Assembly: GCF_040954835.1 (NCBI RefSeq)
Contig: NC_090709.1
Span: 40,404,975-40,468,974, forward strand
DNA from: Lepisosteus oculatus
Lineage: Eukaryota > Chordata > Actinopteri > Semionotiformes > Lepisosteidae
Direction of reading: 5' to 3'
Length of the DNA: 64,000 nucleotides
How positions within the stretch are numbered: the first letter of the stretch is position 1; every line of letters begins with the position of its first letter. The notes beneath the pieces are model-generated. The model did not search any database. It was given only the letters and a program-made list of their open reading frames with translations, and was not told where the DNA came from. Both the position numbers and the translations under genes were made by a program. Below are positions 1-64,000 of the stretch, piece by piece.

Positions 1-41
1 TGTGTGCTGACCCGTATATCGGTCGCGTGTCGATACCGCAG

Positions 42-2360
42 TGGGTGGAGAGTGGCTACTCGACTCAGTGGTGCTACGAGAACTTCATCCAGTTCCGCTC
101 GATGAAGAGGGCCAGGGACGTGCGCGAGCAGCTGGAGGGGCTGATGGAGAGGATCGAGATCGAGCTGACCAGCTGCCAGGGGGACACTGTCCCTGTGCGC
201 AAGGTCTGTCCCCCCTCCTCTCACTCTCTCTCGGTGTCCAGTCAGTGTGTCTGTATGGACTCCTCTCTCTCTCAGTGCAGTGTTCATGTACTGGAGTGTC
301 CAGTCAGTGTGTGTGTATGAACCCCTCTCTCTCTCAGTGCAGTGTTCATGTACTGGAGTGTCCAGTCAGTGTGTCTGTATGAACCCCTCTCTCTCTCTCA
401 GTGCAGTGTTCATGTACTGGAGTGTCCAGTCAGTGTGTGTGTATGAACCCCTCTCTCTCTCAGTGCAGTGTTCATGTACTGGAGTGTCCAGTCAGTGTGT
501 CTGTATGAACCCCTCTCTCTCTCAGTGCAGTGTTCATGTCCTAAAGTGTCCAGTCAGTGTGTCTGTATGAACCCCTCTCTCTCTCAGTGCAGTGTTCATG
601 TACTGGAGTGTCCAGTCAGTGTGTCTGTATGAACCCCTCTCTCTCTCAGTGCAGTGTTCATGTACTGGAGTGTCCAGTCAGTGTGTCTGTGTGTGAACCC
701 CTCTCTCTCTCTCAGTGCAGTGTTCATGTACTGGAGTGTCCAGTCAGTGTGTGTGTATGAACCCCTCTCTCTCTCAGTGCAGTGTTCATGTACTGGAGTG
801 TCCAGTCAGTGTGTCTGTATGAACCCCTCTCTCTCTCAGTGCAGTGTTCATGTACTGGAGTGTCCAGTCAGTGTGTGTGTGTGAACCCCTCTCTCTCTCA
901 GTGCAGTGTTCATGTACTGGAGTGTCCAGTCAGTGTGTCTGTGTGAACCCCTCTCTCTCTCAGTGCAGTGTTCATGTACTGGAGTGTCCAGTCAGTGTGT
1001 GTGTATGAACCCCTCTCTCTCTCAGTGCAGTGTTCATGTACTGGAGTGTCCAGTCAGTGTGTGTGTGTATGAACCCCTCTCTCTCTCAGTGCAGTGTTCA
1101 TGTACTGGGGTGTCCAGTCAGTGTGTGTGTGTGAACCCCTCTCTCTCTCAGTGCAGTGTTCATGTACTGGGGTGTCCAGTCAGTGTGTGTGTGTGAACCC
1201 CTCTCTCTCTCAGTGCAGTGTTCATGTACTGGAGTGTCCAGTCAGTGTGTGTGTATGAACCCCTCTCTCTCTCAGTGCAGTGTTCATGTACTGGAGTGTC
1301 CAGTCAGTGTGTGTGTGTGAACCCCTCTCTCTCTCAGTGCAGTGTTCATGTACTGGGGTGTCCAGTCAGTGTGAACCCCTCTGTCTCTCTCAGGCTGTGA
1401 CGGCTGGGTTCTTCTACCACACTGCTCGCCTCAGTAAGTCGGGGTACAGGACGGTGAAGCACCAGCAGACGGTCTACGTCCACCCCAACAGCTCGCTGTT
1501 CGAGGAGCAGCCCCGCTGGCTCATCTACCACGAGCTGGTCTTCACCACCAAGGAGTTCATGAGACAGGTACCCCTCTCTCTGTCTGCGTCTGTCTGCGTG
1601 TGTCTGCGTGTGTCTGCGTGTGTCTGCGTGTGTCTGCGTGTGTCTCTGCGTGTGTCTCTGCGTGTGTCTCTGCGTGTGTCTCTGCGTGTGTCTCTGCGTG
1701 TGTCTCTGCGTGTGTCTGCGTGTGTCTGCGTGTGTCTGCGTGTGTCTGCGTGTGTCTGCGTGTGTCTGCGTCTCTCTGCGTCTCTCTGCGTCTCTGTGCT
1801 TGCCTGTCTCTCTCTCTCTGCCCGTGTCTGTGTGTCTCTGTGTGTCTGTCTCTCTCTCTCTCTGCCCGTGTGTCTGTGTCTCTGTGTGTCTCTGTGTGTC
1901 TCTGTGTGTCTCTGTGTGTCTCTGTGTGTCTCTGTGTGTCTCTGTGTGTCTCTGTGTGTCTGTGCTTGTCTGTCTCTCTCTCTCTCTGCCCGTGTGTCTG
2001 TGTGTGTCTGTGTGTGTCTGTGTGTGTCTGTGTGTGTCTGTGTGTGTCTGTGTGTGTCTGTGTGTGTCTGTGTGTCTGTGTGTCTCTCTCTGCCCGTGTG
2101 TGTGTGTGTGTGTGTGCTTGCCTGTCTCTCTCTCTCCCCACCCGTGTCTGTATTGGCGTGACTGCAGACAGTGCCAGGCAGGCGCGGGCGGGCGGGCTCT
2201 GTCCTCACTCGGGCCCTCTCCCCCTGCGCAGGTGGTCGAGATCGACAGCTCCTGGCTGCTGGAGGTGGCGCCCCACTACTACAAGTCCAAGGAGCTGGAG
2301 GACAGCGCCAGCAAGAAGATGCCCCGGCAGCAGGGGAAGACGAGGGACGAGCTGGGCTGA
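42..2360 (+). CDS. dhx16: DHX16 (Prp2-type DEAH-box RNA helicase), last three coding exons
   Basis: These are the C-terminal 154 residues of DHX16, the spliceosomal DEAH-box ATPase (yeast Prp2 homologue) that remodels the activated spliceosome before the first catalytic step. Exons are 42-203, 1394-1567 and 2232-2360. All joins are phase 0 with GT-AG borders, and the stop is TGA at 2358-2360. The protein reads almost colinearly with vertebrate DHX16. Landmarks are [20 protein letters not shown], the [13 protein letters not shown] block at the start of the second exon, [20 protein letters not shown], and the end KTRDELG. This is the OB-fold and extreme C-terminus; the helicase core lies upstream, outside the window. 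The first exon is taken to start after the AG at 40-41, because bases 1-41 do not encode the conserved residues that precede this tryptophan. That acceptor has a poor pyrimidine tract. Both introns are filled by tandem repeats. Confidence 0.96.
215..1393 (+). repeat. 62-bp minisatellite filling a DHX16 intron
   Basis: About 18 head-to-tail copies of a 62-bp unit. Each contains GTGTCCAGTCAGTGTGT, then AACCCCTCTCTCTCTCAG, then TGCAGTGTTCATGTACTGGA. Copies differ by one or a few bases and by TG or CT slippage. The last copy runs straight into the true splice acceptor at 1392-1393, so every unit carries a copy of the pyrimidine tract and AG. The same unit recurs in reverse complement at 6,722-7,112 and 16,146-16,345. 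Confidence 0.95.
1575..2150 (+). repeat. TGTGTCTG/TGTGTCTC microsatellite in last DHX16 intron
   Basis: Almost the whole 664-bp intron is made of short TGTGTCTGCG, TGTGTCTC and TGTGTGTC runs, separated by CTCTCTCTGCCCGTG interruptions. It is pyrimidine/GT rich on the plus strand. The normal acceptor (CCCCTGCGCAG) follows at 2231. Open frames through this block on either strand are repeat artefacts. Confidence 0.95.
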
Positions 2361-2610
2361 GCAGCGCTCTCTCTCTCTCTCTCTCGCACACCGGACACCG
2401 AGACTGACCGGGCCTCCGGAGGGGCTTACTGGGGGGTACGGGGGGGCCTCTTTCTCCGGAAGCGCGGGAGTCCACACCCACACACAGGACTGGCGGCGGG
2501 GAGTTGTCCTGTACCTCGTAGTTGGACTCCTTTCTCTCTCTTTTGTTCTGGTCGTCCTGCTCCGTCCGACATCGGGATCGGGGCTCCGCCGGAGAGAGGG
2601 AGAGACGGAC

Positions 2611-2616
2611 AATAAA
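2611..2616 (+). promoter_or_regulatory. Polyadenylation signal AATAAA for DHX16
   Basis: AATAAA lies 251 bases after the DHX16 stop codon. A second AATAAA at 2882-2887 could serve a longer 3' UTR. The spacing is ordinary for a short vertebrate 3' UTR. Confidence 0.7.
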
Positions 2617-2723
2617 AGCCTTTTCTGCGGCCGGCCAAGACTGTAATGCGGAGTTGAGCCGTTTTCTAGTTTTAATCATCGTTTCTGACCTGCTGCTGGT
2701 ACGGGGGGGGGGTGGGGGTTTCA

Positions 2724-2737
2724 CCACCAGAGGGCGG
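2724..2737 (+). promoter_or_regulatory. CTCF-like core motif downstream of DHX16
   Basis: CCACCAGAGGGCGG fits the vertebrate CTCF core (CCASYAGRKGGCRS) at all 14 positions. It sits between the two possible DHX16 polyadenylation signals, at the border between a housekeeping gene and a repeat-rich stretch. This is a motif match only. Confidence 0.45.
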
Positions 2738-2954
2738 CCTTTCCTTGTTGTTGTCTCCCCCCCGATGTCTGATATGTGAGAAAGCGATGATGTGGCTGTC
2801 CTGCCCCCCAGGGACGTGCAGGTCGAGTTATTTCGCAGGTTCCTGCTGGCGGGTGACAGCAGCGTTTTTCTGTTCCTTTTTAATAAACCTTTTCTAAAGC
2901 TCCACCTTGATTCGCCTGGTGCTGCGGTCTCTCTCCCCTCCCCCTGATGAGCTG

Positions 2955-3456
2955 GTGCAGGACGATCGCCGTGCGTCTCCCAGGTGGGGTTACTGGTTGC
3001 AGAACGATCGCCGTGCCTCTCCCAGGTGGGGTTACTGGTTGCAGAACGATCGCTGTGCGTCTCCCAGGTGGGGTTACTGGTTGCAGAACGATCGCCGTGC
3101 CTCTCCCAGGTGGGGTTACTGGTTGCAGAACGATCGCTGTGCGTCTCCCAGGTGGGGTTACTGGTTGCAGAACGATCGCTGTGCGTCTCCCAGGTGGGGT
3201 TACTGGTTGCAGAACGATCGCTGTGCGTCTCCCAGGTGGGGTTACTGGTTGCAGAACGATCGCTGTGCGTCTCCCAGGTGGGGTTACTGGTTCCAGAATG
3301 ATCGCTGTGTGTCTCCCAGGTGGGGTTACTGGTTGCAGAACGATCACTGTGCGTCTCCCAGGTGGGGTTACTGGTTGCAGAACGATCGCTGTGCGTCTCC
3401 CAGGTGGGGTTACTGGTTGCAGAATGATCGCTGTGCGTCTCCCAGGTGGGGTTACT
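2955..3456 (+). repeat. 42-bp minisatellite, about 12 copies
   Basis: Unit with key parts AACGATCGCTGTGCGTCTCC and CAGGTGGGGTTACTGGTTGC. The period is 42 bp, a multiple of three without stops, so several frames stay open for over 150 codons on both strands. I read these as artefacts. Variation is mostly CGCCGTGCC versus CGCTGTGCG. Confidence 0.93.
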
Positions 3457-3514
3457 CTTCATTGTGGGATTCTCTCGGTAGGAAATACTGTCATAATGAA
3501 GTGGATCAGACTGC

Positions 3515-4665
3515 TGTTCACTGCTAGTCTGACTGACAGCACTGTCACACCTGGAGCAGATCAGACTGCTGCGCACTGGGAGTCTGACTGACAGCACTGT
3601 CACACCTGGAGAGGATCAGACTGCTGCGCACTGGGAGTCTGACAGCACTGTCACACCTGGAGAGGATCAGACTGCTGCGCACTGGGAGTCTGACTGACAG
3701 CATTGTCACACCAGGAGTGGATCAGACTGCTGCGCACTGGGAGTCTGACTGACAGCACTGTCACACCTGGAGACGATCAGACTGCTGCGCACTGGGAGTC
3801 TGACTGACAGCACTGTCACACCTGGAGAGGATCAGACTGCTGTGCACTGGGAGTCTGACAGCACTGTCACACCTGGAGAGGATCAGACTGCTGCGCACTG
3901 GGAGTCTGACTGACAGCACTGTCACACCTGGAGCGGATCAGACTGCTGCGCACTGGGAGTCTGACTGACAGCACTGTCACACCTGGAGCGGATCAGACTG
4001 CTGCACACTGGGAGATTGACTGACAGCACTGTCACACCTGGAGTGGATCAGACTGCTGCGCACTGGGAGTCTGACTGACAGCACTGTCACACCTGGAGCG
4101 GATCAGACTGCTGCGCACTGGGAGTCTGACAGCACTGTCACACCTGGAGCGGATCAGAGTGCTGCGCACTGGGAGTCTGACTGACAGCACTGTCACACCT
4201 GGAGAGGATCAGACTGCTGCGCACTGGGAGTCTGACTGACAGCAGTGTAAAACCAGGAGTGGATCAGACTGCTGCGCACTGGGAGTCTGACAGCACTGTC
4301 ACACCTGGAGCGGATCAGACTGCTGCGCACTGGGAGTCTGACAGCACTGTCACACCTGGAGCGGATCAGACTGCTGCGCACTGGGAGTCTGACAGCACTG
4401 TCACACCTGGAGCGGATCAGACTGCTGCGCACTGGGAGTCTGACTGACAGCACTGTCACACCTGGAGCGGATCAGACTGCTGCGCACTGGGAGTCTGACT
4501 GACAGCACTGTCACACCTGGAGCGGATCAGACTGCTGCGCACTGGGAGTCTGACTGACAGCACTGTCACACCTGGAGCGGATCAGACTGCTCTCCTCAGT
4601 GTAAAACTCGGAGTGGATCAGACTGCTCTCCTCAGTGTAAAACCCGGAGTGGATCAGACTACTCT
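3515..4665 (+). repeat. 55/51-bp minisatellite, about 20 copies
   Basis: Unit contains CTGACTGACAGCACTGTCAC, ACCTGGAGCGGATCAGACTG and CTGCGCACTGGGAGT. The 55-bp form has CTGACTGACAG and the 51-bp form CTGACAG, a 4-bp slippage that switches reading frame. Four consecutive 51-bp copies keep a frame open near 4,260-4,447. The 3' end decays into shorter copies with CTCCTCAGTGTAAAACTCGG. Confidence 0.93.
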
Positions 4666-5635
4666 CCTGAGGGAAACTTTATTCTGTAACGCGGAAGGGG
4701 TTGCCGTTGAGACAAATTAAATGTGTGAACCAGGGCTGGGAAACCACTGGTTTTGAGCTCGTGTGTGTTCGTGTGTGCAGCCTGTGTCCCTCCTGCATTA
4801 TTGCCACTGTTGTATGGGGGGAAAAATCAAAACAGGTAAAGCTATTTTATTAAAAACGAATAAACGATTTGAAGAAAAAACCGGAGAGGTTATGAGACTT
4901 GGTGGCGGCGTGCGAGATGGGGTTCTTGTGGGTGATATTAATATCAGCAGGGGTAATATTGATATCGGGAACATTCATGTTCCTGTCCTTTTTAATCCCG
5001 ATGGCCTCTTTAAATCAGTCCTGCCCCTCCTCACAGAGCAGGGACTCCCAGTCCACACACCCCTGTTTCCAGTATTACCGAAGAGGCGACGTTGACATTG
5101 GACATATTCGTGTTGACATCAGTCAAACGGATCAGTTGGCAGTCCCTGATCCCAGTGTTCTGAAAGAGGGAACGTCGACATCATTTAATTTAAGGAACAG
5201 GTAAAGGTTTATTCCAGGCTGAACAGAGAGAGTCTCTTTCCCTCTCTCTTCGACGCAGGAATAAACCTACTGGAACTCATTTCGTTTGAAGAGGCCATCA
5301 GGACTCAGAGCAGCCATTTTACTGATATCAATGTACAATATCACCGCTCCTGATCCAGGTATCATCAAAGAGGTGGCGTTGCTATCGGACATACACAGCA
5401 CGTTGCTATCAGCTGCTCTTGGTTCTGATGTCCTCTTCAGATGGATTACAGAGCAGGGCCGCCCAGTCCGCAGACACACACCTGTTTCCAGTGTTGTCAA
5501 AGAGGTAACGTTGCTACCTGTCCAATGGCTGGTGTCCATGCTGAGCTCCTCACTGTCGCAGCAGTGGTGTAAGACACCTCTGTGAATGCTGTATAACGTA
5601 GACATTATCAGACACGGGACACTCTCACAATATTA
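4666..5635. other. Low-copy intergenic stretch with a diverged internal duplication
   Basis: I recognise no gene here. Two parts resemble each other. Near 5,033-5,100 there is CAGAGCAGGGACTCCCAGTC followed by CCTGTTTCCAGTATTACCGA and an AGAGGCGACGTTGACATTG motif. Near 5,450-5,525 there is CAGAGCAGGGCCGCCCAGTC followed by CCTGTTTCCAGTGTTGTCAA and AGAGGTAACGTTGCTACC. Together with the ATATTAATATCAGC-type segments this suggests an old tandem repeat that has mostly decayed. Confidence 0.5.
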
Positions 5636-5639
5636 TATA

Positions 5640-6470
5640 CACCTGCTGGGACAGCCTTTTATACACTGAAACACACACTACACTAACACACAGACCCTCT
5701 GTACCCTCTGTGCACTAACACACAGACCCTCTGTACACAGGTACACACACTACACTAACACACAGACCCTCTGTACACAGGTACACACACACACACTGCA
5801 CTAACACACAGACCCTCTGTACACAGGTACACACACTGCACTAACATACAGACCCTCTCTACACAGGTACACACACTACACTAACACACAGACCCTCTGT
5901 ACACAGATACACACACACTGCACTAACACACAGACCCTCTGTACACAGGTACACACACTACACTAACACACAGACCCTCTGTACACAGATACACACACAC
6001 ACTGCACTAACATACAGACCCTCTCTACACAGGTACACACACACACACTACACTAACACACAGACCCTCTGTACACAGGTAAACACACACTACACTAACA
6101 CACAGACCCTCTGTACACAGATACACACACACTACACTAACACACAGACCCTCTGTACACAGGTAAACACACACTGCCCTAACATACAGACCCTCTCTAC
6201 ACAGGTACACACACTGCCCTAACATACAGACCCTCTCTACACAGGTACACACACTGCCCTAACATACAGACCCTCTGTACACAGGTAAACACGCACACTA
6301 CACTAACACACAGACCCTCTGTACACAGATACACACACACTGCACTAACACACAGACCCTCTGTACACAGGTACACACAGACCCTCTGTACACAGATACA
6401 CACACACTGCACGTGCACACAGGCCCTCTGTAGACGGATACACGCACACACTGCACGCGCACACACTCTG
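5640..6470 (+). repeat. About 40-bp minisatellite, about 20 copies
   Basis: Unit contains CTAACACACAGACCCTCTGT and ACACAGGTACACACACTACA, with variable CA-dinucleotide length. Towards the 3' end copies become irregular and merge with GCACGTGCACACAGGCCCTC. It is noncoding. Confidence 0.92.
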
Positions 6471-6550
6471 TACACAATGACAGGCTGGCTCACGATAGCA
6501 GGGCGACACCCCCACGCCTAGTCATGCTGTCATACATACCTCTCCGACAG

Positions 6551-6721
6551 GTCGGACCTGCTAGGCAGGACCGAGGCAGAGAGGACACACTCTGAGCAGT
6601 GCAGGGAGCAGCAGAAGGAAAACAGCACAGGAGCAGCAGGGAAGAGGAGACACAGGCTGAGCTGCTGACACAGACAGAGGGACCCTGTGTGGAGACAGAC
6701 TGAGGAGCCAGGAGAGAGCAG
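6551..6721 (+). other. Candidate noncoding 5' exon of the RING gene
   Basis: A non-repetitive segment preceded by an AG (CTCTCCGACAG) and ending in a strong donor, AGCAG|GTGAGAG, at 6,721/6,722. No long frame is open. The RING coding exon has a good acceptor, CCTTCCACCCCCTCTAG, at 7,390. A 5' UTR exon here with the 6,722-7,390 minisatellite as intron is therefore plausible. There is no other support. Confidence 0.25.
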
Positions 6722-7112
6722 GTGAGAGAGAGAGAGGGGTTCATACAGACACACTGACTGGACACTCCAGTACATGAACACTGCACTGAGAGAGAGAGGG
6801 GTTCACACAGACACACTGACTGGACACTCCAGTACATGAACACTGCACTGAGAGAGAGAGGGGTTCACACAGACACACTGACTGGACACTCCAGTACATG
6901 AACACTGCACTGAGAGAGAGAGGGGTTCATACACACACACTGACTGGACACTCCAGTACATGAACACTGCACTGAGAGAGAGAGGGGTTCACACAGACAC
7001 ACTGACTGGACACTCCAGTACATGAACACTGCACTGAGAGAGAGAGGGGTTCACACAGACACACTGACTGGACACTCCAGTACATGAACACTGCACTGAG
7101 AGAGAGAGGGGG
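6722..7112 (-). repeat. 62-bp minisatellite, inverted relative to the DHX16 intron array
   Basis: Six to seven copies of the DHX16-intron unit in reverse complement (CTGACTGGACACTCCAGTAC, ATGAACACTGCACTGAGAGA). The first copy begins at the GTGAGAGAGAG of a donor-like site. The shared unit shows the array exists at more than one locus. Confidence 0.93.
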
Positions 7113-7497
7113 GTTAATTCTGCAGTTAATATTCTACTCTTGTGATGTTGTACGCCCGTCATGTGATCGTGCTGAATGTTTTTCCTGATCTGGGTGTGCA
7201 CTGCCCCCGTCCAAAAGACCTAGCTGCTCTCCTGAATGTCCTGAATGTCGTTCTGTGCCTCCGCCATGCTGCCACGCGCGCTTGTCTGCTTCCCTGGGCC
7301 TCCTCGGTGCGCGTCCGCACGTCCGAGGCCCGCAGCCCTGTCCTGCCTTCCGAATTCGAGCTGTGACCCTCTCCCTTCCACCCCCTCTAGGACCACCCCG
7401 CCCGCGCCCGGAGACCGTATCCCTCCGCCCTGCCCGCCTCCGATGACCTCCTGACCGGGACTACTTGCCCAGCCCCCGCCCGCCGCCGCCGCCGACG

Positions 7498-8340
7498 ATG
7501 CTAGCGGTCGCCATGCCGACGGAAGCCGGCGACAAGGGCGCCGAGGGGGGCGGGGCCGGGGGCGGGGCCGGGGGCGGGGCTTGGGGTCGCCGCCCAGGCA
7601 GCGCCAGCAGCGAGCGCAGCCAGAAGGGGGCGGGCGCGCGGCCGGAGAAGGGGAGGGCGAGCCGGCGGCGGCGGCGGCGGGAGCGGAGGGCCCTGGAGGC
7701 GCCCGGCGGCGGGGAGGCGGGCGAGCCGGGCGAGCCGGGCGAGCTGGGCCTGGAGGTGAGCGAGCAGGAGTGCGTCGTCTGCTTCTGCGCCTTCGACAAC
7801 CTCTTCAAGACGCCCAAGCTGCTGGCCTGCGGGCACACCTTCTGCCTGGAGTGCCTGGCCCGCATCAACGTGGCCTCGGCCCGCCTCACCAGCCTGCCCT
7901 GCCCGCTGTGCCGCGCGCCCACGCCGCTGCCCCACGGCCGCGACCTCACCCGGCTGGCCACCGACGCCCGCGCGCTGGGCCGCCGCCGCCCGCCGCTCTC
8001 CGTGCGCTTCGACCGCAGCCGGGGCCGGCTCTTCGTGCGGGGCCCCGGGGCCCTGCCGGGGCTGAAGCGGGGGGGCGGGGCGGCCGCCGGCCCGTCCCTG
8101 GAGGTGGGGCGCCCCCCCAGCCGGGCGCCCGGGCGCCTGCGGCGGTTCTTCCGCTCCGACGGGTGCTACTACGGGGTGCTGGCGGTGGTCGTGCTGGTGA
8201 TCGTCGTGCTGCTGCTGCTGGGGGTCCTGGCCTTCCTGACCGTGCCCGGCCTGGGGGGCGGCTCCCGCCCCACCTCCTCCTCCTCCTCCTCGGCCCCCAA
8301 CACTTCCGGGTCGCAGGCCACCGGCCAGCCCAATCCCTGA
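7498..8340 (+). CDS. RING-finger membrane protein, RNF183/RNF223/RNF225-like E3 ligase
   Basis: Intronless coding region of 280 residues. Residues 1-90 are a low-complexity Gly/Ala/Arg-rich region. A C3HC4 RING follows at about 92-138, with zinc ligands C92, C95, C111, H113, C116, C119, C135 and C138. A hydrophobic segment at about 224-249 (YYGVLAVVVLVIVVLLLLG) can span the membrane, and the tail is Ser/Pro-rich. A RING followed by one C-terminal membrane anchor is the layout of the RNF183/186/223/225 family of small membrane E3 ubiquitin ligases. The text around the RING (FDNLFKTPKLLACGHTFCLE) fits that group. The exact orthologue is not decided. The ATG at 7,498 has A at -3; the next ATG, at 7,513, is also possible. 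A splice acceptor ends at 7,390, so 7,391-7,497 is 5' UTR. The exon is extremely GC-rich. Confidence 0.9.
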   Translation: MLAVAMPTEAGDKGAEGGGAGGGAGGGAWGRRPGSASSERSQKGAGARPEKGRASRRRRRRERRALEAPGGGEAGEPGEPGELGLEVSEQECVVCFCAFDNLFKTPKLLACGHTFCLECLARINVASARLTSLPCPLCRAPTPLPHGRDLTRLATDARALGRRRPPLSVRFDRSRGRLFVRGPGALPGLKRGGGAAAGPSLEVGRPPSRAPGRLRRFFRSDGCYYGVLAVVVLVIVVLLLLGVLAFLTVPGLGGGSRPTSSSSSSAPNTSGSQATGQPNP

Positions 8341-8482
8341 GGAGGAGGAGGAGGAGGAAGGGCAGGGCAGGGCAGGGCGCAGCTGGCAGGGGCCGGAGGA
8401 GGGCGCGGGCGACCGGGGAGCAGCTCGGAGGGGTTCGTGCCCGGCGTTCAGCCGAGACACAGGACGACAGCGAGGCCTGCTG

Positions 8483-8868
8483 GGAAATCCCTGCCACTTC
8501 CTGTTCCTGTCCGGTTGGCTGCGGCCGGCGCCGCTTCCTGTTCCTGTCCGGTTTGGCCGCGGACGGCGCCACTTCCTGTTCCTGTCCGGTTTGGCCGCGG
8601 GCGGCGCCACTTCCTGTTCCTGTCCGGTTTGGCCGCGGGCGGCGCCACTTCCTGTTCCTGTCCGGTTGGCTGAGGCCGGCGCCGCTTCCTGTTCCTGTCC
8701 GGTTGGCCGCAGAAGGCGCCACTTCCTGTTCCTGTCCAGTTGGCCGCAGAAGGCGCCACTTCCTGTTCCTGTCCAGTTGGCCGCGGGCGGCGCCGCTTCC
8801 TGTTCCTGTCCGGTTGGCCGCAGAAGGCGCCACTTCCTGTTCCTGTCCGGTTTGGCCGCGGGCGGTGG
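8483..8868 (+). repeat. 37-39-bp minisatellite carrying ETS-type sites, in the RING gene 3' region
   Basis: About ten copies with CACTTCCTGTTCCTGTCCGG followed by TTGGCCGCGGGCGGCGC or a CAGAAGGCGC variant. ACTTCCTG is, on the other strand, CAGGAAGT, a consensus ETS-family core. The array lies between the RING stop codon and the only clear AATAAA, so it is probably in the 3' UTR. Confidence 0.9.
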
Positions 8869-9264
8869 GGACTGTGGGACGGTCTCTGGCAGAGCAGCGC
8901 CCGGGTCCTCGTTTGCAGGGGGTGGACAGTCATGTCCGTGGTCAGGACTTCCGGCTCCTGATCCCCCGCTGTCTGGATCTGCATCGTGGCTCCAGTGCCC
9001 TCCCGGGGTCACAGTGGGGTGATATCGTGGCCGAATCGTCTGTCCGGGGGGCGCCTGGAGGAGTGGGCTGGACTTGCTGGAGAATCTGGGCGAATCCTAC
9101 GCTCTCCGCCCCATGTGACTGCCTGCGCACCAGGAGGAGAGTTCACTGCTCTCCAGGGGACATCGGACCCCCGTCTGCTGTCTGACAGCTTCTTCCAGTC
9201 CAGGGTCACAGACTGGGGGAGCTGGAGTCTGTCCCAGCAGGCAACAGGCACAAGGCAGGGTTCA

Positions 9265-9785
9265 CCCTGGACAGGACAGCAGTCCATCACAGGACACACA
9301 CACACACTCACACACCCTGGACAGGACACCAGTCCATCACAGGACACACACACACACACACGCTGGACAGGACACCAGTCCATCACAGGACACACACACA
9401 CTCACACACCCTGGACAGGACAGCAGTCCATCACAGGACACACTCACACACACACCCTGGACAGGACACCAGTCCATCACAGGACACACACACACTCACA
9501 CACCCTGGACAGGACACCAGTCCATCACAGGACACACACACACTCACACCCTGGACAGGACACCAGTCCATCACAAGACACACACTCACACCCTGGACAG
9601 GACACCAGTCCATCACAGGACACACACACTCACACACCCTGGACAGGACACCAGTCCATCACAGGACACACACACACACTCACACACCCTGGACAGGACA
9701 CACACACTCACACACCCTGGACAGGACACCAGTCCATCACAGGACACTCACACACACACCCTGGACAGGACACCAGTCCATCACA

Positions 9786-9822
<37 letters not shown>

Positions 9823-9962
9823 GCAGCCTGTCTGTGGACCGTGGGAGGAAACCCAAGTGAACAAGGAGGGGGCAGCATGCAGACTCCACACAGACAGCGA
9901 ACCCCCCAGACCCGGAGCGGGACCTGGGGCCCCAGCGCAGGGAGGCGGCAGTGCTGAACCCT
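9265..9962 (+). mobile_element. Dispersed repeat with one module expanded into a minisatellite
   Basis: Bases 9,265-9,835 hold about eleven copies of CCCTGGACAGGACACCAGTC + CATCACAGGACAC with variable CA/CACT spacers. The following text has GTGGGAGGAAACCC, then GCAGACTCCACACAGACAGC and later CAGTGCTGAACCC. In many fish genomes I recall the same order once per copy: a GGACAGG...CCAGTCCATC module, a CA run, then GTGGGAGGAAACC and a CTCCACACAG end. The array therefore looks like expansion of one module of that interspersed element. Confidence 0.65.
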
Positions 9963-10358
9963 GGCCCCCGCCGGCGGTGTCCCGCGCTGAGGTCCAGCCG
10001 CGAACTGGGAGCACAGGAGGCACGTTCTGGAGGAGAGAACGGCACACTGCCCGTTGCGATGCTCTAAGCGCCCTCGGGCTGGAGCGCTGCATGATGGGAC
10101 TCTGCGGAGCCGTTTGCCGTCGCACAGCGATACAGCAGGCGCTGGCTGCCGGCGAGCACCGGGTGAGAGGACTCTGGTGACGCGCCCCCCCGTGGGGCGG
10201 GCGGGGGCGGACCGGAGCGCTCTGATTGGGCGGCGCGGACCCCGCTGAAAGGGCCCAGCCAATCGCAAGGCTGGAATGGGGGAGATTGACACTGGTGGGT
10301 GGTGGTGGTGGGGGGGGGGGGGGTGATTCTGTATTCCTTTGTACATATTCCTGGTGTA

Positions 10359-10364
10359 AATAAA
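10359..10364 (+). promoter_or_regulatory. Polyadenylation signal AATAAA, probably for the RING gene
   Basis: Found in GGTGTAAATAAACACATTTG, and the first AATAAA I see after the RING stop codon at 8,340. This would give a 3' UTR of about 2 kb holding the ETS-type array and the 9.3-9.8 kb array. GC boxes and CCAAT/ATTGG motifs at 10,190-10,265 leave open a separate short transcript. Confidence 0.4.
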
Positions 10365-10464
10365 CACATTTGACTTTAAGGGACCCCTCCCAGAGTTCCT
10401 CTTCATTCGCTCCGGGGGGGTAAGCTGCATATCCTTAGTGGTCACAAATGACATGAGGTCATTC

Positions 10465-11520
10465 TGTCCAGCTCTCACCCAGCTGTGTCTGGAGAGAAGC
10501 CGGGGTATCGGCTTCAACCACAGGGCTGGGCAGCCTGTTCCCCACCCCCACCCCCCTCTGTGTACAGTAGAGCCTCCTGTCCTGACTGGAGGAGCTCACC
10601 CAGCTGTGTCCTGAGAGAAGCCAGGGTATCGGCTTCAACCACAGGGCTGGGCAGCCTGTTCCCCACCCCCACCTCCCTCTGTGTACAGTAGAGCCTCCTG
10701 TCCTGACTGAAGGAGCTCACCCAGCTGTGTCTGGAGAGGAGCCAGGGTATCGGCTTCAACCACAGGGCTGGGCAGCTTGTTCCCCACCCCCACCCCCCTC
10801 TGTGTACAGCAGAGCCTCCTGTCCTGACTGGAGGAGCTCACCCAGCTGTGTCTGGAGAGAAGCCAGGGTATCGGCTTCAACCACAGGGCTGGGCAGCTTG
10901 TTCCCCACCCCCACCCCCCTCTGTGTACAGCAGAGCCTCCTGTCCTGACTGGAGGAGCTCACCCAGCTGTGTCTGGAGAGAAGCCGGGGTATCGGCTTCA
11001 ACCACAGGGCTGGGCAGCCTGTTCCCCACCCCCACCCCCCTCTGTGTACAGTAGAGCCTCCTGTCCTGACTGGAGGAGCTCACCCAGCTGTGTCCTGAGA
11101 GAAGCCAGGGTATCGGCTTCAACCACAGGGCTGGGCAGCCTGTTCCCCACCCCCACCTCCCTCTGTGTACAGTAGAGCCTCCTGTCCTGACTGAAGGAGC
11201 TCACCCAGCTGTGTCTGGAGAGGAGCCAGGGTATCGGCTTCAACCACAGGGCTGGGCAGCTTGTTCCCCACCCCCACCCCCCTCTGTGTACAGCAGAGCC
11301 TCCTGTCCTGACTGGAGGAGCTCACCCAGCTGTGTCTGGAGAGAAGCCAGGGTATCGGCTTCAACCACAGGGCTGGGCAGCTTGTTCCCCACCCCCACCC
11401 CCCTCTGTGTACAGCAGAGCCTCCTGTCCTGACTGGAGGAGCTCACCCAGCTGTGTCTGGAGAGAAGCCAGGGTATCGGCTTCAACCACAGGGCTGGGCA
11501 GCTTGTTCCCCACCCCTACC
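10465..11520 (-). repeat. 121-bp tandem array with a 4-unit higher-order period
   Basis: About nine units of 121 bp. Plus-strand landmarks are CTCACCCAGCTGTGTCTGGA, GGTATCGGCTTCAACCACAG, GGGCTGGGCAGCCTGTTCCC and CTCTGTGTACAGTAGAGCCT. Variant bases repeat every four units (484 bp): the TGTCCTGAGAGAAG unit and the CACCTCCCTC unit recur with that spacing. On the minus strand the unit matches the element seen once at 39,870-40,050 (GGTGGGGAACAAGCTGCCCG), so the array derives from part of it. Confidence 0.93.
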
Positions 11521-11689
11521 ACCCTAAAGACGTAAAGACGTGAGTCTTGTGCTCTTTTCTAAACAGTTTCCTGCAGCTTCCACTTGTGTTTTCTGGTTTG
11601 TATCTCAGTGTTCACCTGCTGGCTTGAGTTTTCAGTGCTTTTGAGGATTTTAATACTCTTATCCGGCCTCTTTTCAGTTCAAAACTAAA

Positions 11690-13410
11690 GAGACTCAGTT
11701 CCTCCAGCCTGTCAGTACGGGACACTTCCTTCAGACTGAAGAGAATCAGTTCCTCCAGCCCATCAGTGTGAGACACCCCCTTCAGACTGAAGAGACTCAG
11801 TTCCCCCAGCCCATCAGTGTGGGACACTCCCTTCAGACTGAAGAGACTCAGTTCCTCCAGCCTGTCAGTGCAGGACACTTCCTTCAGACTGAAGAGACTC
11901 AGTTCCTCCAGCCTGTCAGTGCAGGACACTTCCTTCAGACTGAAGAGACTCAGTTCCCTCAGCCTGTCAGTGTGGGACACTCCCTCCAGACTGAAGAGAC
12001 TCAGTTTCCCCAGTCTGTCAGTGCGGGACACTCCCTTCAGACTGAAGAGACTCAGTTCCTCCAGCCTGTCAGTGCAGGACACTTCCTTCAGACTGAAGAG
12101 ACTCAGTTCCTCCAGCCCATCAGTGTGAGACACCCCCTTCAGACTAACGAGACTCAGTTCCCCCAGCCCATCAGTGTGGGACACTCCCTTCAGACTGAAG
12201 AGACTCAGTTCCTCCAGCCTGTCAGTGCAGGACACTTCCTTCAGACTGAAGAGACTCAGTTCCCTCAGCCTGTCAGTGTGGGAGACTCCCTCCAGACTGA
12301 AGAGACTCAGTTCCTCCAGCCTGTCAGTGCAGGACACTTCCTTCAGACTGAAGAGACTCAGTTCCTCCAGCCTGTCAGTGTGGGACACTCCCTTCAGACT
12401 GAAGAGACTCAGTTCCCTCAGCCTGTCAGTGTGGGAGACTCCCTCCAGACTGAAGAGACTCAGTTCCCCCAGCCTGTCAGTGTGGGACACTCCCTTCAGA
12501 CTGAAGAGACTCAGTTTCCCCAGTCTGTCAGTGCGGGACACTCCCTTCAGACTGAAGAGACTCAGTTCCTCCAGCCTGTCAGTGCAGGACACTTCCTTCA
12601 GACTGAAGAGACTCAGTTCCTCCAGCCCATCAGTGTGAGACACCCCCTTCAGACTAACGAGACTCAGTTCCCCCAGCCCATCAGTGTGGGACACTTCCTT
12701 CAGACTGAAGAGACTCAGTTCCTCCAGCCTGTCAGTGCAGGACACTTCCTTCAGACTGAAGAGACTCAGTTCCCTCAGCCTGTCAGTGTGGGACACTCCC
12801 TTCAGACTGAAGAGACTCAGTTCCTCCAGCCTGTCAGTGCAGGACACTTCCTTCAGACTGAAGAGACTCAGTTCCTCCAGCCTGTCAGTGCAGGACACTT
12901 CCTTCAGACTGAAGAGACTCAGTTCCTCCAGCCCATCAGTGTGAGACACCCCCTTCAGACTAACGAGACTCAGTTCCCCTAGCCTGTCAGTGCGGGACAC
13001 TCCCTTCAGACTGAAGAGACTCAGTTCCTCCAGCCTGTCAGTGCAGGACACTTCCTTCAGACTGAAGAGACTCAGTTCCCCCAGCCTGTCAGTGTGGGAC
13101 ACTCCCTCCAGACTGAAGAGACTCAGTTTCCCCAGTCTGTCAGTGCGGGACACTCCCTTCAGACTGAAGAGACTCAGTTCCTCCAGCCCATCAGTGTGAG
13201 ACACCCCCTTCAGACTAACGAGACTCAGTTCCCCCAGCCCATCAGTGTGGGACACTCCCTTCAGACTGAAGAGACTCAGTTCCTCCAGCCTGTCAGTGCA
13301 GGACACTTCCTTCAGACTGAAGAGACTCAGTTCCCCCAGCCTGTCAGTGTGGGACACTCCCTTCAGACTGAAGAGACTCAGTTCCCTCAGCCTGTCAGTG
13401 TGGGATTGTA
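11690..13410 (-). repeat. 51-bp tandem array, about 34 copies
   Basis: Unit ACTGAAGAGACTCAGTTCCT + CCAGCCTGTCAGTGCAGGAC + ACTTCCTTCAG. 51 is a multiple of three, so frames of 400-580 codons stay open on both strands; I reject these as genes. Blocks recur at about 510 bp (10 units) and about 612 bp (12 units): the variant CAGTTTCCCCAGTCTGTCAG appears near 12,000, 12,510 and 13,125. The single-copy link to the 121-bp array (11,521-11,690) reads like the continuation of the same dispersed element. Confidence 0.94.
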
Positions 13411-15056
13411 GGAGTGTAATGAAGTCCCTGATCTGCGTGGGTTACGAGCGCGGGTGGTCCTTGAATCCGATGGTGTTTGCCGCCCGATGTCCCGACGTCT
13501 GGCGCGTCCGGGTGATGGTATGAGTCACGGAGGCGGGTGAGCTGAACGTGCCGTTTTCAGCCGACAGACCACTCGCCAAGAGGCGACGTGAAAGTGTCGT
13601 GTGTGTGTTTTTTGTTGTTGTTTTTTTGCGCATGCTTCTGAATCTAAACTCTTTTCCCCCGACTTCCCCTGTCCGCGGTCTGCTGGTGTTTCGCCGGCGC
13701 CTCGTGCTTTTGGTTTTGTAAAGAGTTTCCCCCGGTCCCGAGCTGACCGGAACTGACCGGAAGCGAGCGTCTGTTCCTCTGTTACACAGCCGAGACGCCG
13801 AATGGTATCTGGGTGTTTTTTTTTTTTCTTCAGGTCAGGGGTGAGCCAGACAGAACTGGTTGTCGCGGTTTTTCCTAGACTGGGTGGGTTTGTGGTGGTG
13901 GTGGGGGTCGCCTCACAGGTATGGGCGCATTCCTGAGATCCCACCAGCCGATAAACGACCGCTTTCAGCATATTAAGTACACCCCCCGCAGGTGGGATAG
14001 CTAACTTAGCTTGTTCAAGATGAAACAGACCACCTGAACCCGTAACCTGACAGCAGGCTGCGCGTTTGAAGACTGCAGGGCTGGGGACGATACACACGGA
14101 CGATAAGATACCCCCCAGCTGTGAACAGGGGCGCGGAGCAGGCTTTACCGGGAGAAACACCCATCGAAACGGACGCCGAAGCTGACCCGGTGAATGAGTT
14201 ATTTTTGGCGGCGAGGGGCAGCTGATGACTGACAGGGGTTAGAGGGCTCTGGCCTGGATAACGACAGCGGGACGCAAAAATGTCTTAATTGTTTTTCAAA
14301 GTTGTTGTTGTTGTTGTTTTACGGTTGGGAATTCCTCTGGCTGAGAAGTGTCTATTTCTGGATCGGTTTCAATCTTCTGTCTCCTGGTGTTGTATTATTT
14401 GTGGTGTTTAAATAAATATATATATATTGGCGAAAACATGACAGCGGGGAGGTGACGAGGGCAGGAATGATGAGCCCATTTGAGGTGACCCCTGACCCCT
14501 GACCCGTAACCCCACACAGCCTCTGCACTGTTGAGAAACGTCTAGCCGAGGTTGGCTCTTACCGTCATATTGTGACATCGGTACGCGTATAACCTCGTTT
14601 TTTTTGTATTTGACTTTTTGTTTTGTCTTTAAAAAACCAGACAAACTAAACAAACGGAGCTGTGAGTCTTTCGCGTGAAGCAGGTTTTTTTTGTATTGTG
14701 GGGAAGTTTATTTATATACGTTTGCGTGTGTGTGTGTGTGTGTGTGTTGTTTTTGTTCCGAAGAGGAAATTAACGAATTCGCTCGACTCCTTTGCGCTTT
14801 ACGTGACCCGCTACGCCCGTTCGCTGTGTGATTGATGTGAAGATGAAGATGTCTGTCTTTGGCTCGGTATGAGGTTCCCTCTTTGAGCTCCTGCCAGAGC
14901 TTCAGCGCCGACGGAGGAGCAGGTCGGACTGCGTTGATCTCCCGGGTGCGTCACCAGGAGGAATGTTCTTCTGCCCATCCGAGGTAGAAACCGGAACACG
15001 CGTGAGCGGAGACATCGGCACAGGCCAGTAAACGCAAGGGGAAACTATAGGACTTT
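13411..15056. other. Unique noncoding sequence, no gene recognised
   Basis: I see no coding exon. It holds scattered simple runs: T tracts near 13,610 and 13,815, GTT repeats near 14,300, TATATA near 14,420 and GT repeats near 14,725. Confidence 0.6.
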
Positions 15057-15895
15057 CTACAGTCCCAGTCCCGCAGAACAGTCTGTTACAATAGGAGCTC
15101 CAGTCCCAGTCCAGTAGAACAGTCTGTTACAATAGGAGCTCCAGTCCCAGTCCAGTAGACCAGTCTGTTACAATAGGAGCTCCAGTCCCAGTCCAGTAGA
15201 CCAGTCTGTTACAATAGGAGCTCCAGTCCCAGTGCAGTAGAACAGTCTGTTACAATAGGAGCTCCAGTCCCAGTCCAGTAGACCAGTCTGTTACAATAGG
15301 AGCTCCAGTCCCAGTGCAGTAGAACAGTCTGTTACAATAGGAGCTCCAGTCCCAGTGCAGTAGGACAGTCTGTTACAATAGGAGCTCCAGTCCCAGTCCA
15401 GTAGAACAGTCTGTTACAATAGGAGCTCCAGTCCCAGTCCAGTAGACCAGTCTGTTACAATAGGAGCTCCAGTCCCAGTCCAGTAGACCAGTCTGTTACA
15501 ATAGGAGCTCCAGTCCCAGTCCAGTAGAACAGTCTGTTACAATAGGAGCTCCAGTCCCAGTGCAGTAGAACAGTCTGTTACAATAGGAGCTCCAGTCCCA
15601 GTCCAGTAGACCAGTCTGTTACAATAGGAGCTCCAGTCCCAGTGCAGTAGAACAGTCTGTTACAATAGGAGCTCCAGTCCCAGTCCAGTAGACCAGTCTG
15701 TTACAATAGGAGCTCCAGTCCCAGTCCAGTAGAACAGTCTGTTACAATAGGAGCTCCAGTCCCAGTGCAGTAGACCAGTCTGTTACAATAGGAGCTCCAG
15801 TCCCAGTCCAGTAGGACAGTCCTGTTTCAATAGGAGCTCCAGTCCCAGTCCAGTAGGACAGTCCTGTTTCAATAGGAGCTACAGTCCAACAAGAG
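15057..15895 (+). repeat. 41-bp minisatellite, about 20 copies
   Basis: Unit AGTAGAACAGTCTGTTACAA + TAGGAGCTCCAGTCCCAGTC + C. Two alternating variants (AGTAGAACAG/AGTAGACCAG and CAGTCC/CAGTGC) are shuffled along the array. The last copies change to CAGTCCTGTTTCAATAGG. Confidence 0.94.
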
Positions 15896-16145
15896 TCTGT
15901 ACAGGTGTGCATGTACAGTGTGTTTGATACAAGCCTGTACACCAGTTGCACAATATAATGGGAATCAATAAGAAATAAACAGGTTTATTGTGCCTGAGGC
16001 AGAGAGAGAAAACATTTGTCACTCTTCTATCAGCAGGGCAGTGGAATGCAGAACATCACAGGAATTTCAAACCAGTCTGTCTACAGCCTGTTTGTTCCTC
16101 CACCAAGCACAAGAAGGTAAAGATCAACAGATACATACCGGATAC

Positions 16146-16345
16146 ACACTGCACTGAGAGAGAGAGGGGTTCATACACACACACTGACTGGACACTCCAG
16201 TACATGAACACTGCACTGAGAGAGAGAGGGGTTCACACAGACACACTGACTGGACACTCCAGGACATGAACACTGCACTGAGAGAGAGAGGGGTTCACAC
16301 AGACACACTGACTGGACACTCCAGGACATGAACACTGCACTGAGG
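16146..16345 (-). repeat. Short third copy of the 62-bp minisatellite
   Basis: Three to four units in the same orientation as 6,722-7,112 and opposite to the DHX16 intron array. The last units have CCAGGACATG instead of CCAGTACATG. Flanks are unrelated to the other two loci as far as I can see. Confidence 0.9.
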
Positions 16346-16620
16346 TAATACAGAACTTGAGTTGTAGCGCTGCTGCCCTCGTGTGGTGAGGTGAGGGAAC
16401 TGCGCCCTAGCCAGGTCTTCACTTCTCGCTGTGAAATGAACTGTTCTGTGGTCACCAGCCTCCCTGCGGAGATTCATCACGCTGTATCTAGTGAAGTCCG
16501 ATGGCGGTGCGATTCTGATTCTGAATCTAACTATGCCTTACTTGTGCTTAGTACTGTCGTAACTTGCTTATTTTACAGTCCCTGACTTTTAATTATTTAC
16601 TTTGTAACAGATACTTTGTA

Positions 16621-16875
16621 CGCCAGACTCTGCAGACACACACACACTGACCCCTCCAGGACCAGGACTGGACAGCCCTGCTTTAAAGACCCCTGGAGAC
16701 TCTGCAGACACACACACACACTGACCCCTCCAGGACCAGGACTGGACAGCCCTGCAGACTCTGCAGACACACACACACACTGACCCCTCCAGGACCAGGA
16801 CTGGACAGCCCTGCTTTAAAGACCCCTGGAGACTCTGCAGACACACACACACACTGACCCCTCCAGGACCAGTAC
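16621..16875 (+). repeat. Minisatellite of mixed 59/79-bp units
   Basis: About four units of AGACTCTGCAGACACACACA + CACTGACCCCTCCAGGACCA + GGACTGGACAGCCCTGC, with or without an extra TTTAAAGACCCCTGG segment. Confidence 0.88.
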
Positions 16876-17271
16876 AGCTCATTCGTGATCTAGATTCCCG
16901 TCTGGTCTTGTGTAGAAAGACTGGCGGAGGTGCCTTTATAACGAGCTGCCAGCTGGCTTCCTTGTGGGCGTGTTTTCTTGAAATACCCCCCTCTCCCCCC
17001 CCAGCCTCAGACTCGAGTCTCTTGGTGGAAACTTGCCTGGCTGACAATAACCGCGGCCACTGGAAACTCCCCCCTGTGTGAGCGGCTCAGATATCAGAGG
17101 AGGGAGGTGGTGGGGGCGGTGTGGTTTTGCTGAGACTCCGCTCTGGCCAGAGACCACATCCTCCCCTGCAGCTGTAAGCAAGGAAGCCAGGCGAGCTTCA
17201 CCTGCACGCTGGTCAACCTGTGATCACCTCGCAGGTAAACAACAGCAGCAGCAGCAGCTCAGAGCTCTCTG

Positions 17272-17625
17272 CACCCAGGCCAGCTCAGCTCAGCCCAGCC
17301 CAGCCCAGCCCAGCCCAGCCCAGCCCAGCCCAGCCCAGCTCAGTTCAGCCTAGCTCAGCTCAGCTCAGCTCACCTCAGCCAAGCTCAGCTCACCTCAGCC
17401 AAGCTCAGCCAAGCTCAGCCGAGCTCAGCCAAGCTCAGCCCAGCTCAGCCCAGCTCAGCTCAGCCCAGCCCAGCCTAGCTCAGTTCAGCCTAGCTCAGCT
17501 CAGCTCAGCTCAGCTTAGTTTTGCTCGGCTCAGCGCAGCCCAGCTCAGTTCGGCCCAGCTCAGCTCGGCTTAGCTTGGCTTGGCTCGGCACAGCCCAGCC
17601 CAGCTCAGCCCGGCCCAGCCAGGAG
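17272..17625 (-). repeat. CAGCY pentamer array resembling an Ig switch region
   Basis: About 70 tandem pentamers, CAGCC and CAGCT with some AAGCT and CGGCC. On the minus strand this is GGGCT/GAGCT/GAGCC, like the pentamers of mammalian S-mu. It is rich in AGCT, and the minus strand is G-rich. There is no constant-region exon nearby, so the resemblance is compositional. Confidence 0.85.
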
Positions 17626-18243
17626 ATCGTTCCGCGTCGCTGACATCCTCCAGACCAGACGCTTCTTGCACAAGCAGGTGTCTGTTTTGTGTCTCTCTCG
17701 GGTCCGGGCCGGGGGGGGGGCTCTCGCCGCCCATGTTCACCGCGACCTACAAACCCGTGACACGCTCTGGGCGGCCCGTGCAGTGAGGTGCAGCGCAACA
17801 CACCAGCGCGCACAACCACACACACACATCCTCCCCAGCGCCGGCGCGAGACCTGTAAACAAGCACTCCCAGACGTGCGACACAAGGCCGGTCTGCAGTT
17901 TCCAACGACATCCTCGTCGCCATGCTAATAAAACTAATAACAATCACAACAACAACAACAACCACAATCGCATCCACGCCAGCCTGCGTGTATTATCCCA
18001 CCTCTCCGGGCCTCCAGGACGCCGAGAACAGGACGTCCTGCGAACGCACACGACTGCATACACGTTGTTTCGCGGCGCGACAGTTTCGCAACGCGGAACG
18101 CTCCGCGGGCCGGGTCAGGGCGAGTCCGACGCTGTGGCTCCGGCACCGCAGCGAGTCCGAAAAAGGCCCGGGAGAAAAAGGGTCCTGGGAGACAGCCCAC
18201 GCGATGACCCCCGGGGGGGGGGGGGGTCGTCCGATCAGGACCA
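17626..18243. other. 3' flank of the minus-strand Ig receptor gene
   Basis: No independent gene is recognised. This should hold the 3' UTR of the receptor, whose stop is at 18,244. It contains a CAA/ACA run near 17,940-17,965. I found no convincing minus-strand AATAAA within it. Confidence 0.4.
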
Positions 18244-20085
18244 TCACATCCTCCGGCGGTGCTCCACCTCCGAGTACAGGGAAGACTCGGCGCGCTGCGG
18301 CGGTTTGCTCCGGGGGCGTTTCGGGCCGCCCTGGATCTGCAGCGTGGCGTAGTTCAGCGCTTCGTCGTCGTCGTCGTCATCCTGGAGGGGAAACAGACAC
18401 GAGCGGCACAGAGTGGGGCTCAGGATTTAAAACACACACACACACACGTTTATCCTCCCTCTGGTGGCACCGGTCACAGGGGCTCTGGGGGTGTGGCCGG
18501 AGGGGCGACGGGTTCGAATCCAGATCGCCTCTGCGCTGCGGCACGCCTGTGTGTGAGGGCGCTCCACCCGGATCGCTGCGCGGAGAGGGAATCCGCCCCA
18601 GGGGTCCTGATCTCTAGACTCTAGCGCCGCGGGAGACAGCGGGCTTACCTGCGCCGTGCCTGCGCCGCGCCTCCTCTCCGCGCTCGCCCGCCCGCCCCCT
18701 GGCTCCCCGGCGCTTCCCGGGCCTGAGGGGGACACGGACCGGGACCGCTCGGTTACCCCACTGCTCCTCCGGTTTGGCCCTGCGGTAGCCGAGCAAGATC
18801 GCCAAATGGGGGAAAAGGGTGGGACCGGAAGGCGTTATGGGGGTGATGGGGTCGGTCCAGTCCGTCACTGGGGTACAGCCCCCCTCTGTCGCTGACATAT
18901 TTACAGCTCACTGTCTCAGGAAGGTGTTATGGAGGTGATTGTCATGGAGGTTGTGATGTTGATGAAGATGGAGGTGATGTTGATGAAGATGGAGGTGATT
19001 GTGATGGATGTTGATGTTGATGAAGATGGAGGTGATGATGAAGATGGAGGTGATTGTCATGGAGGTCGTGATGTTGATGAAGATGGAGGTGACTGTGATG
19101 AAGGTGGTGATGGTGATGATGGAGGTGATTGTCATGGAGGTTGTGATGTTGATGAAGATGGAGGTGATTGTGATGGGGGTGGTGATGATGAAGATGGAGG
19201 TGATTGTGATGAAGGTGGAGATGATGATGACAACGAAGATGATGTAATGGAGGTGATTGTGATGAAGGTGGTGGTGATGAAGATGATGTAGTGGAGGTGA
19301 TTGTGATGAAGATGCTGGTAATGGCGGTGATGAAGATGATCAGGGCAGCCCTCACCTTTCTGCCGACGGCACCAGTAGACCCAGGCGGACGACCCCAGGA
19401 CCCCCAGCAGAAGGACCGAGGCCAGCAGTGACCAGCACAGCGTGCAGGACCGGTCCACCTCCTCCTCCTCCTCCAGGTCAGTGCTCCTCCCCCCTCCTGA
19501 AGGACACCAGCGCCCAGGATCAGAGCTCAGGTCCGGACAGCGGTACAGCACGGACCCCCCTCCCCCCAGACCCAGGAGCAATCTCCCCCCTCCTGCAGCG
19601 CACGTCCTCAACCACTCGCTGCGCAAAGCCATACACGTCGGCGCTACGAACTTCCCGCACGGTCTGTCAAAGGGTTTTTTTTTTTTTTTTTTTACAGATC
19701 TACCGTCCAGAAACACATTTATGCGTCCGGTCCCTGTTCTTATTATTGACTATGCGTGTGTGTGAGGTGGTGTGCACATCGTGTGTGGTTGTCTGCTGTG
19801 CTGTGCTGTGCTGTGTGTGTGTGTGTCCAGAGCTCAGCGCGGTGAAGAACCCCTCTGTGCGCGAACACAGGGCGGTGAAGTCCCCTACTGCAGATCCTCG
19901 GCACGGCTCTGATCGCCAGAACAAGCACAGAATAGCGCTGGCGTGACAAAACACTCCTACGGGTCCCCTTACAAACACTGTTGGCTTTGCGGTATTCGTA
20001 CCAAATACATTTCCCACTTATGATATTTTTTTTTCCGTTTCCCCCTGGGGGACATGATCTGTGCCCACGTCAAAATAACACTTTT

Positions 20086-20116
<31 letters not shown>

Positions 20117-23100
20117 CAAAAACAGGACGCGCACGACTACAGCTCGCCTTGTCTCCGGCGGGAAAGGCAACTACGGGTTCACCCATTATAGTCAAGACGT
20201 GGAGATGATCGCGGGGATTTTAACCATGTACAATAAATATATATATATATGCTGTTCGTCCATACGCCCCAGAAACGTCACGACTTGTTAAATGACCTCA
20301 CCGCTAAATGTAAAATCGGGGCCGCCGTCTGTAGACTTTTTGGGTTCAAAACTTCCGAGTTCGGGTTAAAAAAAGAAAGTGCAGAAAAGGAGAAATGATT
20401 CGTTCCTACGTTAAATGTTATCGACGAAATAATATGATCGTGTCACGAACTCATTACAAACGTTTGCTGGAGCGATTACCAACGTACCGATGCCCTGGGA
20501 GAATTCAAGGACCGGGTCTGATCTGACAGAGACGCGGGGGAACCTTTCTCCGTCCGCGAAGGCAGGAGGGAGGGCGGTTCGGCACGTCCCCGTTCTCTGA
20601 ACGCCTTCAAACCCAGAGTCCAATCCTGCTTCTTCTGCAGAAGAGCCTCTCCCGACCCGGTTCTGTTCTGTTCTGTCCTCCAACCCTGCTGTATTTAGTA
20701 CCGCCGTGCGCGGTCTCCAACGCGTGTGGTAATTCGTGTTTAATCCCGGCTGTTCTTTTTGTATGAGTTGTTGTTGTAGTGAAGTGATTTATAAAATAAA
20801 GGTACAAGTATTATTTGGAATTACAAGAGTCCATCAGATGCCTCTGCCCCATCCTCGTCGCCAAAATGTGTTGTATATCTTTACACGAAGCAAAGACTGA
20901 CACGGAGGCGGGTGTGGAGCGGTGAGCTATTTATCAAAGTGAAGCTTGTTTGTACAGACCGTTACCCTGCCGATCCGACCCCTCTCTCTCTCTCTCTCTC
21001 TCCAACCAGCTCTCCTCAGCTGTCCCCCAGCTCCCCAGTTCTTCCCGGTTTTCTCCCTCGCTTGTTCTGGCGCCGGGAGACTCCTGCAGCTTCGGAAAAC
21101 GGGATCCGATGGACTCTCACTTGTCATTCCAAATCATACTTATACCTTTCTTTATAGATATAGCTCTCACTGTACGACAGCTGTCGTCCCGTCAAGCGCA
21201 TTGAGAAGCCATCTTTAGATAGAGAGATACTTTATTGATCCCGTGAGCGAAATTGCAGTGCAACAGCAGCTTCACACACACAACACAGCCACAGTGTAAC
21301 GAATGATACAATACTAATAATAGTACAATACAGACAATACAATCAGTACAGTGAGGGTGCACTAAAAGAGCGACTCTCAGTCCGGACACACAAAGAACAA
21401 ACTAGAACAGAACAGCACGCAGAAAAATCGTATCACACATATGAATATAAATATAGATATAGATATAAATGTATTGCACGGGTCCCTGGCATATATTGCA
21501 CAAAATACGGTTGTAAACGGGAAAAGAGAAAGAGAACAGATGTCGCAGTAGATGTGTAGATGCGTTCAGTCCAGAAACAGGTCACTGTCGGTGTTCAAGG
21601 CGCTATATAAAATCATGTTAATGTTATAAAAACACTGTCAATGTTAAAGGCGCGATATAAAATGGTGTTGTGTTTATGATGATTATTTATGAATTAAATA
21701 ATCATAAATTACTGGCGACACGCGGGCGGAGGGACGTCGTGCGCGGATTCGCCGTCACGCCACGGAGACGGAGCTGGACAACTGAGAAGTGAAGAGCCTC
21801 TCCGGGCGCTTTTATCGACCGACTGCCCTCTCTCTCTCTCTCTCCCCCTCACCCCTGAGGAAGACCCCCGCAGCCGAAACGTTGTGTCCTAAATCGAAGT
21901 TTTCAGGAAACCCGTACTTGGTTCCTCGGGCCGCGTTCTGACCTTTGAACCCGGGACGCGGCGAACGCGAGGCAGGGGTGCGATTCGTTTAACAGAACTG
22001 TTGGCCTTGGGGGGGACTTCTGTAAATTGAGCAGCAAACAGGACTCGGGAACATTAATCCGAGCGGGGAGGATTAAAACGCACAGAGAAAGGCGGCTCTG
22101 GGAACGGCCGGTCCAGCGGAATTAATAGATGCACACCGCTCGTTCACTCACACAGCGACCATGAATAAATATGTCGATACCGTAAACGAATCTATCTACT
22201 GAATTCTTATTAATCTACGAATACTGCGTGTGGAATTATTAATGGGCTGGATCAGGCTGAAAGCGGCGTCAAAATGGTAGATCGCTCGCGTACGATTCAT
22301 CGGTCATATTGCTGTTGCTCATGATTTTGGGGGGCGCCGGTTAATTATACCGGTTCGTTTGGCTACGAAACGTGTTTCTTTCGTGCTCCTTTTTCTGCGA
22401 TTTAAGCGTGAGCGCCGGCCGAGACTCCGGGGTTTTAAAATAACATCCAGCCCCGCTCGCCCGCCGTGTACAGGACGCGCTTGTTCGCCACCAGAATAAA
22501 ATCAATACGAGATATTGGGAAATACCGACGTGTGTTCGGTCTCACAAGCTCGTCGTGTCTCCCGGTTCAGGTCGAAATGATCGGCGACCTTTTACAGATT
22601 GCGAACGTTTCGGGACGTTTTCTCTTCTTTCTCTCCTTTTAAAGGGATTTTGAAAACGGATGAATTTAGCGAGTTCATAAAAACCCGGGTCTCGTCCCAG
22701 CTGAGCTCTGGATCGATTCGGCGCATCGATCCCCCCCCGGTGCGTCGACGACCCGATTAGACATTTGTTTCGAGGTCGCGTCGGCTGGAGAGGACACGGG
22801 ACACGGGCCAGTCAGTCCACACACTGAGCACGGGTTGGCGACGGCGGGGGGGTGATTCCTGACCCCACCCTAACTCCCTCTTCTTGGCCCAGCCGAGCGA
22901 ATCGATCGGTGATCGGCCGATCGGAACACGAGAGACGACGGGAGACGCCCGGGAGATCAGGACTCTGGGGACCTCGCCGGGGACGATGCCGACTCGGGCG
23001 TCGGACCCCCTCCGCCATCACCCGCAGGCGTAAAAGCCCCCCCCAAAATTGACCCGTTTCGGTCTTTAAACCCGTCTCTCTCTCTCTCCCTCCCAAACCG

Positions 23101-24227
23101 CGCGAAACACGCACTCTCTCTGGTCTCCCCAGCCGTGTCTCCCGTGCCGACGTCTGGGGGAGGGTTGTCACGCGTGCGTTGGTATGGTTGTGTCGTGAAA
23201 ACGTGAATTTAAGCCCCCGGAGACAAGAGACTGGACTGGACTGGACTGGGGGGGGAGGTCTGTACCCCTCGCCTTGCTGCCCGCAGCTTGGGCGACCCGG
23301 TGCCGGATGAAGCGCCTCGGTGTCGGGTGGGCTTGCGCGCTGTGTGGAAACGGCACGGCCCTGTCTCTTACCCGGGAAGACGAGCCGGGTGCCGTTCCCC
23401 ACGACCAGCCGCCCGCCGACCCGGTCGGCGCAGTAGTACATCGCCAGGTCGGCCTCGCCGACGTCCCGGATCCGCAGGCGGACGGAACCGGCGGTCGCGT
23501 CCAGCTCGCCGGTGAGGCGCGGGTCCGGCCCCCGGTGGACGAGCCCTCCCCGCAGGCTCTTGGACACCGCCACCCCCATGGCCGGCGTGGCGTTGGGCCG
23601 CTGGACGAACCACAGGGTCTCGTACTGGAGCGGGATGTCGCAGCGCAGGGTGACGTTGCCCCCGGGCCGGACGGGCGCGGTCGCGATGGAGCCGGCGACG
23701 AGGTCCCGGGTGACTGCGGAGGGGGAGACAAAAACGGGTTTGAGTCAAGGACCAGGAGCCGGCCGACCGCGTGGGTCCGGCCCACGGGCGAGGGGCGACA
23801 CGAAAGAATAGTTTTCATCTCTCCGCCAAAATCTTCTCTCTGCGGGATCTCTCACACGGGCGGTTTATCGCTAAAAAACAAACCCCCCCCCCGGAAAAAA
23901 ATCGATATAAGAAAGCGACTTTTTTCAATTTTCAATTCCATCCCCAAAGGCAGTAAGAGCATCCAGGGTGGACACACAAACAACACAAAACAACACAAAA
24001 CGGGCACGCTGATGGGTGAAATCAAAGTGCAGACTTTGCAAACTTTTTGTTTTGCATGGGCACGACGCGTCCCGACCCCGTCAGGTGCACCGCCGCCCCC
24101 CCGGCTCCTGATCGACGGACGGCCGGACCCGCCGCGGTGCCGGCCTCAGACTCAGCCGGGTCCAGCCGGACTGGCGGTACTCACGGAGCAGGGCGACGAG
24201 AACGGCCGGGCCGGCGGGGACCGTCAT
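18244..24227 (-). CDS. Inhibitory Ig receptor: single VJ-like V domain, TM, two ITIMs
   Basis: Five exons in reading order: 24227-24185, 23713-23372, 19496-19356, 18779-18649 and 18381-18244. All have GT-AG borders and compatible phases (1, 1, 1, 0), giving 264 residues. Exon 1 encodes a short signal peptide (MTVPAGPAVLVALL). Exon 2 is a V-set domain: C39, W49 in ETLWFVQ, the DVGEADLAMYYC motif with C109, then a J-like VVGNGTRLVF. Sequons lie at N34, N55 and N121. Exon 3 gives a Glu-rich stalk (residues 137-141) and a membrane segment at about 148-171 with no charged residue. Exon 4 is a basic, Pro/Gly-rich tail. Exon 5 begins with poly-Asp and has ITIMs LNYATL (Y230) and SLYSEV (Y255), expected to recruit SHP phosphatases. 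The GNGTRLV J-like motif is shared with NKp30 (NCR3), and germline VJ domains with ITIMs recall XMIV and NITR genes. Orthology is not proven. Exons 3-5 are assigned by phase and content, not transcripts. Confidence 0.82.
18925..19325 (+). repeat. GAT/GGA-rich minisatellite in an intron of the Ig receptor
   Basis: Irregular copies of GATGAAGATGGAGGTGATTG, with ATGGAGGTTGTGATGTTGAT variants. It lies inside the intron between the membrane exon and the first tail exon of the minus-strand gene. It keeps frames open on both strands but is not coding. Confidence 0.9.
19497..23371. other. Long intron between V exon and membrane exon
   Basis: No further Ig exon is recognised in these 3.9 kb. Contents include a T tract (19,675-19,693), CAA repeats (20,085-20,115), ATATAT (20,238-20,250) and CT repeats (20,982-21,002). 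There are also retroelement remnants at 21,205-21,905 and CpG-rich unique sequence up to the V exon. A second Ig domain could be hidden here if strongly diverged. Confidence 0.5.
21205..21905 (-). mobile_element. Retroelement remnants (three dispersed-repeat signatures)
   Basis: Three signatures recalled from fish genomes lie together. First, AGATACTTTATTGATCCCG at about 21,226 is the reverse complement of a GGGATCAATAAAGTATCT tail. Second, AAGGCGCTATATAAAAT and its near copy (about 21,599 and 21,648) resemble a SINE-type 3' end. Third, CCTGAGGAAGACCCCCGCAG + CCGAAACGTTGTGTCC (about 21,856-21,890) resembles the GCCGAAACGT motif of a widespread element. Family names need a repeat library. Confidence 0.55.
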
Positions 24228-24440
24228 GTCTGCTGCTGCTGGTGCTGCCTGTGGACCCCGCTCACCCCTGACTGACAGACAGACTGGTGGCCAGGTGGGG
24301 GTGCGAGGGAGACCCCCCCTTCCCTCCTCCGTGGGGGGGGGGCGGCACTGGGCGGGCTCGCGGTTCATTGGCCCGGCGGCGAGAAAGGGCGTTATCATCC
24401 CTCGGGCCTGGGGGGGGTTCAGAAGTTGGGGGGGAGACCA

Positions 24441-24482
<42 letters not shown>
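24228..24482 (-). promoter_or_regulatory. Presumed promoter/5' UTR region of the minus-strand Ig receptor
   Basis: Upstream of the ATG at 24,227 the sequence is GC-rich. An ATTGG at 24,367-24,371 is a CCAAT box in the direction of the gene. A (CA)n run covers 24,441-24,482. There is no TATA box. The position of transcription start is unknown. Confidence 0.35.
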
Positions 24483-24483
<1 letters not shown>

Positions 24484-25204
24484 CCGGGTGACTGTCATGA
24501 TGTGGAGACGGGTTGCGCCCAGACAGCCAGCCCAGCGCACACGCCGTCTTCGGGTGTGCAGATAACGACATCTCATATATATATATATTTATATCGATAT
24601 CTGCGGGACGTGTACTCTTAAAATAAGCACGGTGTGGTATTTGAGGGGCGAGTCTTGTACAGGTCGCGGGTGGGAGTCTGTATCGGTGGGGTGTTCTGGT
24701 TTGTGCAGATGTTTGAGCATGGTGTCGCGTGTACATCGCCCCTTTGGCCCGGAGAGAAGCTGCCTCAGAAATTATTCGCCTTCGTCCCTGGTGTTCAGGG
24801 AGATCGATGTTCAGGGGTGGTTGTTTTTTTTTTTCTAAGTTCACCTGCGCCGCCGGGAGCGCGGATTCCACTCGCGGCAGTGCGCGTCCTCGGCCGCCAG
24901 GCGGCGCCCCACCGCCCAGAACTGTAACCTCTCTTCGGTCAGACCTCGTCGGCTTCTGACAACCCCGTCTTCCGCCACCCCGCGCTAGGCAGTGGGCTGT
25001 CTCTCTTTTCTCTTCCCTCTCTGCGCAGTGTCTTTGCGCAGAAGACGCAATCAAAGGCCGTTCACAACACACAATCTGCGTCGCTGCGCGTAGGAGAGGA
25101 AACGTCCGACAGCATTGCTCTCCTGTGCCCCTGATGTCCTCAGGTCTATCGATTAAGATCTGAAAGCACCGCGCAGAGTCCCGTCAGCTGCCTCGATGCA
25201 CGGG
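24483..25204. other. Unique noncoding upstream sequence
   Basis: No coding exon seen. Contains TATATATATATTTATATCG near 24,577 and a T tract near 24,826. A CCGCCAGGCGGCG segment near 24,895 weakly resembles a CTCF core. Confidence 0.45.
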
Positions 25205-25640
25205 GCATATCGAATAATAATAATAATTCCTCACACGTCTAGAGCTCTTCCCAGGTCAGGGGGCTCCCCTCCAGCCCCCCCCAGTGTGTACCCCCACCTG
25301 GATGATGCTCCAGTCCTCTCCCACACAGCAGCTCTCAGTGGGGAGGAGAGCAGAGGGATGGAGCCAGTTCAGAGAGGGGGGGTGATTAGGAGGCCATGAT
25401 GGGTCAAGACCAGGGGGGTATTTGACCAGGACACTGGGGTAACACCCCTACTCTTCTCGAGAGACACCCCGGGATTGTTAATGAGCACAGAGAGTCAGGA
25501 CCTCGGTTTGACGTCTCATCCGAAGGACGGCGCCTGTTTACAGTCTAGTGTCCCCCGTCACTATACTGGGGCATCAGGACCCACACAGACCGCAGGGTGA
25601 GAGCGCCCCCTGCTGGCTGTCTTCACTAACTGTCTTCTAA
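25205..25640 (+). mobile_element. Dispersed fish repeat with a CTCF-type core near its 3' end
   Basis: Signature stretches recalled from non-teleost fish genomes include GATTAGGAGGCCATGATGGG, AGAGAGTCAGGACCTCGGTT, ACGTCTCATCCGAAGGACGG and ACCCACACAGACCGCAGGGT. Near the end, GCGCCCCCTGCTGG (25,603-25,616) is the reverse complement of CCAGCAGGGGGCGC, a perfect CTCF core. Confidence 0.65.
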
Positions 25641-25894
25641 ATTCTAAATCTATGTGTATTCAGACTCGAAAATAAACATCAGTCCGCCTGTCTCTTAGGA
25701 ACCAAAACTAAAAAAAAGGTTTTATTTCCTGCTCCAGTGCTCGAAACAAGCTGGATCCAGGTGTGCTGTTACTGGGGTTTATGTCCTGAGATCTGCAGCT
25801 CCTCAGGCTGGTTCTGGCTGGAGGTGACAGTCCGAGTGACGCCCAGGAGAGGGCGCTGTTGTCAGAAGAGAGGGTTTATTTGAAAGGCTCCAAA

Positions 25895-27430
25895 TATCTG
25901 ACAGTGTAATCCCACCCATTGCGCTATACGGCAGTGAAGTGTGGGGTCCCCTCACAGACCAGGAGTACACTCAATGGGACAAACACCCCACAGAAACTCT
26001 GCAGTCTAACAACCGGTGCAGACCAGTACCCACTATTGATAAACATACAGAAAAGAGTATTAAAGTATTGGCTACACCTACAAAACAGCGACCAAAATTC
26101 CTACCACCACAAAGCCCTGCTGAGCCAAGAGCTGAGCCCAAAACAGAGCCCCCTGAGCCAGCTGGTCCTGAGGCTCACTGACCTGAGCCACACCGACACC
26201 AGCCAGCCTCAGGACAGCACTGCTAGAGCACCACAACCCAGACTCAAGCACATCACAGCACAATACACACAACACACAACCAGCCTCAGGACAGCACCGC
26301 TAGAGCACCACAACTCAGACTCAACCACATGACAGCACAATACACAACACACAACCAGCCTCAGGACAGCACTGTGAGAGCACCACAACTCAGACCCAAC
26401 CACATCACAGCACAGATCAAACAGCAATATCTCACACACTGGGACACACACACACACACAAACACAACACAAACTGGAATGCTACAGAACCCTAAACAGA
26501 CAATACACACTAGCCAAATATCTAACCAAGCTAAATAACAGCAAAGAGAAACAGACCCTGACGAAGTACAGGCTCAGTGACCACAGCCTGGACAGAGACA
26601 CTGGACACAGGCAGACCTGGCTGTCCAGAGAGGACAGGCTCAGTGACCACAGCCTGGACAGAGACACTGGACACAGGCAGACCTGGCAGCCCAGAGAGGA
26701 CAGGCTCAGTGACCACAGCCTGGACAGAGACACTGGACACAGGCAGACCTGGCAGCCCAGAGAGGACAGGCTGTGCTCCCACTGCCAGCGGGGAGAAACA
26801 GAGACAGAGGTGCACTTCCTACTGCACTGGGACAGATACTCTGGGATTAGAAAAACATTCTTCCCTAAATTCAGAAATCTATTACCAGAGTTCCCACACC
26901 TACCAGAATCCCAACAGGTCTCAATCCTACTGGGAGAGGGAGGAGGGAACTCAGCTGAACTGGCAGCCCAGTGTGTGATCTCCTGTCCCAGCCTGAGGAA
27001 CAGACAGTGAGCCTGTCTCTCAATAATAATAATACAGTGTGTGATCTCCTGTCCCAGCCTGAGGAACAGACAGTGAGCCTGTCTCTCAATAATAATAATA
27101 CAGTGTGTGATCTCCTGTCCCAGCCTGAGGAACAGACAGTGAGCCCGTCTCTCAATAATAATAATACAGTGTGTGATCTCCTGTCCCAGCCTGAGGAACA
27201 GACAGTGAGCCTGTCTCTCAATAATAATAATACAGTGTGCGATCTCCTGTCCCAGCCTGAGGAACAGTGAGCCTGTCTCCCAGTAATGCCCCATCTGTCT
27301 ACAGTATATGTCAATATTTTAGGATATGTCCTTATTGTAAAAGTCTATAATAGGTCTGTAGATTTTATTTTATTTTTGTTGTGCTTCATGTTCATTTTAT
27401 TTTGATTGGCTCTGGCAACACGGAGACCCT
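25895..27430 (+). mobile_element. Decayed LINE, 3' part (RT C-terminus and zinc knuckle), with internal tandem amplifications
   Basis: Broken frames read ALYGSEVWGPL near 25,925 and, in another frame, INIQKRVLKYWLHLQNSD near 26,045. Further on are the zinc-finger-like CSHCQRGETETEVHFLLH near 26,772-26,825 and FPKFRNLLPEFPHLPESQQV near 26,865. This is the end of a non-LTR retrotransposon ORF2, with frameshifts. The 3' tail (GTCTGTAGATTTTATTTTAT, then GGCTCTGGCAACAC at about 27,410) matches 34,929-35,002. Three internal blocks are tandemly amplified: 26,200-26,400, 26,570-26,765 (about 63 bp) and 27,000-27,270 (about 66 bp). Confidence 0.75.
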
Positions 27431-27682
27431 CAGTGTTCAGTCTCCTCCACGCCTCTCCTGACTCCCTCCCCGGCCGCCCAGAATCCACTGCGCGGCGCAC
27501 GAGTCGAGCCGCAGGAGGAGGAAGCTGGACTCTCGGGTCAGTATCGACTTGAATCAATCATCAACAGGGAGGTAGGAAGTCTTGTGTCAACAAAACCACT
27601 GTTCCGGGAGGCTCTGAACTTGACCCTGGTCACAGTCACGGAGGCGCGATCCGAAGATATTCATTGTCGTGATCTCGCCGGA

Positions 27683-27696
27683 GAGAAAGTGAAACT
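27683..27696 (+). promoter_or_regulatory. Interferon-stimulated response element upstream of the plus-strand Ig gene
   Basis: GAGAAAGTGAAACT fits the GAAANNGAAACT ISRE consensus bound by IRF/ISGF3. It lies about 1.5 kb before the ATG of the Ig gene, in unique sequence before a 52-bp array. It is a motif match only, but a good one in a plausible place. Confidence 0.5.
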
Positions 27697-27759
27697 GCTT
27701 TCCGATGTGCGCCTCTTGTTGAAACATTCTCCAAATTCCAAAAATGATGAACAGCCCTG

Positions 27760-28335
27760 CGCTGGTAACAGAGAGGGTGGAGACAGGGAGCAGAGAGTTT
27801 GTGACCGATACTGACAGTCTGATCTCCTCCAGGAAAGAGATGAGCACATTAGATTAGGAGTATTTGCACAGTATAGACACGGATCACATGACCCGGACGC
27901 ACCCCGGATACAGCAGGCCTGGCCTCTCTGTGCTCCGGGCGGTGCACTCTCATACTGTACATACACCCAGCAATGCGTGTTTTAAACAAGTAATCCACTC
28001 CCAGCTGGTCTGTCCCTGCTGCCTCTGCTGCTGCAGGGACTCTGGTCTGACTGCAGATCTGTGCTGAGGTGGGTCTCTCTGCCCGTCTGGCCCTCTGATG
28101 GCCTCTCCCAGCCCTGAAGTATGACTTCATCTTGAATGCAGGAAGTGCTCTTGCATACAGCCTGAGCCTGACGAGAGCAGCGTTCCCGGAAAAGACAGAC
28201 CTGCACTGGTAACTGACAGGGGGTGGACATTGAGAGGAGAGAGTTTGTGACCGATACTGACAGTCTGATCTCCTCCAGGAAAGAGATGAGCACATTAGAT
28301 TAGGAGTGTTTGCATAGATCTCATGACCCAGATAC
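27760..28335 (+). repeat. Duplicated upstream segment (27,760-27,905 and 28,200-28,335) with a GAS site
   Basis: The two copies share GAGTTTGTGACCGATACTGA, CAGTCTGATCTCCTCCAGGA and AAGAGATGAGCACATTAGAT. They start at 27,795 and 28,241, so the offset is 446 bp. TTCCCGGAA at 28,183-28,191 is a perfect STAT (GAS) site just before the second copy. CTCCTCCAG|GAAAG could be an acceptor of a 5' UTR exon. A duplicated promoter or leader exon is the simplest reading. Confidence 0.6.
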
Positions 28336-28374
28336 AGGCCTGTCGTCTGTGCGTCATGTCTCCTGCACCAGGAG

Positions 28375-29062
28375 CTGGGTGTGTATCCCAGTGGGAACCA
28401 GTGCAGGTCCGCAGGGAGTCCAGGAGCTGGGTGTGTTTGTGTGTATCCTAGTGGGAACCAGTGCAGATCCCCAGGGAGTCCAGGAGCTGGGTGTGGATCC
28501 CAGTGGGAACCAGTGCAGATCCCCAGGGAGTCCAGGAGCTGGGTGTGTATCCCAGTGGGAACCAGTGCAGGTCCCCAGGGAGTCCAGGAGCTAGGTGTGT
28601 ATCCCAGTGGGAACCAGTGCAGGACCCCAGGGAGTCCAGGAGCTGGGTGTGGATCCCAGTTGGAACCAGTGCAGGTCCCCAGGGAATCCAGGAGCTGGGT
28701 GTGGATCCCAGTGGGAACCAGTGCAGGTCCCCAGGGAGTCCAGGAGCTGGGTGTGGATCCCAGTGGGAACCAGTGCAGGTCCGCAGGGAGTCCTGGAGCT
28801 GGGTGTGTATCCCAGTGGGAACCAGTGCAGATCCCCAGGGAGTCCAGGAGCTGGGTGTGAATCCCAGTGGGAACCAGTGCAGGTCCCCGGGGAGTCCAGG
28901 AGCTGGGTGTGGATCCCAGTGGGAACCAGTGCAGGTCCCCAGGGAGTCCAGGAGCTGGGTGTGGATCCCAGTGGGAACCAATGCAGATCCCCAGGGAGTC
29001 CAGGAGCTGGGTGTGGATCCCAGTGGGAACCAGTGCAGGTCCCCAGGGAGTCCAGGAGCTGG
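28375..29062 (+). repeat. 52-bp minisatellite, about 13 copies, upstream of the Ig gene
   Basis: Unit CCCAGTGGGAACCAGTGCAG + GTCCCCAGGGAGTCCAGGAG + CTGGGTGTGGAT, with few variants (GGTCC/GATCC, TGTGGAT/TGTGTAT). It ends 90 bases before the signal-peptide ATG. It may lie in an intron after a 5' UTR exon, since CTCTCTGCAG at 29,143 is a good acceptor. Confidence 0.94.
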
Positions 29063-29153
29063 GACATCAGTCAGGTGCCAGGTGGTGTTTTGGGCTGTAC
29101 AGACATGAGTGAGGTGGACTGTGACTGGATTGTCTCTCTGCAGGGCTGTGCTG

Positions 29154-31553
29154 ATGGGCCTGTTCCTCCCTCTGCTCCTCACCCTGCTGCACACAGAGGG
29201 TAGGTACTGATCCCACCTGCTCCTGTCCCATCAGGCACAATATATCTGCTGGTGTACCCCCTGTCCCCAGCTTTGTCACATATCCCCTCCTGCACCCCAT
29301 ATCCTCCACCAGTACCCCACATCCCCTACTGTACCCCATATCCTCCACCAATACCCCACATCCCCTCCTGCACCCCATATCCTCCACCAATACCCCACAT
29401 CTCATACTGTACCCCATATCCTCCACCAATACCCCACATCCCCTCTTGTACCCCACATCCCCTCCTGCACCCCATATCCTCCACCAATACCCCACATCCC
29501 CTCCTGCACCCCATATCCTCCACCAATACCCCACATCTCATACTGTACCCCATATCTCTGTTTGAAAAAAACCAGACGTCTCAAAGAACTCCCAGATTAT
29601 TTCCCAGAAGCCTGGGTTTGTCTGGGCAGAACAACATCCAATCAAGTCGTGTCAAACCTCATGTCCCTTCTCCTGATGTCTCTCCCTGTGTCCCCCCAAT
29701 TCCAGCTCTCGCAGGGACCTCGGTGTGGGTGAGGGTCGGGGATGGGGTCACCCTGCCCTGCGACGGGAGCAGAGCTCTGGGAATCCCGGAGAATGAGCTC
29801 CATGTCATCTGGAGAACTCCGACCAAGAATGTGTGGAGTTTCGAAGGTGGAAGAGAACTCGCTGGTCCTGGGTACGAGCACAGAGCTGAGGTCTCCAGAG
29901 ACGGGATCGGACAGGGGAACTTCTCCCTGACTCTGCGGCGCACGCAGATCTCGGACTCGGATCTGTACGAGTGCTACTATTTCACGGGCTCCTTGCAGTT
30001 TCTGGGGGACGTTGAGCTCTCTGTCACCTGTAAGTCTGTGGGACTCTCAGTTTCTCCATATCGTAGGAAGGGAGATATATCATAAGTGTCTGTTTATAGA
30101 GGAAGGAAAGGATTCTTCAGCTACGCTAGTTAGGAGGACAGAAAAGTGCAAATCATACTACACAGAAACACTCGATTCCCTCATAGCACACAAACAGGCT
30201 ATGAAGGGAGTAATATCTGTGATAATAGTGTAAATATTTTTTTCCACCTAGATCTTAAAGCATCCCTGAATTTGAAGACTGGAGCCTCTCTGTCTGTCCC
30301 ACTGTTCACTGGAGAGCCGGTGGAGGTGCTGTTTGACCCTGCAGGCTCAGGAGACTGGACCTCAGTGTGTTCTGTCCAGAACAGCACAGCCAGCTGTGTC
30401 CCCCAGTACAGAGACAGAGTGTCAGTGGACAATCAGGAGCTCAGACTGCAGGAGCTGAGGGCGTCTGATCAGGGGAGCTACACAGTGAGGGACCTTCAGG
30501 GAAACACCATCAGCACTGCGATCGTCACTGTGGAGGGTGAGCAGGTCTACAGCAGGGGGACTAGAGGGGTCTCCACTCCTGACAGAGGGGGTTCTTATAT
30601 CGCTCTCTGTCCTGATTGTCTTCCAGCTCACAGAGACACTGTCACCCTGCAGGCTGGAGCCTCTCTGTCTGTCCCCCTGCTCACTGCAGAGCCGGTGGAG
30701 GTGCTGTTTGACCCTGCAGGCTCAGGAGACTGGACCTCAGTGTGTTCTGTCCAGAACAGCACAGCCAGCTGTGTCCCCCAGTACAGAGACAGAGTGTCAG
30801 TGGACAATCAGGAGCTCAGGCTGCAGGAGCTGAGGGCGTCTGATCAGGGGAGCTACACAGTGAGGGACCTTCAGGGAAACACCATCAGCACTGCGATCGT
30901 CACTGTGGAGGGTGAGCAGGTCTACAGCAGGGGGACTAGAGGGGTCTCCACTCCTGACAGAGGGGGTTCTTATATCGCTCTCTGTCCTGATTGTCTTCCA
31001 GCTCACAGAGACACTGTCACCCTGCAGGCTGGAGCCTCTCTGTCTGTCCCCCTGCTCACTGGAGAGCCGGTGGAGGTGCTGTTTGATCCTGCAGGATCTA
31101 CTAGGTCTCTCAGGGTTTTCCTGAGCAGCGCAGGGCTCCCTGGCCCCGGGTACGAGCAGAGAGTGTGGGTGCAGGACGGCTCTCTGACACTGCGCTCCCT
31201 CACACCAGCTGATCAGGGGAGCTACACAGTGAGGGACCTTCAGGGAAACACCATCAGCACTGTGATCGTCACTGTGGAGGGTGAGTCTGGACGCCGAAGT
31301 GCTGGAAAATCTTCTTATGAATCATTTTTGGGGTTGTAATGTATTTGATTGAGTATTTTGTCTTTTGAGCTGCCAGCTCTAAACATGTCTGCTCCTTTCA
31401 CCTCTTTTACTGATGATAAGAGTGTTGCTGTGTTTCTCTGCTCCAGAGACGCCTCATCGAGCAGCTCACTTGATCCCAGCGATTGTGGGTCCTTCTGCTC
31501 TGGTCATCGTGATCGCGGTCGCTGTGGTCATGTGGAGGAAACACAGGAAGTGA
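29154..31553 (+). CDS. Multi-domain Ig-superfamily receptor with three tandemly duplicated Ig exons
   Basis: Six exons: 29154-29199, 29706-30029, 30252-30536, 30627-30911, 31002-31280 and 31447-31553. All junctions are phase 1, as usual for Ig genes, and the product is 441 residues. Exon 1 is a signal peptide (MGLFLPLLLTLLH). Exon 2 is a V-set domain: C34, W51, LTLRRTQISDSDLYECYYF with C105. Exons 3-5 are three related Ig domains (GASLSVPLLTGEPVEVLFDP ... SDQGSYTVRD) that lack the canonical cysteine pair. Exon 6 gives a membrane segment at about 415-436 (LIPAIVGPSALVIVIAVAVV) and a basic tail, RKHRK, then TGA. The domain style recalls CD2/SLAM- or B7-like fish receptors; I cannot assign an orthologue. 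The tail has no tyrosine, so signalling would need a partner, unless splicing at GAA|GTGAGA (31,548/31,549) leads to further exons. ISRE and GAS motifs upstream suggest interferon control. Confidence 0.85.
29270..29560 (+). repeat. 39-bp minisatellite in intron 1 of the Ig gene
   Basis: About seven units of ACCCCATATCCTCCACCAAT + ACCCCACATCCCCTCCTGC, pyrimidine-rich on the coding strand, within the intron between signal-peptide and V exons. Confidence 0.92.
30537..31280 (+). repeat. Tandem duplication of an intron-exon module in the Ig gene
   Basis: Introns 30,537-30,626 and 30,912-31,001 are both 90 bp and nearly identical. Exons 30,252-30,536 and 30,627-30,911 are both 285 bp and nearly identical after their first 40 bases. 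The module length is 375 bp. The third copy of the exon (31,002-31,280) keeps the ends but has a different middle. Confidence 0.9.
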
Positions 31554-31664
31554 GAAGTGTTTGCTCAGGAGACGGACTCTCTGGACCGGAGCTGTCAGAT
31601 GTTAAAGGAGCAGAGACACTTGGGAACGCTGGGCATGACTGGGGGTGAGGACTCCTGTCTCCTG

Positions 31665-31965
31665 TCTCAGAGGAGAGACACTGTCACCGTCTCTCCTGAG
31701 ACACCACTGGTCACCCTGTGAGCCAACAAGAGAGACACTGTCCCTGACCACAGTCAGACACCACTCGTCACCCTGTGAACCCACAGCACTGACCCAGAGC
31801 AGAGACACTGTCCCTGACCACAGTCAGACACCACTGGTCACCCTGTGAGCCAACAAGAGAGACACTGTCCCTGACCACAGTGAGACACCACTGGTCACCC
31901 TGTGAGCCCACAGCACTGAGCCAGAGCAGAGACACTGTCCCTGACACACTGACAGTGAGACGTAC
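31665..31965 (+). repeat. Short tandem array in the presumed 3' UTR of the Ig gene
   Basis: About five units containing GAGACACTGTCCCTGACCAC + AGTCAGACACCACTGGTCAC + CCTGTGAGCC, alternating between CAACAAGA and CACAGCACTGA spacers. Confidence 0.88.
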
Positions 31966-33764
31966 CTGTCTCAGACACCGAGTCGGCCAGATCATCTCTG
32001 AGACTCCCCCTCCCAGATCCAGTCCTGCTCCTGTCTCCCTCCTGCGTGTCCAGTCCTCATCCGCTCAGGACCCTGGACAGGAAAGAGGGAGGGAAGACTG
32101 TTCGGAAAGCTGCCTGCAATAGAAGGAACATGCAAACTCCTCACAGACTGTTCCTCAGAAGGTGCCTCAATCTGCTCAGTCTGGAATCGGACTCAGGACT
32201 TGCTCTAACCTGCCTTCATTTCGTGTTTTTACAGTATTTATACAGTATTCGTGCAGTATTTTCACCTCTTTGTGTCCGTAAAGTGGTTCAGTATCGGGTT
32301 CAATACATTTCCTTTTTTGAAATCATGGAGTGGACTACCGCGGTGAACTTCAGAGACGGTTGAGTGATTATTGTTGTGTTTATCCTGCGACGGTAAAAAC
32401 GATAGTCGTGGCCTCACCCTGTCTGGCTGAGCTCTCGCCCTCCTGGTCAGTGCAGAGCGCGGAGTGACCAAGGGGCAGCTGGACAGCCGGGCACGCCGGC
32501 CGACCCCTCAAACCCTTATTGACTTAATGGCCGCGTCACTGTTTGCTTCCAGATCTCAGAAAATGCAGCTTCTCACCCGAAGCAGCTGCTCAGAGCCAGT
32601 AAGGCTTCACTGATCCAGCAACCGGGCGGGTTAACCGGGACTGGGAACCAGTGAGGGCGAGTATTTATACTGTCGTGGGTGAAAGGGTGAGGTCAGGAGG
32701 TGGGGGGTCGCGCATTCGGAACCATCTCGAATTCGACCGCGGCTGTTGTCACCCCGTTATAAACTCGATTTGACGAGGCGCTGAGCGACCCTCGGGGGTC
32801 AAAAACGTTTTCGTGGTGGTGTTGTTGTTGGCCGATTGCGAACTGAATCCACCTGAAATTCGCGGAACGTTTTGCTCAAGATCCAGGCAGCCGACGTGCG
32901 AGTCCCAAAAAAAAAAACAAAAACAAACAACAAAGTTCTGATCGCAGCGACACCTCCAGTAATAAACTACAGAAACAGGACGGAGAGGAAATTCACACGC
33001 CCGCTCAGCAAGGAGATCAGCCGGAATAATCTACCAGCGCGCATCTAGAACATCATTACACTTCGTCCTTCATAACAAACCCCGAGATGGAGAAATACTT
33101 GAGTTTTATGGGGGTTTTTTTAACAAAAAATAAAACTACGAAAAGGGGAGTTCGCGTATTTTAAAACGGCACGTTTAATCGCGCAGCAGAGCGATCTTGT
33201 GGTTGTTGGTATTGGCTCTCTGGGCGGCGCGCTGTTTGTCCAGCGCTGGGAAATTCGCTTAGCAAAGATTACGACAGGAGCAGCAGGCGGCTCCATTGCT
33301 GCTATATTACTGTCGCTGCTGCTGCTGTTCAAATGACAGTTCAAATGATGAGCTCGATTTGTGTCATAATCCTGAGGATGATGTGATCGGACCTACCCGA
33401 GAGAGTGTGATCGCGGCATCAGTCCAGTCGCGTTCGCGTCTCCTCTCCTTGATCCTGCCCTTGGTGTTTAAGTCAGACCTCTGGTGGGGAAAAAAGACAA
33501 ACTTCCACTTCCTCCTCATGAAGTCCACGCAAGTTGGAACTTTTCGCACTTGCGGCGATATCTGACGGTGCGATGCAGGATTCGTTTCTCCTTCTCCAAC
33601 AGCGGCCGTGCCGACAGAGACGTGACTCGGTCACGGGCTCGGCGTGTGTCCCTGCTCAGAAGCTAACGCGGAAATAGACTCGGGCTGAGAGAGGTGGAGT
33701 TTACTGTTCTACAGATAAAGGAATAGACAGCCTGGCTCTGACACTGAGTCCACCAGCGCCAGGC
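31966..33764. other. Unique noncoding sequence after the Ig gene
   Basis: I see no convincing exon. TACAGTATTTATACAGTATT near 32,232 looks 3'-UTR-like, and AATAAA occurs at 32,961-32,966. Poly-A/T tracts lie near 32,908 and 33,113. Two minus-strand segments near 33,175-33,245 and 33,397-33,561 look codon-like but do not splice in frame. Confidence 0.5.
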
Positions 33765-33769
33765 TGTGA

Positions 33770-34395
33770 CAGTCCTGCTCTTGTCCAGAAAGCGTGTCGG
33801 TGCCCAGCTCAGACAGTCCTGCTCCAGCAGTGCCAGGCTGTGCCAGTCCTGCTCTTGTCCAGAGTGCCTGTCGGTGCCCAGCTCAGACAGTCCTGCTCCA
33901 GCAGTGCCAGGCTGTGCCAGTCCTGCTCTTGTCCAGAGTGCGTGTCGGTGCCCAGCTCAGACAGTCCTGCTCCAGCAGTGCCAGGCTGTGCCAGTCCTGC
34001 TCTTGTCCAGAGTGCGTGTCGGTGCCCAGCTCAGACAGTCCTGCTCCAGCAGTGCCAGGCTGTGCCAGTCCTGCTCTTGTCCAGAGTGTGTGTCGGTGCC
34101 CAGCTCAGACAGTCCTGCTCCAGCAGTGCCAGGCTGTGCCAGTCCTGCTCTTGTCCAGAGTGTGTGTCGGTGCCCAGCTCAGACAGTCCTGCTCCAGCAG
34201 TGCCAGGCTGTGCCAGTCCTGCTCTTGTCCAGAGTGCCTGTCGGTGCCCAGCTCAGACAGTCCTGCTCCAGCAGTGCCAGGCTGTGCCAGTCCTGCTCTT
34301 GTCCAGAGTGTGTGTCGGTGCCCAGCTCAGACAGTCCTGCTCCAGCAGCGCCAGGCTGTGTCAGTCCTGCTCTTGTCCAGAGTGTGTGTTGCAGA
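33770..34395 (+). repeat. 74-bp minisatellite, about 8 copies
   Basis: Unit TGTCGGTGCCCAGCTCAGAC + AGTCCTGCTCCAGCAGTGCC + AGGCTGTGCCAGTCCTGCTC + TTGTCCAGAGTGCG. Frames stay open for 200-300 codons because stops are absent from the unit; this is not a gene. Confidence 0.94.
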
Positions 34396-34864
34396 GTGAG
34401 AGTCATACCCTTTTGGCTGAATTTACTGACAGAGTTTCTTCTGAAATACTTCCAGAGTGTTTCTGTTCGGTATTCCGGGTATTTCCGTCGTGTCGTGTTG
34501 GTGTGTCCAGGTTCTGGGTCTGGAGTTAGCCCGCCACCGTGTGGACATCGCGATGAAGTACCGAAAAGAAATGTGTTTCCTTTAACAGAACAGGATCAGC
34601 TTGACACCGTCCCTTGTGTCCTTCAGATCCGTCCCGACAGTGACACCCGGTGACAGTGCGCAAGCCCACACCCTCAGACCCAGATCAGGGTTCGCCAAAT
34701 GTGCATATCCGGGCAGCTGAAAGAAGAGGTTCACAGCTCAGAGCAAGGTGGTGATGGGTCAGAGGGCCGGCCCGGTGTGTAAAACCCTTGCTTACCGCCT
34801 CAAGAAGTAAAAGTTTCACAAAGCAAAGGTATAAAAAGTCTTATTTATAAAACATTTGACACAC

Positions 34865-35045
34865 ACAGAGAGAGAGAGGCAGCCCAGTGTGCAACCTCCT
34901 GTATATTTTATATGTCTCTGTTGTAAATGTCTGTAGATTTTATTTTACGTTTATTTTTTGTTTCGTGTTAATTTTATTATTTTTATTGGCTTTGGCAACA
35001 CTGATTGTACCCATCGGTCATGCTAATGAAGCACCTCGAATTGAA
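34865..35045 (+). mobile_element. Second LINE 3' end
   Basis: CAGCCCAGTGTGCAACCTCC, GTCTGTAGATTTTATTTTAC and TATTGGCTTTGGCAACACTG match the 3' end of the LINE at 25,895-27,430. The end CATGCTAATGAAGCACCTCG + AATTGAATTGAG resembles the AATTGAATTG tails of fish LINEs. Only the 3' tail is present, as in 5'-truncated insertions. Confidence 0.7.
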
Positions 35046-35139
35046 TTGAGAGAGAGAGAATGAATGGAGGCGTGCTGGCGTGTCTATCCGCACCTGGGTC
35101 GGAACCCTTCGGACCGGACAGAACCGAGCTCAGAAAACC

Positions 35140-35792
35140 TTCACGTCTCTGACCCTCGCTAGCGGGACGCGTCGAGGGTCCGAGATGACTAACGCCATGC
35201 TCAAGTGCCATCAGTCACGACACCAACGAGAGCAGCAGCTGCGGGTTTGAATTTGAACGCGAATCCAATTGAAGTGGGTTTTATTTGCACTGAGAAATGA
35301 TACAGATTCATCAGGAGATCCTTCATACGGAAGCGAACGTTTTTCGTCACGACACACTCCTGATTGGTCCAGAGGGCAGCCAAGGGAATTTTCCCATTGG
35401 TCCAGAGAGTGGTCAGCAACACACTTCTGATTGGTCCAGAGAGCGGCCAAATGAATTTTCCCATTGGCCGCTCTCTGGACCAGCTCTTTCCTGAGTTAAT
35501 CGAATATCGGCTTTAGGAAGTCTTATTTTTAAACCGAATTCACTTTTACGTACTGTTGGCTGCTTCTTATCCTTGTTACACCGGTAAAGTACCTTCTCAA
35601 GCAAAATTATAACTGTATTTTCAGATGCATTCTTCAAAAACTGAACTTGCGTTTTCAATAAAGTTTTCTGCACTCTTAATTGCTTAATTGACGCAGTCTC
35701 CTGATTGGCCGAGGTGCAATCGCACCCAGGTGGTGTGAGAGAGGTCTGGGGCCCAGGCCGGAGGGAAACGTCATTTGTCGGATCAGCTCACA

Positions 35793-35832
<40 letters not shown>

Positions 35833-38800
35833 GAGGTCCTGTCGTGAACACAGCAGAGCTGACTGGGCTCGGAAGCAGAGGTACCGCGTGTGGGTGATGT
35901 ACAGTGTTCAGCGCAAACTTCATACTGACCGCTGTGGGTCAGTTATAACGAGCTCCCGGAGAGCACGCTGCTGTCTGGAGAAGAGCTACAGCTCTGAGCT
36001 CAATGCTACGAAAAAAACCGTGCGGAGTAAAGCTGGAGACCAATTTAATACACAAAGGGCTCAGCATTGTTGTCCTGATTTACACGAACTACAAGACGCT
36101 CTGAGTCGGAGCATTTCAATTCATTTAAACCGTAAATGAATATGTTGGTCGCGTTAATATAGAATGAATATTTTGTGTCGTGTTTATGTATAACGGGATG
36201 TTCTTCTTTTTAATCTAAGAGGGTCATTCATGATAAATTAAACCAGATGAGGTACGAGACTACTGCGTTTGAGTTTGAACGCGAATCCTATTAAATTGGG
36301 TTTTATTTGCACGGATAAATGATGAAGATTCATACGGAGATCCTTCATATGTAGGCGAACGGTTTTTTCGGTGGTATGTATGATTATGTACAGTTGTGTG
36401 TGTGTGCACAAGTCTTCTGCACATTTAGGGGCGACGTGTAATACGACGTTTACACAATTTTGTGTAAAATTGGAGACCCGCTGAACTTGTGCTTAAGACA
36501 CAAGGGGCTCCGCATTGTTGTGCTCATTAGCACGAACTACAAGACGCTCTGAGTCGGAGCATTTCAATTCATTTAAACCGTAAATGAATATGCTGGTCAG
36601 GTTAATATCGAACTATCACTTTGTGTCGTGTTGATGTATAACGGGATGTTCCTGTTCTTAATTTAAGAGGGTCATTCATGCTAAATTATACCAGATGAGG
36701 GTCCGAGACTACTGCGTTTGAATTTGAACGCGAATCCTATTAAAACGGCTTTTATTTGCACTGAGAAATGAAGATTCATACGGAGATCCTTCATATGTAG
36801 GCGAATGGTTTTCTCGGTTGTGTATCTCATATATACATTTGTGTCTGAATAGGTCTTCTGCACTTTTAGGGGTGACATGTGTTGCACTTTATTTAAGTGT
36901 GTTTTTAATGTGTGTAAAATTGGAGACCGGCTGAACTTGTGCTTAATACACAAAGGGCTCCGCATTGTTGTGCTCATTAACACGAACTACCAGACGCTCT
37001 GAGTCGGAGCATTTCAATTCATTTAAACCGTAAATGAATATGTAGAATCGTTACTTTGTCGTGTTTATGTATATCGGGATGTTCTTCGTTTTAATTTAAG
37101 AAAGTCATTCATGCTGGATTAGACCAGATGAGGGTCCGAGATGACTAACGCCATACTCAAGTGCAATTAACCACGACACCAACGAGAGCAGCAGCTGCGT
37201 GTTTGAATTTGAACGCGAATCCTATTGAAGCGGGTTTTATTTGCACTGAGAAATGATACAGATTCATATGTAAGCGAGCGTTTTTTTCGGTTGCCTGTAT
37301 CATATATACAGTACATTTGTGTCTGCACAGGTCTTCTGCACATTGAGGGGCGACGTGTTGCAATTAATCCAAGTTTGTTTTTAATGTGTGTTAAGTTGGA
37401 GACCAGCTGAACTTGTGCTTAATACACAAAGGGCTCCGCATTGCTGTTCTGATTAGCACTAACGAAATGCTCCGACTCAGAGCGTCTTGTAAATTCATTT
37501 AAACCGTAAATGAATATCCTGGTCAGGTTAATATAGAATATGAATTCACTTTTACGTACTGTTTGCTGCTTCTTATCCTTGTTACAGCGGTAAAGTACCT
37601 CTTTAAGCACAATTATAACTGTATTTTCAGATGCATCTTCAGAAACTGAACCTGCGTTTTCAATAAACTTTTCTGCACTCTTAATTGCTTAATTGACGAA
37701 GTCTCCTGATTGGCCGGGGTGCGATCGCACCCAGGTGGTGCGAGAGAGGTCTGGGGCCCAGAGCGGAGGGAAACGTCATTTGTCGGATCAGATCACAGGA
37801 GAGAGGCAGCGCTGGAGTCCTGTCGTGAACACAGCAGAGCTGACTGGGCTCGGAAGCAGAGGTACCGCGTGTGGGTGATGGACAGTGTTCAGCACAAACT
37901 TCATACTGACCGCTGTGGGTCAGTTATAACGAGCTCTCGGAGAGCACGCTGCTGTCTGGAGAAGAGCTACAGCTCTGAGCTCAATGCTACGAAAAAAACG
38001 GTGCGGAGTGAAGCTGGAGACCAGCTGAACTTGTGCTTAATACACAAAGGCTTCAGTATTGTTGTCCGGATTAACACGAACTACAAGACGCTCTGAGTCG
38101 GAGCATTTCAATTCATTTAAACCGTAAATGAATATGCTGGTCGCGTTAATATAGAACTATTACTTTGTGTCGTGTTGATGTATAACGGGATGTTCCTGTT
38201 CTTGATTTAAGAGGGTCATTTGTGTTAAATTAAACCAGATGAGGGTCCGAGACTACTAGGCTTGAATTTGAACGCTAATCCTATTGAAGCGGATTTTATT
38301 TGCACTGAGAAATGAAGATTCATCCGGAGATTCTTCATATGTAAGCGAACGTTTTTCTCGGTTGTGTGTATCATATATGTTTGTGTCTGAATAGGTCTTC
38401 TGCACTTTTAGGGGCGACGTGTTGCACTTTATTTAAGTTTGTTTTTGATGTGTGTAAAATTGGAGTTCAGCTGAACTCGTGCTTAATACACAAAGGGCTC
38501 AGTATTGTTGTCCTTCTTAGCACGAACTACAAGACGCTCTGAGTCGGAGCATTTCAATTCATTTAAACCGTAAATGAATATGCTGGTCGCGTTAATATAG
38601 AACTATTACTTTGTGTCGTGTTGATGTATAACGGGATGTTCTTGATTTAAGAGGGTCATTTGTGTTAAATTAAACCAGATGAGGGTCCGAGACTACTGCG
38701 TTTGAATTTGAACGCGAATCCTATTTAAGCGGTTTTTATTTGCACTGAGAAATGCTAAAGATTCATACGGAGATCCGAAAAAAAAACGTTCGTTACCTAT

Positions 38801-39242
38801 GAAGGATGTGTCTCGTATATACATTTGTCTGAACAGGCTTCAGCACTTTAAGCAGCGACATGTAATGTACTTTATCTGAGTTTGTTTTTAATGTGTGTCA
38901 AGTTGGAGACCAGCTTAACTTGTGCTTAATACACAAAGGGCTCCGCATTGTTGTCCTGATTAACACGAGCTACAAGACGCTCCGAGTCGGAGCATTTCAA
39001 TTCATTTAAACCGTAAATGAATATGAAGAATTATTTTGTGTCGCGTTTATGTATAACGGGGTGTTTCCCTTTTTAAATTAAGAAGGACTATCATGCTAAA
39101 TTATACCAGGTGAGACTACAAGCGCGTTACTCAAGTGCAATTAGTCACGGCACAAACGAGATCTGAACGCGAATCCAATTATAGCGGCTCTTATTTGCAG
39201 AGATGAACGGTTTTGTTTTTCGGTTGTATGTGTCTGCACGGA
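35140..39242 (+). repeat. Complex satellite, about 440-bp unit, three-unit higher-order structure
   Basis: The marker GAATTTGAACGCGAATCC (with small variants) occurs near 35,250, 36,270, 36,720, 37,205, 38,263, 38,702 and 39,160. Two copies carry an extra block of about 500 bp (35,540-36,050 and 37,530-38,040, offset about 2,005 bp) with AGAGGTCTGGGGCCCAG, AACTTCATACTGACCGCTGT and CACGCTGCTGTCTGGAGAAG. Each unit has ATTCATTTA-AACCG-TAAATGAAT, a 9-bp-arm hairpin. In one copy (near 37,459-37,490) the neighbouring CTCTGAGTCGGAGCATTTC is inverted. The array is cut at its 3' end by the Ig fragment at 39,243. Confidence 0.85.
35432..35482. other. Perfect 19-bp inverted repeat with CCAAT-box cluster
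   Basis: TGGTCCAGAGAGCGGCCAA (35,432-35,450) and its exact reverse complement (35,464-35,482) flank a 13-bp spacer. Just upstream two related units (GATTGGTCCAGAGGGCAGCC and CATTGGTCCAGAGAGTGG) bring the number of ATTGG (inverted CCAAT) motifs to four within about 110 bp. Confidence 0.85.
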
Positions 39243-39530
39243 CCTGAGGGCGTCTGATCAGGGGAGCTACACATTGAGGGACCTTCAGGGAAACGCCATC
39301 AGCACTGCGATCGTCACTGTGGAGGGTGAGCAGGTCTACAGCAGGGGGACTAGAGGGGTCTCCACTCCTGACAGAGGGGGTTCTTGTATCGCTCTCAGTC
39401 CTGTTGGTCTTCCAGCTCCACTCACTCTCCCGGTCTGAGAATTGAGAGGCTCAGAGAGACGGACTGTCCTACTGCACCACCAGAGACGGAGGAGAGATCC
39501 CCATCGGAAGAGGCACCAGACTGCTTACAG
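39243..39530 (+). pseudogene. Broken Ig receptor fragment: partial Ig exon + 90-bp intron + V/J-like remnant
   Basis: Bases 39,243-39,325 are nearly identical to the 3' end of the repeated Ig exons of the plus-strand gene (SDQGSYTLRDLQGN). A 90-bp intron (39,326-39,415) is nearly identical to that gene's introns. After the acceptor, 39,416-39,530 is the end of a V exon in another frame. It reads YCTTRDGGEIPIGRGTRLL and then a donor, CTTACAG|GTGGG, in phase 1. Upstream in that frame is a TGA (39,443-39,445), the front half of the V domain is missing, and the entry phase does not fit. The left end is fused directly to satellite. This is a relic of a third receptor, or of a recombination between the two gene types. 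Confidence 0.75.
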
Positions 39531-39869
39531 GTGGGACAAATCCCACTCTTCTTTATCTTTGGTGTGTCAGGATGTGATCTCAGTGTTGAGAGATGAAAAT
39601 ATTTTCCTGCAGCTGTGTGGGGGTTTAGTTCAAACTGGGAAGAGAGCCAGACTGATACCTTGAGGAGGCAAGAGCAGTGGTCCTGTGAGGCTGCTTGTGC
39701 TCTGTGTGGGACATCCTGACGGTGGGTCAGGGGCAGATGAAGGAGGTGTGTTAAGTCTGTAAATTCTCTGGAAAAATGCAGACGTTGGTTGCATTACTTC
39801 CTTGTGGAAGTGTTTATTCCCAGCAGGTGGGTGGAAGTTGGAGCTTGCTCTTGGATGGGTCATATCTAC
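39531..39869. other. Unique sequence after the Ig fragment
   Basis: No exon recognised. The stretch begins with GTGGGACAAATCCC after the donor-like site of the fragment and is moderately AT-rich. Confidence 0.4.
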
Positions 39870-40050
39870 ACTTCATTACACAAAGGCTGGTGGAGGTGGG
39901 GAACAAGCTGCCCGGCCATGTTGTTGAACCCTGGCTTCTCTCGTGATCCTCCAGACTTGTAACTACTAACTGCCAGAGGGGTAAGATGGGCCAGATGACT
40001 CCTCCTCTTTGTGATCTGTCTTGTCTGTTGTAGGAAAAAACAACTCATTG
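39870..40050 (+). mobile_element. Single copy of the dispersed element that seeded the 121-bp array
   Basis: GGTGGGGAACAAGCTGCCCG, CCATGTTGTTGAACCCTGGC and TTCTCTCGTGATCCTCCAG match the minus strand of the 10.5-11.5 kb array unit. The end GTAAGATGGGCCAGATGACT + CCTCCTCTTTGTGA resembles the GATGGGCCGAATGGCCTCCT end of a repeat I recall from sturgeon and gar DNA. Confidence 0.65.
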
Positions 40051-40184
40051 TAGTTCTTCCTCAGTCTCATCTTCCCTCATGTTCCTGTTTGCTGAATAAA
40101 GCTGGGCAGGACCATGAAATTAGTAATGACACTGCTCTCCTTCTGCATGTGTGTCCACTGGCTCAGTCACGGAGCAGGAGAGAG

Positions 40185-40520
40185 AGCTGAGTGAGGTGCA
40201 CCTGTCCTGTATTTATACAGTCTAGAGGCACACAGTCTAGAGACACACCTGACCTGTTTATACAGTCTACAGATGCATGGTACAGAGGCGCACCTGTCCT
40301 GTATTTGCATGGTCCAGAGGCGCACGGTCTAGAGACGCACCTCTGCTATATCTACAGTATTTATACAGTCTAGAGACGCGCGGTCCAGAGTCACACCTGT
40401 CCTGTATTTATACAGTCTAGAGATGCGCGGTCCAGAGTCACACCTGTCCTGTATTTATACAGTCTAGAGATGCGCGGTCCAGAGTCACACCTGTCCTGTA
40501 TTTATACTGTACAGAGCAGA
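40185..40520 (+). repeat. About 47-bp minisatellite, about 7 copies
   Basis: Units of CACCTGTCCTGTATTTATAC + AGTCTAGAGATGCGCGGTCC + AGAGTCA, becoming regular in the last three copies. Confidence 0.88.
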
Positions 40521-40625
40521 GACGGCTACTTCACTGTCAGGTTTAGTGTGGTTGTAATTTGAGTATCACCAGCTGTTTTGAGCATATGATGTTAATATTA
40601 ATATCTGACCAGGCATGAGTATGTC

Positions 40626-40631
40626 AATAAA
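40626..40631 (+). promoter_or_regulatory. AATAAA polyadenylation-type signal
   Basis: ATGTCAATAAAGTTTGTCG looks like a genuine 3' end, but no coding region precedes it apart from the Ig fragment 1.1 kb upstream. Confidence 0.3.
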
Positions 40632-41813
40632 GTTTGTCGTTCATCTCTGATTCTCCTCACAAGCCCACGAGATTCCCTGGAAAACAGACGGAAGTTCGGA
40701 TCAGATCAGTGGAAGTCTGCAGGTGTTGCTTCATGAAGGACCGTTTTGTACCAAAACAACTGAAAACCCAACGGAGAATTAAGGAGGACTCCTTTTCTGG
40801 ATATTCTCTGTACTTGTTAACCACTAAACCAGACAGTCTCTCCAGTCTGTGTCCTGAATAATTAATTTGCCTATTTCCCATGCTGGGAATGCACTGGGAT
40901 GGTAGGTCACTAAACCAGTTTCTTTCCTAAATATCTTTTTGTGTCTTCACTGTCCTGGATCTTCACTAATCCAGGCAGTTTTTTTCCTGAATATTTTGTT
41001 GGATATTCAGTTTACTGGATAATAATTCTAATGGTTAGTCACAACAGTCTTTGTCCTGAATACTCACTCTTATTCACTGTAATGGCCAGTCACTATTACT
41101 GGTATCTTGTTGTAAAAGATAATTACAATTATTCACTAACTGATATCCACTGTGAGTGGTACTGTGTATTCATTATAACAGATAAGCACTGTAATTATTC
41201 TCTGACTGATAGTCCCTGTACTGGGTATTCACTGTCATAGATAACTTTCTGTGTTGGAAATTCACAGTAATGGCTATTACTGATATTCACTGAATTTTAA
41301 AGTCGCTACACTTGTTGGTGTCTTTGTTTATCATTTCATTAAATACTTGCTGTACAGAATGTTCACTGTAATGGGTGGACACTAAACCAGTAACTGCCTT
41401 CTATGAATGATTATTGCATCTTCACTATGCTGGGTGTTCAGCAATGGCTGTACAAAAAAACATCTGTTTATTTAGTGAATATTGTACTACATAGTTTCTG
41501 TGCTGGGTATTCACTGGAATGCAGTGAGTCACTAAACCAGTTGGTCTCTGTGCTGGGTATTCACTGGAATGCAGTGAGTCACTAAACCAGTTGGTCTCTG
41601 TGCTGGGTATTCACTGGAATGCAGTGAGTCACTAAACCAGTTGGTCTCTGTGCTGGGTGTTCACTGGAATGGTGAGTCACTAAACCAGTCGGTCTCTCTG
41701 TGTTCACTGGAATGGTGAGAGGAGTGGGGTACCAGCCAGTTGAAGCCAAAGAACATTCCTGTGTGACACTGAACACGCTCAACCATGATCTTTGTGGAAT
41801 CCTGAAGGAGGAT
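40632..41813 (+). repeat. Degenerate TATTCACTGTACTGG-type repeat, regular at its 3' end
   Basis: Loose copies of TATTCACTGTAATGG and GTCACTAAACCAGTT are spread across the stretch. At 41,490-41,700 there are four clear units of about 48 bp (TCTCTGTGCTGGGTATTCAC + TGGAATGCAGTGAGTCACTA + AACCAGTTGG). Similar inverted text fills 63,530-64,000, so this is the degenerate outer part of the inverted repeat. Confidence 0.7.
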
Positions 41814-43059
41814 AAGTCAAGAGGGAGGACAGACATCCCGACATCGGAGCTCTCTCCCAGTCGGACACCAGGAGCCCTGACGCCCTCATCCTCCCCCATC
41901 GGCTCCATCTCTCCGGTCGTCTTGTCTGGACGTCGGGCTCCAGGATCTCGGGGAAGGTTCCCTCCTCCCAGCCCGGCTCAGGCCTGAGGAGTCTGGAAGA
42001 TCTGGGAGAAGCCAACAGGAAGAAATTCCTCCTGGACCTCGACTCTGGGAGGAGCCCAGCGCCTGGACCCCTCCGAAGACTCAGGCTGACCGGGAGGAGG
42101 AGGAGGAGCCCAGGGGTTTCAGGAGGAGGTGAGGAAGGGGAGAGAGAGCCTGTGGACAACACGCCCGTGTTTCTCCAGGATGGGTCACCAAAACAGCAGC
42201 TCTGGACCGGAGCAGTCGGGACTCGGTGGAGCACAGGCTGCCTTCAGGCATGTTTATTCCCACCAGGAGCCAGGTCAGACCTGTACCAGGCTGGAGAGGG
42301 CACCCCCAGACCTGCAGGTAGAGGACAAGGGGTTGTGCTTGACTGGTCAGTGCAGGATACAGGGTACCCCATCAGCATTGAAGGGCATGAGGTGCCAGGC
42401 AGGTGAGTGCAGACCAGGTGAGTCTCTCCTTCACTGGCTGTCCCTCGCAGGTGACGCTGGTCTTACATGATCGGTGCTGATCGGACCAATCTGGATCCAC
42501 AGACTCCGAGGGGACAGAGCAGGAGTCGTCTCGGGGAGACATCCAGGGTGTCCTGATCTCCTGCCTGCCGGAGCCTGTGAGGATGACCATGATGACGAAG
42601 AGCTGCAGGTGACCCTGATTCAGGCTGCTCCTTAGAGACGAGCTCCAGACAAAGAGCCAGTGGACTCCTCCTATCGGGGCTCCAGTGGGTGACCCTTAGG
42701 GCTGTGTCTTGACCTCCTGCTGTCTCTCGCCCACAAGAACCTGCTCAGTGTGCTGTTGACACTACACTCTCGTACCCGAGTCCAACACCACCCTCCAGGA
42801 CGAGCACAAGGTCAGGTTAGTCCTGTCGCTCCTTTGTCACACTCAGGGCATGAATACACAGCCCTACTAGTGAGAGAGGAGAACTGTTATAAAGTTACTA
42901 GTATTGATATTGGAGCCTGGTGAATAAGTGTTATTGTTGAATTAACACAATCTTGAGTGACGGGTGAACGCTGGGCTGAACACAGATGACGAGGCACAGA
43001 GAGACTGCAGAGCCAGACTGCTGCCCTCAGACACACAAACCAGCTGTGCAGCGTGTCCC

Positions 43060-44360
43060 GGGATGGAGGTGGGATGCTCTCTCCTGGCTCTTTTCCATTT
43101 TCCAGTAAGTCCAGTGGCTTACACTGGGAAGACATGTATGTATGAAGATTGAACCCTTGTTTTTTTTTCCCCTCTATTTTTCCAGGATGTCCAGGGGCAG
43201 ACAGTGGAGAGACAAGCATGGCTGGGATAGAGGTTGGATGTTCTCTCCTAGAATCTTTTCCCTGACTTTCTAGGATGTCCATAAAATGGACAGTGGGAAG
43301 ACAGGTATGGAGGAGGAGTTGGAATGGAGGTTGGATGCTCACTCCTGTCTCTTTTCTCATTTTCCAGGATGTTCAGGGGCTGCCAGTGGGAAGATGGGTA
43401 TAGATAGAGGAGACCATCAATCCCCATTGTCTCCAGCAGTGTCTCCTGCTCTCTGAGGTCAAACAGTCAGGGGTCAAAGGTCAAGGTGGACTTCAATGCA
43501 GGGGAAGTCAGTGGGAAGACCAGTGTGGATGAAGTCCTGTGATCATTTCTGTGGTTTTCCAGAATGTCCAATGGGAAGACGGGCTGTCCAGTGGCAGACA
43601 GTGGGAAGATGATGGGGCTGTATGAAGATTAAACCCTCTCCTGTTTTCTTTTCCTTATTTTCCAGGGGCAGACAGTGGAGAGACAAGCATGGCTGGGATA
43701 GAGGTTGGATGTTCTCTCCTATAATCTTTTCCCTGACTTTCTAGGATGCCTGTAAAATTACCAGTGGAGAGACTGGTATGGAGGAGGAGTTGGAATGGAG
43801 GTTGATACTCTCTCCTGTCTCTTTTCTTATTTTCCAGCATGTCCAGTGGCTGACAGTGGGAAGACCAGTGTGGATGAGCAAGACAGAATGGGGATTGATG
43901 CTCTCTCCTGTCTCCAGCAGCGTCTCCTGCTCTCTGAGCTCATACACCAAAGTCAGGGGTCAAAGGTCAAGATGGACTCTAATGCAGGGGCAGACAGTGG
44001 GAAGACCAGTGTGGATGGAGGTTGATGCTCTGTCCCGTTTTCATTTCTGTAGTTTTCCAGGATGTCCAGAGGCTGCCAGTGGGAAGACGGGTATGTATGA
44101 GGAATTGGGATAGAGGGTAGCTGCTCTCTCCCTGTTTTTTTTTCCTTAATTTCCAGGAAAAGTGCAGAGCCTGACATTGTGGAAGACAGGTATGTATGAA
44201 GTTTGAACCCTGTCCTGTGTTCTTGTTCCCTAATTTTCCATGATGTCCACACTCAGACAGTTGAGAGGCAGGTATGGATGTGGTGTTGGGATTGATCCTG
44301 AACTCTCCTGTATTTTCCGGGCTGACCAGAGGTGGCCAGTGGGAAGACGGGTATGCATGA
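43060..44360 (+). repeat. About 95-bp repeat with acceptor-like TTTTCCAG, left arm
   Basis: About a dozen irregular units: TTTTCCAGGATGTCCAGGGG, CAGACAGTGGGAAGACAGGT, ATGGAGGAGTTGGAATGGAG, TTGATGCTCTCTCCTGTCTC. Every unit has a pyrimidine tract plus CAG. The mirrored block lies at about 58,780-60,380. Confidence 0.85.
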
Positions 44361-44559
44361 AGATTTGAAACCTTTCCTGTCTATTTTCAGGGCTTTTTGA
44401 CTGTGGGTTGCAGGTTTGATTCCAGAGGGGACACAGTCTTGTACCCCAGAGTGAGGTACTTTGCTCAGATGGACTGTTCTGATCATGGTTATCAGTGGCT
44501 GTACTGTAGGGAGTGGAGTGTTGACAATGGTGTACTCGGTTCTCAAGAGTATTGTACCT

Positions 44560-47500
44560 TAATACACTGACAAGTCTGTATGTTGAACTTTGATCTGTAC
44601 TGAGCTTTGTTACTCAATGATAAATACCAGTGTGCTGAAGTCTTTCCTATATAACACTTGAACACCCAAACCTGTGTACTGTACTCCCATCTGCACTGAG
44701 TGTTAATACTGGTAATCCTCACACTTGTATTGTAACTCTCTCCTGTCCTGAGGTTGAGTTCTCAATGACAGACCTGTGTGCTGAGCTATCCTGTGGACTG
44801 TGCTGTAATACTGAAACCAGGGTGCTGAACTTGTACTTGATTTAATTCTCACATTGACACACGAGTGCTGAACTCTCACCTATTACTGTGCTTTCATACT
44901 CGTGTGTACTGACCGCTCATGTGGACTGTACTATCATTCTTAAACCAGTGTGCTGAACTCCAACTTGTAAGTGGGCTTTAATACTCAAACTCTGTGCTCA
45001 GCTCTCAACTGGACTGGACTAAAATACTTAAACCACTGTGCTGAACCTTAACTTGTAAGTTAGCTTTAATTTTCAGAGACGTGTATGTTGAACCTTCATC
45101 TGTAGCGTACTTCAATACTTGAATCTGTGTGCTACACTCTTACCTTGATTGAGTTTTAATACTTGATGTTGTGCCTGTGTGCTTTACTCTCACGTGTTTT
45201 AAATTCTCAGATCGGTGTGGTCAGCTCTGGACTAAAACTTAAACCAGTGCTTTTTTCTGTGTTTTAAATAGTGAAACCTGTGTTCTGAAGTCTCCTCTCC
45301 ACTGAGCTGTAATGCGTGGTAATACTTAAACCTGTGAACTTAACTCGCGTTTACTGTACTTTAATACGTCAATCTGTGTCATCAGGTCTCACCTGGACTG
45401 TACTGAAATACTTAAACCAGGCAGGTGAGCTTGTACTGAGCTTCAATATTCAGAGATGTGTATGCTGAGCCTTCATCTGTAGTGTACTTCAATACTCATT
45501 TGTGTGCAACACTCTTACCTCTATGGAGTTGTGTTCAATGACACACCTGTGTGCTTTACTCATCTTTGCTGTACTATAAATGTGAAACCAGTGTGCTGAT
45601 CCCTAATTTGTACCGTAACTGAGCTTTAATACTCACTTGTACACACATGTATGCTAAACATTCACAAGCAGTGTATTTTAACACTCAAATCTGTGCCCTG
45701 GACTGTCAACTGTACTGTTTGAGTACTCAGCCCTGTGGGATGAACTGTAACCTGTACTGTTGTAATACTCAGGTCTGTGAACTTGCATGTCTGGCTGGTA
45801 CTATCTTACAATGCTCAGACTTGTTCTGAACTCTCACCAGTACTGAGCTTTAATACTTAAACCAGTCTGCTGAACTCACTTGTACGGATCTGTAATATTC
45901 AGGGACGTGTATGCTGAACCTTCATCTATAGTGTACTTGTATACTCATCTGTGCTACACTCTTACCTTGACTGGGTTTCAGTAGTCATTGACACACCTCT
46001 CACCTTTTAAAAAAAAAAAAAAAATAATTCTCAGATCTGTGTGCTCAACTCCTCACTTGGACTGTACTAAAGTACTTAACCTAGTGTGCTGATCTCTTGT
46101 TCAGACTGAACTTTATTACTCCGTACTACAACCATTACTTAAACCTTCACTGGCAGTGTACTTTAATACACAAGGCTGGGTGAAACTTCAACTGTCCTAT
46201 TATAATACTCAGCCCTGTGTACTGTGCTGTTAGAGTAGAGGGAGTGGTGTACTGAACTGTCACTTGTACCCTTTTGTAACAGTCCCTCGTCAACCTGTAT
46301 TTCAGTGTAAAATTCAGACTTCTGCTCGACACGTTCAGCTGTACTTGATGGTAATACCAGACCTCTGTGTTGTATGTTACTTTAACAGCACGTTGATGGT
46401 GTAGAACTAGACTGAGGGCAAAAAGCACACCGAAAACCTGTTTGGGATTTTAAGGTTTAAAAACAAACTTTCTCTAAAACTGATCAAACAAAATGAGCTG
46501 TACTCTACATTAGAATTTGTGAACTGTTACTTCTTGTGTAATAATACCCTTTTGTTCTGTAATGTCAACTGTCACCTGTAATCTGTGTACTGTACTGTGA
46601 TATCTGTCATCTGTTGTAATATCCTCCATATTTACTGTACTATAATATAATAACCTGAGCAGTGTACCAAACTGTCTCCTGTAATCATTATAAGACTGAA
46701 CTGTTATGCCACAGCTGAAATAGTTTCCTTTCTTCTTTTCAGCAGGGAAGAACCCTGGACTTGTTCCTGTGCTGCCTACAGCTGCTGATAGAGATTCCTA
46801 CTTTAAACTGTGTTGTAACACTCAGCCCTGTGTACTGTGCTGTTGTAAAATTAATACTGGTGTGTTGAACTGTCATCTGTACTGTTTTTTAGTATGCAGC
46901 CTGCTCTAGTGTACGGTGTTGTATACTGAACTGTCACTTATCCAATGTTGTAACACTCAGATCTCTGTACTGTTTCAGTGTAACACATGCAGAGTGAACT
47001 ATCTGACAATGTCATCTGTTCTTACTGTAACACTCTCCTGTGTACTACTGTAAAATTAAGACTGGTGTGTTGAACTGTCAACTGTACTGTTTGTTAATAC
47101 GCAGACCTCTGTAGTGTATGGTGTTGTAACAGATGGACAGGCATACTGAACTGTCACCTGTACTATAATGTAACACTTGCTCTGTACTGTATTTCAGTGT
47201 GACATATGGAGTGTGGACGAACAGAAAACATCAGTGGTACTTGACTGTAATACTCAGCCCTCTGTACTGTATTATGTGAACTGTTACCTCTGGTGTGTTG
47301 TAATACTCACTTTTGTTTGGAACTGTTATCTGTCCTGTTCTCTTACTCATGCCTGGCTATTGTACTACTGTAAGGTATGGACTACTCTATTGAACTGTCA
47401 CTTTCACCATGTAACAATCACCCTCTCCACTGTATTTGAGTGTAACAGATTTCTATCTGAAAATGTCACCTGTAGTGTGTTGTAATACACAGCCCTGTGT

Positions 47501-47860
47501 ACTGTACTGCCCTGTGCTCTGTTACCTGTATTATTGAAATACCCAAACCTGTGGCCTGTGCTGCAGTGTAATACTCACTTCTGTCTAAATCTGTCACCTG
47601 TACTCAATACTGTCTATACTAGTCTACTGTCAATAGTGCCATGTGAACTGTCACCTTTATCATTTGTATTGTAGTGTAATACTCAGATATATGACCCAAA
47701 CTCTCACCTGTACCTGATTGTAAGATGTAAAGGTATGTAATGTAATACTGAGATTTGCTGCCTTGGCTCAGGCCTGCTGTTGCAATATCACACCTGGCTC
47801 CTGTATTGTCACACTCCACTGGGGGACTGTTCTGTTGTGAATGGGTCAGACAGCTGTACT
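44560..47860 (+). repeat. Degenerate repeat of TGTACTGTAATACTCA type, left arm
   Basis: 3.3 kb of diverged copies of CTGTACTGTAATACTCAAAC and GTGTGCTGAACTCTCACC with a period of roughly 40-50 bp. No coding signal. The mirrored block is at about 54,790-58,520. Confidence 0.8.
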
Positions 47861-48899
47861 GCTCTTACTATTTTAATCCCTACCTGTCCACTCCCCAGTA
47901 TGGTGCTGTAGTGGACAATGTCCTTTCCTGAGCTTGAGCCTCTCCGAGCCTGAGCTTGTTCCTGTGTTTTACACCCTCTCGCTGGGTGAGGCTGGAGCTG
48001 GAGTCCTGTTTTTTCCCCACAGGTGATAGAGGTGTTCAAACAGGGACCATGAGACCCCACAGGTGGGGTGGGGGAATGGAGGCAGGGGAGTGGTGTCTGA
48101 GAGGAGGAAGACTCTTTTAGGAACGGTCCTACTGTTTAGGCACAACTCCCTTTTTTCCAGTTCTAGCCCATCTTTGGGTTCTTTGGCTTCATTTTTCCCT
48201 TCCCAATGGATTAGGAACATACACGTCCGGAGTTCTCCTCCTGTTCTGTGGTCATCATGAAGTGGACTTGTTCCCAGGGGGCAGACCGATCTGTTGGGTG
48301 TTCTTTTGTGTTGTGACTGTGCGTGGGCTCCTAGATGTGTTTTTAAGGTTGTAACGCTCCCTGATTTAACTGCTCTGAGCTGTGACAGGGTTATTGGAGA
48401 GGTGTGTGACTCCTGGCTGGAGTTGTGCTCCAGGACAGAGCTCTGCGTGGGGTCTGTGTGCCGGGAGAAGGAATAGGTCTCCTGGAGGAAACGTAGCCTG
48501 TGAGCAGCAGGAGCTGTGTACAAACACACCACCCCTCTGTCTGAAAGGGGAGAGAGCTGACTGAGCTGTGAGTGAAGCCAGTAAGTACTGGGGAGACTGA
48601 ATATTAATCCACCTGCTGCCTCTGGATACGAGCGATAGAGCAGGAGCTCTTAACTGTTTGAGAGGGAGAGAGCAGGTTACTATTCCACAGAGACCACCAG
48701 TCTGCTTTCTTTTCAATATAACACACCACCTTGCTCTTGGCTCCCTGGTGCAGTCATCTGCTCCAGGCTGGACTGGTCTTACACTGAGAGATACAGGTGG
48801 GGCAGTGGAGGAGTGTGTTTAAAATGGGCCAAGGGAGGGGTACAGTCTCAACCCTCTATTACTCTCTCATTGAGACAGTCCTGCTGCAGGACTTCATGA

Positions 48900-48986
48900 A
48901 CTACATTTCCCAGCAGGCACTGAGGATGATGGTGGCCAATAGGCTGCCTCCCCTGGGTTAATGAGGCTCAGCTGGTGTATATAAGG
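48900..48986 (+). promoter_or_regulatory. Promoter-like cluster (ZNF143-type motif, CCAAT, TATA), left arm
   Basis: ACTACATTTCCCAGCAGGC (48,900-48,918) resembles the ZNF143/THAP11 motif. CCAAT follows at 48,936-48,940 and TATATAAGG at 48,978-48,986. The spacing is that of a compact RNA polymerase II promoter firing towards the centre of the inverted repeat. No downstream coding region is recognised. Confidence 0.5.
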
Positions 48987-50130
48987 AGGGTATGGGAGCT
49001 CAGCTCCTGCAGAGGGGTGAAAGGTGGAGGCAGGGGTCTGTTCAGTTAGTTGGACTTGGGGGTGGGAAGAGGACATCTGAGCTGCAGAGAACCTGGCAGC
49101 AGTTTTAAGAAAGGAAGAGATGGAGGGACAAGCTGGGTGGTTCTCAATGAGCTAGGAGCTGTGCTGGGGGCTGGGTTCAGGTTTTATTAATCTCTTCCTG
49201 AATCAGTCCTCTCCCCTGGGAGCGGGATCCGTGTTCCTGCTGTTTGAAGGCCAGAGGGGGGGGCTCTGGGGTGCAGGTAGGGCCAGTGTTTCTCTTTCCT
49301 CACTGTGGAGGCTCAGCAGGAGCCCTCATGAACCTCTAGAACTAGACTGGACAGGGGCCCTTATTTCTTCCTGGGCTTGTTGCTCAAGGACCAGGGATGG
49401 ATGTGTGCTGGTGACCCTCTCTCATTTGACACCCACCCTGTAGTCAGACCCTCAGGAAGAGGGCTCAGCTAGAGACTCATCACTGGTTTTTCTCCCCATC
49501 TTTTTTAGCTGGGAGGGGTCGAGGGGCTCACCTGGGCCCAGTCCTCCAGTGCAGGAGGCCCAGCGGGGCAGCTCTGGGCACAAACACTCACAGCCACAAG
49601 GTGAGGGATCGCAGTGCTCTTTATTCACAGCGAGGGACCCAGCAGGCCAGAAGCCACAAGACAGACCCTCGCTCTTACCTGGAGCCACCACCAGCTTCAA
49701 ACCAGGCCTGTGGCAAGAAAGCCAGCACTCCCAGTTCAGACCTTCTCCTCTTCTGACACAGCAACAGCAGCAGAGCTCTGAAGCTCTTCTCTCCTGCTCT
49801 GCTCAGCACAACCACTCTCTTCCCCAGCCAAGGCCGGACTGAAGGGCTCTGCTGCCTGCTTTTTAAATGTCTCCCGACCAATGGGCTTCCACCAGTTAGC
49901 CAGGTAATTGTTTGGCGTGGCCTGCTGGGAAATGGAGTTGACATCTTGCTGCCTGAACCTGCTGCCCCTCACAGCGTCCAGAGCGAGTGGCACAGAAGCT
50001 GTTCCTGAAGTAGCCAAGCCAGTCGGCGAGGGAAATAAATCCAATTCAAATAAAAAAGAGCAAGTAGTCTTCTGGGATGAGTAAAATAATTAACGTTTGT
50101 GAGAATTAAATGTAAAAAACTTGTCCCTTG

Positions 50131-50695
50131 GAGGATTTGAACCTGCAGGCTGGAGGGGAGCAGGCGAGAGCTCTTCCACAGAGCCACCGTGTCTCTCTGC
50201 AGGCTGGGGCTCCTGTGGGCTCTTGCTCTTCCCGGCTCAGGGTTCCAGACTGAGCAGTAAAAGGCAGAGCGATGGCATCTCCTCTCAGGGCAGGAGCAGG
50301 TGGAGGAGTGGAGATGGTGCTGCGCTCGTGACTGGGAGGTTGTGAGTTCAAATCCCAGGTGGGACCTGAGGTTGGTAAGAAAAGTACATGATCTCAGTGT
50401 CTCTATTTATCAACATGTCTCTGTTTTCAAGAATTAAATTGACTAAAACAAGCAGCTAGTTTCTCCCTGGATTTGAACCCACAACCTCTCCAATACAGAG
50501 GCAGAGCTCTTCCACAGAGCCACCGTGTCTCTGTTGGTCTGGGGCTCCTGTGGGCTCTTGGTCTTCTTCCCAGGTCAGGGCTGAAACGGAGGGATAAGAG
50601 CCGGACCGAATCCCTCTCCCCTTGGGCCTGGAGCAGGTGGAGGAGTGGAGACGGTGCTGCGCTCATGACCAGGAGGTTGTGGGTTCAAGGCCTGG
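50131..50695. repeat. Cluster of four tRNA-like segments in alternating orientation, left arm
   Basis: Minus 50,131-50,195: B box GGTTCAAATCC at 50,133-50,143, A-box-like TGGCTCTGTGG at 50,176-50,186. Plus 50,297-50,360: AGTTCAAATCC at 50,345-50,355. Minus 50,466-50,530: GGTTCAAATCC at 50,469-50,479, TGGCTCTGTGG at 50,512-50,522. Plus 50,638-50,695: GGGTTCAAGG. The third can form a D stem (GCTC/GAGC) and an anticodon stem (CCTCT/AGAGG) with a 7-nt loop. These are degenerate; I read them as tRNA-derived repeats. Confidence 0.55.
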
Positions 50696-51254
50696 CTGAT
50701 CCCTGGTAAGTAAACCAAGGTGAGTATCGGAGGTGAGTATGTGGGCAGGATGATGGGGAGGGGCTATTACTGGGGGGTAGTGGGGGGGTGGAGGAGGCAG
50801 AGCAGGGCCAGGAACAGGTAGTGGGGTGGGCTAGGAAGGGAGGGGTGGAGGAGGCAGAGCAGGGCTAGGGGGAGAGGCAGGTAGTGGGGTGGGCTAGGTA
50901 GGGCAGAGCAGTTACTGGGTTAGATGGAGGAGTGGGCTAGGGGGAGCTGTAGGGTAGGGTAGAGTAGGGCTAGGATAGACAGGGGGTAGTGGTGGGGTGG
51001 AGGAGGCAGGGCTAGGGAGAGGAGGAGTGGCAGGTGGCCTGGGCCTGGGGGGCAGCAAGAGGAGTTGGGAGGGGGGCCCAGGCCAAGGTGGGGGGTGGAA
51101 GGGAGGAGAATAGGAGGGAGGAGAGTAGGGGGCAGAGTGCAGAAGGGAGGAGAGTGGGGGGGCAGAGTGCAGGAGGGGGGGCCAGGCACAAGGGAGGGCA
51201 GGAGGGAGGAGGGGGGCCAGGTACCTCTACTTTTGCTTTGCTATCCCCATGTAG

Positions 51255-51276
51255 AAGGGGCCTCCCTTCTCTGAGA
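51255..51276. other. 22-bp centre of the inverted repeat
   Basis: Short spacer (AAGGGGCCTCCCTTCTCTG plus AGA) between CTATCCCCATGTAG and CTACATGGGGGGGATAG. The arms start immediately on each side. Confidence 0.9.
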
Positions 51277-51956
51277 CTACATGGGGGGGATAGCAAAAGT
51301 TGAGGTGCCTGCCCTCCCTCCTCCCTTGTGCCTGGCCCCCCCTCCTGCACTCTGCCCCCCCACTCTCCTCCCTTCTGCACTCTGCCCCCTACTCTCCTCC
51401 CTCCTATTCTCCTCCCTTCTGCCCCCCCATCTCCTCCTAGCCCTGCCCCCCCATCTCCTCCTAGCCCTGCCTCCACCCCCCACCTTGGCCTGGGCCCCCC
51501 TCCCAACTCCTCTTGCTGCCCCCCAGGCCCAGGCCACCTGCCACTCCTCCTCTCCCTAGCCCTGCCTCCTCCACCCCCCACCTTGGCCTGGGCCCCCCTC
51601 CCAACTCCTCTTGCTGCCCCCCAGGCCACCTGCCACTCCTCCTCTCCCTAGCCCTGCCTCCTCCACCCCACCACTACCCCCTGTCTAACCTAGCCCTACT
51701 CTACCCTACAGCTCCCCCTAGCCCACTCCTCCATCTAACCCAGTAACTGCTCTGCCCTACCTAGCCCACCCCACTACCTGCCTCTCCCCCTAGCCCTGCC
51801 CTGCCTCCTCCACCACCCCTCCCTTCCTTCCTAGCCCACCCCACTACCTGTTCCTGGCCCTGCTCTGCCTCCTCCACCCCCCCACTACCCCCCAGTAATA
51901 GCCCCTCCCCATCATCCTGCCCACATACTCACCTTGGTTTACTTACCAGGGATCAG

Positions 51957-52521
51957 CCAGGCCTTGAACCCACAACCTCCTGGTCATGAGCGCAGCACCG
52001 TCTCCACTCCTCCACCTGCTCCAGGCCCAAGGGGAGAGGGATTCGGTCCGGCTCTTATCCCTCCGTTTCAGCCCTGACCTGGGAAGAAGACCAAGAGCCC
52101 ACAGGAGCCCCAGACCAACAGAGACACGGTGGCTCTGTGGAAGAGCTCTGCCTCTGTATTGGAGAGGTTGTGGGTTCAAATCCAGGGAGAAACTAGCTGC
52201 TTGTTTTAGTCAATTTAATTCTTGAAAACAGAGACATGTTGATAAATAGAGACACTGAGATCATGTACTTTTCTTACCAACCTCAGGTCCCACCTGGGAT
52301 TCGAACTCACAACCTCCCAGTCACGAGCGCAGCACCATCTCCACTCCTCCACCTGCTCCTGCCCTGAGAGGAGATGCCATCGCTCTGCCTTTTACTGCTC
52401 AGTCTGGAACCCTGAGCCGGGAAGAGCAAGAGCCCACAGGAGCCCCAGCCTGCAGAGAGACACGGTGGCTCTGTGGAAGAGCTCTCGCCTGCTCCCCTCC
52501 AGCCTGCAGGTTCAAATCCTC
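51957..52521. repeat. Cluster of four tRNA-like segments, right arm
   Basis: Mirror of the left-arm cluster. Approximate segments are 51,957-52,014 (minus), 52,122-52,186 (plus, GGTTCAAATCCAGGG), 52,292-52,355 (minus) and 52,457-52,521 (plus, GGTTCAAATCCTCC). The outermost three keep the B-box sequence almost unchanged between arms. Confidence 0.55.
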
Positions 52522-53661
52522 CACGGGACAAATGTTTTACATTGAATTCTCACAACCGTTAACAATGATTATTTTACTCATCCCAGAAGACTACTTGCTC
52601 TTTTTTATTTGAATTGGATTTATTTCCCTCGCCGACGGGCTCAGCTACTTCAGGAACAGCTTCTGTGCCACTCGCTCTGGACGCTGTGAGGGGCAGCAGG
52701 TTCAGGCAGCAAGATGTCAACTCCATTTCCCAGCAGGCCACGCCAAACAATTACCTGGCTCATTGGTGGAAGCCCATTGGTCAGGAGACATTTAAAAAGC
52801 AGGCAGCAGAGCCCTTCAGTCCGGCCTTGGCTGGGGAAGAGAGTGGTTGTGCTGAGCAGAGCAGGAGAGAGGAGCTTCAGAGCTCTGCTGCTGTTGCTGT
52901 CAGAAGAGGAGAAGGTCTGAACTGGGAGTGCTGGCTTTCTTGCCACAGGCCTGGTTTGAAGCTGGGGGTGGCTCCAGGTAAGAGCGAGGGTCTGTCTTGT
53001 GGTTTCTGGCCTGCTGGGTCCCTCGCTGTGAATAAAGAGCACTGCGATCCCTTACCTTGTGGCTGTGAGTGTTTGTGCCCAGAGCTGCCCTGCTGGGCCT
53101 CCTGCACTGGAGGACTGGGCCCAGGTGAGCCCCTCGACCCCTCCCAGCTAAAAAAGATGGGGAGAACAACCAGTGATGAGTCTCCAGCTGAGCCCTCTTC
53201 CTGAGGGTCTGACTACAGGGTGGGTGTCAAATGAGAGAGGGTCACCAGCACACATCCATCCCCTGTCCCTGAGCAACAAGCCCAGGAAGAAATAAGGGCC
53301 CCTGCCCAGTCTAGTTCTAGAGGTTCATGAAGGCTCCTGCTGAGCCTCCACGGTGAGGAAAGAGAAACACTGGCCCTGCCTGCACCCCAGAGCCCCCCCC
53401 ACTGGCCTTCAAACAGCAGGAACACAGATCCTGCTCCCAGGGGAGAGAACTGATTCAGGAAGAGATTAATAACACCTGAACCCAGCCCCTAGCACAGTTC
53501 CTAGCTCATTGAGAACCACCCAGCTTGTCCCTCCATCTCTTCCTTTCTTAAAACTGCTGCCAGTTTCTCTGCAGCTCAGATGTCCTCTTCCCACCAACAA
53601 GTCCAACTACCTGAACAGACCCCTGCCTCCACCTTCCACCCCTCTGCAGGAGCTGAGCCCT

Positions 53662-53772
53662 CCTTATATACACCAGCTGCAGGCTCCACCTGGAGAACAG
53701 CTGAGCCTCATTAACCCAGGGGAGGCAGCCTATTGGCTACCATCATCCTCAGGGCCTGCTGGGAAATGTAGT
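53662..53772 (-). promoter_or_regulatory. Promoter-like cluster, right arm (mirror)
   Basis: On the minus strand: ACTACATTTCCCAGCAGGC (53,772-53,754), CCAAT (53,736-53,732) and TATATAAGG (53,670-53,662). All three motifs match the left arm exactly and point towards the centre, so the two would be convergent. Confidence 0.5.
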
Positions 53773-54789
53773 TCATGAAGTCCTGCAGCAGGACAGTCCC
53801 AGTGAGAGAGTAACAGAGGGTTGAGACTGTACCCCTTCCTTGGCCCATTTTAAACACTCCTCCACTGCCCCACCTGTATCTCTCAGTGTAAGACCAGTCC
53901 AGCCTGGAGCAGATGACTGCAACAGGGAGCCAAGAGCAAGGTGGTGTGTTATATTGAAAAGAAAGCAGACTGGTTGTCTCTGTGGAATAGTAACCGGCTC
54001 TCTCCCTCTTAAACAGTTAAGAGCTCCTGCTCAACCTCTATCGCTTGTATCCAGAGGCAGCAGGTGGATTAATATTCAGTCTCCCCCGTTCTTACTGGCT
54101 TCAGTCACAGCTCAGTCAGCTCTCTCCCCTTTCAGACAGAGGGGTGGTGTGTTTGTACACAGCTCCTGCTGCTCACAGGCTACGTCTCCTCCAGGAGACC
54201 TATTCCTTCTACCGGCACACAGACACCACACAGAGCTCTGTCCTGGAGCACAACTCCAGCCAGGAGTCACACACCTCTCCCATAACCCTGTCACAGCTCA
54301 GAGCAGTTAAATCAGGGAGTGTTATGACCTTAAAAACACATCTAGGGTCCATCCCCACCCCCCACACAACACAAAAGAACACCCAAGAGATCGGAGTGCC
54401 CCCTGGAAACAAGTCCATTTCCTGATGACCACAGAACTGCAGCCCTGCGTGTTCCTGTTCCCATTGGATAGGGAAAAATGAGGCAAAAAAACAAACTGCA
54501 ATGAACTTCAACCAGAAAAAAAGGAATTGTGCCTGAACGCCAAGACCGTACCAAAAAAAAAGTCTCTCCCTCTACACCAACCAAACCTGAAAACATCACC
54601 CCCCTCTCTGAAACACACTTACCTGACTTCATTCCCCCATCCCACCTCTCAGGGGGGCCTGTGTGGTCTCCTGTTCCCTGTTTGAACACCTCCAGCACAG
54701 TGGTTTTATTAACGTGCAGCACCCAGGGGTGGGGAAAAAGAGGCTGCAGTTGAAGCCTCACCAAGCAGTGATGTAAAACACCAACTGTC

Positions 54790-57700
54790 CACATAATACA
54801 GTACCCAGGAACAGGTCAACATCTCAAAAGCTAAAGCTTAAAAAAAAAAGGCCAGTTAGTCCATTACAGCACCATAATGATGAATAGAGAATGGAGGATT
54901 AAAATACTAGTAAGAGTTTAGTACAGATGTCTAACCCCTTCCCAATAGAACAGTCCCCAACTGTGGTACAGTACAGATAACAGTTCAGAGTACAGCAGAC
55001 AGGTGTGGTTTTACAACAGCAGCCCTGAGCTCAGGCAGCAAACCACAGTACATTATAGACATTTGACTATTACAATCAGTCAACTACAGGTGACAGTTTG
55101 GGACAAGTCTGCATCTTACACTGCAATACAATAAACACTGGTGTGGTGACAGTTTTAGACATAGGTGAGTATTGCACTGAAGCACAGACCAGGGTATTAT
55201 AGCACAATCCAGATAGCCAAACAGAGGGGAGTACAGGACACAGGGCTAAGACTTACAATTAATCAACGACAGATGACTGTTTCAGATAGAAATCTGTTAT
55301 ACTCGGCGACAGTAAAGAGAATGATTACATCATAAAAGTAACAGTCTAGTAGACTAGTCCATGTATTGCACTTGTAAATTCCACAGGCTTAAGTAAGACT
55401 TAACAGCACTGGTGTCAGGTTTAGACAAAAGTGAGTATAACAAGCCCACAGCAGTAATGGTTCACATAATACAGCACACAGGGTTGTGTATTACAGTCAC
55501 ATACAGATGCCATTGTCCTATAATCCACAATGCCTGTTTAACACTGAAATACAGTACAGAAGAAATGTTACAGTATAGTACAAGTGACAGTTCAGTACAG
55601 CAGTCTATCCATTTTAACACCATACACTACAGCAGTCAGAGTATTAAGGAACAGTACAGATGACACTGACACACCAGTCAATTTTACAACAGTACACAGG
55701 GCTGAGTATTACAATCAAGTACAGATGACATTGTCAGATCAAAAATCATCTTTTACTCGCAAATATGGTAAAGAGTGATTACAACAGTGTAAAAGTGACA
55801 GTTCAGAAGACTAGTCCACATTTTACAATACACAGGTTAAGTATTACAGAACAGCACAGGTGACTGTTTTAAGTATTACAACCCCACAATGGTAACCGTT
55901 CACATAATACAGTACACAAGGCCAAGTATTACAATCGGGTACAGATGACATTGTCCTATAATCCACAATGCCTGTTTAACACTGAAATACAGTACAGAAG
56001 AAGTGTTACATTATAGTACAAGTGACAGTTCAATATACCAGTCCATCTACTCCAACACCATACACTACAGCGGTCTGAGTATTAACAAACAGTACAGATG
56101 ACAGTTCAACACACCAGTCTTAATTTTACAACAGCACAGTACACAGGGCTGAAGGTTTCAACAGTTTAAGTAGGAACCTACATCAGCAGCTGTAGGCAGC
56201 ACAGGAACAAGTCCAGGTTTCTTCCCTGCTGAAAAGAGAAGAAAGGAAACAATATTTCAGCTGCAGTATGACAGTTCAGTATTAGAGTAGAGTACAGGTT
56301 TCAGTTTGGCACACTGGGTGTATTATTACTTTGTAGTAAAGTACCCATGGCTAGATATTACAACAACACAGAAGACAGGTCTGAGTACTACAATAGATTA
56401 CAGGTGACAGTTTGGCACACTGCTGTGTTTATTACACTGTCATACAACAGACAAGGCTGGTGCAACAATACAAGTGACAGTTCACATTACTCTACAGTAC
56501 ACAGGTCTGGGTATTACAACAACATAGGAAACATTTAACAGAACAGCACAGTACACAGGGGTGAGTATTACACTAGAGCACAGGTGACAGTTGTGGTCAG
56601 AAGTCTGACTGTTACACTGAAATACAGGACAGAGGGTGACTGTTACAACAGTGTACAAGTGACACTGCACTACACCACTCCATATATTAGAACAGAGTAC
56701 AGTACACAGGGCTGAGTATTATAATAGGACAGTTGAAATTTCAGCACCGAGACTTGAGTATTCAAGTACACTGCAGGTGAAGGTTTCAGCAATGGTTGTA
56801 TCACTGAGTAGTGAAGTTCAGTCTGAACACGAGATCAGCACACTGGCTGAAGTAGTTTAGTACAGCCCAGTGAGAGTAGAGAAGACAGGTTTGAGTATTA
56901 AAGCACAGTAAAAGGGGAGAGTTCAGCACACCTGAAGTATTTTAGTACTGTCCACCTGAGAGCTGACCACAGATCTGAGTTTTTTTTTTTTTAAAAAGGT
57001 GAGAGTAAAGCACACAGGTGTGTCGTTGAGTATTGAAACTCAGTCAAGGTAAGAGTGTAGCACACATTTGAGTATTGAAGTACAGTATAGATGAAGGTCC
57101 AGCATACACGTCACTGAAAAATTACACATCCACACCAGTGAGAGATCAGCACACTGGTTTAAGGATTAAAGCTCAGTTCATTGCAAAATAGTACCAGTCA
57201 GACATGCGAGGTCACAGACCTGAGTATTACAACACAGTACAGGTTACAGTTCATCCCACAGGGCTGAGTATCCTAATAGTACAGTTGACACTCCAGCACA
57301 CAGATTTAAGTATTAAAATACACTGCTTGTGAAGGTTTAGCCTACATGTGTGGCACTGAGGATTAAAGCTCACTAACAAGTTAGGGATCAGCACCCTGGT
57401 TTCACTTTTATAGTACAGGTGTGTCATTGATTAAAACTCAGAGGTAAGAGTGTAGCACACAGATTTGAGTATTGAAATTCACTACAGATGAAGGCTCAGG
57501 ATACACATCTCTGAATATTGAAGCTCAGTACAAGCTCACCTCCCTGGTTTAAGTATTTCAGTACAGTCCAGGTGAGACCTGATGACACAGATTGAAGTAG
57601 AAAAGCATAATCAGTCAATGTAAGAGTTAAGTTCACAGGTTTAAGTATTACCACACATTACAACTCAGTGGAGAGGAGAGTTCAGAACACAGGTTAAAGT

Positions 57701-58520
57701 ACTTAAAACGCACAAAAAAGTACCCATTCTGTTGAGTACACTCCAGGTGAGAGATGAGCACACAGGTATCAGTACTGACGCACAGGAAAGAGCACTGGTT
57801 TAGTTTTTTAGTCCAGAGCTGACCACACAGATCCGAGAAATAAAAAAATGTAAAACAAGAGTAAAGCCCACAGGTGTGTCAGAGTATTAAAACTCAATCA
57901 AGGTAAGAGTGTAGCACACAGATTTGAGATTTAAAGAACACTGCAGGTTCAAGTTAAGCATACTGGTGTGTCACAGAATATTAAAGCTCACTTACAAGGT
58001 AGGGATCAGCACAGCGATTTAATTATTTTAGCCCAGTCCAGGTGGGAGCTGAGCAGAGTTTCCGTATTCGAGCACAGTCAAGGTGAGAGTTTAGCACACA
58101 GGTGTATCACACTGGTTTAAGTATGATAGTCCAGTCCACATGAGGGGTCAGTACACACTTGAGTATGAAAGCACAGTAATAGGTGAGAGTTCAGCACTCG
58201 TGTGTCAATGTGAGAATTAAATTAAGTACAAGTTCAGCACCCTGGTTTCAGTATTACAGCACAATCCACAGGATAGCTCAGCACACAGGTCTGTCATTGA
58301 GAATTAAAGCTCAGGACAGGAGAGAGTTACTTATACAAGTGTGAGGATTACCAGTATTATCGCTCAGTGGAGATGGGAGGACAGTACACAGGTTTGGGTG
58401 TTCAAGTATTATATAGGAAAGACTTCAGCACCCTGGTCTATATCATTGAGTAACAACGCTCACTACAGGTGACAGTTCAACACACAGACGAAGTGTATTA
58501 AGGTACAATACTCTTGAGAA
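54790..58520 (-). repeat. Degenerate TGTACTGTAATACTCA-type repeat, right arm
   Basis: Mirror of 44,560-47,860, seen as GAGTATTACAGTACAGGTGA-type text. No coding signal. Confidence 0.8.
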
Positions 58521-58779
58521 CTGAGTACACCATTGTCAACACTCCATTCCCTACAGTACAGCCACTGATAACCATGATCAGAACAGTCCATCTGAGCAAA
58601 GTACCTCACTCTGGGGTACAAGACTGTGTCCCCTCTGGAATCAAACCAGTCAAAAAGCCCTGTTTAATACTGCAGAAGTGTAGTGTTTTACAGAGCACAA
58701 GCAGCTGGACTGAGAGAAAGACACACAGCTCAAGAGACAGGTGGAGAGACATCACAGAGACCGACACAAGGAGGAAGAG

Positions 58780-61400
58780 AAAGACAGGAAAGAGCTTCTC
58801 ACCTCCATTCCAACTCCCAGCCATACCCATCTTCCCACCAGCAGCCTCTGGTCAGCCTTGAAAACAATACAGGAGAGAGAGTTCAGCATCAATCCCAACA
58901 CCACACCTGCCTCTCAACTGTCTGCTTGTGGACATCCTGGAAAATTAGGGACAGGGTTCAAACTTCATACACAATGTCAGACTCTGCACTTTTCCTGGAA
59001 ATTAAGGAAAAAAAAAAACAGGGAGAGAGCAGCTAACCACTATCCCAACACCTCATGCATACCCGTCTTCCCACTGGCAGCCTCAGGACATTCTGGAAAG
59101 CCACAGAAATGAACAGGACTGAGCATCAACCTCCATCCACACTGGTCTTGACTTTTCTGGACATCCCGGAAAATTAGACAAAAGAAACAGGAGACAGCAT
59201 CCAAACCCCAGTCTACCACCCCATCTATTCCGGTCTTCCTCAGAATATCCTGGAAAATGTGGGAACGAGACTACAGGAGAGGGTTTAATCTCCATCCATA
59301 CCAGTCTTCCCACTATCAGCCTCTGGCCAATTAAGGGAAATACAGTCCAATGAGTCCAGTGTCAACCCCAACACCTCTTTCATACACATCTTCCCACTGG
59401 CAGCCTCTGCACTCTGGAAGATTAGGGGAAGAGAGACAGGAGTGAGCATCCAACCTCCATTCCAACTCCTCATCCATACCCGTCTTCCCACTGTCAGCCA
59501 CTGGACAATCTGGAAAACTACAGAGATGATCACAGGACAGAGCGTCAACCTCCATCCACACTGGTCTTCCCCCTGGCTGTTTTCTGGACATCCTAGACAC
59601 CATCTGAACTCCAATCCATCTTCCCATCTATAATGGGTCTTCCAACTGTCAATTCTTTTGGACATCCTGGAAAATTAGGAAAAAGATTACAGGAGAGGGT
59701 AACCAACCTCTATCCCAACTGCCAGCCATACCCATCTTCCCAGTGGCAGCCTCTGGCCAGCCTAGAAAATGGAAAAGATCACAGGAGAGATCATCCCACC
59801 TCTATCCCAAATCCTCATCCATACCAGTCTTCCCACTGTCAGCCACTGGACAACTCATCTGTCTGCATCCGGCCATTCTGGAAAACTACAGCAATGAACA
59901 CAAGATAGAGCATCATCCTCCATCCACACTGGTCCCCCCACTGTCTGTCCCTGCATTGGAGTCCATCTTAACCTTTGACCCCTGACATTTTGATGTTTGA
60001 CCTCAGAGAGCAGGAGACGCTGCTGGAGACAGGAGAGACCAATCCCCATTCTATCTTCCTATCCATACCCGTCTTCCCACTGGACATCCTGGAAAATTAG
60101 GGAAAAGAGACAGGAGAGAACGTCAACCTCCATTCCAACTCCCCTTCCATACTGTTATTTTTACAGGCATCCTAGAAAGTCAGGGAAAAGATAAGAGAAC
60201 ATCCAACCTCTATCCCAGCCATACTTGTCTCTCCACTGTCTGCCCCTGGACATCTTGGAAAATGAAGGAACAGAAAACAGGAGAGGGTTCAGTCTTCATA
60301 CATACATGTCTCCCCAGTGTCAGCCGCCGGACTTACTGGAAAATGGAAAAGGGCATCCCATCTCCATCCCAGGACACGCTGCTGTAGGCTACACAGCTGT
60401 GACAGCTGGTTCGTGTGTCTGAGGGCAGCAGTCTGGCTCTGCAGTCTCTCTGTGCCTCGTCATCCGTCTTCAGCCCAGCGTTCACCTGTCACTCAAGATT
60501 GTGTTAATTCAACAATAATACTTCACCAGGCTCCAATATCAATACTAGTAACTTTATAACTGTACTCCTCTCACTAGTAGGGCTGTGTGTTCATGTCCTG
60601 AGTGGGACACAGGAGTGACAGGACTAACCTGACCTTGTGCTCGAGCTGGACTCGGGTTCGAGAGTGTAGTGTCAACAGCACACTGACCAGGATCTTGTGG
60701 GCGAGAAACAACAGGAGGTCAGGACACAGCCCTGAGGGTCACCCCCTGGAGCCCCGATAGGAGGAGTCCACTGGCTCTCCGCCTGGAGCTCATCTCTAAG
60801 GAGCAGCCTGAATCAGGGTCACCTGCAGCTCTTCGTCATCATGGTCATCCTCACAGGCTCCAGCAGGCAGGAGATCAGGACACCCTGGATGTCTCCTCAA
60901 GATGACTCCTGCTCTGTCCCCTCGGAGTCTGTGGATCCAGATTGGTCCAATCAGCACCAATCATGTAAGACCAGCGTCACCTGCGAGGGACAGCCAGTGA
61001 AGGAGAGACTCGCCTCCATCCCAACTCCCAGCCATACCCGTCTTCCCACTGGCAGCCTCTGGCCACCTCGGAAAATTAATGAATAACAGTCCAATGTCAA
61101 TACCAACATCCTGGAAAACTAGGAAAAGAGACAGGAGGAAGCACCCAACTCCCGATTTATCTTCCCCATCCATACCTGGCTCTTCACCGGCAGCCTCTGG
61201 ACAGCTTGGAAAATTAAAGAAAATACAGGGGAGGGTATAATTTTCACACACACCCGTCTTCCTACAGTCCGCCTCATCATGGAAAATATGGGACAAGAGA
61301 GTATCCCACTTCCATTCCAACTCCCCAGTCTTCCCAGCACCAGTCTTCCTAGTGTTAGTCTCTGGACATCCTGGAGAATTAAGGAAAATAATCCAGCAGA
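58780..61400 (-). repeat. About 95-bp repeat with CTGGAAAA, right arm
   Basis: Mirror of 43,060-44,360 (CATCCTGGAAAATTAGG, CATACCCGTCTTCCCACTGG, CAGCCTCTGG). A second stretch at 61,015-61,400 follows a copy of the outer block, showing the array was duplicated with it in this arm only. Confidence 0.82.
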
Positions 61401-62240
61401 GAGAGTCCAGCCTATACCCGATCTCCACCCATACGTGTTGTGAACTGACGTGCCCACTGACCTCAGACCTGGACAGCTCCCGGGCTCGGTAACCCGCTCT
61501 GTAGAGTGTAGAGGAGAAGGGCAGCTCTCCGCAGACCACAGTGGCCCTGAAAGCAAGGAAACAGCACCTGTGTGCTCTGGATGTGGACAGAAGGGACACT
61601 GAAAGTCCCCCAGTTTGTGTCCCATCCCCCCAGTGAAAGGTACTCCGATACTGTACATCCCACACCTGACTCACCCAGGTGACACCAGCGATCCTCTGAC
61701 TCCAGGGAGGGTCTCCTCCCAGTGACGACTGTGGGAAGATCCGACAGCACACAGCCGCTGGGAAGACCTGCGCTGCGGTCATGGAGATCAGGAGGAAGAC
61801 CCTGAAGCAGACGGGACCGTCAGAACCGAGGGACCCAGCTCGAGGCTGGCCGTGGGTAGTGCTGAGGAGTCACCGAACCCATCCTGGTGGACTCCTCTCA
61901 AGATCCCGATACGAGCTCCCAGGAGTCGGGATGAGAGGAGTCCCAGCACAGTCCCGTGAGGGTTCGAGAGGAGGTCGACTGGAACGACAATGGTGGAGAA
62001 CACAGGAGACACACAAGAGGTGTATTTCACAAGACTGGCTCAATCAGTTGTGCTCCTGCAGAAAATAACAGCAATACTGCTTCTGTTGGTCTTGCTCCAG
62101 CTAAAAATAACACTACTTCTAGTGCAAGTGGGGCTAATAAAAAAAATCAACTATTAATACTGATAATAAATCTAACAATATTTCCTCAAGTACAAATATC
62201 AATACTGGTAGAATATTAACGGTTCTCCTCTCACTAGTAG
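61400..62240. other. Right-arm-only segment
   Basis: No counterpart is seen in the left arm. A minus-strand frame stays open from 61,782 to 60,961, beginning MTAAQVFPAAVCCRIFPQSS, but I recognise no domain and it runs into the 95-bp repeats. The last 180 bases are AT-rich. Confidence 0.4.
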
Positions 62241-62342
62241 GGCTGTGTGTTCATGCCCTGAGTGCGACACAGGAGTGAGGACTAACCTGACCTTGTGCTC
62301 GTGCTGGAGGCTGGTGTTGGACTCGGGTTCGAGAGTGTAGTG

Positions 62343-63491
62343 TCAACAGCACACTGACCTTGATCTTGTGGGTGAGAGACAGCAGGAGGTCAGGACACAG
62401 CCCTGAGGGTCACCCCCTGACACCCCGACAGGATGAGTCCTCTTGGGGCTCCGGATCTCCACCTGGACCAGGGGCATCGGCAGCTCTTTATCAAGATCAT
62501 CCTCATCCTCACAGGCTCCAGCAGGCAGGGAGGAGGAGGAAGGCAGTCGGGACATCCTGTCTGTCTTCCCAAGACGACTCCTGCTCTGCCCCCTGGGAGT
62601 GTGTCGATCCCAGATTGGTCTGATTGGATCCCTGCAGGACCGATGAAGACCAGCGTCACCTGTGAGGGAAATCCAGCGAAGGAGAGACTCGCCTGCTCTG
62701 CACTTACCTGCCTGGCTGATGGGGGGGTCCCCTGTTCCCCTGTCCTCTAACTGCAGGTCTGGGGGTGCCCTCTCCAGCCTGGTACAGTGTTGCCCCACTT
62801 CACCCCTGGCTGCCTGATCCCGTTTCCCCAACACGGGGGGCAGCTCCCCCATTCCCAGTCCCTCCCCACCTGTCCCACAGCCTCCCTGACCTCTCCCTGC
62901 CTGCAGGGTCAGGTTCCTCCTGCAGGAGCTGTGTCTGGTGGGAATAAACAGGCCTGAAGGCAGCCTGTGCTCCACCGAGTCCCGACTGCTCCGGTCCAGA
63001 GCTGCTGTTCTGGTGACCCGTCCTGGAGAAACACAGGCGTGTTGTCCACAGGCTCTCTCCCCTTCAGAGGTTCTGACACCCCTGGGCTCCTCTTCATTGT
63101 TGTGGCACAACTGGGCTCCTCCTCCTCTTTGTTCCAACACCCCTGGGTGTCCAGGTGCCAGGCTCCTCCTCCTGGTCAGCCAGAGTCTCCGGGGGGGTCC
63201 AGACGCTGGGCTCCTCCCAGAGTCGAGGTCCAGGAGGAGTTTCTTCCTGTTGGCTTCTCCCAGATCTTCCAGACTCCTCAGGCCTGAGCCGGGCTGGGAG
63301 GAGGGAACCTTCCCTGAGATCCTGGAGCCCGACGTCCAGATGAGACGACCGGAGAGATGGAGCCGATGGGGGAGGATGAGGGCGTCAGGGCTCCTGGTGT
63401 CCGACTGGGAGAGAGCTCCGATGTTGGGGCGTCTGTCCTTCCTCTTGACTTTAAGTTCTCCCTCAAATAATTTGGTAGCCCGATAACCCAA
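62343..63491 (-). other. Long open frame of unknown significance, outer right arm
   Basis: An open frame of about 382 codons without a good ATG at its start. It contains LEDLGEANRKKLLLDLDSG and SSRDSVEHRLPSGLFIPTR. The mirrored left-arm sequence keeps parts of the same reading (LGEANRKKFLLDLDSGRS) but is interrupted by stops. No domain recognised. It could be a relic of a coding exon or chance in GC-rich DNA. Confidence 0.2.
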
Positions 63492-63529
63492 CTCTTGCTC
63501 TCAGCCAGTTGGTACCCCAAAACCCCCTG

Positions 63530-64000
63530 CTCTCATCAAGACAATGATTAGCTTAGTAATTAACAATTACTATAAACATCGAGTACATTGAATATCCAGG
63601 ACAAAAAATATCCAGGATAGAGATTGACTAGTAATTCCAGGGAACTTGTACAATAACCATTGAAGACAAACACTGGCTTAGTGTTGAACAGTTATGGTGA
63701 AGACCCAGTAGAGTCAAGTCAGTAATCATTCAGGAAAGAAACTGACTAGTTGAGTGATGAACACTACAGTGAATATCTGTCAAAGTGACTAACCAGTACA
63801 GTGAATTTCCAGGAAATATTCAGGAGAGAGTATGTGTATGTGACAGACCAGCACAGTGAATATGTAGTAAAGCACTTCAGTAAACTGTAAGGGACTACAG
63901 TTCCACTGAATGAACAGCAAACACAAAATAACTAAATCAAGGAAAAAATAGTTTACCAACTAAACAGTACAGTTCCTATCCAAGAAAAGGGCTCCATGTT
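63530..64000 (-). repeat. Degenerate ATTCACTGTAC-type repeat beyond the right arm
   Basis: Text such as GTACAGTGAATTTCCAGGAA and CAGGAAAGAAACTGACTAGT resembles the reverse complement of 40,632-41,700. The inverted homology thus probably continues to and past the window edge. Confidence 0.65.

Follow-up and report, generated by a model that had tools for sequence, protein, structure and literature searches.

A predicted germline VJ-type receptor gene with an inhibitory-type tail, probably one of a large family lying near B7-like genes on a fish MHC chromosome

The window analysed here is a stretch of 64,000 nucleotides (C14:40404975-40468974) in a genome of 1.20 Gb, and the features located in it are collected in Table 1. 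These include the last exons of DHX16, a putative receptor gene on the opposite strand, a B7/CD276-like gene and the relic of a further receptor V exon. The linkage of the receptor to DHX16, claimed in a preliminary description of this DNA, was upheld by the protein comparison, in which the exon pieces matched human DHX16 at 4.4e-86 and DHX8 at 1.3e-45. A RING domain, which presumably resembles those of RNF223/RNF225, is encoded at 7750-7956 (+), in the interval separating DHX16 from the receptor.

Table 1. Location of the features described in the window (position 1 is its first nucleotide)
Feature	Position	Strand	Basis
DHX16, last exons (linkage marker)	pieces within 3..2357	+	protein comparison with human DHX16
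Receptor exon 5, tail (LNYATL, SLYSEV) and stop	18244..18381	-	reading frame, motif scan, related tails
Receptor exon 4, first cytoplasmic exon	18649..18722	-	reading frame
Receptor exon 3, acidic stalk and uncharged membrane segment	19356..19496	-	reading frame, related exons
Receptor exon 2, V domain and J-like GNGTRLV, both ends in phase 1	23372..23713	-	reading frame, Pfam, splice sites of relatives
Receptor exon 1, leader, begins at ATG	24185..24227	-	joined reading frame
B7/CD276-like gene, V-set exon D1	29714..30028	+	profile and structure matches
B7-like gene, Ig-like exon D2a	30257..30538	+	sequence comparison
B7-like gene, Ig-like exon D2b	30626..30913	+	sequence comparison
B7-like gene, Ig-like exon D2c	31001..31282	+	sequence comparison
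Frame-shifted V-exon relic of the receptor family, J-like GRGTRLL	39416..39535	+	80% DNA identity to L042 over 115 columns

The receptor gene had been described as five minus-strand exons with compatible phases, and this model stood: the exons run from 24227 to 18244, all borders are GT-AG, the phases are 1, 1, 1 and 0, and the joined 738 bp read in frame. The join, however, gives 245 residues followed by a stop, and the 264 residues originally stated for the protein were not recovered. The single V domain with its J-like GNGTRLV was found as announced, the V and J-like strand being encoded unsplit in the same exon, and it scored above the cut-off of the Pfam V-set profile PF07686 (31.6 bits, cut-off 26, E 1.9e-7). 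The gene has no second Ig domain, the membrane exon following directly after the V exon. The uncharged membrane segment and the two proposed ITIMs were likewise located, in exons 3 and 5 respectively, LNYATL (residue 209) and SLYSEV (residue 234) being the cytoplasmic motifs that agree with the ITIM consensus. A third match to this consensus, LQYETL (residue 43), falls inside the V domain, and N-glycosylation sequons are present at residues 34, 55 and 121.

A scan for recombination signals between 23100 and 23950 gave three candidates near the V exon, each of which has five mismatches; two represent one site at two spacings. Across the whole 64 kb, candidates with no more than five mismatches number 318. 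The gene agrees in this with the MHC-linked germline VJ genes, whose V and J-like strand share one exon beside which no recombination signal lies. When solved structures were searched with the window V domain, the best among the matches listed were antibody-type chains, and in a profile search with 12 V domains the best 60 of 5204 were antibody or engineered antibody-like chains. Such matches would tell of kinship within the V-set and of nothing finer. An AlphaFold2 model of the V domain alone had a mean pLDDT of 41.7. Since related V exons, uncharged membrane exons and ITIM tails occur elsewhere on C14, the gene goes beyond what chance would assemble, and as a sequence-based prediction it is confirmed as real.

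Comparison of the 245-residue protein with the genome gave 58 matches at E up to 0.01, which comprise four exons of the gene itself, 50 matches elsewhere on C14 and four off this chromosome, on C1 (one) and C13 (three); the latter four are weak, and in a family of this size all of these counts are lower bounds. In 39 of the 50 C14 matches the matched stretch contains no stop, and in the other 11 it is broken by stops; at least three of the 50 are partial. The main V-exon sites on C14 are at 40.0-40.67, 41.95-41.98, 43.26, 43.90, 45.40-45.64, 46.12-46.15 and 53.7-58.6 Mb, with sparse copies at 9.48, 37.6 and 41.0 Mb.

Twenty regions of 10 kb containing relatives were examined. The V domains of 11 selected relatives share 37-51% identity with that of the window, and most aligned members of the family possess the J-like motif in some form. 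Splice sites were scanned by a script in 18 of the 20 relatives (L040 and L047 being missed by its motif): at least one upstream phase-1 acceptor candidate was present in all 18, and, as for the donor, 12 of them and the window gene have it ten bases past the point where the scanned J-like strand ends, five have it at another place, and in L048 none was found. A related membrane exon, with a hydrophobic run judged by eye to be uncharged, was identified in 19 of the 20 regions, although the exon of L035 contains a stop; none was found in the 10 kb around L045.

Tails with ITIMs were recognized in ten regions (L031, L032, L033, L038, L040, L042, L043, L047, L036 and L029), the tail of L036 ending early, after the first motif, and the match of L029 being weak (E 0.007). 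In the remaining ten regions no ITIM tail was found in the approximately 8 kb searched downstream, and consequently some members of the family need not be inhibitory. Six relatives have a canonical ITSM (TTYAEI or TTYALI) as the second tail motif and three have CTYSDI; SLYSEV of the window gene has S in place of the T of the ITSM. Full members are predicted to consist of a leader, one V domain with a J-like end, an uncharged membrane helix and a tail carrying two tyrosine motifs, the first of them an ITIM.

C14 is the MHC chromosome. It holds 32 of the 33 genome matches to the MHC class I profile PF00129 and all six matches to the class II beta profile PF00969 (38.79-39.05 Mb), and class I alpha-1 and alpha-2 exons lie close together at 38.60-38.72 and 39.136-39.153 Mb and, more weakly, at 41.09 Mb. 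The receptor gene, at 40.42 Mb, is therefore placed between class I groups, the strong one at 39.15 Mb being 1.27 Mb off and the weak one at 41.09 Mb being 0.66 Mb off. The suggestion that the gene belongs to an MHC-linked VJ family gained support from the 50 other V-exon matches on this same chromosome. Class I and class II genes on a single chromosome argue against a teleost, and the NITR-like cluster described below argues for a bony fish; the genome is thus probably that of a holostean, a non-teleost ray-finned fish. PMC8423624 places the bowfin MHC on pseudochromosome 14 and describes that of gar as fragmented in its reference assembly. Thirteen class I matches of identical E (3.4e-15), all covering positions 94-177, are scattered over C14:6.5-33 Mb, and 12 of these sit in frames of 232 codons, which gives them the look of a dispersed, near-identical fragment. 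On another chromosome, at C18:5257500-5272871, four V-set matches of equal score follow each other in steps of 5,017 bases and reach profile position 108; most of the C18 V-set matches listed stop near 93-103.

The B7/CD276-like neighbour of the receptor has a membrane-like stretch near 31.5 kb, after exon D2c. The best solved match of its D1 domain was CD276 (8.8e-19 for the whole chain, which has two such domains, and 1.1e-6 for one domain), followed by MOG, butyrophilins and PD-L1. Against the genome D1 gave 82 matches at E up to 0.001, from which we kept 60 at E up to 7.9e-9, including the window's own (58 on C14, one on C1 and one on C3), and excluded 22 weak ones on C1, C2, C4, C13 and C21. 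These were compared with 52 V exons, namely that of the window, 50 others on C14 and a single one on C1; the three matches on C13 were left out.

A B7-like exon is found within 30 kb of 50 of the 52 V exons and within 15 kb of 37 of them (median 9.7 kb), and conversely 52 of the 60 B7-like exons have a V exon within 30 kb. Both types of gene are present in 13 of 16 clusters, two clusters containing only a B7-like exon and one only a V exon. Since closeness in dense clusters is expected by chance, the weight is carried by the isolated sites where both occur, with a spacing of 7.5 kb at C14:9.48 Mb and of 19 kb at C1:21.9 Mb. Parts of the B7-like gene were directly visible in six of the 20 fetched regions, on the strand opposite to the V exon in four and on the same strand in two; in those four regions, as in the window, the opposite strands make them separate genes. 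What is new here is that the V exons are nearly always near a B7-like exon, the isolated sites included. At five places in C14:43.90 and 53.7-58.6 Mb, V exons form pairs approximately 4-6 kb apart on opposite strands, flanked on both sides by B7-like exons 26-29 kb away, and these places look like either an inverted-repeat unit or assembly duplicates.

A cluster at C13:29.2-29.9 Mb, which we take to be NITR, contains a single V domain (L052) together with two domains that have six cysteines and end in FGNGT (L049, L050). The six cysteines and J-like ends of this cluster fit the criteria in PMC2442602, where the features given for NITR are a germline V with a J-like strand, ITIMs, an uncharged membrane segment and multigene expansion. 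As every one of these recurs in the window gene, it might be regarded as a teleost-type NITR moved into the MHC, and a grouping of the entire C14 family with L052, the only V domain of the C13 cluster, was not rejected by the AU test (p-AU 0.368). Even so, we consider this origin very improbable, given that the genome has its separate NITR-like cluster, that the C14 protein matches C13 only at E 3.2e-4 or worse and that the pairing of the window V domain with L052 was rejected (p-AU 0.0004). The 11 rows from C14 came together as one group in a tree built from 21 V-type domains (69/95, which is not firm, the bootstrap not being settled), and the three rows from C13 did not. In addition, the known clusters of zebrafish and medaka adjoin map4k2, men1, rtn3 or fgfrl1 according to PMC2442602, not DHX16. 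The window gene also differs from NITR in being linked to the MHC and to B7-like genes and in lacking the six-cysteine I domain, a domain that defines the two-domain NITRs and is missing from single-V NITRs. Judged from its sequence, the window gene is probably not a NITR.

The preliminary description had given particular importance to NKp30, with which the window gene shares MHC linkage, a single exon for a VJ-type V domain and the identical string GNGTRLV. NKp30 has a charged residue in its membrane segment and no ITIM, and its ligand is B7H6, so that a B7-like neighbour in the genome is a further likeness; a 2012 paper by Flajnik reportedly has a title on the evolution of NKp30 with a B7 family ligand. 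The V genes named XMIV in Xenopus are said to be MHC-linked, some being inhibitory. Grouping with human NKp30 was neither rejected nor shown for the family (p-AU 0.447) or for the window V domain (p-AU 0.34). Nevertheless, the human NKp30 sequence, checked against 3pv6, found nine weak places in the genome, the best on C30 (E 2.2e-4) and none on C14, and in the best tree NKp30 was placed weakly, on a long branch, with the B7-like rows. Moreover the window gene belongs to a multigene family and has an uncharged membrane segment and an ITIM tail, and GNGTRLV turned out to be one variant of a J-like motif that runs through this family. The special tie to NKp30 was thus not sustained, and an orthologue or direct derivative of NKp30 or XMIV is an improbable reading of the gene.

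Other systems resemble the window gene in part. DICP have a D1/D2 domain pair, whereas the window gene has one Ig domain. Members of the PD-1/CD28 family share the single V domain, and in PD-1 an ITIM is followed by an ITSM, as in the six relatives with a canonical ITSM; however, the second motif of the window gene, SLYSEV, does not follow TxYxxV/I, and the family described here has a J-like strand and an MHC location. In PMC11599192 the markers linked to PD-1 include pcyt1a; the comparison with PD-1 made here covers domain make-up, motifs and location. UrIg and PRARP, which PMC10751288 discusses as non-rearranging VJ genes akin to the antigen-receptor precursors in the MHC, are like the window gene in being non-rearranging VJ genes of the MHC, but UrIg is VJ-C1 and the window gene has its membrane exon in the place of a C1 domain. 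Among the papers listed in the literature searches, which covered few subscription titles, there was none on a fish MHC-linked VJ inhibitory family with B7-like neighbours.

Sequence change was followed in five young copies (L031, L032, L033, L036 and L038), which form ten non-independent pairs. Among these the pN/pS of the V exon was 1.2. The membrane exon showed four non-synonymous differences per 729 sites and ten synonymous differences per 261, and the tail, in four copies, six per 572 and ten per 148, L036 being left out because it departs after the first motif. With each kind of change counted once, there were 24 non-synonymous and seven synonymous changes in V and three and seven in membrane exon plus tail (Fisher p 0.017), and the changes in V lie, by eye, where the CDR loops would be. 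The pN/pS of V was 2.3 for L034/L035/L039 (three synonymous differences only), 0.7 for L042/L043 and 0.27 for L037/L041; diversification of the V domain is not uniform across the family.

For the window V domain against four relatives, pN/pS was 0.67-0.97 at high divergence. These values could suit a gene that is decaying and silent, and decayed copies do exist in the family, as seen in the relic at 39.4 kb, in the stops of 11 of the 50 C14 matches and in L035. This fate is nonetheless unlikely for the window copy, in which all five exons have open reading frames, the splice sites are sound and the two tail motifs are present. We regard the window gene as quite likely to be a member of a large MHC-linked family of germline VJ inhibitory receptors co-duplicated with B7-like genes. 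A competing explanation, evenly balanced in our judgement, is that receptor and B7-like gene are functionally unrelated, that blocks holding both were duplicated and that the receptors bind something else. Duplicated blocks carrying both genes are the plain explanation of the co-location, and the units at 43.9 and 53.7-58.6 Mb, which are inverted and regularly spaced, agree with it, as does the closeness to be expected in dense clusters. On the other hand, the two genes also occur together at the isolated sites on C14 and C1, and their relative orientation varies among the six regions in which it could be seen.

In ITIM receptors, contact with a ligand is followed by phosphorylation by Src-family kinases, recruitment of SHP-1/SHP-2 and damped activation. 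If the window receptor acts in the same manner, its V domain would meet a ligand on another cell, both tail tyrosines would then be phosphorylated by a Src-family kinase, the phosphorylated tail would recruit phosphatases of the SHP-1/SHP-2 type, and these would damp the activation of the cell that bears the receptor. By this analogy the receptor is very likely to inhibit. We infer that a surface Ig protein is its most likely ligand; our tentative first choice is the protein encoded by the co-duplicated B7-like gene, with MHC class I a more doubtful second. We are tempted to suggest, as a possible though doubtful extension, that an inhibitory receptor with an unsplit VJ exon and a B7-like ligand form an expanded two-gene cassette of the MHC which duplicates and diversifies together and would constitute a linked self-recognition system, perhaps a living example of the proto-MHC pairing of receptor and ligand ancestral to NKp30/B7 and to the rearranging receptors.

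In PMC10751288 the non-rearranging VJ genes of the MHC (NKp30, PRARP and UrIg) are cited as evidence that the precursors of antigen receptors shared a chromosome with MHC genes, from which a bearing of the present family on the origin of rearranging receptors may fairly be inferred. The family adds some 50 more VJ exons, carried by the MHC chromosome of a fish and nearly all close to a B7-like gene, and so provides numerous natural pairings of a receptor with a candidate ligand in which the joint origin of receptors and ligands can be tested. It also sets apart, inside one genome, a kind of VJ receptor from an NITR-like cluster.

Some minor features of the window can be added. Just ahead of the V-exon relic lies a fragment of a B7-like D2 exon (39244-39327, +), so that the two together have the look of a decayed cassette. 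A minisatellite situated between two DHX16 exons (234-1389) reappears 5 kb off in the opposite orientation (6726-7111), the two stretches having mostly 95-98% identity. The window also contains a very large imperfect palindrome, the inner arms of which (46868-51106 with 51565-55868) share 84% identity, while its outer pieces (42416-46097 with 56918-61015) match at about 79-85% identity, in pieces.
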